DNA of 64,000 nucleotides, from positions 28,306,956-28,370,955 of the forward strand of contig OZ024879.1 in assembly GCA_964017185.1 (NCBI GenBank). The letters run 5' to 3'. Made by a program: the position numbers and the translations under genes. Positions 1-64,000 of the stretch are shown here, piece by piece. The stretch's first letter is position 1. Each line of letters begins with the position of its first letter. The notes under the pieces are model-generated. The model was given only the letters and a program-made list of their open reading frames with translations. It was not told where the DNA came from and did not search any database. This stretch comes from Rugalucina vietnamica (lineage: Eukaryota; Mollusca; Bivalvia; Lucinida; Lucinidae).

Positions 1-129
1 ACAAAAAATTTGCTTGTCCCTTGGGTGGGGTTGGGGGACAAAAACTGTAGAAGACAATACAAGGCGGTATCCACCTGTTAATACTAGAAAAGGTGTTAAT
101 GTCACACACTGACCCCAACCTTTTACATA

Positions 130-320
130 GATAAAACATCAAGGAGTTCATTGGTGTGTGAAAACATGCATTTGTTGTCACATGCAAGCGTAACTCGAAT
201 GCATGATCTAGCTTTGTGAAACTGGGGCAAACTCGGTGTCATAACAAAAAGCATTTTATCATGCTCATATACCTCATGGGCTTCATGATGTACGGTATGA
301 GCTTGATGATATACAGCATA
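130..320. repeat. Dispersed repeat, copy 1 (related to 5985-6120)
   Basis: This stretch shares an ordered set of words with 5985-6120, including a cat/tgacagcgta-like start, a GCTCATA word and a CATGGxCTTGATGAT word. The 103-codon minus-strand frame here and the 95-codon one at 5987-6274 give partly similar peptides only because the DNA is repeated. I see no coding evidence. Confidence 0.45.
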
Positions 321-423
321 TGTTAAAAAAGTTAAGAAAAAGCTTGTCTGCAGAAAAAGCCATTTAATGTAAAAAACAAAACAAACTTGCATCATGATAC
401 CGATGGTCCGAGTATGAATCATG

Positions 424-660
424 CTTTCCATCACGATAACATGTCCGTGTAATGTATACCCCCTTAAACCCCTCTTTTACATAGCAAAACTGGGGTTTGC
501 AGGGGTAAACCTATATTTCTTATTGTTGCTCCAAAACATAGATTGTGGGTACTCGTTAGAACCGCCTCGCCGAGGCGGTTCTAACGTGTACCCACAATCA
601 ATGTTTTGAGCAAAAAAAAAAAGAAAAATATCTTCCGAAAATTTTTATTTTTTATAACTT
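424..660 (-). mobile_element. Short foldback element, copy 1 (perfect hairpin core)
   Basis: The core at 533-607 is a long palindrome. GATTGTGGGTAC and GTTAGAACCGCCTCG on the left are repeated as the reverse complement on the right around a CTCGCCGAG centre. The left flank (TATACCCCC, a CAAAACTGGGG word, an ACATGTCCGTG word) is the reverse complement of the right flank of the copy at 31740-31990, so the element is larger than the hairpin and lies here in the opposite orientation. A third copy is at 55829-55899. No ORF. A foldback MITE is the best description; the superfamily is unknown. Confidence 0.7.
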
Positions 661-984
661 TGGAAAAATCTGTATATCACATGGGCAAGTTTTCGTTACG
701 TGGTAAGTTGTTGTGAATATAAGAATTTAGAAAACTATGCCGCAGTAGGACGGGAACATAAAAGTGCATGGGAACACAGATGACCAAGGCGACTACAAAG
801 GCTTTATGCACTTCAAGCAGTTTTGCTAATGAACAGTTTAATCACACAACTTTTATTTTGTAATAACCCTCAACATTAAGGATTACCAGGGTAGCAGAAA
901 TGCGGTAGTTGTTGCCATATTCGCTAATTGCAAAAGAAAGATAATTTCTTCCCAAAACTGATTTTACAAAAGCCAAAGGCTAAA

Positions 985-2320
985 GATTAAATGCTATCGA
1001 ATTGCTACATTCTACAAAAACTATCATTGAAGTTTGAATGCAATCAAATCACTGTCTTCCACAAAAGCTTTCGTTGACGTTTAATTGCCATCAAAATGCC
1101 ATCAAATTGCTACCGCCTACAAAAAATGTCATTGACATTTTAATGCCAGCAAATCGCTATCTTCCACAAAACTGTCATTGAGGTTTAAATGCTATTTAAT
1201 CACTATCTTCCACAAAAACTGTCAGCATGTTTAAATGTCATCAAATCGCTTTTTTCCACAAAAGCTATCATTGACGTTTAAATGCCATAAATCGCTATCT
1301 TTTACAAAAACTGTCATTGACGTTTAAATGCCATCAAATCGCTATCTTCCACAAAAACTTTTATTGACGTTTAAATGCCATCAAATTGCTATCTTCCACA
1401 ATAACTGTCATTGACAATTAACTCTCAAATGGCTATCTTTCGCAAAAACTACCACTGACAATTAAATGCCATCAAATCGCTATCTTCCACAAAAACTGTC
1501 ATTGACGTTTTAAATGCCATCAAATAGCTATTTTCAACAAAAGCTATCATTGACGTTTCAATGCCATCAAATCGCTATCTTTGACAAAAAAAAAAACAAC
1601 AACTATCCTTGATGTTTGAATGGCATCAAATCGCTATTTTCCATAAAAGCTATCGTTGACGTTTAAATGCCATCAAATCGCTATCTTTTACAAAAACTGG
1701 CACTGACGTTTCAATGCCATCAAATCGCTATCTCAGACAAAACCTATTATTGATGATTAAATGCCATCAAATTGCTATCTTCCACATAAGCTATCATTGA
1801 CGTTTGAATACCATCAAATCGCTATCTTCCACAAAAGTTATCATTGACGTTTGAATGCCGTCAAATCCCTATTTTCCACAAAAGCTATCATTGACGTTTG
1901 AATGCCATCAAATCGCTATCTTCCACAAAAGTTATCATTGACGTTTGAATGCCATCAAATCCCTATTTTCCACAAAAGCTATCATTGACGTTTGAATGCC
2001 ATCAAATCGCTATCTTCCACAAAAGTTATCATTGACGTTTGAATGCCATCAAATCCCTTTTTTCCACAAAAGCTATCATTGACGTTTGAATGCCATCAAA
2101 TCGCTATTTTCCACAAAAGCTATCATTGACGTTTGAATGCCATCAAATCGCTATCTTCCACAAAAATTTTTGACGTTTAAATGCCATCAAATCACTATTT
2201 CTCACGAAAGCTATCATTGACGTTTCAATGCCATTAAATTGCTATTTCCAACAAAAGCTATCATTGACGTTTCAATGCTATCAAATCACTATCTTCCACA
2301 AAAACTGTCATTGATGTAAA
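985..2320. repeat. 47-bp minisatellite, about 28 units, with a 94-bp higher-order block
   Basis: The unit contains CATTGACGTTTGAATGCCAT, then CAAATCGCTATCTTCCACAA, and is about 47 bp. The left half is divergent. From about 1830 to 2160 units alternate between a form with ATCGCTATCTTCC and one with ATCCCTATTTTCC, giving a 94-bp dimer that has spread as a block. There is no spacer diversity, so this is not a CRISPR array. Confidence 0.9.
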
Positions 2321-3139
2321 AACATTACTTATTTTGATTAAATTTCTCACAAGTTATCAACAAAATCCTGCAACAATAATTAAGGATTGAAACTGACCAT
2401 CATTAGCTATTGCTACATAACATTTCTACTAGTCTACAATTAACAAAGAAATGACCATAACAGATACATGTTCTGTGAAAAAGGTACCTTGCAAAATGGT
2501 TTGTTCTACTCCCTGTAGATGCTACATCAATTTCAGCCAATCTCGGAATTGTTATACCATAAATCTATTATGCAGGCAACAATAGTGGTTATTTGGGAAA
2601 AGAAAACAATGGAAAAGTGCAAAGAAATTCCATTTGTTTAGTCATCTCTTGAGTTTCCTAAAAGTCTGAAGCTTATAAAGTACCTAAATATATCCTCTTT
2701 ATGAGTAAAAAAAGCCAAATCAAAGTATCTGGTGACCTTTGGGCAAGGTTAAAGCCAAAACTAACATTTCATAACCTTTTGACATCATAAATCAGTCAAA
2801 CATATCGGACAAACTGATCATGACTTGAGAGTCAATTTATAAGAAAAACCAAAATCTGCTAATCTTGAAAAATCACTTTCCAAATACCCGAATTTCTTGG
2901 TTAAAATAGCAAGGGCTAATATCATTTTTTTAATTAAGTTGGTCAAACAAGTGTTGAACCAATACATTTTAGTAGAAAAGGAGAAAATCAATGAAGAGAA
3001 GTTTCCAATTGCTCTTATTGATACAAAATCATTTTGTCTTATATATATTTGATCAATTTCAAAAGATTTATAATGGCAAATAAAATATAAAGGTTTGATC
3101 CTTTGGAAGCAGTAAAAAACATTCAAAGGGAGATAGTAT

Positions 3140-3185
3140 GGACTATATTGCGCAATTTCGGGTAATGAACCCTCGTCAGTAGCCC
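3140..3185 (-). ncRNA. Hammerhead ribozyme 1
   Basis: Reading the minus strand: stem I 5' side GGGCUA, core CUGACGA, stem II GGGU/ACCC with loop UCAUU, core GAAA, stem III AUUGC/GCAAU with no extra loop, cleavage triplet AUA, stem I 3' side UAGUCC. All core nucleotides of the hammerhead are present and stem I pairs at every position with one G-U. The predicted cut lies between plus-strand 3145 and 3146. Outer complementarity (AGAGGG with CUCCC) would extend stem I past an internal loop, as in natural fast hammerheads. Confidence 0.88.
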
Positions 3186-3520
3186 TCTTTAAACTGGCAA
3201 CGAACGCCAGTCTGCGACTATAATTGTGCTGCAATTTCGAGAATTTACACGAGGAGTCTAAATCAAAGACATATTCCTAAATTGGGTCAATAATTAAAAA
3301 AATTGCTTAGAAGTATGTTTCTAAACGTGAGTGTTTTGAACACTCTGACTATCTTTACCGATCTCAAAGGACCAAAATAAAATATAATCTGCACTATGGA
3401 TGATGTACGGGGCGACTTTTTACGGCCGTCACACGGCACAACACCAGCTGCAGTAATAGCAAATAAAATATAAAGGTTTGATCCTTTGGAAGCAGTAAAA
3501 CATTCAAAGGGAGATAGTAT

Positions 3521-3566
3521 GGACTATATTGCGCAATTTCGGGTAATGAACCCTCGTCAGTAGCCC
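3521..3566 (-). ncRNA. Hammerhead ribozyme 2
   Basis: This is the second unit of the 383-bp array, and its 46-nt core is identical to ribozyme 1 (CUGACGA, GGGU/ACCC, GAAA, AUUGC/GCAAU, GGGCUA/UAGUCC). The sequence between ribozymes differs by small indels, so the core is better kept than its flanks. Confidence 0.88.
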
Positions 3567-4009
3567 TCTTTAAATCGGCAACGAACGCCAGACTATAATT
3601 GTGCTGCAATTTCGAGAATTTACACGAGGAGTCTAAATCAAAGACATATTCCTAAATTGGGTCAATAATTAAAAAAAATGCTTAGAAGTATGTTTCTAAA
3701 CGTGAGTGTTTTGAACACTCTGAATATCTTTACCGATCTCAAAGGACCGAAATAAAATATAATCTGCACTATGGATGATGAAGCAGGTTTCAAAATATAG
3801 ATTTGCCCTTTACCTCTAAAATAGGGGAATCTGTAGTAAATACATGTACATGCAATTAGATTTGTTCCTGTCAGAATGAGCATAAATTTAGGCATCTTAC
3901 AGGCCTGATTTCGGGCTCAGGACCTTAGGGGTGGCCATTTTCTCCAAACTGCATTGCAAGGTTTGGCTCGGGACCTTAGGGGTGCCCATTTTCTCCAAGA
4001 TGCAAGGTT

Positions 4010-4125
4010 TTCAATAAGGTCTGGCACAGACCCGGCTGAACTGACCAGAGGCTTGAAATTAAGGAATTCTGAAGTAGAGGAATTCTATATGTTTTGTTCT
4101 GAATACAAAGGTGCTGATCAGCTGT
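4010..4125. mobile_element. Divergent half-copy of the GAGCCGC MITE
   Basis: The order AGGTCTGGCACAGACCCGGC, GAGGCTTGAAATTAAGGA, GTAGAGGAATTCTA, then AAAGGTGCTGATCAGC matches the left half of the MITE at 16794-17033 with many substitutions. The terminal inverted repeat is not visible. Just upstream (3912-4015) an ACCTTAGGGGTGxCCATTTTC segment is duplicated. Confidence 0.5.
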
Positions 4126-4172
4126 ATGAACTTGGATTTTCAATGGTATACATATCTTCATTCCAAGTTAAA

Positions 4173-5342
4173 TTACACCTTTTTTACTTTAGCAGCAACA
4201 TTACAATTAGTGTTGCCAAAGACAACCTGCAAGCCTTTTGAACAACTTAACAGAAAGTCTTCTTTGTCGTCATTTGGTATTTTACCCGTAAGACTTTCCA
4301 ATACCTCATTGGGAATCGTGAAAACAATTGAGCTCCCATCAGCCTTTTTTTCCAGTGACCTTGCATTTGATAGCGGTCTCCACAGATTCTGTAAGCTGGC
4401 GTTTGTTACAACTTGACCATTTGAAGCTTTTTAAGCTTTCATTGAGTTCAAGGGATGCTTTACACAACATGCATTTGTGAACTGTCTGAATGCCGACACC
4501 GGCAACTTTTATTAAGTCTTGCTTTGGTTTAAAAACCATGTCAGTCACAACGTTCTTTAGGTCCTGAGTTTTCTCGATCTGGGTATCAGGGTTTGTCGAT
4601 AAATAATTCCCTTTCACATTTTTAAAAATGTAAGAAGTTCCAACGTTAATTTGTTCCGGGATACCCCACAACGTAAGCTCAATCGCTCCCGTTCTGTCTG
4701 CTATTATAAACGTAGTTCTCAACATTGGGGTCCATTTTGTAGCGTTTGATTTACTGTTTGATCTTTTCTGATTACTTAAGCTGTAAGTGTTACCTGAAAA
4801 AGAAAAAAAAAAACATCAGAGCATAGCTCGCATACCTCCGCCCACAGACATCTGATACCAGGAAATAGGAGAATGAAAAAGTGAACAAATAAGGGTAAAT
4901 CATTATCTAGAGACTCGTAATAAAAGTAGTATGCTCCATTGTTTTGGGTCAAATTTGCATGGGTCTAACAAAAACAAGTGAGTCACTGATCTTCGGTTTG
5001 CGTGTTCATGTCTTGCATATACATGTATATATTAAATTAATGTACTGATCATGAGAACATGTTCTCACCATTAAGGTTTATACATGAAATGTTTGTACAT
5101 TGTATAACTTGTTGTCCTGAGCATTTTTAATTACCAGTAGTTTGTAATACTTACTTTGGATTTCTCAGGCAAATCTGTAATTTGTTGGGACTGTCTTTTC
5201 TTCCGCTTCCTGAGTTTTTATTTTCTCAAAATTGAAGTCTAGTTTGGTTGGAGAAATCTGTGTTCTTGGTGTCAATTTAATGTCGAAACATGCGCCTCTT
5301 AAGGATACTGTCCTTTTAATGTTTGACAGCCTGATTGATTCT
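4173..5342 (-). pseudogene. OB-fold (RPA-like) protein, pseudogene, two exons
   Basis: Two minus-strand exons are recognisable: 5155-5342 (acceptor TTTTCAG before 5342, donor GTAAGT after 5155) and 4173-4793 (acceptor TTTTTCAG). Their phases match, reading ...EIQ/S-NTYSLSNQ. The second exon encodes FIIADRTGAIELTLWG and then INVGTSYIFKNV, the strand pattern of a nucleic-acid-binding OB fold as in replication protein A-like proteins, followed by a Cys-containing segment (KCMLCKASLEL). Breaks: a TGA near the end of the first exon and a frameshift in a T run near 4345, after which IVFTIPNEVLESLTGK is read in another frame to a stop at 4173. It could derive from a host gene or a transposon-borne RPA-like gene. 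Confidence 0.55.
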
Positions 5343-5349
5343 CTGAAAA

Positions 5350-5980
5350 TAAAAGGTTTAGATTTTGTCATCAAATATCATAATAGGTATTACCAATTTC
5401 AGAGGACATGCTTTTTTATTTGGCCCAGAAGTACAGTCATGTACTTGTGGAAAGTACTTAGTTCTAATGAAATTTCAAAACAGCAAGAATTCAAATAATA
5501 GCCTTTAAGTACACGCTCAATGGAAATTAACAGTAATTTCCTTCATTATATACCTACAAAAACTGCTTGTTACTACCCATTGTAAACTCTGGCTTGAGCC
5601 TACATGCATCAGAGGATAGAAATAAAGGGGGGGGGGATTGTTCCGACACAGGGGGCCTCCAATTAATGTACCAATCGGAAGGACGAGATTACTCACTTTC
5701 GGACTTTCAATTTGATGATCGGTGTGTACCTTTTCCTATAGTTGATAAATCGGTTCCAGCTTTTAACAACATTTGGATGTTGCAGTTTGTTTAGAACAAT
5801 TCACTTTTTATTGGCAAAAACACTTTCAGATGGCTGAAATTCCATGCAGAAAAACCACTGCCATATGGTCATACTTTGGTTATGCATGTATAAAATGCGG
5901 TGGTCAGATCTGTTCAGCTACAGTACCCTGATGTCACATGAGAAGGTTTGTTTGCCACCACTGGCAAAGTTGTATGTGTT
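5350..5980. other. No supported gene
   Basis: A G run lies near 5628. A 75-codon plus-strand frame at 5567-5794 has no recognisable motif, start context or splice partner. I see nothing else. Confidence 0.4.
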
Positions 5981-5984
5981 CCTT

Positions 5985-6120
5985 GATCAATAAGAGCTGT
6001 CGCATGACAGCGTAGCTCGACTGCATCTGGCTTTATCAAACTGTGGCCAACTCGACTCATTTATCAGCGCATTATGCTCATACATCCCATGGCCTTGATG
6101 ATACAAGACAAAATCACTAA
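5985..6120. repeat. Dispersed repeat, copy 2
   Basis: Related to 130-320 (see that entry). It runs directly into the tandem array that follows. Confidence 0.45.
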
Positions 6121-6650
6121 AGCATTTACTTAAGTCCATGTTACTTATGATAACATTTGGTTCAAAGGTATGGTCATACGCATTATCTGAAAGAAGCAAG
6201 TTCACATGCCAGCTGTGTGTAAGGAAATAAGGAAAAATTACTGGACTGTGAAATAAGGTCACTGTGACATACAACTACTATTGGGTCAAAGGTATAATCA
6301 TACTCTCATCTTTTGAAAGAAGCTAGTTCGTATCCCAACTGAGTGAAAAGATATTAGGCAAAAACACTGGAGCATGAGATTGGGTCACAGTGACCCAATT
6401 TTAGATGGTACTACTTTTTCGTCAAAGGTTAGGTCATACTCACTCATTATATGAAAGAAGCAAGTTCATATCCAAACTGAATATAAAGGTACAAGGCAAA
6501 ATCACTGGAGTGTGAAATTGGGTCACTGTGACACGGGAATAGTTGTGGGTCAAAGTTTAGGTCATACTCACTCATTATCCAAAAGAAGCATGTTCATATA
6601 GTGTCAAGATATAAGGCAAAATCACTAGACCATGAAAAGTAGGTAAACCC
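6120..6650. repeat. Tandem repeat, about 125-134 bp, four units
   Basis: The words GGTCATACTCA, AAAGAAGCAAGTTCATATCC, AAGGCAAAATCACTGG and TTGGGTCACxGTGAC recur in order. The AAAGAAGC word falls near 6190, 6313, 6447 and 6580. Units are degenerate and non-coding. Confidence 0.75.
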
Positions 6651-7129
6651 GATCATCACTTCGTGAGACGCATGTCCATGTCACTAAGTGGAGAGATGAT
6701 GCTGACAAACTAACTTTCTAAATTGTTTCTATATAGAAATAACAGCAAAATATGTTTTACAGTGTTCTAGAGTTTGACCTCACGCCCCACCCCATGGTAT
6801 GGACCCTTGAGACATGTTATGAAATGAATGCCAACCCAACGGTGTACCCTATGTCCCAATATAAATGATTTCTGATCACTAGCTGTCAATACAAATAAAT
6901 ATATGTATATATAAATATAAACAGCAAGTCTTTGTGTCGGTGTTGATAGGATAAAACAAAGAAATGAAGTTACAGCAACAGTTTATTTCAGTCCTGTAGC
7001 GCTTTCACTTTTATACGATCTTCAGCAGGAACGTCGCCATATTGTTTTGGCCAAAACAGTAACCTATCAGACGGGTTATGCAGGGAAATCTCCTCTAAAC
7101 CTGAGCTATGATAACTCCTTTTTTAAGGA

Positions 7130-7239
7130 GCGTAGTAGCGCAGTCGGTAGAGGGGATGGCCTTGTATAGCTAGGCGCCGAAGCCGAAGTCTGCGGGTTCG
7201 AAACCTACCTTTGCCAATTTAGTACATCTTTATTTCTCT

Positions 7240-7331
<92 letters not shown>
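7130..7331 (+). mobile_element. tRNA-derived SINE-like sequence ending in an (AT)n microsatellite
   Basis: An A-box-like TAGCGCAGTCGGTAGAG and a B-box GGGTTCGAAACC lie in the spacing of a tRNA promoter, but the sequence does not close into a good cloverleaf with an anticodon arm. About 30 bp later a pure (AT)n tract of about 88 bp runs from 7243 to 7331, as a SINE tail could seed. Polymerase III promoter boxes are seen; SINE status is inferred. Confidence 0.55.
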
Positions 7332-7334
<3 letters not shown>

Positions 7335-7400
7335 CACCAGATCTCAGATGAGATTATACAGGACCAGCGGTCTTATGTTACAAATGAAAGCAAACATATA

Positions 7401-8021
7401 CAGGGTGATCCAGAATATCTGATACCGTTTTAAGCTTACATAATTTTGTTCCACAAACACATATCATAATAAACCTTTAATCACAATGGGCTGTGATAAT
7501 TCAAATTTTGTTTGGTTTATGATAATAAGTACTTTAAAGTTATGACATTTTGAATAAAAGAGATAAAAAAATTTGATAGTTTTTGCATAATTCGTTATTT
7601 TACGTCAAATTACTGTTATTACGATTCTCGTTCAATCCGCATGTGAATGTTTGCTACTACTGACGCAGGAATGTGTGGCGTTAATTTTCAAAACATTTAT
7701 TAACTAGAGCGTTTCAGCTATCAAAAAGTATTTGATTGAGGTGAATATGCATTTTCATCTAAGTGTCATCACAAGAAAAGGCGAGCTATCAAAACAAGCT
7801 CGACGCCATTGTAATTCAATATGGACGTCAAAAAAGGCTTATATGTAAGTTTTATGAAATGGTTTGAACAGTTCTATTTTACATGTTAGTGGTGTATATA
7901 TCTAATGTTGTATACCAAACAAAATTTGAATCTTTGTAGATTTTTTTGATATAGATTTTAATAATGTATGTGTTGGTGAAACAAAAGTATTAAAGATTGT
8001 TATAGTATCAGATATTCTGGA
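7401..8021. mobile_element. MITE with 17-bp inverted ends, mariner-like start
   Basis: TCCAGAATATCTGATAC at 7409-7425 is the exact reverse complement of 8005-8021. The left end is preceded by CAGGGTGA after TATA, resembling mariner termini; the right outer end is eroded. The roughly 600-bp interior has no long ORF. Assignment to Tc1/mariner is tentative. Confidence 0.55.
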
Positions 8022-9249
8022 TATACATGTATTTTTCTTCTGTGAGCTTAATTCAGTTCCTAATTAATGATCAGAAAAATTCACCACCTCAGTTTAAGAG
8101 GCTATGCAAGCATTGTTCATAGATGTTCTTAAAGTTTGGTATGTGTTGAAAAAACTTAAGAGCATTTACATGGTGAATAGCTCAAATGACTTTTTATGAC
8201 AAAACTTCATCATATTAGTTTTAAGTCATAATTTCAGTTAATTCTGCTAGAAAACTTGTGTTCTTTTTATTTTCAGACTACTGATATAGAGACTGAAACA
8301 GAATACATAATTAATGATGGCCTTCACACTCAGGACAGTTGTTTTGGTACTACTCCATCAAGAGATTTAACACATTTCTTCAACTCGAACAAGTCAAACA
8401 AAAATTCGACCCATCTTGCCAAAGCCAGTTAATTTGTTTCCAGAGTTGACGATATCAAGTACAGTAGAAAATACAGAGGGTCACAGTATTGATGTAGATC
8501 ATTCCTATAAGAAGAAAACAATGAAAGGGAAAAAGAGAACTCAAGGAAAAGTTCAATCCAGACAGAGAAAAGTGTTGGTTTTGGTATAGTTGAGCAGATT
8601 ATAGAGAGTCTCTGTGTACCAGACAGGATTCTTTCAGCAAAGGAAGCTTCTGATTTGCTATAATCTCTGCCAAATGGAAAAGTAAGTGCAGTAGCTGAAT
8701 GTGTCTTAAAAATCCCAATTTTGAGAGACGCTGTGGAAACTATGCTGCTATCAAGCTTGTCGGCCCCAAATGCCATATTGACCAACAGAAAGAATGGAAA
8801 ACTGAGTGAATTGATGAAAGGTAGCTTTGAGGACCTAAAAACATTCAACTGGGATGGAATAGTTAAAGAAATATGGAGATAATTTCCTCTGCTAGCAAAG
8901 GAGTTGATTTCATTCGCTATCCCTTCAACAATGGCAAAAGGACCAATGTTGGAAGCAATCCGAAAACTCATACAAAAGATTGGAACTGTATATGGAATAT
9001 TAGCTCAGGCGAGGCATAGCAGGCTCAGCAAAATCCAGAGGGTTGTGAACATCTTGCTGTATGAAAGCATTTATGATCAGAAGGTAAGCCAATGTGATTA
9101 ATTGCACATGGCTCTCCATAAAATATCCACTGATAGCCTCCTTTTATTCTCGGATCCAAAATAGCCCAGAGATGGCACTAAAGCGTATATCAATTTATGT
9201 TGTCTCTGCTTGGTTTTAAGCATCATAAAATACTAGTCTTCTAGCTACC

Positions 9250-12200
9250 AATACCCCCCCCCAGGGGGAATTTTCTACACTATGATTTTCTAAAAGTACA
9301 TTGAAAAAGCTATCAAACCCTGTTTTCTGCCATCTGGAAGTGGAAGCGTTTGCGTTTTATGCTATGTTTCATTATATTACCCTAAATATTCATTTTTTGC
9401 GTTTTAATAATGGGGGTACACATAGAAAACTGAAAATATCTCAGTTGTTTCTTACCCTAGACCATTGGACTTGGTGTCATTTTAATGCTTATACATAGCC
9501 CTTTTATCTAATAATAAGTAATGGAAAATATCTAATTTGCTTATTCATGAATTTTCATTAAAACATTAAAATGAAAAACGAAACATTTAAAAATTAATTA
9601 TCCCCGTTAAAACTAATTTCAGGCCTAAACTATCATTGTGGTTCATTGTTATTGTACCAATAATACTATTTGACAAATTTGTTGACGCCATGGACCTTAA
9701 TGAAAATTTTCTCATTTGCATTGTCATGAATATTAATGAAAATGACGAAAATCAAAATTTACTCTATTGCCATTTAAGGGTTTGACTGGGTTGTAAGATG
9801 TACCTTGCAACCTTAGACCAAATGCTCATGGGTGCCAATTTGGTCAGAGGATCACTTTAAGTCCATTTGAGTGATCACCCCCACCCCTAATAAGCAGAGG
9901 AATTAATGTGGTACACCTCTATTACCACATGCATCTTGGCTACTGATAGACATAGAGAGCTGAAATAGGTATCAAATGATTGCTTTGGCAATGTTTTATA
10001 ATCATGTAATAAGATATATAAACAACTGGCTATCTTAATGCTCAAATATTAAAAAGAAGTTCAGATATTAGAAAAGAAACAGATAAAGGAAGGGGGTATA
10101 CCAAACAAAATTGCTAATATCTCAGTGACCAAAAATTCTATTAGAGCTGAAACGTGTATCAAATGATTGTTGTAATAATGTTCTATAATCATGTGATAAG
10201 ATACAGAAAGAATCTGACTTTCTTGATGTTCAAAATTAAAATTGATAAGAACTTTCAATAGAAGAGAAAAATCACAGAACATTGGAGGGGGTATACCTAC
10301 AGATACATGTATGTTTATATCTTGGCAACCAAAAGCCATAGAGAGCTGAAACTTATAACAAATGATTGCTATGGTAACATTCTAAAACCCTGAAATAAGA
10401 TACATTTACAATCAGACTTTTCTGCTGTTTGACTTTTGATGAAATCAATAAATATAGTAGAAAAATCACAGAAATTAGAGGGGGTATACCTATGGAAATA
10501 TTTATATCTCAGCAACCAAAAGCCATAAAGAGGAATAAATGGTGTCAAATAATTGCGTTGACAATATTCTATAACCTTATAATAAGATATATAAACAAGC
10601 TGACTTTTTTGTTGCTCAAATATTTAAGAAAACTTAAGATATAAGAGAAAAATCACAGCCAAAGGAAGGGGTTATGCCAATGAAATTGCTATTATCTCAG
10701 TGACCAATCGCTCTAGAGAGTTAAAATTGGTATCAGAATGATTGGTATGATAATGTTCTATAATTGTGTGATTAGACATATGAATAATCTAACTTTCTTG
10801 TTGTTCGAATATTGATGAGAACTTTAAATATTAGATAAAAAGCAAAGAAAAATGGAGGGGGTATACCAATATAAACGTTTATATCTCAGCAACCAAATGT
10901 CCTAGAGTGCTAAAATGGGTATCAATTGATATTTTGACAATATTCTATAACCATGTAATAAGATATATAAACAAGCTTACTTTCTTGTTGCTCATATATT
11001 TAAGAAAACATAAGATATAGCAGAAAAATCACTGCCAAAGGAAGGAGGTATGCCAATGAAATTGCTAATATCTCAGTGACCAATAGTTTTAGAGAGCTGA
11101 AATTGGTATCAAATGATTGGTATGATAATGTTCTATAATCATATGATAAGACATATAAATAATAGAACTTTTTTGTTGTTCAAATATTGATGAGAACTTT
11201 GAATATTAGATAAAACTCAATGAAAAACGGAGGGGGTATACCAATGTAAACGTTAATATCTCGGCAACCCAATGTCATAGAGAGCTGAAATTGGTATCAA
11301 ATGATTGCTATGACAATATTCTACAATCATGTAATAAAATATATTATAAAACAAGCTTACTTTCATGTTGCTCAAATATTTAAGAAAACATAAGTTATAG
11401 CAGAAAAATCACTGCCAAAGGAAGGAGGTATACCAGTAAAATTGCTGATATCTCGGTGACCAAGAGCTCTAGAGAGCTGAAATTGGTATCAAATCATTGC
11501 TAGGACTATGTTTTGTAACCATGTGGTAAGAAACACAAACATTCTGACTTTCTTGTTTTTCGAATATTGATAAAACTTTAAATTTAAGGGAAAAATCAAA
11601 GAAAAATGGAGGGGGTATACCAATGGAAAGGTTAATAACTCAGCAACCAAAAGCTCTAGAGAGCTGAAATTGGTATCAAATGATTGCTATGATAATGTTT
11701 TATAATCATATAATATGATTAATGAATAATTAGACTTTCTTATTGTTCTAATATTGACAAGAACTTTAAAAATTAGATAAAAAAAAAAAACAGAAAAATA
11801 GAGGGGGTATACCATCGGAAACGTTTATATCTCAACAGCAAAAAAAACTAGAGAGCTGAAATTGGTATCAAATGATAGATATGACAATAATTTATGATTA
11901 TATAATAAGATATAGGAAAATGTTGACTATCTTGTGGCCAAAATTTAAGAAAACTTTAGATATCAGAGAAAAACATAGACAAATGAAGGGAATATACCAA
12001 TAGAATTGACAGTATTTCAGCAAACAAAAGCTCTAGAGAACTGAAATTGGTATCAATTGATTGATAGGATCATATTCTATACACAAAAATATGAAAATAA
12101 CAGAAATAATCAGATACAAGTCATTCTGTAGGTATACCAGTTCATTTTTTCATTATTTCTCTGAGATTTCTAGTTTTCATTAATATTCATGAAAAAATAG

Positions 12201-12840
12201 ACGAGCCTTATATCCTTAAATAAATGTATTATATGTATAAGGGTGATAGAACTTGGCCATAGCATTCATTTGATTCTACATTAGTGTTCCATGATTATCA
12301 ACAGCCCAGGTACAAATGATACTATATGTATACACCCTATTTTTCCAGGATTTTTTACTTTTTAATTAATATTCATGAATATACAAATGAGATAATTTTC
12401 ATATAGGCTCATGACAACAATAAATTTATGAAATATGTCTAAATGGTGCAATATAAATGTGTCACAACTATAGTTTAGGCCTGAAATGAGTTAATTTATG
12501 GGTTTTTAATGATTTTCTACCATTTTCATGTTTTCATTAATATTCATGAATATGCAAAGTATATATTTTGCATTATTTATCATAGAATGAAAGGGCTATG
12601 TCTAAGCTTTAAAAAAAGACCAAGTTCAATGGTCTAGGATTAGTAACAGCATAGGTATGATCAATTTTCTACGCCTACCCCCATTATTTCTATACAAAAG
12701 ATGGTATCAGGTCATATTATAAAACATAGCGTACAATGCAAACGCTTCCACTTCCAGAGGGCAGAAAACAGGATTTGATAGCTTTTTCACTATACTTTCA
12801 GAAAATCATGGTGCAGAAAATTCCCCCTGGGGGGAGGGTT
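9250..12840. mobile_element. Foldback element with an internal 190-bp tandem array
   Basis: The left end near 9253 (CCCCCCAGGGGGAATTTTCT, then AAGCTATCAAACCCTGTTTT, GGAAGTGGAAGCGTTTGC) reappears as its reverse complement at 12720-12840. Weaker inverted similarity continues inward (TTAATATTCATGAATATxCAA words) to about 9770 and 12130. Between the arms, about 11 copies of a 190-bp unit run from 9900 to 12120, marked by GGAGGGGGTATACC, ATCTCAGCAACCAAAAG and GAGCTGAAATTGGTATCAAA. Units with TGTTGCTCAAATATTTAAG alternate with units with TTGTTCAAATATTGATGAG, a roughly 380-bp dimer. No transposase ORF. It lies in intron 1 of the DUF6589-like pseudogene. Confidence 0.75.
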
Positions 12841-12914
12841 TGCCCTACTGGCCATTAGCCTATACAAAATGATCATTTAAAATGAGTTTAGGTATCAAAC
12901 TAGATTGTGTTAAT

Positions 12915-13805
12915 ACTGCGTTTACACTATGTTCCCGGCGGCCCCGGCAGCCCCGTTTGCTAGAAACGTAGCGTGCCGTGGAGTTTTGTTAATCTATTTC
13001 TCTGATTTTCAAGATCTATCACGTTTTGTTACGTTTTCTTACGTTGTATTACGATATCCGTAACAAGCCGTGTTAGTGATAAGCCGGTGTGTCACGGAGG
13101 CGCTTAGGTACGTTACGGTTTACCATGATCTATCACGATTATTAGCACGTTCTATTACGGCCTGTTACGTTCTGTTGCGGTCAGTTGCGTTTTGACCAAG
13201 GCGTAACACGTTTTTTTTCGGTCTGTCAAGGTCAGCTACGGACGAAACGTAGACACCATACAATATAAAGCACATTTTTCCCTTTTGTTAACGAATAAGT
13301 CCTTTGAAATAGTAACAACCGCGCTCCTTAACAACTGACTGCAGAGGTGATTAAGAAAGCTCGGAATTGTAGTTCTTCTTCAATTGCATAGTGCAGCGTA
13401 TGGTTTGTATTGTTCACTATAGTGACTGCTCCAATATGAAGGAACTTGTCCCCATGATATGCCATTTTATATCTATAAACTTCACGCGCCGTGATAACCG
13501 TAACACAACGTGACATACGTAGTAGAACGGGGTGAACACCGTCAAAGACCGTAACGCACCGTAACATAACGCAACAAAACGTGTTGAGTATTCCGTAGGA
13601 AACGGGACGAGACGTGAGACGACCATGCCCAAACGCAACAGAACGTGGAAGATCCGTAGCTAGCCGGGCTATTCACTAGCCTCCCGTTGCACTACGGACC
13701 GCCTCCAAGTTTCGCTACGTACTGTTACGTTCTGTCACGACGTGTTACGTTCAGCCCGTTTTATCACGGCCCATTACGTTTCTCATTTCCGCCGTGACTG
13801 CCGTG
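12915..13805. repeat. CpG-rich array of degenerate ~10-bp words (ACGTTCTGTTACG type)
   Basis: The words TACGTT, CACGTT, TTACGG and GTTCTGTTACG recur about every 10-11 bases to near 13250. They occur as the reverse complement (AACGTAAC, CCGTAAC) from about 13480 to 13650, and forward again from about 13700. CpG is far denser than in the flanks. The block starts near TGCGTTTACACTATGTTCCC and ends near TGACTGCCGTGGCAG. Small frames in it are not supported as genes. Confidence 0.6.
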
Positions 13806-14275
13806 GCAGATTTTTAAAAGTTTTTATCATATTTAGTCGAAAATTTCAAATCACTATGAATTATTATCGAGTTTTCCCTTCATATTTTTCCCAGATTTTG
13901 CGATTTTCTATGAAGAAAGCTGAAATCAGTGAAAGATACCTATGTTTCTAGAAGAAATTTACCAAATCTGTTTAATTCTCTAGAATCAAATGCTACTGTT
14001 TTGCAGTTTATATATTAAGTTATTGCTATATGAAAGAAAATCTTGGATATTTGCTAAAATAATTGAGTCAGCATTCAGACTTTGTAAATATCAGCTTTAC
14101 AATCTAGCCGAGACAAAATATTTCCAATAAATACCATATGAATATGGTAATAACCTATTCGGTTATTATTGGATCCGAGTTTGCTGTTAAGCTCACGTGT
14201 ATACATATAACCAAATATATCTTTGCCATGCAAAGACCATAATTGATGCCTTAATCTGAAAAAGACTAGCTTTTT

Positions 14276-16431
14276 AGCTCACCTGAGCCGAAGGCTCACA
14301 AGGTGAGCTTATAGGATGGCCATGATCCGGCGTCCGTCCGTCGTCCGTCCGTCGTCGTCGTCGTCGTCCACAATTTCAAAGATCTTCTTCTCTGAAACCG
14401 CTTGGCCGATCTAGTTGAAATTTTATGTGGAGCCTCCTTGGGTAGTGGCATTTCAAGTTTGATCGCGAAACCGAGGTCACATGACCAAGATGGCCGCCAC
14501 GCCCATATATGGTAAAAACCCTTCAAAAATCTTCTTCTCCAGAACCGGTGGGCCGATTTCCACGAAACTTGGTATGTAGCATCAGGGACTTCAGCCCATC
14601 ATAGTTTGATAAAATGATGACCCTTGGATGACCTTAACCTGTTTTACGGCAAGGTCAAATTTGGAAACATAGGCTTTTACATGGGAAAAAGTGAAAACTA
14701 TGGATTTTTTGAAAACTATTGCAGCCTGAGGCCTGAAAAGTGGTAGATGCAAACAACTAATGGAGTAGATGGAGTTATGTGATTAATTTAGGTCAAGGTC
14801 ATCTCTTGACCTTGGCCAGTCTGTCGTCCATTCACACTCTTCAAAGATCTTCTTCTCTGAAACTGCTGGGCCAATCGAAGTGAAATTTTATGTGGAGCAT
14901 CCATGGGTAGGGGAGACGAAAGTTTGATTGCGAAATCCAGGTCACATGACCAAGATGGCTGCCACGCCCATATATGGTAAAAACCACTCAAAAATCTTCT
15001 TCTCCAGAACCGGCAGGCCCATTGTCATGAAACTTGGTATGTAGCATTTGGGACTCCAGCCCATCATAGTTTGATAAAATGATGACCCTTGGATGACCTT
15101 GACCTAATTTACGGCAAGGTCAATTTTGGAAACATAGGCTTTAACATGGGAAAAAGTGAAAACTATGGATTTTTTTGAAAACTATTGCAGCCTGATGCCT
15201 GAAAAGTGGTATATGCAAACAACTAATGGAGTAGATGAAGGTATGTGATTAATGTAGGTCAAGGTCATCTCTTGACCTTGGCCAGTCTGTCGTCCATACA
15301 CACTTTTCGAAGATCTTCTTCTCTGAAACTGCTGGGCCAATCAAAGTGAAATTTTATGTGGAGCATCCATGGGTAGGGGAGACAAAAGTTTAATCGCGAA
15401 ATCCAGGTCACATGACCAAGATGGCTGCCACGCCCATATATGGTAAAAACCACTCAAAGATTTTCTTCTCCAGAACCGGTGGGCCGATTTCCACGAAACT
15501 TGGTATGTAGCATCCGGGACTTCAGCCCATCATAGTTTGATAAAATGATGACCCTTGGATGACCTTGACCTAATTTACGGCAAGGTCAAATTTGAAAACA
15601 TAGGCTTTTACATGGGAAAAAGTGAAAACTATGGATTTTTTGAAAACTATTGCAGCCTGATGCCTGAAAAGTGGTAGATATGCAAACAACTTATGGAATA
15701 GATGAAGGTATGTGATTAATGTAGGTCAAGGTCATCTCTTGACCTTGGCCAGTCTGTTGTCCATACACACTTTTCAAAGATCTTCTTCTCTGAAACTGCT
15801 GGGCCAATCAAAGTGAAATTTTATGTGGAGCATCCATGGGTAGGAGAGATGAAAGTTTGATCGCGAAATCCAGGTCACATTACCAAGATGGCCGCCACGC
15901 CCATATATGGTAAAAACCACTCAAAAATTTTCTTCTCCAGAACCGGCAGGCCAATTTTCGCGAAACTTGGTATGTAGCATTTGGGACTCCAGCCCATCCT
16001 AGTTTGATCAAATGATGACCATAGGATGACCTTGACCTATTTTACGGCAAGGTCAATTTTGGAAACATAGGCTTTTACATGGGAAAAGGCGGAAACAATG
16101 GATATTTTGGAAACTGTTGCAGTCTGAGACCTGGAAGTTGCTAGATGCAGACAACCAATGGAGTCGATGAAGGTAAGTAATTAATGAAGGCCAAGGTCAT
16201 TTCTTGACCTTGACCCAAAGTCATTTAAATATCAAAATTAAAATTGTGGTTTTCTCATAAATCACTGGGTTTGGAAACTACTGCAGCCTGAGACCTGAAA
16301 CTTTGCAGATGCAGACAACTTATGAATTCAATAAAGGTGTGTGAGTATTCAAGGTCAAGGTCATTTCATGATGACTTAATACTGCAGGATCAGGCTTCAG
16401 GTGAGCGTTCTCAGGACCAATGGTCCTCTGG
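14276..16431 (+). mobile_element. Hairpin-ended element AGCTCACCTGAGCC...CTGG, long copy with 466-bp tandem units
   Basis: The 5' end can fold: AGCTCACCT (14276) with AGGTGAGCT (14301). The 3' end carries AGGACC/GGTCCT (16413-16427) followed at once by CTGG and T. The interior is about four units of 466-467 bp; GGTCAAGGTCATCTCTTGAC falls at 14791, 15257 and 15724. Terminal hairpin plus CTRR followed by T resembles the 3' end of Helitrons, but no replication protein or helicase is present. The family is very common in bivalves as I recall. Other copies: 18757-19300 (full-length, short), 5' ends at 30916 and 40901, 3' ends near 34003 and 34173, and weaker traces near 7345 and 57763. Confidence 0.65.
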
Positions 16432-16793
16432 TTATCATTTATAATCATTTCTGTAATCTTTTGAAGTGTAGGCCTGTAGAGAAGAACCAAATGTCAAATT
16501 TTGTTTGAAAAAGTTTTTGAAAACAAGTTATTCCTGAATGTTTTGAAATGGTCTAAGAGATGTTTTTTAAGCAACTTGACATAAGACAGTGTCTCTTTAC
16601 TGCCTTATTTTACACCAAAATCAAAAATATTCACTAAAAATGCGTTATTACTTCATTTTTGTCTTTAGAATGCTTTCAAATTCTTTGGTAAAGGTAAAAG
16701 TAGGCAATGAACAAACGTTTTAGCATCTTTTACGATAACCATTTTTCCTTTTTTCTTTCTTGTAGGCCAGAGCATCCCTTCTTGTCAATATTT

Positions 16794-17033
16794 GAGCCGC
16801 CTCGTGGGAAAACCAACAATGTGGTTTCCGAACAGGTCTGACACAAACCGGCCTGTACAACTACAGAAGGAGGCTAGAAGCTTAAATTTTTGGAGTTAAG
16901 TAGAGTAGGAATTGTACTATCCGAGTGATGAAAACAAAGGCGCTGATCAGCTTCAGCTTCGCGATTACTGCGAAGCTGATCTGCGCCATTGTTTTCGCAT
17001 ATGCAAATTTTTGGTTTTCCCATGAGGCGGCTC
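16794..17033. mobile_element. GAGCCGC MITE, copy 1, with ATTT target duplication
   Basis: The termini GAGCCGCCTCGTGGGAAAAC and its near reverse complement GTTTTCCCATGAGGCGGCTC bound 240 bp. The flanks are ATTT on both sides (16790-16793 and 17034-17037). Inside, GCTGATCAGCTTCAG and CTGCGAAGCTGATC form a second palindrome. The element ends 72 bp before exon 2 of the DUF6589-like pseudogene. Related MITEs are abundant in clams; the superfamily is not evident from a 4-bp duplication. Confidence 0.8.
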
Positions 17034-17269
17034 ATTTAAAAAACATTGATAGCAGATATCATAAAAAGTCATCTGCACAATTGCTTTAAATTGAATTTAT
17101 TGCAGGTATTTGACAGGCTCCATACAATTGGACTGTGCTTGAGCTATGGCCACAGTTTGACCATCCTTGACAGGCTTGGTGGTCATTTCAAGGATGAAAT
17201 TATAGATGCCACCAAAGACAATAAACGCATACGAATTGTTGGAGACAATATCAACTGGTATACAGGTAA

Positions 17270-18750
17270 GAATGTGTACAAGTTTAATGTTTTGTTTACA
17301 TTTACAAAGTTTTGTTTTCAGAAGACTTATGTTTATTGCATTGAAGTTTCTGTTATTTCCAAGCAACAAGTATCCTGATATTAACAAGAACCTGCTTTAT
17401 TTGTTAATGAAACATTCAAATTAAAATGATGGTTACTTTGCTACACATTGTTAATAGGATCAGGAATTGCATGCAGAAAACAGACAGAATGTCTTTTGAA
17501 GTCGAACCAGTAGATCTAGTAGCATCGTTTTCTTTTCTCAGCAGTTGTCATTCAAGTCCTGCCTGGAAGCAGTACATAAAATTTGGTTTTGATTGACCAA
17601 GCAGCTCCAGAGAAGAAATAAGCTTACTGGTGATGATCGTTTCTGTCTTACCCACTTTCACAAGATATTGATATTTCTGCGGCCATGCAGATCTACTTAT
17701 GCATCTAAACCACCTATCAATTGGGCAGTATTTAAGATCATTCATGGATTAAGCAATGTTTGGCACCAATTCAGAACCATGGCCATGCTAGTAGATGTGC
17801 ATAGTCAATACATAGCCAATACACCAGGCTAGTAAATGTTTACATGGGAAATCCTATTCTGATAATATACTTTTTAGAATCTGCTGGAGGAGTTTTGAAA
17901 GCTTCTTTCTTGAATCTCATTTAATTTTTATTTACCTTATACATGTGACACCAATGCTTTTGCAATCAAAATGGGTGACTACACCAGATGATCATAGTCT
18001 TTGCTGTGTAACTTTGGTAGCACTGCAAAGTTACACAAAGAATACTGAAACAAATACTAGACTCGACTATTTGACATTGTTTAGCACATTGTGGGGATAC
18101 ACATATAAGCTGTGCTTGCCCTCAATTTCTTGTTTTCTTTGTTGTTCAGTTCAAAGCTTATTGCTATGACATTTTGTTTTTCTTTAAAGAATGATGATAT
18201 GGTAACTGATGATGGAGTACCAAAGGTAAAACTGGATGGTTATTTAAGGTAAAGCTTTGACATAATCTGTAAAGGGAATGATATTGAACTGTTGTAAGTA
18301 TGATGCAACGTGTTAAAAGTCAGACCACTATGCAGTGGGCTTACTGGGCTACCAGCCTAACATTCACAAGGCTTTAGTTATGTGATGCTGCTATGTTCAG
18401 GGATGTCTGAAGTTAGTCATAAAGATCTCGACAAAACACAATTTGAAATACTGTTGAAACGGGTAAATTCTTTGTAGGGTTGTTGCTCATCAAAATTATT
18501 TGTACAGAGGATGTTGCTTCTTAACCCATCCGTCCTTGTAGTACAAAGGTAGTACAACCTGGGGAAGTTTTTGTAGCCTGGGAAAATGTCAGTTCGACTC
18601 TGACCAAGGACAATAATAATTACAGAAGCTTCAACTCAACAAACAAAACATTAATTTATCTTTATTATTTCAGCAGTTTTGTGAACAAACTGTGATTTCG
18701 GTCTGATGTCATGTATGAATGAAACAATGTGAATTGTCAAATTATTATGG
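17270..18750. other. Intronic sequence, no supported gene
   Basis: Several short frames (17046-17424, 17593-17832, 17945-18169) overlap the exon at 17106-17265 or lack any family signature. A possible tiny exon AATGATGATATGG...CCAAAG with AG and GTAAAA borders sits near 18191-18226, but nothing ties it to a product. Confidence 0.35.
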
Positions 18751-18756
18751 CTTGTT

Positions 18757-19300
18757 AGCTCACCTGAGCCGAAGTAATATGATAAAACGAATCTTACACT
18801 CGTGGTCATTTCATATGAAATTTATTAAACTCACCAAAGGCTCGTTTAATAAATTTCATATGAAATGACCACTCGTGTAAGATCCTCTATATACATGTAT
18901 TAGCATAATATTCAAACATCTTCTCCTCTGAAGAAATCTTCTTCTCTAAAACCAATAGACTGATAAATTTCAAGAAAACTTGGCGTAAAGCATCAATGGC
19001 TAAAGTACTCCAATGTATTTATAAATCATGACCCTGTGATGACCTTGACCAATATTTTAGCAAGGTCAACATGGGTTGCCTATGCATTTGAATGGGGAAA
19101 ACTGTTAAAATGTCATTTGAAGGGAAAAGCCAGCAGGAAATCAGCAAATGGACAGAATATTGATTATTCTGAAAAAAAGAAAAAGGCCCAAGGGCTTCAT
19201 CTGCCCCTGCACTGGGGTTAAATGCCATAATATTCAAACATGTTTATTGGTATATGCAGCAGATCTCATGTGAGCGCTTACAGGACCATTGGTCCTCTGG
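18757..19300 (+). mobile_element. Hairpin-ended element, short copy with a nested 40-bp palindrome
   Basis: It starts AGCTCACCTGAGCCGAAG and ends AGGACCATTGGTCCT-CTGG followed by T. Nested near the 5' end is an inverted repeat, 18791-18830 against 18844-18883 (ATTTCATATGAAATTTATTA core), mismatched only around CTCG/GAG. The nested hairpin is probably a separate short MITE that inserted into this copy. Confidence 0.65.
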
Positions 19301-19599
19301 TATTTGTAGAGCTCAGCCACTGGTATAAGGAGATCAATATTTGTTTTTCACACATGCATAAACATCTCAATACCCAAACAAGAGGGTCTTTTCCTAAGAA
19401 ACTCTTAAAAAGAATCAATATGATAAGTATACACTGTTATTTTGATAGTTCAACAGCATCGTCTGACTGGCATTTGAGCATTTTTATTACCCCATGTCAG
19501 CTTAAAAGAGCTTTAGCATCATAAACTGGTCAACTTACGATAAGCCCCACATCAGAAATCTTATTTGAATGGCAATTTAGATTAAGTTCAAAAGTTTTT

Positions 19600-19680
19600 G
19601 AAAGCCTTGTGACCAAGTGGTCAAGGTGACTGCTTTTATTCACCATGCCTCATCATTTCACTGCTATAATAATTTGCATT
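19600..19680 (+). mobile_element. tRNA-like SINE head, degenerate
   Basis: TGACCAAGTGGTCAAGGTGACTGC followed by CATCATTTCACTG resembles the A-box region of the tRNA-like sequence at 36137 (GGCCAAGTGGTTAAGAGCGC... CATTTCATCACC). The B box is not clear. Confidence 0.35.
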
Positions 19681-21639
19681 AACCATATTATGGGAAGTTT
19701 TCAGCTGATGCTTACTTACATCAGTTTCACCAGTTTATGGGATGGGCTTGTAAAATAATATCGTAGACAAATATTGAAATTTGCTTTACTTTTATCCTCG
19801 TAAAGTGAAGACGGTAAAATCATTATAACAAGAACATTTTAAGAGCAATTCCGTGTAAAAACCAACCAAAGTGTGGCCACGCATAGTCACAGATTTTAAC
19901 GAAAACCTGATTTTCGGATAGAGGGTCAAAAACGATGTATTGAAACTTCCCTTCGTTTTTTGAAAATATGCATGGTTGCCATGGAAACCACACTAGAAGG
20001 TTTTGGGCTTCAAAACAGCATTTTTGAGTGAAAATTGACACTTTTTCAAACACAACCTAGACATCACCTAACTTGGTATCTTAATTTTGAAGGCATACAA
20101 TGGTACAAATATATATACTAAAAATTACTGTAACTTAGCATCTTAGTATAATGAACAGTCTTTTAGCTATGGTTGTCTTAAGGTGGGTGGGGTTTCCCAT
20201 TTTTCAATTTTATCAAAAAAGTCATTTTTCAGCATATTTTGAGAAAAAGAAGAAAAAAATTGAGGTAAATTTAAGAGGCCTCACGTAGTTGTCATGAAAG
20301 ATCATTGTCAGCATGGCCAGTTAATATAAAATCTTAGTGGGCACTTCATAAACAAAAATTTCAGAGACATCTAAATCTACCTACTAGGACGAGACCCCAT
20401 AAAATTGTGTTTTTATAATATCGAGGTTAAAAAATGAGGCTATCCAAATATTTTTGACTTAACACTAAATGAGAATTTTAAACAGTTATATAATGATATA
20501 TAGCATCTAAAAATACTTATAAAGCAATGATTTATTGTATTTAAAGTGTTTAATGACAATGTAGAAGTACCCCACCCACTTAAATTAACATGGAAACTTG
20601 TACATTTTCAACCTGAAACAGAAATTATTATAAGTAAAATGTGATAAAATGCTATAGTCAAGAGACATATTGTATACTTAGTGCAAAACCAATGAATTGT
20701 TCACCAGTAAAACAATGGTTACCATGGTAACACTTAGAACAAACATACATGGTCGCATCTTAAATAGCAATGGCAAATAGACTTCATTGCTGGTAACTTC
20801 ATACAATATATCAAACATTCTTTTTTTATTATTTTTATGTTGTACATCATTAGCAAAATGTTTAAATACTCATAAATATGCTTTACTGTCTAAGGTACTC
20901 AATGACAGGATAACCTTACCCCACCCACTTAATTAACATTAAGAGCAATTCTCTGTAAACACTTAAATTTTTCACAGGGCCGTGGAACGCATGATCACCG
21001 AGTTTGATGAAACTTTCCTATCTTGGTTATTTAAACACAAAACTTTTTAATCAACACTCATTTGGTCCAATTTCATACCCGTTGCCATGGAAACGGCAAA
21101 TGAATATTTTGGCAAAATGTGTGTCCGAAAATCACTTAAACTGGGTATTTTTCAGCTGAAACAATTACTTTATACAAATTCAGATCCAGCTTCTGGTCCC
21201 TGTTTATGAATATATAACACATTCTGGTTAGAAATACAAAAAACAAACATTGATTTGGAAAACCTCTGATTTTATCGTGGCCCTGCAAAGTGGGTGGGGT
21301 TTCGAAGATTTGAAAAATGTGATTTTGAAGCATTTTCAGGGACAATTCTCATAGTGAGTGCGGTCGGTTGCAGATATACGCGCATATTTACGATAAACAG
21401 CAGTGGTTTGTTAACCAAATTCTGAAAAGACATATTTAGGAAGTTTGGTCTGAATATGCGTAACCATAGCAACAATGATGGTACTGTCACAAAACGCAAA
21501 TTTGTGAGTGTCTGTAATTTTGGTCTCATAGAATTCTAATAAGAGGACATAATTGATTGTAAATTATTTGGTATGTTGCAATTGAAACTACTCTTTAGAA
21601 AATTTTGCATATAATCTTCAGTGACCTTCTAAAGGTCAA

Positions 21640-24600
21640 GGTCAAGGTCACAGAATAGAGAAAAATGGCACAAAATTGGCCTTTTCCCATGTTTAAGTTG
21701 ATTTATGCATAATTGAGGCTCAAATTTCTTACTTTATTGAATATTTATGCATATCACAACAAAGTATTTCATGTTGAGATATTTTTGTCCACCAGGTGAC
21801 TTCAAGGTCAAGGTCAAATATCATTCAGACAATCTTCCTGCTGACCTTAAATAATCTTTTAAGGGTCAAGGTCAAGGTCAAAAATGCAAGAAAATGGTTT
21901 AAATTGGCATTTCCTTACCAGTATTTTATGTTTGAAAGAGTGTGTTGCAAAATTTCCTTAATATTTCTTTTGAAAGCTTGAGACATGTTGTATATGAAAC
22001 AAAGTTTAAGAAAATATGGCATTGAATCTACAATGACCTTCAGAAAGTCAAGGTCAAGGTCACGTTAGAGAAAGATAACAAAAATTGGCTTTTTTTGCTC
22101 ATGTTATAGTTGATTTGGCCATAATTTAGGCTCAAGTTTTTTTCCTTATTGAATATTTATGCACATCACCACGATGTTTTTCATGCTGAGATATTTTTGT
22201 CCACCAGGTGACTTCAAGGTCAAGGTCAAGGTCATGAAAAGTTCAGTTTTTCAGGGGGTAAAATGAAGTTTTTTGTTGAAGAAGCAAACAAATTACAGTG
22301 TTAATTTTTATCGTATTAAGCTTTTTCATTTTAATATGTGTTGCAAAGTTCAATATCATTCAGACAATCCAACTGCTGGCCTTAAATTACCTTTTAATGG
22401 TCAAGGTCAAGGTCAAAAATGCAAGAAAATGGTTTAAACGGGCATTTTCTTACCAGTATTTTGTTACTTTTCAAAGAGTTTGGTTCAAAATTGCCTAAAT
22501 ATTTGTTTTGAAAGCTTGAGATATGTTGTATATGAAACGAAGGTTAAGAAAATATGGCATTGAATCTGCAGTGACCTTCGGAAAGTCAAGGTCAAGGTCA
22601 CGTTAGAGAAAAGATAACACAAAACTAGCTTTTTTTTTTTTTTGCTCATGTTATATTTGATTTGGCCATAATTTAGGCTCAAGTTTTTTTTCCTTATTGA
22701 ATATTTATGCACATTACAACGAAGTTTTTCACGCGGAGATATTTTTGTCCACCAGGTGACTTCAAGGTCAAGGTCAAGGTCACAAAAAGTTCAATTTTTC
22801 AGGGGGTAAAATGAAGTTTTTTTGTTGAAGAAGTAAACAAATTAAAGTGTTAATTTTATATCGTATTAAGCTTTATCATTTAAATATGTGTTGCAAAGTC
22901 CAATATCATTCAGACAATCCACCTGCTGGCCTTAAATTACCTTCTAAGGGTCAAGGTCAAGGTCAAAAATGAAAGAAAATGGTGTAAACGGGCATTTTCT
23001 TACCAGTATTTTGTTATTTTTCAAAGAGTTTGGTGCAAAATTGCCTAAATATTTGTTTTGAAAGCTTGAGATATGCTGTGTAAGAAACAAAGGTTAAGAA
23101 AATATGGCATTGAATCTGCAGTGACCTTCGGAAAGTCAAGGTCAAGGTCACGTTAGAGAAAGATAACACAAAACTGGCTTCTTTTTGCTCATGTTATAGT
23201 TGATTTTGCCATAATTTAGGCTCAAGTTTTTTTTCCTTATTGAATATTTATGCACATCATCACGACTTATTTCACGCTGAGATATTTTTGTCCACCAGGT
23301 GACTTCAAGGTCAAGGTCAAGGTCATGAAAAGTTCAGTTTTTCAGGGGGTAAAATGAAGTTTTTTGTTGAAGAAGCAAACAAATTACAGTGTTAATTTTT
23401 ATCGTATTAAGCTTTTTCATTTTAATATGTGTTGCTAAGTTCAATATCATTCAGACAATCCAACTGCTGGCCTTAAATTACCTTTTAATTGTCAAAGTCA
23501 AGGTCAAAAATGCAAGAAAATGGTTTAAACGGGCATTTTCTTACCAGTATTTTGTTACTTTTCAAAGAGTTTGGTTCAAAATTGCCTAAATATTTGTTTT
23601 GAAAGCTTGAGATATGTTGTATATGAAACGAAGGTTAAGAAAATATGGCATTGAATCTGCAGTGACCTTCGGAAAGTCAAGGTCAAGGTCACGTTAGAGA
23701 AAAGATAACACAAAACTGGCTTTTTTTTTGCTCATGTTATAGTTGATTTGGCCATAATTTAGGCTCAAGTTTTTTTTCCTTATTGAATATTTATGCACAT
23801 TACAACAAAGTTTTTCACGCTGAGATATTTTTGTCCACCAGGTGACTTCAAGGTCAAGGTCAAGGTCAAGGTCACAAAAAGTTCAATTTTTCAGGGGGTA
23901 AAATGAAGTTTTTTGTTGAAGAAGTAAACAAATTAAAGTGTTAATTTTTATCGTATTAAGCTTTTTCATTTAAATATGTGTTGCAAAGTCCAATATCATT
24001 CAGACAATCCACCTGCTGGCCTTAAATTACCTTCTAAGGGTCAAGGTCAAGGTCAAAAATGAAAGAAAATGGTGTAAACGGGCATTTTCTTACCAGTATT
24101 TTGTTATTTTTCAAAGAGTTTGGTGCAAAATTGCCTAAATATTTGTTTTGAAAGCTTGAGATATGCTGTGTAAGAAACAAAGGTTAAGAAAATATGGCAT
24201 TGAATCTGCAGTGACCTTCGGAAAGTCAAGGTCAAGGTCACGTTAGAGAAAGATAACACAAAACTGGCTTTTTTTTTGCTCATGTTATAGTTGATTTTGC
24301 CATAATTTAGGCTCAAGTTTTTTTTCCTTATTGAATATTTATGCACATCATCACGACTTATTTCACGCTGAGATATTTTTGTCCACCAGGTGACTTCAAG
24401 GTCAAGGTCAAGGTCACGAAAAGTTCAATTTTTCAGGGGGTAAAATGAAGTTTTTGGTTGAAGAAGTAAACAAATTAAAGTGTTAATTTTTATCGTATTA
24501 AGCTTTTTCATTTAAATATGTGTTGCAAAGTCCAATATCATTCAGACAATCCACCTGCTGGCCTTAAATTACCTTCTAAGGGTCAAGGTCAAGGTCAAAA

Positions 24601-25720
24601 ATGCAAGAAAATGGTGTAAACGGGCATTTTCTTACCAGTATTTTGTTATTTTTCAAAGAGTTTGGTGCAAAATTGCCTAAATATTTGTTTTGAAAGCTTG
24701 AGATATGTTGTATATGAAACAAAGGTTAAGAAAATATGGCATTGAATCTGCAGTGACCTTCGGAAAGTCAAGGTCAATGTCACGTTAGAGAAAGATAACA
24801 CATTTTTTTTTGCTCAAGTTAAAGTTGATTTGGTCATAATTTAGGCTCAAGTTTTTTTTCCTTATTGAATATTTATGCACATCATCACGACTTTTTTCAC
24901 GCCGAGATATTTTTGTCCACCAGGTGACTTCAAGGTCAAGGCCAAGGTCACGAAAAGTACAATTTTTCAGGGGGTAAAATGAAGTTTTTGGTTGAAGAAA
25001 TAAACAAATTAAAGTGTTAATTTTTATCATATTGAGCTTTTTCATTTAAATATGTGTTGCAAAGTCCAATATCATTCAGACAATCCACCTGCTGGCCTGA
25101 AATTACCTTTTAAGGGTCAAGGTCAAAGTCAAAAATGCAAGAAAATGGTTTAAACGGGCATTTTCATACCAGTATTTTGTTATTTTTTCACGGAGTTTGG
25201 TGCAAAATTGCTTTAATATTTGTTAAAACGCTTGAGATATGTTGTATATGTAACAGCAGTTAAGAAAAAAATTGCATTGAATATGCAGTGACCTTTAATG
25301 GCATTGAATCTGCAGTGAACTTCTGAAACTGAATTCTTAAGGTAACAGAATCAAGAAAAAGACATGAAAATGTCATTTTTGGCCAATATTCAATTTTATG
25401 CTGCAATAATTGTTCCATGACATTGTTGTTATCATGAATGATTATAAATGTTTACACAAAGTCTTTCAATCTGTGATAATTTTGTCCACCAGGTGACTTC
25501 AAAGTAAAGGTCAAGGTCTCAAAACGTTGAATTTTAGGGGGTAAAATGGAGTTTTTGTGTTAATTGTAAACAAATTAAATTATTAATTTCAATCATAGTA
25601 TGCTTTTTCATTTAAATATGTGTTGCAAAGTACGATATCATTCAGACAATACACCTGTTGACCTAAAATAACCTTTTAATGGTAAAGGTCAAGGTCAAAG
25701 ATGCATGCATTTTGTCTTGC
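21640..25720. repeat. AAGGTCA-rich tandem array, ~545-bp units with a ~1,091-bp dimer
   Basis: CCACCAGGTGACTTCAAGG recurs at 21789, 22201, 22749, 23292, 23835, 24383, 24917 and 25486. Units with TTGAAGAAGCAAACAAATTAC (22201, 23292) alternate with units with TTGAAGAAGTAAACAAATTAA (22749, 23835, then 24383), so a dimer was duplicated. Each unit carries three clusters of two to four TCAAGGTCA words. The open frames at 22298 and 23389 give nearly the same peptide because of the repeat and are not genes. Reverse-orientation units are at 26400-27860. Confidence 0.85.
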
Positions 25721-25744
25721 ACATGTGATCCGGATTTCATTCCC

Positions 25745-26115
25745 CTCACCCATAGAGGTTCTCCAGAGGTACTGTGAGGTTGGGGCCCAGTAAAACCGGT
25801 TTAAGTCCCCCCAGTAATTTTGTTTTACTGATCGTTCCAAGGCGGTGATTCTGTTGTGGTTCTATGTGTTTTTGTTTTGGGGTCGAATTTTCTACTTTTT
25901 GAACCTTATGTGGATTTACATATTTTTATTCAAGTTTGGGTAACTGAGTGGCCACCTGTTGAGAAATAGCTGCTTCTTCGGCTCACGATGTGTTTTCTGG
26001 TGCCTGGTTGTCGGTTTAGTTTTTTCCCACCTCGGTTTCTTTCTGATTGCACCTTTTCCTGATCGTACAAAAATTTGAGATGCCTTATACACTCCCCATG
26101 AAAGAACATTGCCAT
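25745..26115 (+). mobile_element. 3'-end fragment of the YLDD reverse-transcriptase element
   Basis: It matches the 3' untranslated end at 33350-33718 in order: AAAACCGGTTTAAGTCCCCC, TTACTGATCGTTCCAAGGCG, TTTTTCCCACCTCGG and GCACCTTTTCCTGATC. It sits at the centre of the 9.7-kb foldback element. Confidence 0.75.
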
Positions 26116-29100
26116 CTAAGGCAAATCTGAAAAAAAAATATTAGTGGGCACTTCATAAACAAAGTTTTCAAGGACAATTAAATGTGAGCACTAAAGCAAG
26201 ATCTCATAAATTCATGTTTTCATAATACTGAGATTGGACCTGTGGCACTCCATACTTTTCTATATTGATACCTATATCTAAACATAAATCAGTTAAAAAA
26301 TGCATGATTATAGCTGTACATTATATTTCAAACTTTAAAAAACAAACATTAAACAGTTTCGCACCAAAATCGGAGGAAAATAACAAAATACTGGTGGTAA
26401 AAAATGCCAGTTTCAGCCATTTTCTTACATTTTTGACCTTGACCTTTACCATTAAAAGGTTATTTTAGGTCAACAGGTGTATTGTCTGAATGATATCGAA
26501 CTTTGCAACACATATATAAATGAAAAAAAAGCATACTTTGATTGAAATAAATAATTTAATTTGTTTACAATTAACACAAAAACTCCATTTTACCCCCTAA
26601 AATTCAAAGTTTTGAGACCTTGACCTTTACTTTGAAGTCACCTGGTGGAAAAATTATCACAAATTGAAAGACTTTGTGTAAACATGTATAATCATTCATG
26701 ATAACAAGAATGTCAAGGAACAATTATTGCAAAATAAACTTAAATATTGGCCAAAAAATGACATTTTCATGTCATTTTCTTGATTCTGTTACCTTGAAGA
26801 ATTCAGTTTCAGAAGGTCACTCCATATTCAATGCCATTGAAGGTCACTGCAGATTCAATGCCATATTTTCTTAACTGCTGTTCCATACACAACATATCTC
26901 AAGCGTTTTAACAAATATTATTACAATTTTGTACCAAACTCTGTGAAAAACAATTACAAAATACTGATAAGAAAATGCCCATCTAAACCATTTTCTTGCA
27001 TTTTTTACCTTGACCTTGACCCTTAAAAGGTAATTTAAGGCCAGCAGGTGGATTGTCTGAATTATATCGGACTTTGCAACACATATTTAAATGAAAAAAC
27101 TTAATAAGATAAGAATTAACACTTTAATTTGTTTACTTCTTCAACAAAAACTTCATTTTACCCCTGAAAAATTGAAGTTTTCGTGACCTTGACCTTGAAG
27201 TCACCTGGTGGACAAAAATATCTCAGCGTGAAAAACGGCGTGGCGATGTGCATAAATATTCAATAAGGAAAAAAAACTTGAGCCTAAATTATGGCCAAAT
27301 CAAATATAACATGAGCAAAAAAAGCCAATTTTGTGTTATCTTTCTCTAACGTGACCTTGACCTTGACTTTCCAAAGGTCACTGCAGATACAATGCCATAT
27401 TTTCTTAACCTTTGTTTCATATACAACATATCTCAAGCTTTCAAAACAAATATTTAGGCAATTTTACACCAAACTCTTTGAAAAATAACAAAATACTGGT
27501 AAGAAAATGCCAATTTAAGCCATTTTCTTGCATTTTCGACCATGACCTTGACCCTTAAAAGATTATTTAAGGTCAGCAGGAGTACAGTCTGAATGATATT
27601 TGACCTTGACCTTGAAATCACCTGGTGGACAAAAATATCTCAACATGAAATACTTTGTAGTGGTATGCATAAATATGCAATAAAGTAAGTAAGAAATTTG
27701 AGTCTCAGTTATGCATAAATCAACTTGAACATCGATAAAGGCCAATTTTGTGCCATTTTTCTCTATTCTATGACTTTGACCTTGACCCTTAGAAGGTCAC
27801 TGAAGATTATATGCAAAATTTTCTAAAGAGTAGTTTCAATTGCAACATATCAAATAATTTACAACCAATTATGTCCTCTTATTAGAATTCTATGAGACCA
27901 AACTGACAGACACTCACAAATTTGCGTTTTGTGACAGTACCCTCATTGTTGCTATAGTTACGCATATTCAGACCTTACTTCCCAAACATGTCTATTCAGA
28001 ACTTGGTTAACAAAACACTGTTGTTTATCGTAAATATGCGCGTATATCTGCAACCGACTGCACTCACAATGAGAATTGTCCCTGAAAATGCTTCAAAATC
28101 ACAGTTTTCAAATCTTTGAAACCCCACCCACTTTGCAGGGCCATGATAAAATCAAAGGTTTTCCAAATCAATGTTTGTTTTTTTGTATTTCTAACCAGAA
28201 TGTGTTATATATTCATAAATAGGGACCAGAAGTTGAATCTGAATTTGTATAAAGTAATTGTTTCAGCTGGAAAATACCCAGTTTAAGTGATTTTCGGACA
28301 CACTTTTTGCCAAAATATTCATTTGCCGTTTCCATGGCAACGGGTATGAAATTGGACCAAATGAGTGTCGATTAAAAAAGTTTATGTTTATATAACCAAG
28401 ATAAGAAAGTTTCAGCAAAAATCGGTGATTATGTGTTCCACGGCCCTGTGAAAAAATTTAAGTGGTTACAGAGAATTGCTCTTAATGTTAATTAAGTGGG
28501 TGGGGTAAGGTTATCTTGTCATTGAGTACCTTAGACAGTAAAGCATATTTATGAGTATTTTAACATTTTGCTAATGATTTACACAATAAAAATAATCAAA
28601 AAATGATGTTTGATATATTGTATGAAGTTACCAGCAATATAGTCTTTTTGCCATTGCTATTTAAGATGCGACCATGTATGTTTGTTCTAAGTGTTACCAT
28701 GGTAACCATTGTTTTACTGGTGAACAATTCATTGGTTTTGCACTAAGTATACAATATGTCTCTTGACTATAGCATTTTATCACATTTAACTTGTACTAAC
28801 TTCTGTTTCAGGTTAAAAATGTACCAGTTTCCATGTTAATTTAAGTGGGTGGGGTACTTCTACATTGTCATTAAACACTTTAAATGCAATTAATCATTGC
28901 TTTATAAGTATTTTTAGATGCTATATATCATTGTATAACTGTTTAAAATTCTCATTTAGTGTTAAGTCAAAAATATTTGGATAGCCTCATTCTTTAACCT
29001 CGATATTATAAAAACACAATTTTATGGGGTCTCGTCCTAGTAGGTAGATTTAGATGTCTCTGAAACTTTTGTTTATGAAGTGCCCACTAAGATTTTACAT

Positions 29101-29603
29101 TAACTGGCCATGCTGACAATGATCTTTCATGACAACTATGTGAGGCCTCTTAAATTTACCTCAATTTTTTTCTTCATGTTCTCAAAATATGCTGAAAAAT
29201 GACTTTTTTGATAAAATTGAAAAATGGGAAACCCCACCCACCTTACAACTACCATAGGAAGAAGACAGTTCATTATACTAAGATGCTAAATCACAGTAAT
29301 TTTGAGTATGTATATCTGTACCATTGTATACATTCAAATTTTAGAAAGCAAGTTATGTGATGTCTAGGTTGTGTTTGAAAAAGTGCCAATTTTCACTCAA
29401 AAAATGCTGTTTTGAAGCCCTAAATCTTCTTTTGTGGTTACCATGGCAACCATGCATATTTTCAAAAAACTAACATTGAAAAACCTGTTTTTGTGTGGTC
29501 CCTAATATATCTGTAAAGTATGAAGGAAATCCATGACCATGCGTGCCGAGCCCCCATAAGGATTTGGCTGGTTTTTACACGGAATTGCTCTTAAAATACA
29601 CTT

Positions 29604-29838
29604 GAGCCGCATCATAAGAAAATCAACAATATGCATATGCGAAAACAAAGGTGCTGATCAGCTTTGCAGTAACTGCGAAGCTGATCAGCTCCTTTGTTTT
29701 TGATACACATAATAGTACAATCTCTATTCTTCTTAAATCCGAAATTTCAATCCTCTAGCTACCTTCTGTACTTGTACAGCTCGGTTTGTGCCAGACCTGT
29801 TTGAAAATCACATTGTTGGTTTTCTCATAATGCGGCTC
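29604..29838. mobile_element. GAGCCGC MITE, copy 2, with ACTT target duplication
   Basis: GAGCCGCATCATAAGAAAA at the left and its near reverse complement at the right bound 235 bp, with ACTT on both flanks (29600-29603, 29839-29842). The interior is the reverse complement of copy 1 (ACAGCTCGGTTTGTGCCAGA against TCTGACACAAACCGGCCTGT), including the GCTGATCAGC palindrome. It lies 10 bp outside the TTAA of the large foldback element. Confidence 0.8.
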
Positions 29839-30915
29839 ACTTTATGAATGCCTTATTTTATAGTGTGTCACATCAAAATTGAATTTTTTTCACATTTAAC
29901 TGCTAAAAGTCACAAATTTTAAAATCGGTTCTGAAAATGAAAGCAAGGAGCTGTAACATTAGAAGCGTTTACCATTATTTTTTGTCGTTTCAGGTGTGCA
30001 TGATGTTAGGAAAGACAGCCATGGTCAGATGAATCATGCGTTTGGTTCAGCCATCATTGCACAGCATACATGTTTTGATCACCTAAGCCCAGTAAGACCT
30101 CAACTGAGATTTATTGATTGTCCTGTGGAGGTGTTCATGCCCAATTAAGAGGATTGGGAAAACATTACAACTATCTACAGCAGACAGATGCTGGAAGTTG
30201 TTATCAGACATTTACCTGCCTTCTCCTTTCTTAAAAGCATTCGGTTGGAAACAGAAACAGAGGTTGTTCCAGGACAGAAGGTCATTAATAAAGTAATTCC
30301 TCTGCCAATCTTATACTGTAACGAACAAAAATATGAAGACGTTGTTAAAATTATGGATCATTATGAAGCAATACTTGGAGAGTGTTTCGAGAAAGCTAAT
30401 GCACAGCTGAATTCTGTGCATATTGGGGGGGGGGACCAACTGACAAGGGAAAGATTTTCTGGCGCCAAAAGGTTGCGGATAGGTGGCAATACTGCTTCTG
30501 AGAGGTTTAGTCACCTTGGCCCAATAACTTTTTTCATCTACTTATGAACTTTGTCAAACTTATTCAACAAACATTTGTATGATGAAGCAAGTGTCCAAGA
30601 AATCGGCACCATGAGGGCAGAGCAAGCTAGAACTCTCCGGGACAATGTGAATGTAAATGTAAATGAACATTACGATGAAGACAAAGACTTTATATGTTCT
30701 TTCACAGATGCATATATAGCTGAGGCCGCAATGGATTTCTTTGGAATGGATGGTCCCAATTCACAACCTACCAGAAACAAACCCCCCACAACCTTTCAGA
30801 CAGAATCAGCAAAGTATGCATGGGCTAGGCAAACATTCAAAGAAGTGGTGGAGAGATACGTTTTCAATAAGACTGTTGATCAAACAGTTGAAGGTAAATT
30901 GCATGCCATCTTTTT

Positions 30916-30990
30916 AGCTCACCCGCGCCGAAGGCTTACAAGGTGAGCTTACGGTATGGTAGTTGAGCTGTCATCCGTCCATGCATGTGT
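30916..30990 (+). mobile_element. 5' end of the AGCTCACC hairpin element
   Basis: AGCTCACCCGCGCCGAAGGC and AAGGTGAGCTTACGG begin 22 bp after the donor of DUF6589-like exon 3. Only the 5' end is seen; the body is missing or too divergent. Confidence 0.55.
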
Positions 30991-31039
30991 TCACATTTTC
31001 AAATACAAATATCATTGCAACTAGTAGGCCATTTACAAT

Positions 31040-32285
31040 CAAATTTTATCAATCAACCAAGACCGTAGAAGTGGGGTGGCTGAATTATTGTCACCAAAAA
31101 GGAGCACATAAACAAGTAAGAATTCAGTGTGGCGGTGGAACAAGAGTGATACCTTTTGAAAAGCAGGACACCGCCGCATATGTGCTTGAAAAAGCCTATT
31201 TTTTCCGAATGGAAAATCTGAAAAAGGACCAAAATTACGAATTCGGGGTGTGTGATTTTCAGGAGCAGAACTGATAGCAGAAAGTTATACAAAAACATTA
31301 AGACTATACGTAGGTACAAAGAGAAGAGAGAGTGAAACAGGAATGCCGCCCATGAAAAAAAGTAAAAAGGAAAAGAACGAAAGTGTATTCGAGTCGAGCA
31401 ATAGATGATTCAGAAATGCTAACAAATAATTCTGCAATACCACTAAGTAATTCCTCACTCCAAACAAGTGATTCCGCCGGTTTAACATACAATCCAGTTA
31501 TCCCATTAAACTCTCAAATTACGAATTCTAGGTTTGTGATTTTCAGGAGCAGCATGTTTCTGAAACTCTTACATTAGCAGCACTGATAGTAGAAAATTAT
31601 ACAAAAACATTAAGGCTATGCGTAGGCACAAAGAGAAGAGAGAGTGAAACAGGAATGCCGCCCATGATAAGACTAAGAAGGAAAAGAACGAAAGTGTATT
31701 CGTGTCGAGAAATAACATTACGAAAACTTGCTCATGCAATATGCAGAGATTTTTTCACCTGTAAAAATTGAAAATTTTCAGTGGAAAATTTTTGATATTT
31801 TTCTTATTTTTGCTCAAAACATAGATTGTGGGTACACGTTAGAACCGCCTCGCCGATGCGGTTCTAACGAGTACCCACAATCTATGTTTTAGAGCAAAAA
31901 TAAGAAAAATAGGTATACCCCTGCATACCCCAGTTTTGCTATATAAAAGTGGGGTTCAAGGGGGTATACGTTACACGGACATGTTTTCCTGATGAATTAT
32001 TCAGATATGCAAACAAATAATTCTGCAATACCATCAAGTAATTCCTCACTCCAAACAAGTGATTCTGCCGGTTTAACATACAATCCAGTTATCCCATCAA
32101 ACTCTCCAGTATTGTCATCAAATAATTCGAAAATGTCACTGACAAACAATTCAGTTATGTCAGCAATTCCAACTCAGGTCCATGACCTTTTTTCTCTGGC
32201 AGTTGAATTAAGTGATGTATCCAATGTTCCAGAAAATACTGAAAGCAGTGAAATTGATGAAATACAGAATGAAGAGATAATTTAA
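31040..32285 (+). pseudogene. Orphan protein (VGW...GGGTR pattern) with a Ser/Asn-rich tail, partly duplicated
   Basis: The frame ending at 31274 encodes VEVGWLNYCHQ, KQVRIQCGGGTRVIPFEK, LEKAYFFRMENLKK and FGVCDFQEQ. I recall this VGW / GGGTR / ELFF / DFQ order from unnamed invertebrate proteins, possibly with a beta-grasp-like fold; no function is known to me. The next segment (LAALI.ENYTKTLRLYVGTKRR) occurs twice, at about 31240-31490 and 31528-31735, with shifts and stops. A Ser/Asn-rich tail also occurs twice (31383-31530 and 31992-32285; SNSSLQTSDSAGLTYNPVIP). The second copy is split by the foldback element at 31740-31990. The end is acidic (SSEIDEIQNEE). It is broken and not functional as it stands. 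Confidence 0.45.
31740..31990 (+). mobile_element. Short foldback element, copy 2
   Basis: The hairpin core at 31816-31890 repeats GATTGTGGGTACaCGTTAGAACCG as its inverse. The outer parts match copy 1 in reverse orientation (GGTATACCCCTGCATACCCC, GGGGGTATACGTTACACGGA). It lies within the second copy of the Ser/Asn-rich orphan sequence, so it is younger than that duplication. Confidence 0.7.
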
Positions 32286-32327
32286 CAGGAACAATTCAAG
32301 GCACCTACTTTTTAGAGAATGTAGCAA

Positions 32328-33718
32328 ATGACATTAGATCTTGAAAGTTTGGGAAGCAGCGTGCAAAATGTCCAAGCTTTTAATTCCACTTCTAGGTACC
32401 TCGATGACCTTTTGAACATTGACAACCCTTATTTTGAAGGTATGGTCAATCAAATTTATCCACCTGAACTACAGTTGAACAAAGCCAGTATCTCGGATAC
32501 CGAAGCTCCCTTTTTAGATCTACATCTTTCTGTTGCAAATGGATTTGTTTCTTCTAAAATTTATGATAAGCGCGATGACATTGATTTTGATATAGAAAAC
32601 TTTCCGTTTTTGGATGGTGACGTTCCTCGCCGTGCTTCTTATGGCGTATACATTTCGCAACTTATTAGGTTTGCTAGAGTCTGCAATAATGTTACAGACT
32701 TCAACTCTCGAAATAAATGTTTAACAGCCAAACTTCTCCAACAGGGCTATCGGTATCATAAACTTCGAAAAACCTTTTCTAAATTTTATCGTAGACACTA
32801 TGAATTGATTTCCAAATATAATGTTGGGTTAAAGACGCTTTTAAATGAGGCCCTTTCGGAATCAGAATTTTATGGTGACTTGGTTTACAAATTCAAGAAA
32901 CTTATAGGAAGTAATGATTTTTCTTTTCAGTTTAGAAAAATCATAACACGTTACAGACGTATAGGTTATAACTTGAATGTTATTCGACAGTCTGCATGCT
33001 TAGTTTTTAACCCAATCATGGTTGAAAACTACGCTGCCTTCTTTAATTGCACGCCGGTGGGTCGGGCGTCAGACTCTATGATGGCCGTGACTTAAAGCTA
33101 TTCATTTAATTGGTTGGGGCCGGAGCTTCTTGTCTGTTGCTTGGCCCACCGGGGTCCAACTGATGTTTTTCTTTTGCTCCGGAGTTAGTAAGTTATTCGG
33201 CGCCCAGGGATCTCCATCGTCGGGCAGCTTACTGAATCTGTGAGTCCTGGTTTTTGATTCATCAGGATGTTTATCATGATTTAATTGTTTGTTCTTGATG
33301 ATTCATTGACTAGTTAGAGATTCACCACGAGGACCGAAGAACTAACTAAATGTTATGAACCACTGCAGAAGCTGAGGGTGAGGTTACGGCCGTGTAAAAT
33401 CGATTTAAGCCCGCCAGTAACATTTTGTTACTGATCGTTCCAAGTCGATACTTCTGTGGTGGTTCTTTTTGTTTTATGTCTTGGTGTTTAATATTTTTGT
33501 GCTGTTGGCGCCTTATGTCTGTTTTCATATTTTTAGTTAAAGTAACTGATTGGCCACCTATTGGGAAAATAACTGCTCATTCGGCTTACGAAATGTTTTC
33601 GTGGTATACATACCTGATTGTTAGTTTGTTTTTTTCCCACCTCGGATTTTTGGAGTGGGAATCTTTTGCTGATTGCGCCTTTTCCTGATCTTTGCCTACT
33701 TGTACCTTTTAATAACAT
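32328..33718 (+). pseudogene. Reverse transcriptase element with YLDD motif, 5'-truncated
   Basis: The 255-codon frame at 32328-33095 starts within the palm domain: STSRYLDDLLNIDN (catalytic Asp pair), then APFLDLHLSVANGFVSSKIYDKRDD, RRASYGVYISQLIRFARVC and KKIITRYRRIGYN-like segments, ending CTPVGRASDSMMA. The first part of the reverse transcriptase (fingers and the first catalytic Asp) is absent. The LDLHLSV...SSKIYDKRDD step resembles Penelope-like and related enzymes, but no GIY-YIG nuclease follows; the group is left open. A GC-rich 3' region (GGGGCCGGAGC..., CCCACCGGGGTCC) runs to TTTGCCTACTTGTACC at 33711. Truncation of the 5' end fits target-primed reverse transcription. The first about 18 codons of the frame are probably not part of the element. 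Confidence 0.7.
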
Positions 33719-34186
33719 AAATTAGTCTTTTTTGTGAGTCAAAAGCTCTTGGTTCGATGGGCGAATCCTGTGTCAGAGGTTGGATAAAAGCTAAATCCAT
33801 TGTTGGAGTTGTGTATTTACAAATATAGAAATCATAAATTCAAAGAACAATTTCAGGGCTATATTCAGCCTATGCTGCGCTATCAGTGTATTAACGTAGA
33901 TCAAATAACAATTATTTTTATTGTTTTTGTTTGCTATCTTTTCATTATCAAGAACATGTAAAATATTTGAATGTGCACGATTACAGGACCAATCGTCCTC
34001 TGATTTAAACTTGGCATGATATATTGATATATGGAGTTTTACAAAGTATATATAAACAATAACCCTTGAATAAACTTGATCTATTTCACAACAATGCCAA
34101 CTGAGGTGGCCTATGCATTTGAAGTGCATTATATAGTCTTAGGTGAGCGTTAACAGGACCATTGGTCCTCTGATCTGACTCATATT
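33719..34186. other. Intergenic, with two 3' ends of the hairpin element
   Basis: TTACAGGACCAATCGTCCT-CTGA-T ends at 34003, and GAGCGTTAACAGGACCATTGGTCCT-CTGA-T ends at 34173. Nothing else is recognised. Confidence 0.5.
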
Positions 34187-34281
34187 AGAATGCTTCTCCG
34201 TGCAAATGTCTGGGAGCGAAATGGAATCAATAAAAATAATTGTTAGATCCTTTGGAAGCAGTAAAACATTCAAAGCGAGAT

Positions 34282-34327
34282 GGGCCATATTGTACAATTT
34301 CGGGTAATGAACCTTCATCAGTGACCC
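34282..34327 (-). ncRNA. Hammerhead ribozyme 3
   Basis: Minus strand: GGGUCA, CUGAUGA, AGGU-UCAUU-ACCC, GAAA, UUGU/ACAA extended by A-U, cleavage triplet AUA, UGGCCC. Relative to ribozyme 1, stem III changes C-G to U-A and stem I changes U-A to C-G, both keeping the pairing. Stem II has an A-C mismatch at its base. Confidence 0.85.
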
Positions 34328-34665
34328 TTTACAAACCTGGCAGTGAAAGCCAGACATTTTTGCTGTAATTTCAATAATTTACATCTGTGTAGTCTAAATC
34401 AAAGACTCATACATGTAATCCCAAAGGGGCCAAATAATTAAAATACGGTTAAGAAGATGATTCTTAACGAACAATATGCAGTATTTGAAATACTCCAAAT
34501 ATATTCACTGATCCCAAAGGATCAAAAGAAAAATATAATCTGCACTATGGATGATGTACGGGGAGACTTTTTAGGGCCGCCACACGGCACAACACCAGCT
34601 GCAGTAATAGCAAATAAAAATAATTGTTAGATCCTTTGGAAGCAGTAAAACATTCAAAGCGAGAT

Positions 34666-34711
34666 GGGCCATATTGTACAATTTCGGGTAATGAACCTTC
34701 ATCAGTGACCC
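34666..34711 (-). ncRNA. Hammerhead ribozyme 4
   Basis: Identical 46-nt core to ribozyme 3, exactly 384 bp further on. Confidence 0.85.
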
Positions 34712-35049
34712 TTTACAAACCTGGCAGTGAAAGCCAGACATTTTTGCTGTAATTTCAATAATTTACATCTGTGTAGTCTAAATCAAAGACTCATACATGT
34801 AATCCCAAAGGGGCCAAATAATCAAAATACGGTTAAGAAGATGATTCTTAACGAACAATATGCAGTATTTGAAATACTCCAAATATATTCACTGATCCCA
34901 AAGGATCAAAAGAAAAATATAATCTGCACTATGGATGATGTACGGGGAGACTTTTTAGGGCCGCCACACGGCACAACACCAGCTGCAGTAATAGCAAATA
35001 AAAATAATTGTTAGATCCTTTGGAAGCAGTAAAACATTCAAAGCGAGAT

Positions 35050-35095
35050 GGGCCATATTGTACAATTTCGGGTAATGAACCTTCATCAGTGACCC
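35050..35095 (-). ncRNA. Hammerhead ribozyme 5
   Basis: Identical core to ribozymes 3 and 4, 384 bp further on, in the last and incomplete unit, 94 bp before the LINE junction. Confidence 0.85.
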
Positions 35096-35188
35096 TTTAC
35101 AAACCTGGCAGTGAAAGCCAGACATTTTTGCTGTAATTTCAATAATTTACATCTGTGTAGTCTAAATCAAAGACTCATACATGTAATC

Positions 35189-35827
35189 CTTGACACCAAG
35201 CTGAAAGTCTACAAGGCTGTGGTACTGCCAACCCTCTTGTATGCATGTGAGACCTGGACAGTATACCAACGCCATGCAAAGAGACTTAACCATTTTCACT
35301 TAAGCTGTTTGAGAAAGTTGTTCAAAATCAAGTGGCAGGACAAGATTCCAGACACAGAGGTCCTGAGGAAAGCAGGGATGCAAAGCATGCATACAGTCTT
35401 AAAGCTAGCACAGCTAAGATGGACTGGCCATGTTATAAGAATGCCTGATGCGCGACTTCCAAAGAAAGTTTTCTATGGAGAACTACAGGAGGGAAGGCGC
35501 TCTCAAGGTGGCCAGAAGAAACGCTACAAAGACACCCTCAAAGCCTCTCTGAAGGATTTCGAAATACCAATGGGGTCCTGGGAACAGACTGCACAGGAGC
35601 GATCAAAGTGGCGAGGTCTCATCAACAAAGGAGCAGCTCTCTATGAAAAGAAGAGAATCTGTGAAGCTGAAAGAAAGCGAAGAGAGCGCAAAGCCAAAAC
35701 AAATGTGCCACCAGCAGACTCTATGACATTGACTTGCTCTACTTGCAACCGACAGTTTAGAGCCAGAATTGGCCTAGTCAGCCATCAAACAACTCATCAA
35801 CACACATCAGCACTATTCAAGAAATAA
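35189..35827 (+). pseudogene. Non-LTR retrotransposon (LINE) reverse transcriptase, C-terminal fragment
   Basis: About 212 codons encode the part after the palm domain: LKVYKAVVLPTLLYACETW, HLSCLRKLFKIKWQDKIPD, LRWTGHVIRMPD, GRRSQGGQKKRYKDTLKASL, a basic stretch (EAERKRRERKAK) and a final C2H2 finger CSTCNRQF...GLVSHQTTH. This order (thumb, WTGHVxRM, GRRxxGGQxxRYKDxLK, terminal zinc finger) is typical of one group of animal LINEs. Endonuclease and palm domains are absent because of truncation. The frame stays open across the junction with the hammerhead repeat, so the track start at 35111 is not the real protein start. Confidence 0.8.
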
Positions 35828-36136
35828 TGATGGTCTTTCTCATTAGTGAGAGACGAACTATCAGAATGCTTCTATATTGTATTGATCAGTATTCTTATTT
35901 TGAGTCCACAATCGGGAAAGTTTACTTTTATAATGAAGACTAGTGCACCAGTTATTGCAAAATTTGAATGCCATGTTTAAATTCAACAGTGTCCCTCAGT
36001 CTGATGCAACAGCAGGTGTTTTCATTCCATAGTCAAACTGGCTGTTAAAGTTTTTATTACCTGCATTCACTGTCCCTGCAGTTTGACCTATAATCCCAGT
36101 TTTAATATAAAGAGTAAAGTCAATATCCCTGATTAT

Positions 36137-36240
36137 GCTCCCTTTGGCCAAGTGGTTAAGAGCGCTGTTTTCATTACAACGCTTAATCATTTCATCACCT
36201 CACCCCTGTGTCTGGTGTACGTTTGAGCCAAGTACATGGC
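36137..36240 (+). mobile_element. tRNA-derived SINE-like fragment
   Basis: GGCCAAGTGGTTAAGAGCGC is a good A-box region of Leu/Ser type; a weak B-box-like GTACGTTTGAGCC follows after a longer gap than in a tRNA. It is not a functional tRNA. Confidence 0.45.
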
Positions 36241-36916
36241 ACATATAAGAGAAGCCAAATTGTGCTTGCAGGTGTGTCAGGTGGTTTTTCTTGGGAATTC
36301 TCCTGTTTATAACTCACCTACTGATTGACTGGTCTGATAGCTGAAATTGTTGAAAAGGGACGTAAACTGAATCCTAGAAAAAAAACATTTTCTTGCTGTT
36401 TACTGGCCTGAGGAGGTTTAATTCCAAATAATTGCTGCATAAACACTTGTGATTACCGTATTAAGTTTCAAAACAAAACATTTTAGATTGTTGTATTTAA
36501 GATGACCACATTTTACTTATTTCTAATTTTATTCATTCTCACAGGCTCAAATTAACAAAACAAAGATATCAGCAGATGGTACTTTTATCGAACAGCCAAT
36601 ATGTGTGAGGGTTGTGTTTGCAGAAGCACCAAGGACATACACCAATGAGAAAAAATGTCCATGCAAATCATTGAAGGTGTGGCAAGTTTCAAGAGATTTT
36701 CGTGCTATGACAAATCTGCATTTCCATTCATGGAAACTGGACATTCAATAATATTACACTTCCTAAGCAAGATGAAAGAAATTGTTATTCGTACAGGAAC
36801 CAATGTGATCTTAATTCCAGCAACATCAGTATCATTACCATCAGAGCTTGAAACCGCTGTCAAAGAAAAAGCAACAGTACTACAGAGCCCATCGACAGCA
36901 GAACTTGTAACTGTGG

Positions 36917-37274
36917 AAAGGTACAAGTAGGCAAAGATCAGGAAAAGGCGCAATGAGAAAAAGATTCCCACTCCAAAAACCGAGGTGGGGAAAAAAACCA
37001 AACTAACAATCAGGTACTTATACCATGAAACACATCGGAAGCCGAATGAGCAGCTATTTTCCCAATATTTGGCCACTCAGTTACCCTAACTTAATTAAAA
37101 ATATGAAAACATACATAAGGCGCCAACAGCACAAAAATATTAAAACACCAAGACATAAACAAAAAGAACCACCGCAGAAGTATTGCCTTGGAACGATCAG
37201 TAACACAAAGTTACCGTCGGGCTAAAACCGATTTTACAGGATCCTAACCTCGCCCTCAGCTTCTGCAGCTGTTC
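36917..37274 (-). mobile_element. 3'-end fragment of the YLDD reverse-transcriptase element
   Basis: On the plus strand it starts GTACAAGTAGGCAAAGATCA and continues with CCAAAAACCGAGGTGGGG, GGCGCCAACAGCAC and GGAACGATCAGTAAC to about TTCTGCAGCTG. It is the reverse complement of 33350-33718. It interrupts exon a of the OB-fold remnant. Confidence 0.8.
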
Positions 37275-37539
37275 ACTTATACAGAGATATAAACAAGAAA
37301 TAAGGTAAATCATGATACGAAAATATATAATATAGGTACCAACATGTAACATGTATAACGGAAAGCAGGGTGAGCAGCTATTGAAGTAAGGTGGTCTCAG
37401 TGCTAGCTTGGACATAAAAAGTAAAATGCAGAGGGCTAAGTGAACAGCCAAGTTAAATTCGGGTGGCCACAAAGTCATGCAACATGAAACTCATAATAAG
37501 AATAAATTGGATAAATGTGAACAACAACAGCAGTACCGC

Positions 37540-38095
37540 ATTGGAACGATCAGTTATAAATAACTGGAAGACGCATTAAAAATTCCCCAGGGTTCCTTAT
37601 TTCACATTATTTGCTAGATAACAAAGGTACTTTATTTATGCACCAGTCATTTGTAGTATCCTCTGCCCCTATTGGGCTGGGGATAGTGGAGCCATAGTCA
37701 GACTTGCGTGTCGGAAGCGCAGTAGCTCAATGGTTAGTGTGCTGCCCTCTCGTGCTAGAGGTCACAGGTTCGATCCCTGCCAGTGTCGAGGAAATTTCAG
37801 TGACCGAACACGCTTCCCTTCATGTCATTTGCAGAGATGACATGAATACAGTTCACTGTCCTTCAGATCTTTATTTCACATTATCTGCAAGATAACAAAG
37901 GTATTTGATTTGTGCACCAGTCATTTGTAGTATCCCCTGCCCATGGGCTGAGGATACTGGGCAATAGTCAGGCTTAAGTGTGGGGAGTGAAGTAGCTCAG
38001 TGGTTAGCGCGCTGGCCTCTGGTGCTAGACGTCACAGGTTCGATCCCTGCCGGTATCGAGGAAATTTCGGTGACTGAACACGCTTCCCTCTAACA
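37540..38095 (+). mobile_element. tRNA-derived SINE, tandemly duplicated with a 274-bp period
   Basis: Two heads with A box TAGCTCAxTGGTTAGxGxG and B box GGTTCGATCCCTGCC lie at about 37710-37790 and 37985-38060. Each is followed by GAAATTTCxGTGACxGAACA and CGCTTCCCT. The flanking GATAACAAAGGTA word falls at 37617 and 37891. The tRNA part is Leu-like, but the anticodon stem does not close well, so these are SINEs and not tRNA genes. Confidence 0.65.
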
Positions 38096-38139
38096 ATGGT
38101 TTGTTTAGTAGTAATTCTTTTGTTTTTTAAATCAACGAT

Positions 38140-40254
38140 TAATAAATCATAAGCTTGGACGTTTGCATACAACTTGCCAACAAACATTTGAAACACGTGT
38201 CTCATTTGAAACACGTGTCTGAGGAGTTTGTCGTCAAAGAACTCAATCACTTAAACTCTTATAAAAGCACTGGCTTAGATGAAATTCCAGCAAAATTCTT
38301 AAAAGAAGGGGCTTCCTTCCTAAAATTACCTGTCACGTTTCTTGTGAACATGTCAATTTCAGATAACTGAGTGCCAGATGCTATGAAAATTGCTAGGGTC
38401 AAGCCGTTGTATAAGAAAAATAGTAATTTGGATGTTGGCAATTATAGACCGGTGAGCATTTTGAGTGTTGTTTCAAAAATTCTTGAAAAGGCTATTTATA
38501 TACAGCTTGAAGCATATTTGGTAAAAAATAATATTATATATAATTACCAGTCTGGGTTTAGAAGTTCATTCTCTACAGACACCTGTCTCATTTATTTGTT
38601 AGATCATATTAAAATGAAAAATGCAGAAGGTCTGTACACGGGTATGATCTTGTTAGACCTGCAAAAGGCCTTCGACACAGTCGACCATAAAATACTGTGC
38701 AATAAATTGCAACTTATGGGTATACGATCAACTAAATGGTTTGAATCTTACCTTGGTAACAGAAGTCAGTTAGTCAATATTGGTAAAGTTCACTCAGATA
38801 CTGCAGCTGTAACTTGTGGTGTTCCCCAAGGGAGTATTTTAGGACCTCTGTTGTTTTTATGCTATGTTAATGACATGGTGATAAGTGTTGACCCTGACTG
38901 CAAACTGTTACTGTATGCTGATGACAGTACAATCCTTTTTTCACATAGAGATCCAGATCAGATTGCAAGCAAATTAAGTAAAGTTCTTGAATCTTGTTCT
39001 GAGTGGCTAGTTGACAACAAACTATCTTTACACCTGGGCAAAACTGAATGTATACTATTCGGGTCAAAGAGAAAATTTAAGAAAATCAAGGAATTCAAAG
39101 CCAAGTGCAACGATCACGTGATTGAACATACGACATCTGTGAAATACTTAGGTCTGAATATTGACAATCTTTTGTCAGGAGACCTTATAGCTAAAAACAT
39201 ACTCTCCAAGGTTAATGCTCGTTTGAAGTTTATGTATCGTCATAGTTCCAGTCTATCCTCAAGGACCAGAAAAAACTTATGTTCAGCCCTGATCTTGTGT
39301 CACTTTGACTATACGTGTTCGTCTTGGTATGCAGGTCTAACCAAAGACCTAAAGAAAAAGTTACAAATTGCACAAAACAAAGTTATCAGATTCATCAACT
39401 TCCTGGGACCCCGAACAAGGATAACCGCTGATATTTTTGCGGATTCGAACTTGCTCAATGTTGAAACTAGGGTTAAACAGTTGAGACTAAATCATGTGCA
39501 CAAAATTGTCTACAGCTTATGTCCTACATATATGAAGGAGAATTTTGTTCCTCTTAGTGAAGTCCATCAGCATAATACACGGTCTAGAGGATATAATTTT
39601 TCAATTCCTCTGTGTAGAAGTGTTGACAACACGACTTTTTATCATACAGGTATTAAAGATTGGAATTCTCTTCCGCAATGGTTGAAAGAGCAAGAAAAAC
39701 CTCAACGATTCAAACAATCTTTAAAAAAGTTTTTAATTGAGCAATTCCGTGAAACTGAGCAAAACGATGTTTTGTTTTATTGATGTGCTGGAAATTCTTT
39801 CAGTTTCAACAGTTTTCGCTGTACTTGTCTGTTTGCTCGTAGTTATAATATGTTATAATATCTGTAAATGTGATATATAGAAGTCAAGAGCACCCTTAGC
39901 TTTGATTGATAACTTGAACTTGTGTGCAATATTATCCTGCCTCTCCCGTGCCAACATTTTCTTCTTTTTTTTGCAAATGGACCCCATTGGAAATAAGCCT
40001 TATGGCTTTATGGGCTATCCATAGGTCTTAAGATCATACATTTCAATCTGCGTTAAGTGGACATAGGTGCTGGCATCTCATTCCACTATTTGATTTAACC
40101 AAAACTGTTATTAATCATGCAAGTGTGCTCTTAATTGATTAGTAAATGAGTATTTACACATATATATATTCAAAACATAATTGTACATATGACCTTATTG
40201 CCTGAATTAATCATATCTTATCTTATCTTATCTTATCTTATCTTATCTTATCAG
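38140..40254 (+). pseudogene. Non-LTR retrotransposon (LINE) with TTATC tail, reverse transcriptase region
   Basis: The open frame 38371-39783 (470 codons) reads YRPVSILSVVSKILEKA, LLDLQKAFDTVDH (first catalytic Asp), GVPQGSILGPLLF and LLLYADDST (catalytic pair), then a thumb and a C-terminal region (VKYLGLNID, HNTRSRGYNF, WNSLPQWL). The same frame continues upstream to 38155 (KSTGLDEIPAKFLKEGA) across a single TGA at 38368-38370. The endonuclease part is not found, and a 17-bp direct duplication (CATTTGAAACACGTGTC type) lies near 38190. After the stop at 39781 a 430-bp 3' region ends in about eight copies of TTATC (40214-40252), as in CR1/Jockey-group elements. Clade is tentative. Confidence 0.85.
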
Positions 40255-40377
40255 ATGAGGTCAGAACATAAAACACTGAGCTAACCTACATTTCAAGTCA
40301 AATAAACAAAAATAAACCTTCCTGTTTTGCACTCAAGACAGTCTTTTTTGCAGCTCACATACATACCGTAAAACTTT

Positions 40378-40500
40378 ATGGAAACAAAGCCCATTGGCTC
40401 ATATGTAGAGTATCATAATAGAGCGAGAGATCTGAGGTTCAAACCCCACAACCGCCATGCAGTGTCCTTGAGCAAGACACTCCCCAAAGTACTGGTTAAA
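40378..40500 (+). mobile_element. tRNA-derived SINE fragment
   Basis: GGCTCATATGTAGAGTATC (A-box-like), then GAGGTTCAAACCCCAC (B box), then GTGTCCTTGAGCAAGACACT, a word I recall from the conserved central part of many animal tRNA-SINEs. Confidence 0.55.
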
Positions 40501-40900
40501 CAACTCAGTGTCTCAACAGAACTTAAAAATAATAATTGGGATATTATTTAAACAAAAACAAAACCAAACCAAATATTTAATTGAAATTTAATAACTTTCA
40601 GACTGTCACATTTATTTACAGCTTGATAATATTCAGACAACATCATACGGGACAGAAGTCATTGTGCGCAATGGGGAAATGGGAGATCAGTCAGGATATG
40701 TCTGCTTTGCTTTCTGACGGCACTTGGCGACGTTCCCCTTGGAAGTGGGCCACTGTGTTAAAGTACATAATGGTGTCATGTCATCAACCACTGACGGACT
40801 TCCAAACGTAACAAGAAGACAAAGAACATCTCTAGAGGTATACAAACAACCAGTTTTTGGCATTAATGATAATTAACAAAAATTCTATGTATGAGGTTTA

Positions 40901-41075
40901 AGCTCACCTGAGCCGAAGTCTCACAAGGTGAGCTTATAGGGTTGGGTCAATTAGCCATCTGAGAATTTTTAGGGCCGTCACACGGCACAACCACATGATA
41001 TAAAAAGGTACAAGTAGGCAACGATCAGGAATAGGCGCAATCAGTAAAAAATCCCACTCTAAAAACCGAAGTACA
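40901..41075. mobile_element. Nested fragments: hairpin-element 5' end, hammerhead-unit piece, YLDD 3' end
   Basis: AGCTCACCTGAGCCGAAG (40901) is followed by a 25-bp match to the hammerhead unit (TTTTAGGGCCGTCACACGG, 40967-40991) and by GGTACAAGTAGGCAACGATC (41007-41072), a minus-strand end of the YLDD element. Three families are joined within 175 bp. Confidence 0.6.
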
Positions 41076-41956
41076 AACCGGTTGCAAGCTAGAATTAATG
41101 TGCACTTGGCCAGCACAAAAGACAGTTTGAACTTTTAAACCCTGATTCAAGGAATAAATGCGCGCTTTGAAGTTCAAACCTAGGTGACAAAAACTGTATG
41201 TACACTTGGCTTGCTATAACCCTCATCTGCAATTAATAAGATGTATATCGGAAACAACCACGTTCGTTTGAACGGCCTGTCTATAAGCTTGGTACTTCAG
41301 ACTCTGTTTTGTGTCTTGTTAGTTCGCTATTCCTTCATGTACTGTAATCAATGGCAAATAATGCATTACCTTGCATTACTTTTTTCAGTGAAAATTACCG
41401 TCTACACTAAAAAATTATACTGATCTATAAATTATAGACAAGATCGATTACTGCCTTTATTGTGAAAGATCATACGCTTCTAAAATAGTTGCCATTATGC
41501 GAATGTTCACACAGACGAGCATGATGTCAAGAAGGCACTACTCCACCCTAAGGGCACAAACGAAAGAAATCACGCCCTTAGATTGATCGAATATAAAGCG
41601 AATTTCTGTCATAATGTGAAGGTTTGTAAAATATCCCGTTATCAGTAGTTTCAACTTCCTAAGTTCCATTATGTTAACAAATCAAAAAGGAATTGGCTTA
41701 AAAATATCCAAAAGGCATAACAAATGAACGTTCAGCTCGTTGTGCACATTAAATCTTAAGTAGAAGGCTATCTTGAAGAAAGAAGTAATTTACACATAAT
41801 AAGACCCAGCCTACAACTAGCAAACCGGTTTAATTATTTATATCTGTCCTTTTAGATCAGTAAGAAAATTTAGAGTATCAAAAATTGTACGTATAGAGCC
41901 ATCTTCTAAGCAATGTTTCAATTGTATGTATCTGGCTATCGTCGCCGGTAAATAAA

Positions 41957-42055
41957 GGGCCACTGATGAGGGTTTAATACCCGAAATTGCGCAATACAAC
42001 CTCCGTTTGAACGTTTCACTGCTCCCAAAGGATCAAACGTTTATATGTTATTTGA
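41957..42055 (+). ncRNA. Hammerhead ribozyme 6, solitary and partly decayed
   Basis: Plus strand: CTGATGA (41963-41969), stem II GGGT-TTAAT-ACCC, GAAA, stem III ATTGC/GCAAT, then ATA at the cleavage site. The core, stem II and stem III are complete. Stem I is not: GGGCCA faces CAACCT, which pairs poorly. The unit tail (TTTCACTGCTCCCAAAGGATC) confirms the repeat family. This copy probably cleaves weakly or not at all. Confidence 0.65.
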
Positions 42056-42281
42056 TATGAAACTAATTTTATCATTGATTTTTCATAGCCAGTTTTTATT
42101 TACGAGTATGTGTTCTTAAATTGAAACAATAGACTTGCCAACAGTGTCGCTAAATCAAGTGAATACTGAACAGGGAATTGTGGCATTATGCGGGGAAGAA
42201 TATTTCCGTTTGCCGTTCTGATGTACGCAAAATTCACATTGAATAATACAACAGATTTATATCAACATCTTGTTTTTACAG

Positions 42282-42773
42282 CTAATAGAAAAAGGTGAGC
42301 TTGTTGTGGCGAGGAGGCCATGAGAACACAGTAAAAGGAAATATGAAGCCCATCATTTTTTTCCTTGTGAATATTGTTTGGGGTTTATTCTTAATGAGTC
42401 ACTTCGGCATCATCTAAAAATTGCTCAGCCAAGCCAACAAGCAATCCAGACACAAATTATGTTAGGAACGCACAAATGCTTCTGGTCCCATTTATCAGAG
42501 AACCAAATGCTGTAAAGGCAAAAGTTGATACTTTTCTAAGCGGGATGAAGGAGGCCGCGGCCAACCCAGGCATTAGAAAGCTCTGTAAAATGACAGGTAA
42601 GAGTTGGTGACGAGAATGAGTAGAGACTAAACGATATGGATACGACAAGAACAAAAGTACGAACAGTCGGTAGATTACTAAAATACCTAAATCGAGGAGA
42701 AACTTATCCCGAGCCGCTTACTGATTATATCACCGGTCGCTCTTTCAAAAAAGTAATGGATGGAGTAAGATGA
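42282..42773 (+). pseudogene. Orphan zinc-binding protein remnant (CEYC...HH)
   Basis: After a TTTTTACAG acceptor the frame reads LIEKGELVVARRP, a TGA, then FFPCEYCLGFILNESLRHHLKI, a short zinc-finger-like segment. A second frame continues LLVPFIREPNAVKAKVDTF and AAANPGIRKLCKMTG to a donor at 42597 (GTAAGA). A third piece at 42636-42773 reads KVRTVGRLLKYLNRG. I recall this order (C-x2-C finger, VxxTVGRLL) from large unnamed bivalve and lancelet families, some of which continue into a tyrosine-recombinase-like domain; none is visible here. It is broken by at least one stop and one shift. Confidence 0.45.
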
Positions 42774-43006
42774 ATTTCCTAGGAAAGTGGCACCAGCTGG
42801 CACTGAATCTAGGCTACTATCTCAAACAGATATCACTGCTCAAAATAAGCCTTTGGATAAAGGCGGGAAGCCCAATCGAACAAGAAGAAGGCAGGAATGT
42901 GCAGTTTCTGATGGCAGCACACAGGAACATGTGAGAGAAGAAAAAACGCAAAGTTACATGCATCAAACAAATGACAATATTTGATAACCTATTTTCTTGG
43001 TTTCAG

Positions 43007-43837
43007 GCTTAGTGAAGGAAGTCACTTCGATATCAACAATTTGATGAAATTAACCTCTATAGAAATACGTTACGGTCGTTTCAACAACCCCTGCAATATT
43101 CTGATAGGCCAGTCGAAAAGACTGATAAAAATCTGTTTGGCGGAGCAGAACAACGGGGAGGCATATGAATGTGTAAGTTTATTTGTTTTTGTTGTTGTAT
43201 ATCTTTTATTATTATTCTTTTTTTTCTGTATAAGTCAGTGAATACAACAGTAAAGATAGTTGTTTTGTAAAGATAGATACAAGAAGCAAGAACAAAATAT
43301 ATTTATTAATTTTTGTTTGAGAACAATATCTCTTTAACATTTAAGATGTTAATTTATATGTAATTACAGTATCCCAGCAAGCCGTTGCCACCCACTACCA
43401 CTCACCTTGAAGTCACATCGTCAGTTTCGCCTACTGATGATGCAACGACGTCTCTTCCCACGCCCACCCACCATGATGTTCCCACCCACCATAATGATGT
43501 GACATCAGCCCTCACAATGACCACCGAGTCTCATGCCTCGATTGTATCATTAACAGGTATGAAGACTGACTCTAATCTTAATCATAGTTTTTCTGATAAT
43601 GGCTTTGATCAAAATATTATTGTAATTGTTATATTATGTATCATTGTTATTATTTTAATAGCAATCATCATTTGGCAGCGATTAAAACTGAAAAAAAGGA
43701 TGTATGTTCCCCCTAGAGGTAACATACTATTAGATCACGATGCTTATATGATTCCCATGACATCGAGAGGGAATAGCAATGAAGAAGAAGAAGAAGATAA
43801 AGTATATGAGAGTGTTCACTCGCTAGGCCAAAGTTAA
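43007..43837 (+). CDS. Single-pass (type I) membrane protein, 3' exons, isoform with acidic tail
   Basis: Exon 43007-43172 (TTTCAG acceptor, donor TGT|GTAAGT) reads SEGSHFDINNLMKL, RYGRFNNPCNILIGQ and KRLIKICLAEQ, three Cys in all. Exon 43370-43837 (ATTACAG) follows in phase and encodes a Thr/Ser/Pro-rich stalk (about 60 residues), a hydrophobic helix (IIVIVILCIIVIILIAIIIW), a basic stop-transfer RLKLKKR and a cytoplasmic tail with EEEEED and VYESVHSL, stop at 43835. AATAAA at 43930 could end the message. Upstream exons with start and signal peptide were not identified. The ectodomain family is unknown. The frames are open, so it may be a live host gene, but this is the 3' part only. Confidence 0.55.
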
Positions 43838-44050
43838 ATAATATGTGTGGTTCTATTTTTGAGAACAAAAATGTCTAAGAAAAGGTATATGTTAGTTTTG
43901 ATTTGTTTTCTTCGTAAAATTTTCAGTGAAATAAAATATTTTTACTACTTTCAAATAAAAAAAAAATAAATAAATAAAACGATGAACCACATTTTTTTTT
44001 GTTTTGTTTTGGCTTAATTATTGTCATAAAGATTGTTTCTTTTTTGATAG

Positions 44051-44087
44051 CTGCCACAGTCACTATGGCGGTCATTACCGCCATCCT

Positions 44088-44120
<33 letters not shown>

Positions 44121-44394
44121 TTGGCACGTGAGGAGGCGAAGACATGTCATGAACTTACCACCACCCGCATGGATCCCTTTGACCCCAATCACAGCTCTCA
44201 CACCACCACTCACCGACACCACTCCAGGATCCGGATCGCACACTTCACCTCTGCCGCCTTCACCTTCTCCACTCCTTCCATCTCCTATCAGCATTTCGTC
44301 GTCTGAACCAGTCATCCTTCACCTTTCAGATGACGAACCAGTTTCGTCAAGGACGCGCTCAAAAACAAAGACCAGAAGGACTTTGCTTTTGTGA
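44051..44394 (+). CDS. Alternative last exon of the same membrane protein, second helix and proline-rich tail
   Basis: An acceptor (TTTTTTGATAG) precedes 44051. A donor inside the upstream exon (AACAG|GTATGA, exon end 43556) leaves one base, which fits the two bases CT that open this exon, so SLT-A-ATVTMAV is read in frame. The exon encodes a second membrane helix made largely of Ile from an (ATC)n tract (44091-44120), RRRR as stop-transfer, a proline-rich tail (PLPPSPSPLLPSP) and VILHLSDDE, a SUMO-interaction-like motif, then a basic end. Frames in which the same tract reads His or Met are shadows. Splicing is inferred from phase and site quality only. Confidence 0.5.
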
Positions 44395-44805
44395 GCGAGT
44401 CCTTGAGGAAACTGGTTCAAGGTGAAGGATGGCTGGTTGAGAACAATCATATATAGGGGGAAAAAAGTAGATTTTTTTTATTGTATAAGTTCTTTGTCAG
44501 TGCATATTTTCGAACACATACATTTTTGTATTTCTGTTTTGGGTGTAAACTTCATACATTTTTGAATTTCTGTTTTGGGTGTAGACTTTGCACACATCAT
44601 TTTATTCTGCTTTAAATCAGGCATTGCAAATCCTTGTCTGAATTGTCTTTACTACCAAATTCAAATGAACAAAACTTGGTTTGGATTAAACAATATTTTA
44701 TTTAATGGCTGTAAAGAATACATTTGTGTTAATATATACACTATTACATAAAAACTTTTGAAAGTTCTAGTCAATATTTATCAGTTCAAGTCTGAAAAAA
44801 TAAGT

Positions 44806-44900
44806 CAGTCACTTCTAGTCACTTTAAGCAGGTGTGCTTTCATATTGTTTTCAGTCACTTCTAGTCACTTTAAGCAGGTGTGCTTTCATATTGTTTTGTC
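44806..44900. repeat. Direct duplication of about 46 bp
   Basis: TCAGTCACTTCTAGTCACTT through TTCATATTGTTTT occurs twice in tandem. No coding content. Confidence 0.7.
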
Positions 44901-45009
44901 CTTCTGTTGCTACCTGAAACGCACACAAAAAAGTAAAATATAGCATGGTTTTATTGAATATACATTCTGCCATTTTTCCCCCTATATATGAAGTACAACC
45001 ATATAAAAG

Positions 45010-46087
45010 CTGTGGTATGAGAAATACTGTCTACAATATTTTCAGCTAGGTTCAACACAAACCTGACAATTTCAACCGCAGAAGATAACCGTGCTACAAC
45101 TGCTTTGTTGCTTTATTTTGTTCTGTTTTGTCAACTCAGATTTTCTCATATCACAGCCCCTTTGTCTCAATGTATTTCATTCAATCATTTTTTTTCTAAG
45201 AAAACCTGTCTACAGCATTTTCAACCATGTTCTACACAAACCGACCCATTTTCAAACCACAGAATATTACTCTGGTGCAACTACTCTGCGATTTTGTTGA
45301 TATAGCTACATGTAAATGCTTTGTCAGGTTTTCTCAGGAAGCTAATCAAAATTTAACATGTGTACAACTGTTTTATTGTCTTCAATTTTGTTAAAATGAG
45401 TCACATTCTGAGAAAACCTGTCTACATTATTTTCTACCAGGTTCAACACAAACCAAAATCATTTTCAAACCACAGAAGATAACTGTGGTGCAACTGCTCT
45501 GTGCCTTTGTTTTATCGCTATATGCTTTGTCAGCTTTTCTCAGAAAGTGATTGAAAGGTCAGTCTTCAAACCTTGCTTTATCTGTATATGTGTTCAACTG
45601 TTTTATTGTCTTCATTTTTGTTAAAATGAGCCAGATTCTGAGAAAACCTGTCTACAGTATTTTTCTACCAGGTTAAACACAAACTAATCCATTGTTCAAA
45701 CCACAGAAGATTATGTCTGCTCTGTGCCTTTGTTTTATCGCTATATGCTTTGACAGGTTTTCTCAGAAAACAACTTCATTAGTTTCAGTGTTTTCTTAAT
45801 ACTCACACATTCATGTAGTTTGTTATGATAAAAGAGCCACATTGTGAGAAAACATGGCTTCTGTGTTTTCAATCAGATTCAACACAAACCTGGCCGTTTC
45901 AACCACAGAAGAAAACTGTGGTGCGACTGAAGTGTGCCATTGTTTTTGCTATATGACAAGTCAGGTTTTCTCATGATGTGGTTGAAAAATATGCAATTAC
46001 ATGCAAATCATTTAACTTAATCCATAGTCTTAAATCAATCTAAAATTATCTGAGTCATGTTCTGAGAAAACCTGTATTCAACCAGGT
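45010..46087. repeat. Tandem repeat, 180-230 bp, about five units, interrupted by the BEL element
   Basis: GAGAAAACCTGTCTACA, AACCACAGAAGATAACTGTG, GTGCAACTGCTCTGTGCC and TTTGTCAGGTTTTCTC recur; the CAGAAGA word is near 45078, 45259, 45471, 45703 and 45905. The same sequence resumes at 52579-52680, so the array was one block before the retrotransposon inserted. Confidence 0.75.
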
Positions 46088-46542
46088 TGTGGCAAACTTC
46101 ATATAACAATACAATGTTAGTTTCTTACTGTCTATAATCCACATAAATTACAGCACATATAAATGTTATATCATGAATACTTATCAGTATCTTTCAATAT
46201 CTGTTCATTAATTGTAGTAATGTCTGTGTTGTTCCCTCTAATTGTAGTGTTCCAAATGTAGTTTATCACTGTAAATGTCTTTCCTCTAATTGTAGTCTAC
46301 AAATTGTATTAATTGTCTATTTTTCTTATTATAGTTACTCCATGACTTTTTCTGTGTTACTAACGTCAAAGTTACTTCACTACGACGTCAACGTCACGAC
46401 GTTGACGTCAGATGCCTTAATATACTTAATGTTCTTAAAATTAACCAAATGTTCCTAAAATTACTAAATATAAATATAAATATAAATATTTGTAAACTTA
46501 ATAATTAAACTGTTCAATACAGTTTGTGGTATTTCCACAACA
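46088..46542 (-). repeat. 3' LTR of the BEL/Pao element
   Basis: 455 bp. It contains a perfect 26-bp dyad at 46384-46409 (GACGTCAACGTC, AC, GACGTTGACGTC), i.e. CRE-like TGACGTC sites. Several TCTAATTGTAGT words form small internal repeats. Confidence 0.92.
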
Positions 46543-46574
46543 CTCCCAACACAGACAATATTGTTTTTCATATC

Positions 46575-49500
46575 TCAGTTATTGTCATTGTCGGTATTCT
46601 TTACTTGCTGTTGAATGAGTTTCATGGCTCGAACCGCAGCTTGTCTTTGTGGCCGGTTTCTTCCCTCCCGGTCACTGCATCCAGGATCGTTTGTAGTAGA
46701 TGCATCATTCGTACTCTGTTCTTCATCTGAGATCTCGACAGGGTACAACAGATTCAGCGGACGGCCTATTACTCTCCTGGTTGGTAATAGGACCTTTGCC
46801 GAACGCACCTGTTCATCACCACCTTTTATGAGTTCTATGATTTTTCCAAGCTTCCAGCATCCCCGAGGTAGGTCCTCTTTAATGAGTACTATGTGACCAA
46901 CCTTTGCTGAGCATGATGTATGTATTCTCTGGGTTTTTAGTTTATTTTGAGTTCTTTCTCTCAAGCTTAACAAGTAATTGTCTCTCCACACTTGCCAGAA
47001 TCTGTTCAGATGTCTTAATCCTTTTTTCCAAGACTCAATCAGGGTAATGGCAGTGCTCATAGTTGGTGTAAACTCTTCATCACCACTGTCCTCATGAGTG
47101 AAGTTTGGGAAGCCAGTCTTGGGATTAAAGGATACGAAGTGAGCTGGGGTAAGTGCCGTTCCTGAGTTTATGTCTTCTCCTATATATACCAGCGGACGTG
47201 AATTGACGATGGCTTCAGATTCTTTTATCACTGTCAGTAATTGTTCACTGGTCAGACATAGTTTGCCAATTGTCTTGCGTAATGACCTTTTTACTAGCCC
47301 TATTAATCTTTCATAAAATCCCCCCATCCATGGTGCTAATTCCACGATGAATTTCCACCTGATTCTTTCTGTTACTGAATATGATATCACGTCTGGTTCC
47401 ACTAGAATCTGACCCCAAATCTTGTCCATTGTATCTGCCGCGAGTTTGAACTAGGGAGCGTTGTCTGATATTATACTGCGAGGGCTCCCATGTCTAGCAA
47501 CAAATCTTCTCAGGCCTAGTAGAAACTGTTCTGTTGTCATATCTTTCATTAGCTCAAGGTGAATTGCTCTTGTTGATAGACAGGTATACAGACAGATCCA
47601 AACCTTCTGTGGTTCAGGAGATTGTTTTATATACAGTGGGCCAAAATAGTCTATCCCGCAGTGAGCAAAGGGGACAGCTTCATTCACACGTTCACTAGGA
47701 AGTGGTGGCATTGTTGGCATTTTATAAGGACCACCCTCCCAACGTCTACAGATTGTACAATGTTTCAATACCCTTTTGACAGCTCAGCGACCTTGTGGTA
47801 TCCAGAATCTGTGCCTTGCCTGTGCCAATGTCTGTGCTACTCCACAGTGGTTGGATTTTCTATGAATATGATCAATCAACAGTTCTGTTAGCCTGTCTTC
47901 CTTAAATAACAACACAGGGTGTTTGGTTTCATTGTTCATGTTTGAGTGTTCCAGTCTCCCATGACATCTCAGTATTCCCTCCTCGTCAACATAAACACCC
48001 AGCTGTGTCATTAAATTGTTTGGTTTATTTTCTTGTATTGACTTGTATATGCTACTGTAATGTTGCCTTTGAACACATTTTATCCAGAGTTGTTCTGCTT
48101 GTTCTATTTCAGATGTCTGTATTGGACCTTTTGCAGTTTCTTCATGCTTCAGTCTGTTGATGAATCTACAAACTAGTACTGTCACTCTAAGCAGCGTTGT
48201 CAGAGAGGAATATCTACCTATATCCATTCCAAATGGGCCATTGTTGATGTGGGTGATCTCAGCTGTTGGAAGCTCATCTCCTCCTTCCAGTAGTGTCGCC
48301 TCATACATCACAGATGGAGTTTAAGCATCTTGAGTGGTGTTATTTTCACTCCATACTTTCCACTCATGAGTTGGTCCAAGTAGCTGATCTGGTCCATGCC
48401 ACCAGAGATTACTTTCAAGAAGATCACTGATGCTGCTGCCTCTACTTGCTAGATCTGCTGGGTTGTCCTTAGAAGGGATGTCGTGGAAGGCAATGTTGTC
48501 ATGTTTTCTGATTTCTGCTAGCCTATTTTCAACAAATCTGGATGAGTGTTTTCCATTTGCGATCCAGTTCAGAACACACTGGGAGTCAGACCAAAGATGT
48601 TTCTGTTCAAGATCCAATCGTAGATGTTGTGCCACAAACTGGATAGCTCTTGTTCCAATGAGAGCTGCAAGCAGCTCGAGTCGTGGAATACTGACAGGTT
48701 TCTGTGGGGCTAGACGAAGTTTTGAAAACACCAGATCAGTCCTACTTTGGTCACCTTTCCTTTGAAGTAGGTACACCACTGCAGCATACGCATTCTTTGA
48801 AGCATCGCAGAAGCCAAGCAAGTGATGAGAGACCAGATCATTTTTACCCTCTTTCAGTCCAATGTATCTTGGAAATTGGCATGTTTTCAGTTTTTTCAGT
48901 TCGGACTTGATTGTTTCCCATTCAATTTTGTCTTCAGAGGACACGCTTTCATCCCAGTCTAGTTTCTTGATCCATAAGTCTTGTAAGAATAATTTTCCCT
49001 TTAATGTAACAGGACTGAAGATTCCTAGTGGGTCAAATACAGATGCTATCTGTTTCAAAACTTCCCGTTTTGTAAGTGTCTGACCAAGGTTTATACCACT
49101 TATTGATAATTGATCATCATTGATTGTCCATGTCAGTCCTAGCACGTTCATCTGCTCACCTGATGACCTGTCATGTTCATGTATCTCTTCTACTACCGCC
49201 CTATCATTTGATGCCCAGTCCCTTAAATTCATACTAACCTTACTCATTATTTCTTTACTCTCTCTGTAGAACTCGGTGGCCTTTTGTGTTGATGTTGTAC
49301 CAGTTATTACATTATCTACATAGATGTTTTCTCTAATTCTTTCAGCTGTCTCTGATTTATAGGTTTTTAGATGAAAGTCAAGTGTTGCAGCTAGTAAAAA
49401 TGGACTAGAGATGACACAGAAGGGAACCCTGCAGAACCGGAATGTTTGTGTATTGTTTTCAGTACGCAGGATATTTGAATCTTTCAAACAGAAGAATCTC

Positions 49501-52061
49501 GTGACATTTTTGGCATTGTCATTCAGTCCTATTTGAAGAAAAGCTTTTTCAATATCAGCAACCATGGCTACTTTATTCATTCGAAATCGAAGCAGTATTC
49601 CCGTCAAATCTTGTAACATAACAGGGCCACGGTAGAGACATTCATTCAGGCTTTTATTGTCTTGTTTGGTCTTTGCCGATGCATCATAAACAACTCTTAC
49701 CTTGGTTGTTGGTTTGGATAAATTTATCACAGGATGGTGGGGTATGTAGTGTTTCTTGTCATCTGTCGGCTCTGGCTGTACCTTTTCAATGACACCACGA
49801 TCAAGCCGGTCCTGTATAATGCTGTCATATTGGTTCACCATGTCAGGGTTGTTTCTCAGTTTGTGAATGAGTGATTTTAGCCTCCCGAATGCCAGCTCTC
49901 TGTTTTCTGGCAAGCAAGGTATGTCATCTTTCCATGGCCAGCTTACGTGATATCTCCCCGCTTCGTACCTTAATGTTTCATGGAATGTTTTTAGCGCCTC
50001 ATTGTCTTGGAGATCTTCGGGTGAATCATTGATTCCAATTGTCTCAAGGTTCCAGAAGTCTTCGAGACTTGGTTTCATAGGTAAATGTTTGTCTGTATTT
50101 GTGAAAATTTTTGTTTCTCTTTCAATGTCAGTTCCATGTGTTAAGACCAACATACTAGATTCCTGTGTTTTTACTGTATTTTCAGATGTACGTCCTGATA
50201 GTAACCATCCTAGTTTTGATTCTAACAGATACAGGCCTGGTTGAACTTCCACTTTTTTCGAAAGAATTAAATCTAGGTAGTAGTCATTACCAACAAGAAT
50301 GTCAATAGTGGAACTTTCTCTTTGACATGGTAATGTGTCCGCCAAATCAAATTGGTTTAGAAATCTATCACCTTTCTGTAGAGAGGCTGCGTGTATAGGG
50401 CCTCGATATACATCTCCTGTTATACTTGGGACCACGTTTGCATGTATTTGTAGAGAATGTCCATTTCTTAGAGTAATGTTCACTTTTGTAGATGGAGACT
50501 TGATCTTTTGTGTCACAAGAGTTATTTCACTTGGTTCCCCCATTTTTAGACCTAGTGCTTTAGCCAGGCTCTCAGTTATGTACGTTCTCTGACTTCCTGT
50601 GTCTAAAAGCAGGCGTATAGTTTGATGCACATTTTTCATAGGATTGCTTACCCTGGTCTTTGCTGTCTGCATCAAAACCGATTCTCCAGATGACAGTAGA
50701 ACATTTTCTGTAACATCTTGCTCTTCGTCGTGGAGAACTTCCTCAACCAAATTGGCACTCTCTTTCATGAATTCTCTGGTTGGACTAAATTCTTGTGGGC
50801 ACAGGCTCCTATGATGGTTGTTTGTCTTATGGCAGTAGTAACAGGCTTTTGTCAATGTACAGTCATTGGTTTTATGTCCTTGTTTGAGGCAAATATAGCA
50901 GCTACCTTTGATTCTCTGTTTCCTTGCTTCAACAGTTGGATAATTTTGGCACTCATCATTCCAGTGTTTACCCTTGCAATATCGACAAGCTATTGATGGT
51001 TTACGTCTATCAAACTGACGAGATTGGATCCTTGGAGCTGCCATTAATGCCTCTGTAGAAAATCTGAGTGGTGATGGTGTTGTATACCCACTCGCTGAAT
51101 TTCCGTTTCCGATATGTTCTTCAGCCTTTTCCCTTGCAGAGATGTAGTCATTAAAAAGTTCTCTTAACTTGCTCACAGTCCACATCACTTTTGCACCTTT
51201 CTGTATCTCTAACTGAACAAGGACTTCTTTTGGAATTTTTGAAGTAATGATAGATATAAATACCTCTTGATTTATATTCTGTTTCAGGGCTTCCAGACTT
51301 CTTAAATGTTTCTCAGCCTCATCATAAAGCATTCTCAGTCCTTTGGAAGTGTTATTTGCTGGTGGAACATTTATCAACTCCGTGTAATGACAGTTTATCA
51401 CACTTTGTTTATCTCCAAACCGGTCTTTCAGTAAGTTGACTGCAACTGAGTAATTTTCGTTTGAAAGCAGAATTCCCGATACCGCATCCTTTGCTTTTCC
51501 TGTCAGTTTGCTGTTAAGGTAGTGCAATTTCTCTATGTCTGACAAGGTAGGATTTTGATGTATAGTAGCCTCAAATGTGTCCCAAAACTCTGTCCATCTC
51601 AACTTGTCTCCATTAAATATAGGAATGTCTAGTTTGGGAAGTTTTATTGAAGCATGTTGTTGACTTATCTTCAATTGTTGCATGTGACTTTGTATTTGGC
51701 TCATTTCAGTATAAGCTTCAGCTCCTGCAGATAAGGAATGTGTCATTGTGGAGAGGTCTTCCAAAGATTTATGAAAGTTTTCTAATTCACCACGACATCC
51801 ATATGCTAACTCCATTAGGTCGCTATCTTCACTCATTAACTGCTCGAGTTCATCTGGCTTTTCTTTTGAAATTCTTTCGTCTATACAATCAAGCTTGTCA
51901 ACCCATTCATTCAGTCTTTTAATGCAGGTTTCCACTTTATTAGAAAGAACTTTAACGTCAAGCTCCCTCACATCTGCATCTAGTAGTCCTTTACCAGTAG
52001 CAATCTCTTTGTCAAGTAGGTTTCTGTATAGAGTTCTATTTCTCTTTAAGTACAAAGACAT
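46575..52061 (-). pseudogene. BEL/Pao gag-pol polyprotein with three in-frame stops
   Basis: The ATG at 52061 (MSLYLKRNRT) is preferred over one at 52127, which lies within the LTR. Order: helical gag (DUF1759 type), three zinc knuckles from about residue 358 (CRYCKGKHWNDEC first), retropepsin LLLDTGSQ with the Asp near residue 487, reverse transcriptase (VVYDASAK, VADIEKAFLQIGL, YVDN near 915), RNase H (FCDASKNAYAA), integrase zinc region (HRKSNHCG, CTICRRW), integrase core (GIDYFGPL, SDNAP, then GGFYERLIG) and the C-terminal DUF5641-type region. The whole is a single frame interrupted by stops at 48321-48323, 47784-47786 and 47451-47453, with no frameshift. The gag-to-RNase H part alone is 1,246 residues. 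YVDN in place of YVDD is common in this superfamily. Function is lost at least for integrase. Confidence 0.92.
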
Positions 52062-52119
52062 CTTGGAATTTATTCTCTTGTCCCTGGTGATGATATGTAA
52101 AGGGTTCCGGCGCCAATTA

Positions 52120-52578
52120 TGTGGCAAACTTCATATAACAATACAATGTTAGTTTCTTACTGTCTATAATCCACATAAATTACAGCACATATAAATGTTA
52201 TATCATGAATACTTATCAGTATCTTTCAATATCTGTTCATTAATTGTAGTAATGTCTGTGTTGTTCCCTCTAATTGTAGTGTTCCAAATGTAGTTTATCA
52301 CTATAAATGTCTTTCCTCTAATTGTAGTCTACAAATTGTATTAATTGTCTATTTTTCTTATTATAGTTACTCCATGACTTTTTCTGTGTTACTAACGTCA
52401 AAGTTACTTCACTACGACTTCAACGTCACGACGTTGACGTCAGATGCCTTAATATACTTAATGTTCTTAAAACTAACCAAATGTTCCTAAAATTACTTGT
52501 AAAATGAAAATAGTTATATAAATATTTGTAAACTTAATAATTAAACTGTTCAATACAATTTGTGGTATTTCCACAACA
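52120..52578 (-). repeat. 5' LTR of the BEL/Pao element
   Basis: 459 bp, nearly identical to the left LTR. The GACGTC dyad carries one mismatch here (CGACTTCAACG). It would contain the promoter on the minus strand. Confidence 0.92.
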
Positions 52579-52700
52579 CAGGTCCAACACGAAGCTTGGC
52601 TGTTGAGCCGCAGAAGATTACTGTACAACTGATATGTGCCTTTGTTGTTGCCAAGTTAGGTTTTCTCTGGACATGACTCAAATGCATTCAATTAATATGC
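52579..52700. repeat. Continuation of the 45.0-46.1 kb tandem array
   Basis: CAGGTCCAACACGAAGC, GCCGCAGAAGATTACTGTAC and TTAGGTTTTCTCTGG continue the array across the retrotransposon. Confidence 0.6.
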
Positions 52701-53150
52701 AAATCATTCACTTAATTACATGTCAATCTTTTTTTTCCCAAAACCATCTGTAAATATTTTCAATCATTTTTCTGAAATCAGGGTGCTATAATCAGGGTTG
52801 TGGGTATTTGGTGTGCCAAAATCATTCCAAACTTTGCCATAATTTCAAACTGAGATTTTATATTTGTTGTAATTTTTGATAACTGATTCTCTATACATTT
52901 TGATAGCTGATTTTTTTTTTTGGTATAACAATAATTTATTAGTCAAGGTTGCAGTGAATATTAAACCAATGCTAACCTTTCTTCCAAAAGTTCTCTCGAG
53001 GTGTTTTCCAGTGACAACAACTTGACTGAAAAGGCGAAGAAATTGTCTCCAGTATGAACAACATGCAATTTGTCCTAGTTGGCTCAATTTCTAACTGTTT
53101 CCTAGCGCAATAAGATCATGACTGGAAGAGTTTACGCATGCATTATGGAA

Positions 53151-53782
53151 ATGGTACAAGTAGGCAATGATCAGGAAAAGGCGCAAGCAGAAAAAAGCTC
53201 CCCCTCCAAAAACCGAGGTGGGAAAAAACTAAAGTGACAAATAGGCACTTATACTTAGAAAACATATTGTAAGCCGAGTGAGCAGCTATTTCCCAATAGG
53301 GCTTAAACCGATTTTACAGGATTTCGTTGCAGAGTCAATAAGTATTAAATAAAGCTCAGAAACCTAGAATACTTGTGAAAGACATAGTAACATAATAAGA
53401 GGATACAAAACAATAGAAGTAAGTAAGATGTTAAGCAATGAGAGAAAGAAGAAAAAACAAAACATGGTACAAGTAGGCAATGATCAGGAAAAGGCGCAAG
53501 CAGAAAAAAGCTCCCCCTCCAAAAACCGAGGTGGGAAAAAACTAAAGTGACAAATAGGCACTTATACTTAGAAAACATATTGCAAGCCGAGTGAGCAGCT
53601 ATTTCCCAATAGGGCTTAAACCGATTTTACAGGATTTCGTTGCAGAGTCAATAAGTATTAAATAAAGCTCAGAAACCTAGAATAGAATACTTGTGAAAGA
53701 CATAGTAACATGATAACAGGATACAAAACAATAGAAGTAAGTAAGGTGTTAAGCAATGAGAGAAAGAAGAAAAAACAAAACA
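53151..53782 (-). mobile_element. YLDD-element 3' end, duplicated in tandem (313-bp period)
   Basis: ATGGTACAAGTAGGCAATGA lies at 53151 and 53464, and the two 313-bp units are nearly identical, apart from a 5-bp repeat difference (AGAAT) and single changes. Each unit holds the 3' end (AAAACCGAGGTGGGAAAA, GGCTTAAACCGATTTTACAG) plus 130 bp of unrelated flank, so the duplication happened after insertion. Confidence 0.75.
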
Positions 53783-53785
53783 TAC

Positions 53786-54030
53786 GGTTCTGTCGTCCTT
53801 GGTTCTTGTTCTTCGTTATCTGACAAGCAAATTACGTCGTTGTTGGAAGGACAAGGGCTTCCTAGAGGTGAATAACTAGGTGACCGCGGGCTAGGCGCAG
53901 AGTCTTCTTCTTCTTCTTCCAAAGCCTTGTCCAACCTCTGGACGAGATCCAACGTATGCTGCTGTTTTTGGAGTCGTTCAGACACCTTAGCCAGCTCATG
54001 TCTAACAACGATCACTGATGCGTAGTCCAT
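53786..54030 (-). CDS. Small coiled-coil protein exon with SUMO-interaction-like motif
   Basis: The first exon starts with ATG at 54030 and ends at a donor (CC|GTATGT, plus-strand 53780-53785), 82 codons. It has a predicted helix rich in heptad hydrophobics (HELAKVSERLQKQQHTLDLV), an acidic run (EEEEED), a Ser/Pro-rich part (SPRSPSYSPLGSPCPS) and DVICLSDNEEQEP, which fits the SUMO-interaction consensus (hydrophobic core followed by Ser/acidic residues). A TATA-like TATATATA is at 54119-54126, about 90 bp upstream of the ATG. Reading past the donor enters the retroelement repeat, which argues that the exon is spliced there; the next exon was not found. Function unknown. Confidence 0.4.
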
Positions 54031-54116
54031 TTTATTATTATTATTTTTTCAATATAATGTTAAATTTATTGAAGTTCAAAGCAAAACTTCTGATTGTCGG
54101 AGTTGGGAGATCCTTT

Positions 54117-54127
54117 GGTATATATAC
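54117..54127 (-). promoter_or_regulatory. Possible TATA box for the 53786-54030 exon
   Basis: CGTATATATACC on the minus strand, about 90 bp before the ATG. Position fits a short 5' leader; no other promoter element was recognised. Confidence 0.25.
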
Positions 54128-54537
54128 GTTTCAGTTAAAGGATGTGGGAAAAAAAGATTCCCTTGGAGGTAGGACGCTGATGTAAACATCATTTACTGGC
54201 AACACGTAGCAGGATGTTCTGATTTCTTTGCAAAACAAAATGTCATGGTGACGAAAGTCAGAAATATTCCCCCGGATTTCACTGAAAACGGAAGGCGAGA
54301 ACAAGATACCCCATTGTCTCGGGGTGTCATAATCTGCCACCTTTCGTCCTATTGGTCGCTATCAATTGCTTGTCATAACCTGGATATCATTTTTCTTCCC
54401 ATTCATATAAAACTATGACAAAAAGGTAGATTTAAGATTATTATCAGGAATAGTAATTTTGACCTTAAATTTAAGTAAAAAAATCAATCTATTCAATGCG
54501 TGGTGAAAACGACATCGTGTGACAAAACCCGACTCCC

Positions 54538-54768
54538 ATGATTCAGGATGGGACAAAATTAACACTAACCAATCGAGTGTTTCTAACAACTGTATACCAA
54601 AAAGGGGAAACGAAGTTGCGTTTGAAACAACAAGAAACCATGTTTACCATTCAAAATGACGATGTAACAACAACCATGTCAGTTAAAAATTGGCTGAACT
54701 TTGAAAAGTTCCTACCCGAGATGCGTCGTAAACGTAAAACAGTTCCGCCTAACCAAATTGCTTTTTAA
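54538..54768 (+). CDS. Small hypothetical ORF, 76 aa, possibly PC4-like
   Basis: ATG at 54538, stop at 54766. The peptide has strand-like RVFLTTVYQKGETKLRLKQ, then MSVKNWLNFEKFLPEMRRKR. A beta-rich part with GE followed by a basic turn and a W-containing helix recalls the PC4/p15 single-strand-binding fold, but key PC4 residues are not clear and the match is weak. It is divergent from the 53786-54030 exon, with about 500 bp between the two ATGs. It may be chance. Confidence 0.25.
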   Translation: MIQDGTKLTLTNRVFLTTVYQKGETKLRLKQQETMFTIQNDDVTTTMSVKNWLNFEKFLPEMRRKRKTVPPNQIAF

Positions 54769-54819
54769 CACGTATAAAAAATGACTGCATCCTGCTTCCT
54801 TAAAGTCATAGCCTGTCAG

Positions 54820-54850
54820 GGGTGGTGGTGGTGGTGGTGGGGGGGGGGTG
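54820..54850 (+). repeat. (GGT)n / G-run
   Basis: GGTGGTGGTGGTGGTGGTGG followed by ten G. It could form a G-quadruplex on the plus strand; no gene context. Confidence 0.6.
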
Positions 54851-54859
54851 ATATTGATG

Positions 54860-55820
54860 CTTAACGTTTCAGTCAACAGCAATGATCATGTCGGGACGTT
54901 GCCACCATTTAATGGTAAGTTTACTCAACATTAGGGTGTCTTGAAAGGTAAAAGGTGCTCATAAGTATAACCACCGAACTAATCCAACAAGGCTTTACAA
55001 GTATGGATGGTTTGGCTAAACCACTTTTCCTGTCCAACTTTGAACCGAGATGTCAAAATCTAGGGCCCATGACGCAAATATCATTGTTCGAGAGGAGGGA
55101 AAAGACATTCTCCGCATTCTTGGCGCGCGAAAAAAAAATGTAGGTCGGAGGAGGGTGAAGGACAGAGGATGGAAAAGGTCAGATCAAGAGTACACATTAC
55201 CCTTCTCACCGGTTCTGGCGGGGAAAAAAATCTGGGTCAGAGGAGGGTAGGGAGGAGGGAAAGAGGGTAAACTGCTCAGAGGGTAACTTACTCCACCCCC
55301 TATCATACTACTGATAGCAGCTTAGCAAGCCAGGTGTTCAAGCATCGTCAAAAAGATGAAATTTACATTCCTGTCTGTACATCATCACCTTATATACCTC
55401 TGCCTACAGTAAGATGGAATTGACAGATGTTGATTTCTTATTGAAAAAAAATCTTTGGTTGTTTGAAAATAATGAAACAGACCAAGGTCATTGTTTGACA
55501 GCGTTTGGCTATTTCATTTTTTCTATATTTAAATTGCACCTGGATGAGTGTTGTGGACTGTCAATTTCTGGTCTGATTTTGAGAATGTCTCAACCGTTTG
55601 AATAAGCTGGTATTTGCGCGATTGTAAGCTTCAATTCAGACCAACAAAATATATTGTAACAGGCATCTAAATATTTATGGCTCGGCCGTGACTTGAACAG
55701 GTTTGGGACATGTCTAAAACGAGCTATGATAGCTGAACGAGTTATAAGGAGAACAGTGTTCTGATTTGCTTTGGTGTTTTGCAGACTTGTATAACTGGAC
55801 CCCAACACATTTTTTCATGT
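54860..55820. other. No supported gene
   Basis: Short frames at 54955-55250 and 55414-55605 have no recognisable motif. A purine-rich segment with GAGGAGGGA and GGGTCAGAGGAGGGT words lies at 55090-55280. Confidence 0.4.
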
Positions 55821-55828
55821 TTTGTCCT

Positions 55829-55899
55829 CAAACAAAGATTGTGGGTACTCGTAAGAACCACCTCAGCGAGTTAAGTGAGGCGAACACAATCTATGTTTT
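55829..55899. mobile_element. Short foldback element, copy 3, decayed
   Basis: AAAGATTGTGGGTACTCG on the left and CACAATCTATGTTTTA on the right match copies 1 and 2, but the central arm has lost pairing. The right flank (GCAAAAATAAGAAAAAGATA, CCCCAGTTTTACC) extends the match to about 55975. Confidence 0.65.
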
Positions 55900-56360
55900 A
55901 CAGCAAAAATAAGAAAAAGATAGGTATGCCTCTGTACGCCCCAGTTTTACCAAATAAAAGAGGGGTTTATTAACCAGAGACTTATATAAATTACAATGTC
56001 GATATTCAATAACAGTTTCTGTTCTCTGTAGATTAAACATATTTCATTGCATGAATAAACATTAGGATTGGACACAGGTTATTGCAACATTAGATGGCCA
56101 TCTCTGTTATATATATCTGGTTTAACACACCGTTCATCCCAATATAAATATAAGTACATGTATATCGCGGGGGTTACTCAAGGTAAGAAATCATGCATCT
56201 ATGGCCTTGAAATAGTTCCTAAATGCATTTATGCAGAGTAGATGTGAAGTTATCTATCTTGAAAATAGTACAGCATCACACCAAATGTGTCTACTATAGA
56301 TACTAGTGATTTTGATTCGTAAATCAATATTTTTTCGACTACATTTTGATTCTAATTAGG

Positions 56361-57470
56361 TAACATGCTAGATTTTCAACACAAACTGCAGAACTTCGTT
56401 TTCCAACTTATGCAATGCGTCCATTTTATTCAGAAGATTTTCTTATGACTAATGATGAAGATTTGTGATCATAAATGCTATTAATATACATATAATTGGA
56501 AATATTTTCAATATGCTATGACGTGGCGTGATAAGCGATGACGAAAGGGGACTAGCTATGACGAAAGCGTGTTATGCTTTGAGAATGATTGTACTATCAC
56601 GAAATGTGCTGATCAGCACTGTATCATCAAGAGAATTATTTAATAGCTTCCTTAGCTTCGACATCAACTAAACAAAGCTGGTAGATGTCTTTCTTGTTTT
56701 GAAAAAGAATGATTCTTCCTTTACTAGAGCATGTTTTGTCTTACAATATGTTTTACAGGTATTATCTCATGTTGTTTTTATACGCATGCTTATATTTATA
56801 TTCATGTACTGTATATATGTATTTCACTTCTTATTAGAGGAAGAAAAAAGAACTAAATGCATAAGAGAAAGTGATCAGTTTACTCAGTCTTCTTGTACAC
56901 AGAACTATCAATGTGCATACAGTAACCAGCATTGCTACATTATACAAATAGTTAAAAACAATAGTGTACCGGTGTCAGATTTAAAATCCAATAACTGAAT
57001 GAATGTCCCGATGTACGCTCAAGAGTGATTGATAATGAGCCAGAGAAACTCTGCAGCGGTCTTATTATGTGCAATGAATACTTATTATTTCCATACTTTT
57101 TTTCAAAATAAGTAATACATTTACCGGCTTTGTTTAGTTACCAAATAAGCTCAGGAGGCTATTAAATACGACTCTTGACAAAACAAGGCTGACCAGTGAA
57201 TTTCATTATATAGTACAATCAACTGGACAGCTCTTGCTCATAGTATAGGTTTTCTTCATAGCTAGTCTCATTTCTTCATCGCTTATCACGCCACTTCATA
57301 GCGTATTATTTTTCCCAATCACGGTGTAATAATGAGGTTTGTGTACACAAATCTTCATGATTAGTCAACATACAATCTTAGGAATAAAATGAATGCATTG
57401 CGTAAGTTGGAAAACGAAGTTATGCAGTTCGATTGTGTTGAAAATCTAGCATACAACCAAAAAACGCAAA
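56361..57470. mobile_element. 1.1-kb inverted-repeat element
   Basis: The left arm 56361-56595 (ATGCTAGATTTTCAACACAA, AACTTCGTTTTCCAACTTA, GTGGCGTGATAAGCGATGA) is the inverse of the right arm 57235-57470 with scattered mismatches. The about 640-bp spacer has a 99-codon frame (56699-56998) with a hydrophobic stretch and no family match. No target duplication was found. Confidence 0.7.
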
Positions 57471-58068
57471 GTGATTCCAAACCACAGACTATGTTCTCAG
57501 TAGATCGGCTGGAGGTGAAAGGAGCTAGATAAATTACCCACATCATGTCACTCTTCGATTTTTAAAATATGTCTTAGAATAGGAGTATTTATAATAAAAC
57601 AAGATAACACGAAGTAATTTACACGTTTTGAATCCCGCAGTTGTTTAGTGTGAAGTACCGCAAATGAAAATTACCATTGCATTTTGCTATGAAAAAGCTG
57701 GATTGGTGGCCGTGCCATTGGCTATACACAAGGGCAAATATGAAACTATTAAAGTGTACGCGTACCAGATCTCATGTGATCGTTTACAAGAACATTGGTC
57801 CACTTTTTTTTTCTTCTATGCAAAATCAAAAAATGTTATTTTACTTTATAAGAATACACAGAATATATTCACGCTATAGGACACTTACTGTATAGGACGA
57901 TTTTTTCGAGCCCCAGAAACATGAAGGACAATCAAAAGATGTTTGGTTTACATGTACCTGTCGCAAACGTAAATTTAAAAACTATTAACCATTTTTCGCT
58001 ACTCTTACAAAGCAATTTTAGAGCATGTAGTCTTAAATAGAACACTAATGATTAGATTGATTAAAAAA

Positions 58069-58425
58069 GTACAAGTAGGCAAAGATCAGGAAAAGGCGCA
58101 ATCAGAAAAAGACTCCCACTCCAAAAACCAAGGTGGGAAAAAACCAAACTAACAATCAGGTACTTATACCATGAAAACATTTCGTAAGCCGAATGAGCAG
58201 CTATTTTCCCAATAGGTGGCCACTCAGTTACCTTAACTTAACTAAAAATATGCAAACATACATAAGGCGCCAACAGCACAAAAATAGTTTAAACACCAAG
58301 ACATAAAACAAAAAGAACCACCACAGAAGTATCAACTTGGAACGATCAGTAACACAAAGTTACTGGCGGGTTTAAACCGATTTTACATGGCCATAACCTC
58401 ACCCTCAGCTTCCGCAGTGGTTCAG
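58069..58425 (-). mobile_element. YLDD-element 3' end, solitary copy
   Basis: GTACAAGTAGGCAAAGATCA starts the copy, which then follows the consensus through AAACCAAGGTGGGAAAAAA, GGCGCCAACAGCAC and GGAACGATCAGTAAC to about TTCCGCAGTGGTTCA. It is the most complete solitary 3' end here. Confidence 0.8.
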
Positions 58426-58429
58426 TGAA

Positions 58430-59734
58430 ACCCAAGGGCTTTGAGATGTTGCATCTTGTTGGTTGAAATTTATTTTCTTTGCTTGACTCCCTAAACAACT
58501 TGTGACCCAGTTTCAGACATGCAGATTTCTTGACTGTTTATAATTTTTTTTTGTACTCCTTACAGGGTGGCATTGTGGGTTGCCTCTGCGAGGCAACTGA
58601 CAGTGAAGTTCTGCAGGAGTACATGATTTAGGGTCTCAAAGGCTAAACGTAGGGCCTGTTTCATATCTGGGTCATCAGGTTGGCCATGTTTTGGATTTTT
58701 GCAGAACATGTGCTCTGTAAACAATCAAATTTTATTGCATCTAATTTCATTTTTCAAAGATGACACCTACCTAAGGTCATGAAATAGCTGTTAAACTCTT
58801 AAGATCCATCAGTTTTGATGACTGTCAAATTCATTTAATGACTTCTTTTTAGCATAATTTGACTTTTTCAGTAAGTTTTGTACTCAGCTGACATCTTTGT
58901 TGTGATTGCAAGTGCCCGGATGTATTGTAGTGGTTACTTAGTTACTGTCTAAAAATAGCTACTCAGCCTCTCCGATATCAATAAATAATAATCTACCCAA
59001 AACTTTCAACTTTAACTGTGTATTTCAACTTTAATACTAGACCAATTTTTGTGCTTTCTTCAGATTTTTAAAGGGTAATAATCTAAGATTTGTTCTCTGT
59101 TAATAGATTTATCAAATTCATTTAGAAAAATAGACATTTTGAAGTATAAAGAGGTCAAAGTACCGTTTCTTAAGCCTCCATTTTGTTTTCTCCCACATTC
59201 ATATCTGATGTGGGAGGTGGGGGAGAAAGTGGGAGATGAGGGAGAAAGTTTGGAAAATAAGGGAAATGAGGGAAAATTGGGATATGTGGGATGTGGGATT
59301 TGTGGGGAGTATATATTGGATCCCACGGAATTGTTCAGGGACTTCGCTATTGCTTCGCATAGGGTACAGTTTTGTTTTAATGTGGTTTTGGAATTTTTGG
59401 TTTAAATTAAAAGAAATTTAGTTGGACTTTCAAGAATTTTACTTTAAACTTTGGGAAAACAATCTAAATTAAATGGGGCATTATTTTCTTTGCAATTTTA
59501 AATAATTTTTTGACTTAGAAGATTTTTTTTCTTTATTTTTCTTGGAGATAGATATTTTTTTTGGAGGCTTGAGACTTGGAAACTATATTACCAGGAATAC
59601 AATTTAGCCGATGCCTGCCTGAGGATACTATTAAAGCATTTAAATTTCACTCAGAGCCACTCAGTGTTTTACTTAAATATTGATTGCTAGTCTCATTTAT
59701 AAGTAAATAGTTTAATTAAATTTGTTGAATTTTA
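58430..59734. other. No gene; hairpin and purine tract
   Basis: CTCCCACAT/ATGTGGGAG (59190-59198, 59208-59216) forms a hairpin at the start of a nearly pure purine/GT tract to about 59310. Reading frames there are low-complexity artefacts. It may belong to the 5' flank or to the LTR of the following element. Confidence 0.4.
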
Positions 59735-60078
59735 TGTAATCATTTTAAGTATTTATTTCCATCCATTTGATTAAGTTTTAAAAGCATAATGAAGTCCGGT
59801 CTACTGCTGGGTCAGTAGGCATAAGTATAGGCTGCTCTAGCGTCCGCCAACTCGTGTCCATCTACTACTAGATATGGGTAGACAGTTGATCTGCTGACTA
59901 AATTTGTTTTAGTTATTGTCAGTTATCAGACTGTCTACTGTATTTTGCTCATTGGTGTTAGTCTAGCAAGGTGACTGATAAGCCACGCTACCACGAATTT
60001 TATTGGTCATCGGCTAGTTAACACGGAGCCGAATCAGGTGAGCTGTTTGAGCCCCTGGTCCTGCGACAGCACGTTACA
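59735..60078 (+). repeat. Possible 5' LTR of the Ty3/Gypsy element
   Basis: The right edge is supported: TTACA at 60074-60078 precedes a primer-binding-like sequence. TGTAA at 59735 is the only good inverted partner I found upstream, giving a 344-bp LTR. The 3' LTR lies outside the window, so the left edge is a guess. Confidence 0.35.
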
Positions 60079-60082
60079 TTTT

Positions 60083-60102
60083 TGGTGAAGCAGCGGTGGG
60101 AT
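60083..60102 (+). other. Probable primer-binding site
   Basis: TGGTGAAGCAGCGGTGGGAT resembles the complement of a Leu-type tRNA 3' end (TGGTG and GTGGGAT blocks), 4 nt after the probable LTR end. Confidence 0.5.
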
Positions 60103-60208
60103 CATAGCTGGTTTTCTATGATCCTGTGATACGAACCCACATCTCGGTCACATTAAGCATTGGTTAGAAGACCTCTGAAGTAGACTTTAATCACGTGCAA
60201 AAAGAATC

Positions 60209-62302
60209 ATGGGTAGGAGACGAGTCAATCGGAGACGTAATCTTAGTAGGGCCGGCTCTGATTTTACCTTAAACGAGGGCGATGCATCATCAGATGCTGA
60301 ATCAAACACTTCAGGGACGGTTCAAGATGTACAAATTAGGGACAGCCCAATCTTATCAGACCATGTGCACGTGGCACAAGGCAATAATCTACCCACTAGT
60401 AATGGGTTTACCCCAATAGAAGATGATGCTGAGGCCTCAGAGCCCAGGGCAGACACAAACCAGAATCATAACAGATTTGTCTTTCCCCGGCCTCCCAATA
60501 GAGTCCCAGAAGCTGAGTTCACACTGCAAAATCCTGGTAATGGGGATGAACAATTAACCAGGCGTAGGTCCCATTCTAGAGAATCTACACAAGCAAACAC
60601 ATTTGAAAGCATCCTTAAGCAGCAGAATATGCAAACTAGGGCAATGATAAACGAGTGTGTTACTGAGTGCATGACCGGCACTGCCAACCTAATCCGTGAG
60701 TCCATGAAAGAATGTATGATGGGATTCGCAAATATGTCAAAGAACAATTTACAAGACCTTTTGTTTGAAGTTAGGGGTAATAATAATCATACAACTAGGT
60801 CACAGCTTTCAAACGCTCCCAGCTCCACACCACAGGTCAATGCTTCATATCAGTTATCTGAGCTAGGTAATCAAAGGCCAATAATGACTAGTTGCATACA
60901 TCCTGGACCTTCAGTAGTTACCTCCCTTGCTTCACTACAAACAGACTCATTACCACAGAACACAATAATTACAACTACAGCTTCTGTTCCAAGAAACCAT
61001 AACCAAAGCAATGCCTTACTTTCTGAGTCTACAAACTCTTTTGACTCTGTCAATATGTCCAGTAGATTGAATGCCTCTGGCACTAATTCTCTACAACCAC
61101 AAACCAACAGCCCAAATTCTTTGAGCCAAGATTTCTGTCCTAAGAGTCAAAGTGTCAGGCTGCCTCCCTTTACTGGCAATTCAAATGAAAGCTGGAAAGT
61201 GTGGCATTCTCGATTCACAACAGTGGCAAATTTAAACCGGTGGGATGAAACTACTAAACTTAGTGAACTGACACAGCGCATGCAAGGAACTGCAGCTGAG
61301 TTTGTGTTTGACGAAATCCCCATTGACATTTTGAGCAGTTACTCTAGCCTAGTTGATGAGCTTGACTCCAGATTCAAATCCGTCGAGACAAACCGTACTT
61401 TCAAGGTGCAATTCAGCAAACGGCTGCAGAAATATAATGAGAGTGCTGAGGAATATGCTGCCGAGCTGAAACGCATCTATGATAAGGCATATCCTGGTCG
61501 GAACCCAGAAATGAGGCGTCAGCTTCTACTACAGCAATTCTTAAATGGGTTGAAAGACAAAGAGGCAAAATTTGCAGTAGAATACTATAAGGAACCAAAC
61601 TCAATAGAAGAGGCTGTGCACCATGTGGTCACTTTTCTTGAGGCACAGCAGGGGCAAAAATCACAAAATAGACACAATTCCCAAAGAAAAACATTGAGGT
61701 TTGAGGATGATGACAATGATGATGATGAGTATGATTATGACTGTAAAACATGTGACAGAGCTAGGTCTTTAATTCTTTCCGATGCACAAACCCTTCGAAA
61801 GGTTAATGATACCCCCACCAAGAATTGCAATGATTCTAAGACGGGTAGTGGCTCTCTAGACTCAGAAATGCTTCAAAAGATACTTACCCTGGTCGAGAAT
61901 ACAAATAGGTCTTCAAATCAAGGTTATGATAAGAAAGGTCAAAAGGGTCAAGGTCAAGCAAACACCCCCCTCTCTTATCAGAGTCAGAACAACAATGGTC
62001 AAGGTCAGGCCCAGGTTAACCCCATGCCCAACAATGCATTTAGAAGTAATTCCGGCACCCGCCAAGGTCAAGGTCAGGCAAATGGTCAAGGTCGCGGTCG
62101 TACTCAAGGTCAAGGTTATCATGCTGCATTACAGTGTTATCACTGCTATGAAATAGGTCATATTAAGAGAAATTGTCCTATTTTGAAAGCAGAGCAATCC
62201 CAAAGCCAACCAATACAAGGCAACAGAAACCCCAGACCTGCCCCATTGACCCCGTATTATGGACCTTCCCATGGTAGTGCAAATTACATTGATTTAAACT
62301 AG
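60209..62302 (+). CDS. Ty3/Gypsy Gag
   Basis: 697 codons, uninterrupted. The N terminus is basic (MGRRRVNRRR), followed by a long Ser/Asn/Thr-rich region. The Gag helical core is at about 310-480 (VRLPPFTGNSNESWKVWHS, FSKRLQKYNESAEEYAAEL, LLLQQFLNGL), then an acidic patch (DDDNDDDEYDYD). A Gly/Gln repeat (about 570-635) is encoded by GGTCAAGGTCAAG-type DNA, and one zinc knuckle CYHCYEIGHIKRNCP is near residue 643. The Gag assembles the particle and binds RNA. The upstream 130 bp holds the primer-binding site. The stop TAG directly follows a slippery heptamer, so pol is likely made by a -1 shift. The element looks intact so far. Confidence 0.9.
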   Translation: MGRRRVNRRRNLSRAGSDFTLNEGDASSDAESNTSGTVQDVQIRDSPILSDHVHVAQGNNLPTSNGFTPIEDDAEASEPRADTNQNHNRFVFPRPPNRVPEAEFTLQNPGNGDEQLTRRRSHSRESTQANTFESILKQQNMQTRAMINECVTECMTGTANLIRESMKECMMGFANMSKNNLQDLLFEVRGNNNHTTRSQLSNAPSSTPQVNASYQLSELGNQRPIMTSCIHPGPSVVTSLASLQTDSLPQNTIITTTASVPRNHNQSNALLSESTNSFDSVNMSSRLNASGTNSLQPQTNSPNSLSQDFCPKSQSVRLPPFTGNSNESWKVWHSRFTTVANLNRWDETTKLSELTQRMQGTAAEFVFDEIPIDILSSYSSLVDELDSRFKSVETNRTFKVQFSKRLQKYNESAEEYAAELKRIYDKAYPGRNPEMRRQLLLQQFLNGLKDKEAKFAVEYYKEPNSIEEAVHHVVTFLEAQQGQKSQNRHNSQRKTLRFEDDDNDDDEYDYDCKTCDRARSLILSDAQTLRKVNDTPTKNCNDSKTGSGSLDSEMLQKILTLVENTNRSSNQGYDKKGQKGQGQANTPLSYQSQNNNGQGQAQVNPMPNNAFRSNSGTRQGQGQANGQGRGRTQGQGYHAALQCYHCYEIGHIKRNCPILKAEQSQSQPIQGNRNPRPAPLTPYYGPSHGSANYIDLN

Positions 62303-62335
62303 AAAGGACCGACTGGGATGGTCGGCAGGCGGTCC
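62293..62335 (+). promoter_or_regulatory. -1 ribosomal frameshift signal between gag and pol
   Basis: T-TTA-AAC at 62293-62299 is in the correct phase of the gag frame (X-XXY-YYZ) and is followed at once by the gag stop TAG. After a 6-nt spacer, GGACC (62306-62310) pairs with GGTCC (62331-62335) and GAC with GTC inside it; an alternative CCGAC/GTCGG hairpin is also possible. The -1 frame from CTA at 62299 is open to the window end. Confidence 0.8.
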
Positions 62336-64000
62336 CTAAACAAAATGGCCAAAACAATGATTTTTCAGTTTGTGAGCTCCAAGCCGGCTGTGAAACTGTG
62401 TCTGATCATAACCCCGCTACCGAGGTTAAACAGCTCTCACGGGGTGGAGCAAGAAAAAATCTGAGCAGTACAGAATCCCCCGGCTTTCAGTCTCAACCAG
62501 ATGGTCAGGTGAAAGCTTCACTGTGTAACCTAACTTCTAAACAGTCCAGCGGAAACCTAAGGAATAAATTACCTTTTTCTGACTCTAAATCTGGACAAAG
62601 CATGGAAGATATGATAAGTCAAGTGTCACAGCTGGTTGGCTCACAAAATGAAAGATCTAACACACATTGCCCAGGAATGAATCCTAAATGTTTGAATGCC
62701 CCGCAGATGGAGAGTGTACAAATTTCAAACCCCAAGAGCTCCCTCAGTTCTGGTCAAAGACCAGATACACAGAGGTCTGAGACCACCAGTCCAAAACCAC
62801 CCCATATTTTAGAAAATGCCACGCTCTCAACCGAACAGACACAGGTGCATTCTCTGCTGCCAGACAGTCCAAACCCCCAGTCTTCCCAAGGGACCTCACA
62901 CTTGAATCCCGAGTCTGTGGACCCTATGATAAAACGAATTGCCACAAGTAATGGCTTTTATATAAAAGCCTCAATTGAGGGAGTTGACATGACCTTTACC
63001 ATAGATACAGGGGCCACGAAGACAGTTATTTCTGAGAGGGTTTACAATGCCATTCCAAAATCCCAAAGGCCCACTTTAAAGCCCACTAATGGCTTGACTG
63101 ATGCCACTGGTCAACCCTTGCCACAATTAGGTACAGCAGTATTCAGAATAAGGCTAGCCCCAGAATTGAACTTTGAAAGTGATATCATTGTTGCAAACAT
63201 TGAGGATGATGGCCTTCTTGGGCATGACCTTTTGACCTTTGGCCGAGCCCATTTGTTATATGATGAAGATGTTCTTCAATTTATGGGTGTGAAACTAAAT
63301 TGCATGAGAGTGGGCACTTCCCCTAGAGTAAGACAATTATTCGCTGCCGACCATTTTATCATTCCGGGGTACTGTGAAAAGGTCATTGATGTTTATGTAC
63401 AGCGATGCCAGCAGGATGACAATTCCAATGGCACCGTTCTATTAGAACCTAGTTTAGAGTTTATGGAGAGGTATGGTCTGATCATGGCAGCAAGTCTAAG
63501 CGACTTAAATTCTAGAGTTACCCACAAAGTCAGAATATTGAACCCCAACCAGTTTGAGGTTCATATCAATCAAGATGTCAAACTAGGCACTGCTGAAAAT
63601 GTGAGTGAAATTGTTAGTCTGATACAGGAAGAAAACTGTAGCCATGAAAAATCACACCATGCCTCCCCATGTCATGACACCCCAGACTCCGAGGCTTTAC
63701 ACTGTCAAAGCCAAGGCAAAGTGCCGCCTGAGCAATACAATAAAACCCAGAAAACCCAAATACATGTTAGACGTGTTGATGAGATAGTTATGCCCGAGCA
63801 TCTCAAAGAGCTCTATCACTCGGCTATTATAGGGCGGACAGAGCATGAGAAAATTCGGATAGCCCAGACTTTGCTTAACTTTCAAGACACATTTTCAAAG
63901 CATGAATTTGACTTAGGGCTTACAACCCTGATAGAACATACCATTGATGTAGGCAGTCATGGCCCAATTAAGCAAGCCCCAAGGCGGGTTCCGGCGGCAT
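62299..64000 (+). CDS. Ty3/Gypsy Pol, 5' part (protease and start of reverse transcriptase), cut by the window end
   Basis: The frame beginning at the shift site is open for 567 codons to the window edge with no stop. About 215 residues of Ser/Gln/Pro-rich linker come first. The aspartic protease follows (FTIDTGATKTVISERVY, Asp at 63004; flap and LLGHDLL further on). A spacer leads to ELYHSAIIGRTEHE, LLNFQDTFSKHEFDLG and HTIDVGSHGPIKQAPRR, the usual entry into the reverse transcriptase. The palm, RNase H, integrase and 3' LTR lie beyond 64000. The linker between Gag and protease is unusually long. Confidence 0.88.

Follow-up and report, generated by a model that had tools for sequence, protein, structure and literature searches.

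The 64,000-nt stretch of the Rugalucina vietnamica genome analysed here (hereafter the window) contains copies of a metazoan non-LTR retrozyme, an element of a known kind, and the dispersed copies of this family end, in the ribozyme sense, at one fixed position and begin at many. The evidence points, with a probability that we put near 0.6, to a non-LTR retrozyme copied from a circular or multimeric RNA template, with Penelope-type initiation at an internal UUAUU and a conserved linker as signal.

A retrozyme family in the window and in the genome

The hammerhead core consists of CUGANGA, GAAA and UH, arranged with stems I to III, and in type I hammerheads stem I is open. A preliminary description of this DNA had placed two such ribozymes on the minus strand of a 383-bp tandem repeat, and every type I core element is indeed present in both units of this array, here called array A (Table 1): CUGACGA, stem II GGGU/ACCC, GAAA, UUGCGCAA, AUA and a 6-bp stem I GGGCUA/UAGUCC, with the predicted cut of the first unit where it had been proposed. 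The repeat length of 383 bp is correct at the left end of the array, whereas the cut-to-cut distance is 381 nt and other parts are spaced by 381 and 375 nt, a variation that is due to indels. Array B, with three hammerheads in units near-identical to one another, and the single copy C had been overlooked. Weak similarity extends upstream of copy C, from 41847, and the hammerhead of this copy is probably dead. A strict descriptor detects five sites in the window, all of the retrozyme family, and none in 100 Markov-shuffled windows; with a looser pattern there are 12 matches, 6 of them of the retrozyme family, against an expectation of 3.84.

Table 1. Retrozyme copies, their parts and the interrupted LINE frame, in window coordinates
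Feature	Position	Strand	Remarks
Retrozyme array A	3071..3780	-	1.86 units, subfamily A
Array A ends, ribozyme sense	5′ end 3780; 3′ end near 3077	-	flank similarity to 3071
Type I hammerhead, array A downstream unit	3140..3185	-	predicted cut 3146/3145
Type I hammerhead, array A upstream unit	3521..3566	-	predicted cut 3527/3526
Conserved linker, array A (between units)	3385..3459	-	
Retrozyme array B	34229..35189	-	2.5 units of 384 nt, subfamily B; interrupts LINE frame
Type I hammerhead, array B	34282..34327	-	predicted cut 34288/34287
Type I hammerhead, array B	34666..34711	-	predicted cut 34672/34671
Type I hammerhead, array B	35050..35095	-	predicted cut 35056/35055
Conserved linker, array B	34536..34610	-	
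Conserved linker, array B	34920..34994	-	
LINE frame, C-terminal part, split by array B	35190..35827	+	
Lone linker piece, 31 nt	40961..40991	-	93.5% identity; no adjoining retrozyme unit
Copy C, single diverged retrozyme	41931..42058	+	5′-truncated, usual 3′ end
Copy C hammerhead	41957..42002	+	stem I broken beside core, GGGCCA/CAACCU

The family is abundant. A 27-nt core pattern occurs 5,392 times in the genome to which the window belongs (1.09 Gb, 47 contigs), and its reversed control not at all; the whole-genome counts are complete for each pattern, and the individual loci described below come from the first 100 places listed for a pattern. GC content is 0.384 and 0.367 in the two subfamilies, the longest stop-free runs are 76 and 101 codons even when the unit is tripled, and no LTRs were seen in the flanks of the measured arrays. 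Type I hammerheads in tandem units within the range of about 150-450 bp, from dimers upwards, with low GC content, no coding capacity, no LTR and dispersed retrotransposed copies, are what characterises metazoan non-LTR retrozymes, and all of these are observed here. The assignment to this class made in the preliminary description is thus supported by unit length, type I hammerheads, thousands of copies, low GC content and the lack of a long frame.

The closest description is that of the retrozymes of Mytilus galloprovincialis, which are also short, non-coding tandem type I hammerhead units of low GC content, with about 350-390 bp, some 5000 copies and two ribozyme families, and for which circles of whole units are documented (PMC7229834); the units here measure 381-384 nt, with 5,392 cores and at least two subfamilies, a likeness of description and not of sequence. 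Release of monomers and circular RNA may be predicted from this published family. The text of the same paper gives neither a fixed 3′ end, nor a target motif, nor a conserved linker for the mussel elements. Plant LTR retrozymes are likewise non-coding hammerhead elements thought to spread via circular RNA, but unlike the present family they have type III hammerheads, LTRs, a primer-binding site and 4-bp target duplications (PMC4918200, PMC7229834). Amphibian satellite retrozymes share with the copies described here a very short stem III with a palindromic loop and perform best as dimers; they differ in their 330-350 bp units and in being far more numerous (126,247 motifs in axolotl) (PMC7229834). 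One long array outside the window (L062) represents a third, diverged subfamily with a unit of about 376 nt, about 66% identical overall and more than 90% identical in the linker.

Hammerhead stems and their probable action in pairs

The stems are kept by compensatory change. The set analysed comprises 37 sequences, 35 of them distinct, taken from the window and from fetched loci; in it 91.6% of stem cells are paired, against 26-43% when the partners are slid. The covariation score is 0.208, compared with 0.154 ± 0.010 for shuffled sets and reached by none of 500 shuffles, and changes on both sides of a pair affect 25 cells, against a shuffled mean of 10.5; pairs showing double changes (3) and additional pair types (14) are no more numerous than in shuffles. 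Compensatory changes are found from CG to UA in stem I (10 cells) and from UA to CG in stem III (13 cells). The invariance of CUGANGA and GAAA is no proof on its own, as the cores were selected by pattern. The first pair of stem II is absent in 17 of the 35 distinct cores, where it is mostly A-C. By core and stems, the sites of the window are type I hammerheads.

A covariance search against Rfam had been named beforehand as a check, and its outcome was the one that the preliminary description had set against its own reading: no significant match to the window copies. Nothing reached gathering in the whole window, and 1.1-kb and 1.6-kb stretches gave no hammerhead at E≤10; with a 76-nt query, the RAGATH-1-hammerhead model aligned to the core at 12.6 bits and E 4.9, its gathering score being 56.3. 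The search is insensitive here, because two clear phage hammerheads serving as positive control also fall below gathering, one of them being missed even at E≤10.

Stem III is short and palindromic, either UUGCGCAA or UUGUACAA. The loopless 5-bp stem III proposed earlier is unable to close within one molecule; stem III instead has either 3 bp closed by a tetraloop or the form of a palindromic helix common to two molecules. The one-molecule hammerhead fold (3 bp plus tetraloop) is not optimal (-6.8 versus -9.8 kcal/mol), and a 106-nt stretch is no more stable than its shuffles (z -0.60). A pair of subfamily-A cores folds into an exact double hammerhead in which both share a stem III of 10 bp (-33.5 kcal/mol); with two subfamily-B cores, stems I and III form and stem II is different (-29.2 kcal/mol). 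Since dimeric action is known for amphibian retrozymes (PMC7229834), the short palindromic stem III and these predicted dimer folds make such action likely, and the hammerheads most likely act as pairs with a common palindromic stem III.

The core pattern was also searched for in a viral collection of 2.9 million contigs, where it occurs in only two contigs, both phage-like (L049, 11330-11356, minus; L050, 1633-1659, plus). These are apparent type I hammerheads with the triplet AUA and, read by eye, a stem I of 6 perfect pairs and a stem III that is closed; they are the two phage hammerheads used above as positive control for Rfam. No match to the linker was found in the viral contigs, no similarity was found with the phage records, and the core pattern has no match in the genome contig collection. 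We read the two viral hits as independent phage hammerheads, unrelated to the retrozyme outside the core.

Copies share their 3′ end and differ in their 5′ end

The extent of the copies was measured for arrays on one contig (C1; 48 of 83 hand-made clusters from the 100 places listed) and for the three copies of the window, all chosen by an intact core except copy C. Read in the ribozyme sense, 50 of 55 extents stop between unit positions 375 and 384 or no more than 12 nt past them. After realignment to the nearer subfamily, which left out L002, L009, L017 and the first L024 array (3′ ends elsewhere), 47 of 50 3′ ends map, relative to the end of TTATTTG, to the interval from -4 to +12, and 31 of 50 to -2 or -1; a literal TTATT terminates 40 of 49 arrays. 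This fixed end is 59 nt (subfamily B) or 67 nt (subfamily A) downstream of the ribozyme cut. The 5′ ends, by comparison, are scattered from unit position 55 to 372, and array length ranges from 107 to 1859 nt, or 0.28 to 4.8 units, with more than one unit in 19 of 49 (one array, L039b, is not part of these 49-array counts).

Ends within 5 nt of the ribozyme cut are found for 0 of 49 3′ ends and 1 of 49 5′ ends. Cut monomers copied over their whole length would both start and stop at the cut, unlike nearly all the ends observed, which suggests that most copies were made from circular RNA or from multimers left uncut. To look for run-off of the enzyme at the ribozyme cut, short copies were surveyed among tail-bearing places without an exact core, 20 of which were hand-picked from 26 among 100 tail matches listed; 8 of the 20 have element sequence past the fetched stretch, and the starts of the other 12 range from -35 to +22 relative to the cut, within 4 nt of it in 4 of 12 and exactly there in none. 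No published account of such an insertion anatomy, with a fixed 3′ end, variable 5′ ends, absent or tiny target duplications, a preferred target and a conserved block next to the fixed end, was found in the main texts of the open-access literature. One retrozyme (L029, about 2151-2576) directly abuts an inverted neighbour copy on one side, the tails face to face, and has a second inverted stretch on its other side.

Insertion sites

Empty sites were identified by comparing flanks with uninterrupted copies of the repeats into which the retrozyme had inserted. Nine were usable; L029, with its inverted neighbour, and L031, in a simple repeat, were among the 11 compared rows and are not counted as empty sites. 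None of the nine shows an unambiguous target duplication above 2 nt. Direct repeats of at least 6 nt flank only 8 of 54 extents (all 55 apart from L004 831-1021, a piece without ribozyme), and none exceeds 8 nt. A repeat of 6-7 nt is present in L019, L034 and L041, but the overlapping bases are also expected from the element itself. Some target sequence has been lost: about 4 nt at the insertion of array B, compared with three intact LINE copies, and, by eye, about 10 nt in L034. Bases in common between element and target at the 5′ junction amount to 7 nt in L034 and 3 in L014 (by eye). L026 is exceptional: 2 nt are duplicated and 16 nt of filler are present. Where present, target duplications of metazoan retrozymes are larger than 4 bp (PMC7229834), and those of Nematostella retrozymes are 15 bp long (PMC4918200), whereas clear duplication is absent here.

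The target immediately before the 3′ junction is TT in eight of the nine empty sites, the exception being L026 (binomial probability 1.2e-7 if TT has a frequency of 0.105; the measured background is 0.12). Right flanks start with YA in 17 of 40 cases, against 14.7% (P 2e-5), in the 40 of 49 arrays with a literal TTATT. The data favour a target preference TT^YA, both motifs having been discovered and tested in one dataset. No poly(A) or simple repeat is present at the 3′ end, as judged from the array flanks. Annealing of the target to the start of the linker at the 3′ junction was also considered, using 40 of 49 arrays (those 42 with complete tail alignment, minus L025 and L029; L039b again left out), and is not supported: the ungapped score has z 0.58, and the gapped score is above background (0.003), yet equalled by 27 of 500 shuffled motifs.

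A conserved linker next to the fixed end

The most conserved block of the unit, here called the linker, covers unit positions 1-75 and follows the fixed end immediately on its 3′ side. In 12 arrays of 450 nt or more (ten core-selected plus A and B) the linker is 96% identical to the other subfamily (median), compared with 74% for the middle, 80.5% for the ribozyme and 84% for the tail, and it is the best block in 10 of 12. Six further loci (L060-L065) agree on this conservation, with the bias that they were selected by linker. In the whole genome the tail is found 6,054 times, the core 5,392 times and the linker core (at most 2 mismatches) 3,895 times, a gradient that is only suggestive because the patterns differ in stringency. 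The linker is likely a recognition signal for the copying enzyme. In the window, the isolated linker piece on the minus strand lies about 1 kb from copy C.

Newt satellite 2 is the source of the idea that the linker might hold an snRNA-type promoter. This candidate was rejected on the basis of U1 and U5 upstream regions and two of U6. The snRNA genes fetched comprised 5 U1 loci of 24 matches, 4 U5 loci of 37 and 5 U6 loci of 8; nine U1 and U5 upstream regions, on both strands, come no closer to the linker than shuffles do, the closest being matched or bettered by 17 of 200 shuffles, and two U6 upstream regions inspected by eye bear no resemblance to it. Promoters seem absent from retrozymes according to a 2020 review (PMC7761336). 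The U1 genes form a tandem cluster, mostly 1625 bp apart, and the U5 genes a further cluster (G000:C16:684320-702362 and C8:34213751-34251323), and most of the U1 and U5 upstream regions inspected have an ATACAA-like box near -30.

A possible copying mechanism and its rivals

In the model that we favour, tandem units would be transcribed in the ribozyme sense, and paired hammerheads would cut the RNA into units of 381-384 nt that would then be closed into circles, both steps by analogy with the retrozymes already described. An enzyme combining reverse transcriptase and DNA endonuclease, most likely of the Penelope type, would nick a TT^YA-like target, and DNA synthesis would begin at a single position within the RNA, the ...UUAUU that immediately precedes the conserved linker; copying would then proceed round a circle, or through a multimer that has stayed uncut, before coming to a stop. 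Such a course would give the measured outcome, a fixed 3′ end and a variable 5′ end with 0.28 to 4.8 units, the 5′ end being joined to the target without clear duplication, as measured at nine empty sites.

Penelope-type initiation is the favoured reading in view of several likenesses. Penelope-like elements also feature a hammerhead, tandem or partial-tandem copies and AT-rich targets (PMC11167929, PMC3846280), and their reverse transcription begins inside the RNA, downstream of the point where the hammerhead cuts (PMC11167929), as the fixed 3′ ends indicate here too. The enzyme of an Anolis Penelope-like element starts within its RNA 85-92 nt after the hammerhead cut, by the coordinates of the paper, compared with 59-67 nt here; it needs no homology between the RNA and the cut DNA, prefers ATT targets and requires about 55-60 nt of RNA past the start (PMC11167929). 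Insertion of a bdelloid Penelope element produced no duplication and a 5′ junction with microhomology (PMC3846280). The retrozyme differs from Penelope-like elements in having no frame and a canonical rather than minimal hammerhead; as its unit is non-coding, with neither a reverse transcriptase nor a GIY-YIG frame, it is not itself a Penelope-like element. The Discussion of PMC7229834 names LINEs or Penelope-like elements as mobilising metazoan retrozymes, the latter as a strong candidate, and the words "retrozyme" and "circular" are absent from the main text of PMC11167929.

The main rival to Penelope-type initiation has the same retrozyme copied, in a SINE-like manner, by a LINE-type enzyme that recognises the 3′ tail, and we think it unlikely. 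A fixed 3′ end, 5′ truncation and microhomology at 5′ junctions are LINE traits as well, and all three are seen here, the last at some junctions; in addition, LINE frames occur in the window. Elements of the SINE type driven by LINEs, however, have target duplications and an A-rich or simple-repeat tail, a combination not found among 54 extents and nine empty sites: the empty sites lack clear target duplication, the 3′ end lacks poly(A) or a simple repeat, and synthesis would begin within a circular or multimeric RNA instead of at an RNA end. The LINE-like 15-bp duplications of Nematostella repeats (PMC4918200) count in favour of this rival.

Two further explanations were weighed. The fixed 3′ end could be the end of a linear transcript, through termination or processing at UUAUU, with the linker acting as promoter and spacer and multi-unit copies arising by read-through. 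Seven of 49 arrays (WA, L010, L020, L028, L030, L035 and L046) begin near unit position 55-73, just past the linker, as a start site there predicts, and conservation of the linker fits as well; this reading is nevertheless distinctly improbable given the many other positions of 5′ ends, a linker unlike the upstream regions of U1 or U5, and the whole-unit circles documented in the mussel family (PMC7229834). Least probable is an ordinary satellite with a decayed or chance hammerhead that is an RNA element no more. The silence of Rfam on the window copies, the loss of stem I in copy C and the absence of one stem II pair in 17 of 35 distinct cores agree with it, but double changes in stems I and III, thousands of matching cores, a common end point among dispersed copies and the near-identity of the array B units speak against it.

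The published account settles neither the enzyme by which metazoan retrozymes are mobilised nor the way in which a circle is primed (PMC7229834). With about 6,000 tails and 5,400 cores in one genome, the insertion scars are precise enough to test the question of the enzyme, and they show a fixed start, a target motif and an absence of clear duplication, while a conserved block is available for mutation. On the Penelope-type reading one may speculate, with less than even odds, that animal retrozymes are non-coding parasites of Penelope-like elements, in which a linker signal lies 3′ of the start and the hammerhead serves to make the circle that supplies this signal. If so, the linker would be copied only when the enzyme rounds a circular or multimeric RNA; copies of less than one round would lack the linker signal and be dead on arrival, and longer ones could spread. 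The parasite idea is directly testable, since an assay with a Penelope-type protein exists (PMC11167929).

Putative Penelope-like elements of the same genome

Of 451 candidates 150 were scored, and GIY-YIG domains in the same genome are found in open frames of up to 977 aa. One region (C15:425918-437860) has four GIY-YIG domains 3893 bp apart, three of them in 964-aa frames, and between two of the domains (L094, G000:C15:428700-429760) lies a minimal hammerhead with a palindromic stem III, read manually as GCCU-CUGAAGA-AGCCGAAAGGC-GAAA-GCGCGC-UC/AGGC, whose dimer also folds as a double hammerhead. GIY-YIG domains, tandem layout and hammerhead lead us to infer that these elements are Penelope-like. 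The stretch examined, from one element, has no significant similarity to the retrozyme unit. Its matches extend more than 120 nt beyond its cut in 40 of 42 rows, and the sole pile-up of match ends is 227 nt beyond the cut (19 of 41 rows), which may mark only the limit of similarity between subfamilies. The distances of 59-67 nt to the start in the retrozyme and 227 nt to the pile-up disagree, which for this one element tells against a simple partnership.

Other elements in the window

A frame with the motif YLDD (32325-33095, plus) has 8000 relatives, and its copies are the insertion targets of L026. It has no Pfam family, and a PDB search with one relative (P0001) gave weak hits alone, taken as chance; it is perhaps the reverse transcriptase of some element, Penelope-like or other. 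The frame at 38371-39783 (plus) is a reverse transcriptase of LINE type, matching RVT_1 with E 1e-38. Tandem arrays occupy 14374-16212 (466 bp × 3.9), 9951-12081 (187 bp × 11.3) and 987-2314 (47 bp × 27.9), and the 466-bp family is also present at the L019 insertion site and in L043. A set of BEL/Pao-type retrotransposon frames lies at 46575-52130 (minus), and a stretch with gag and aspartyl protease (60191-63999, plus) is interrupted by the end of the window.
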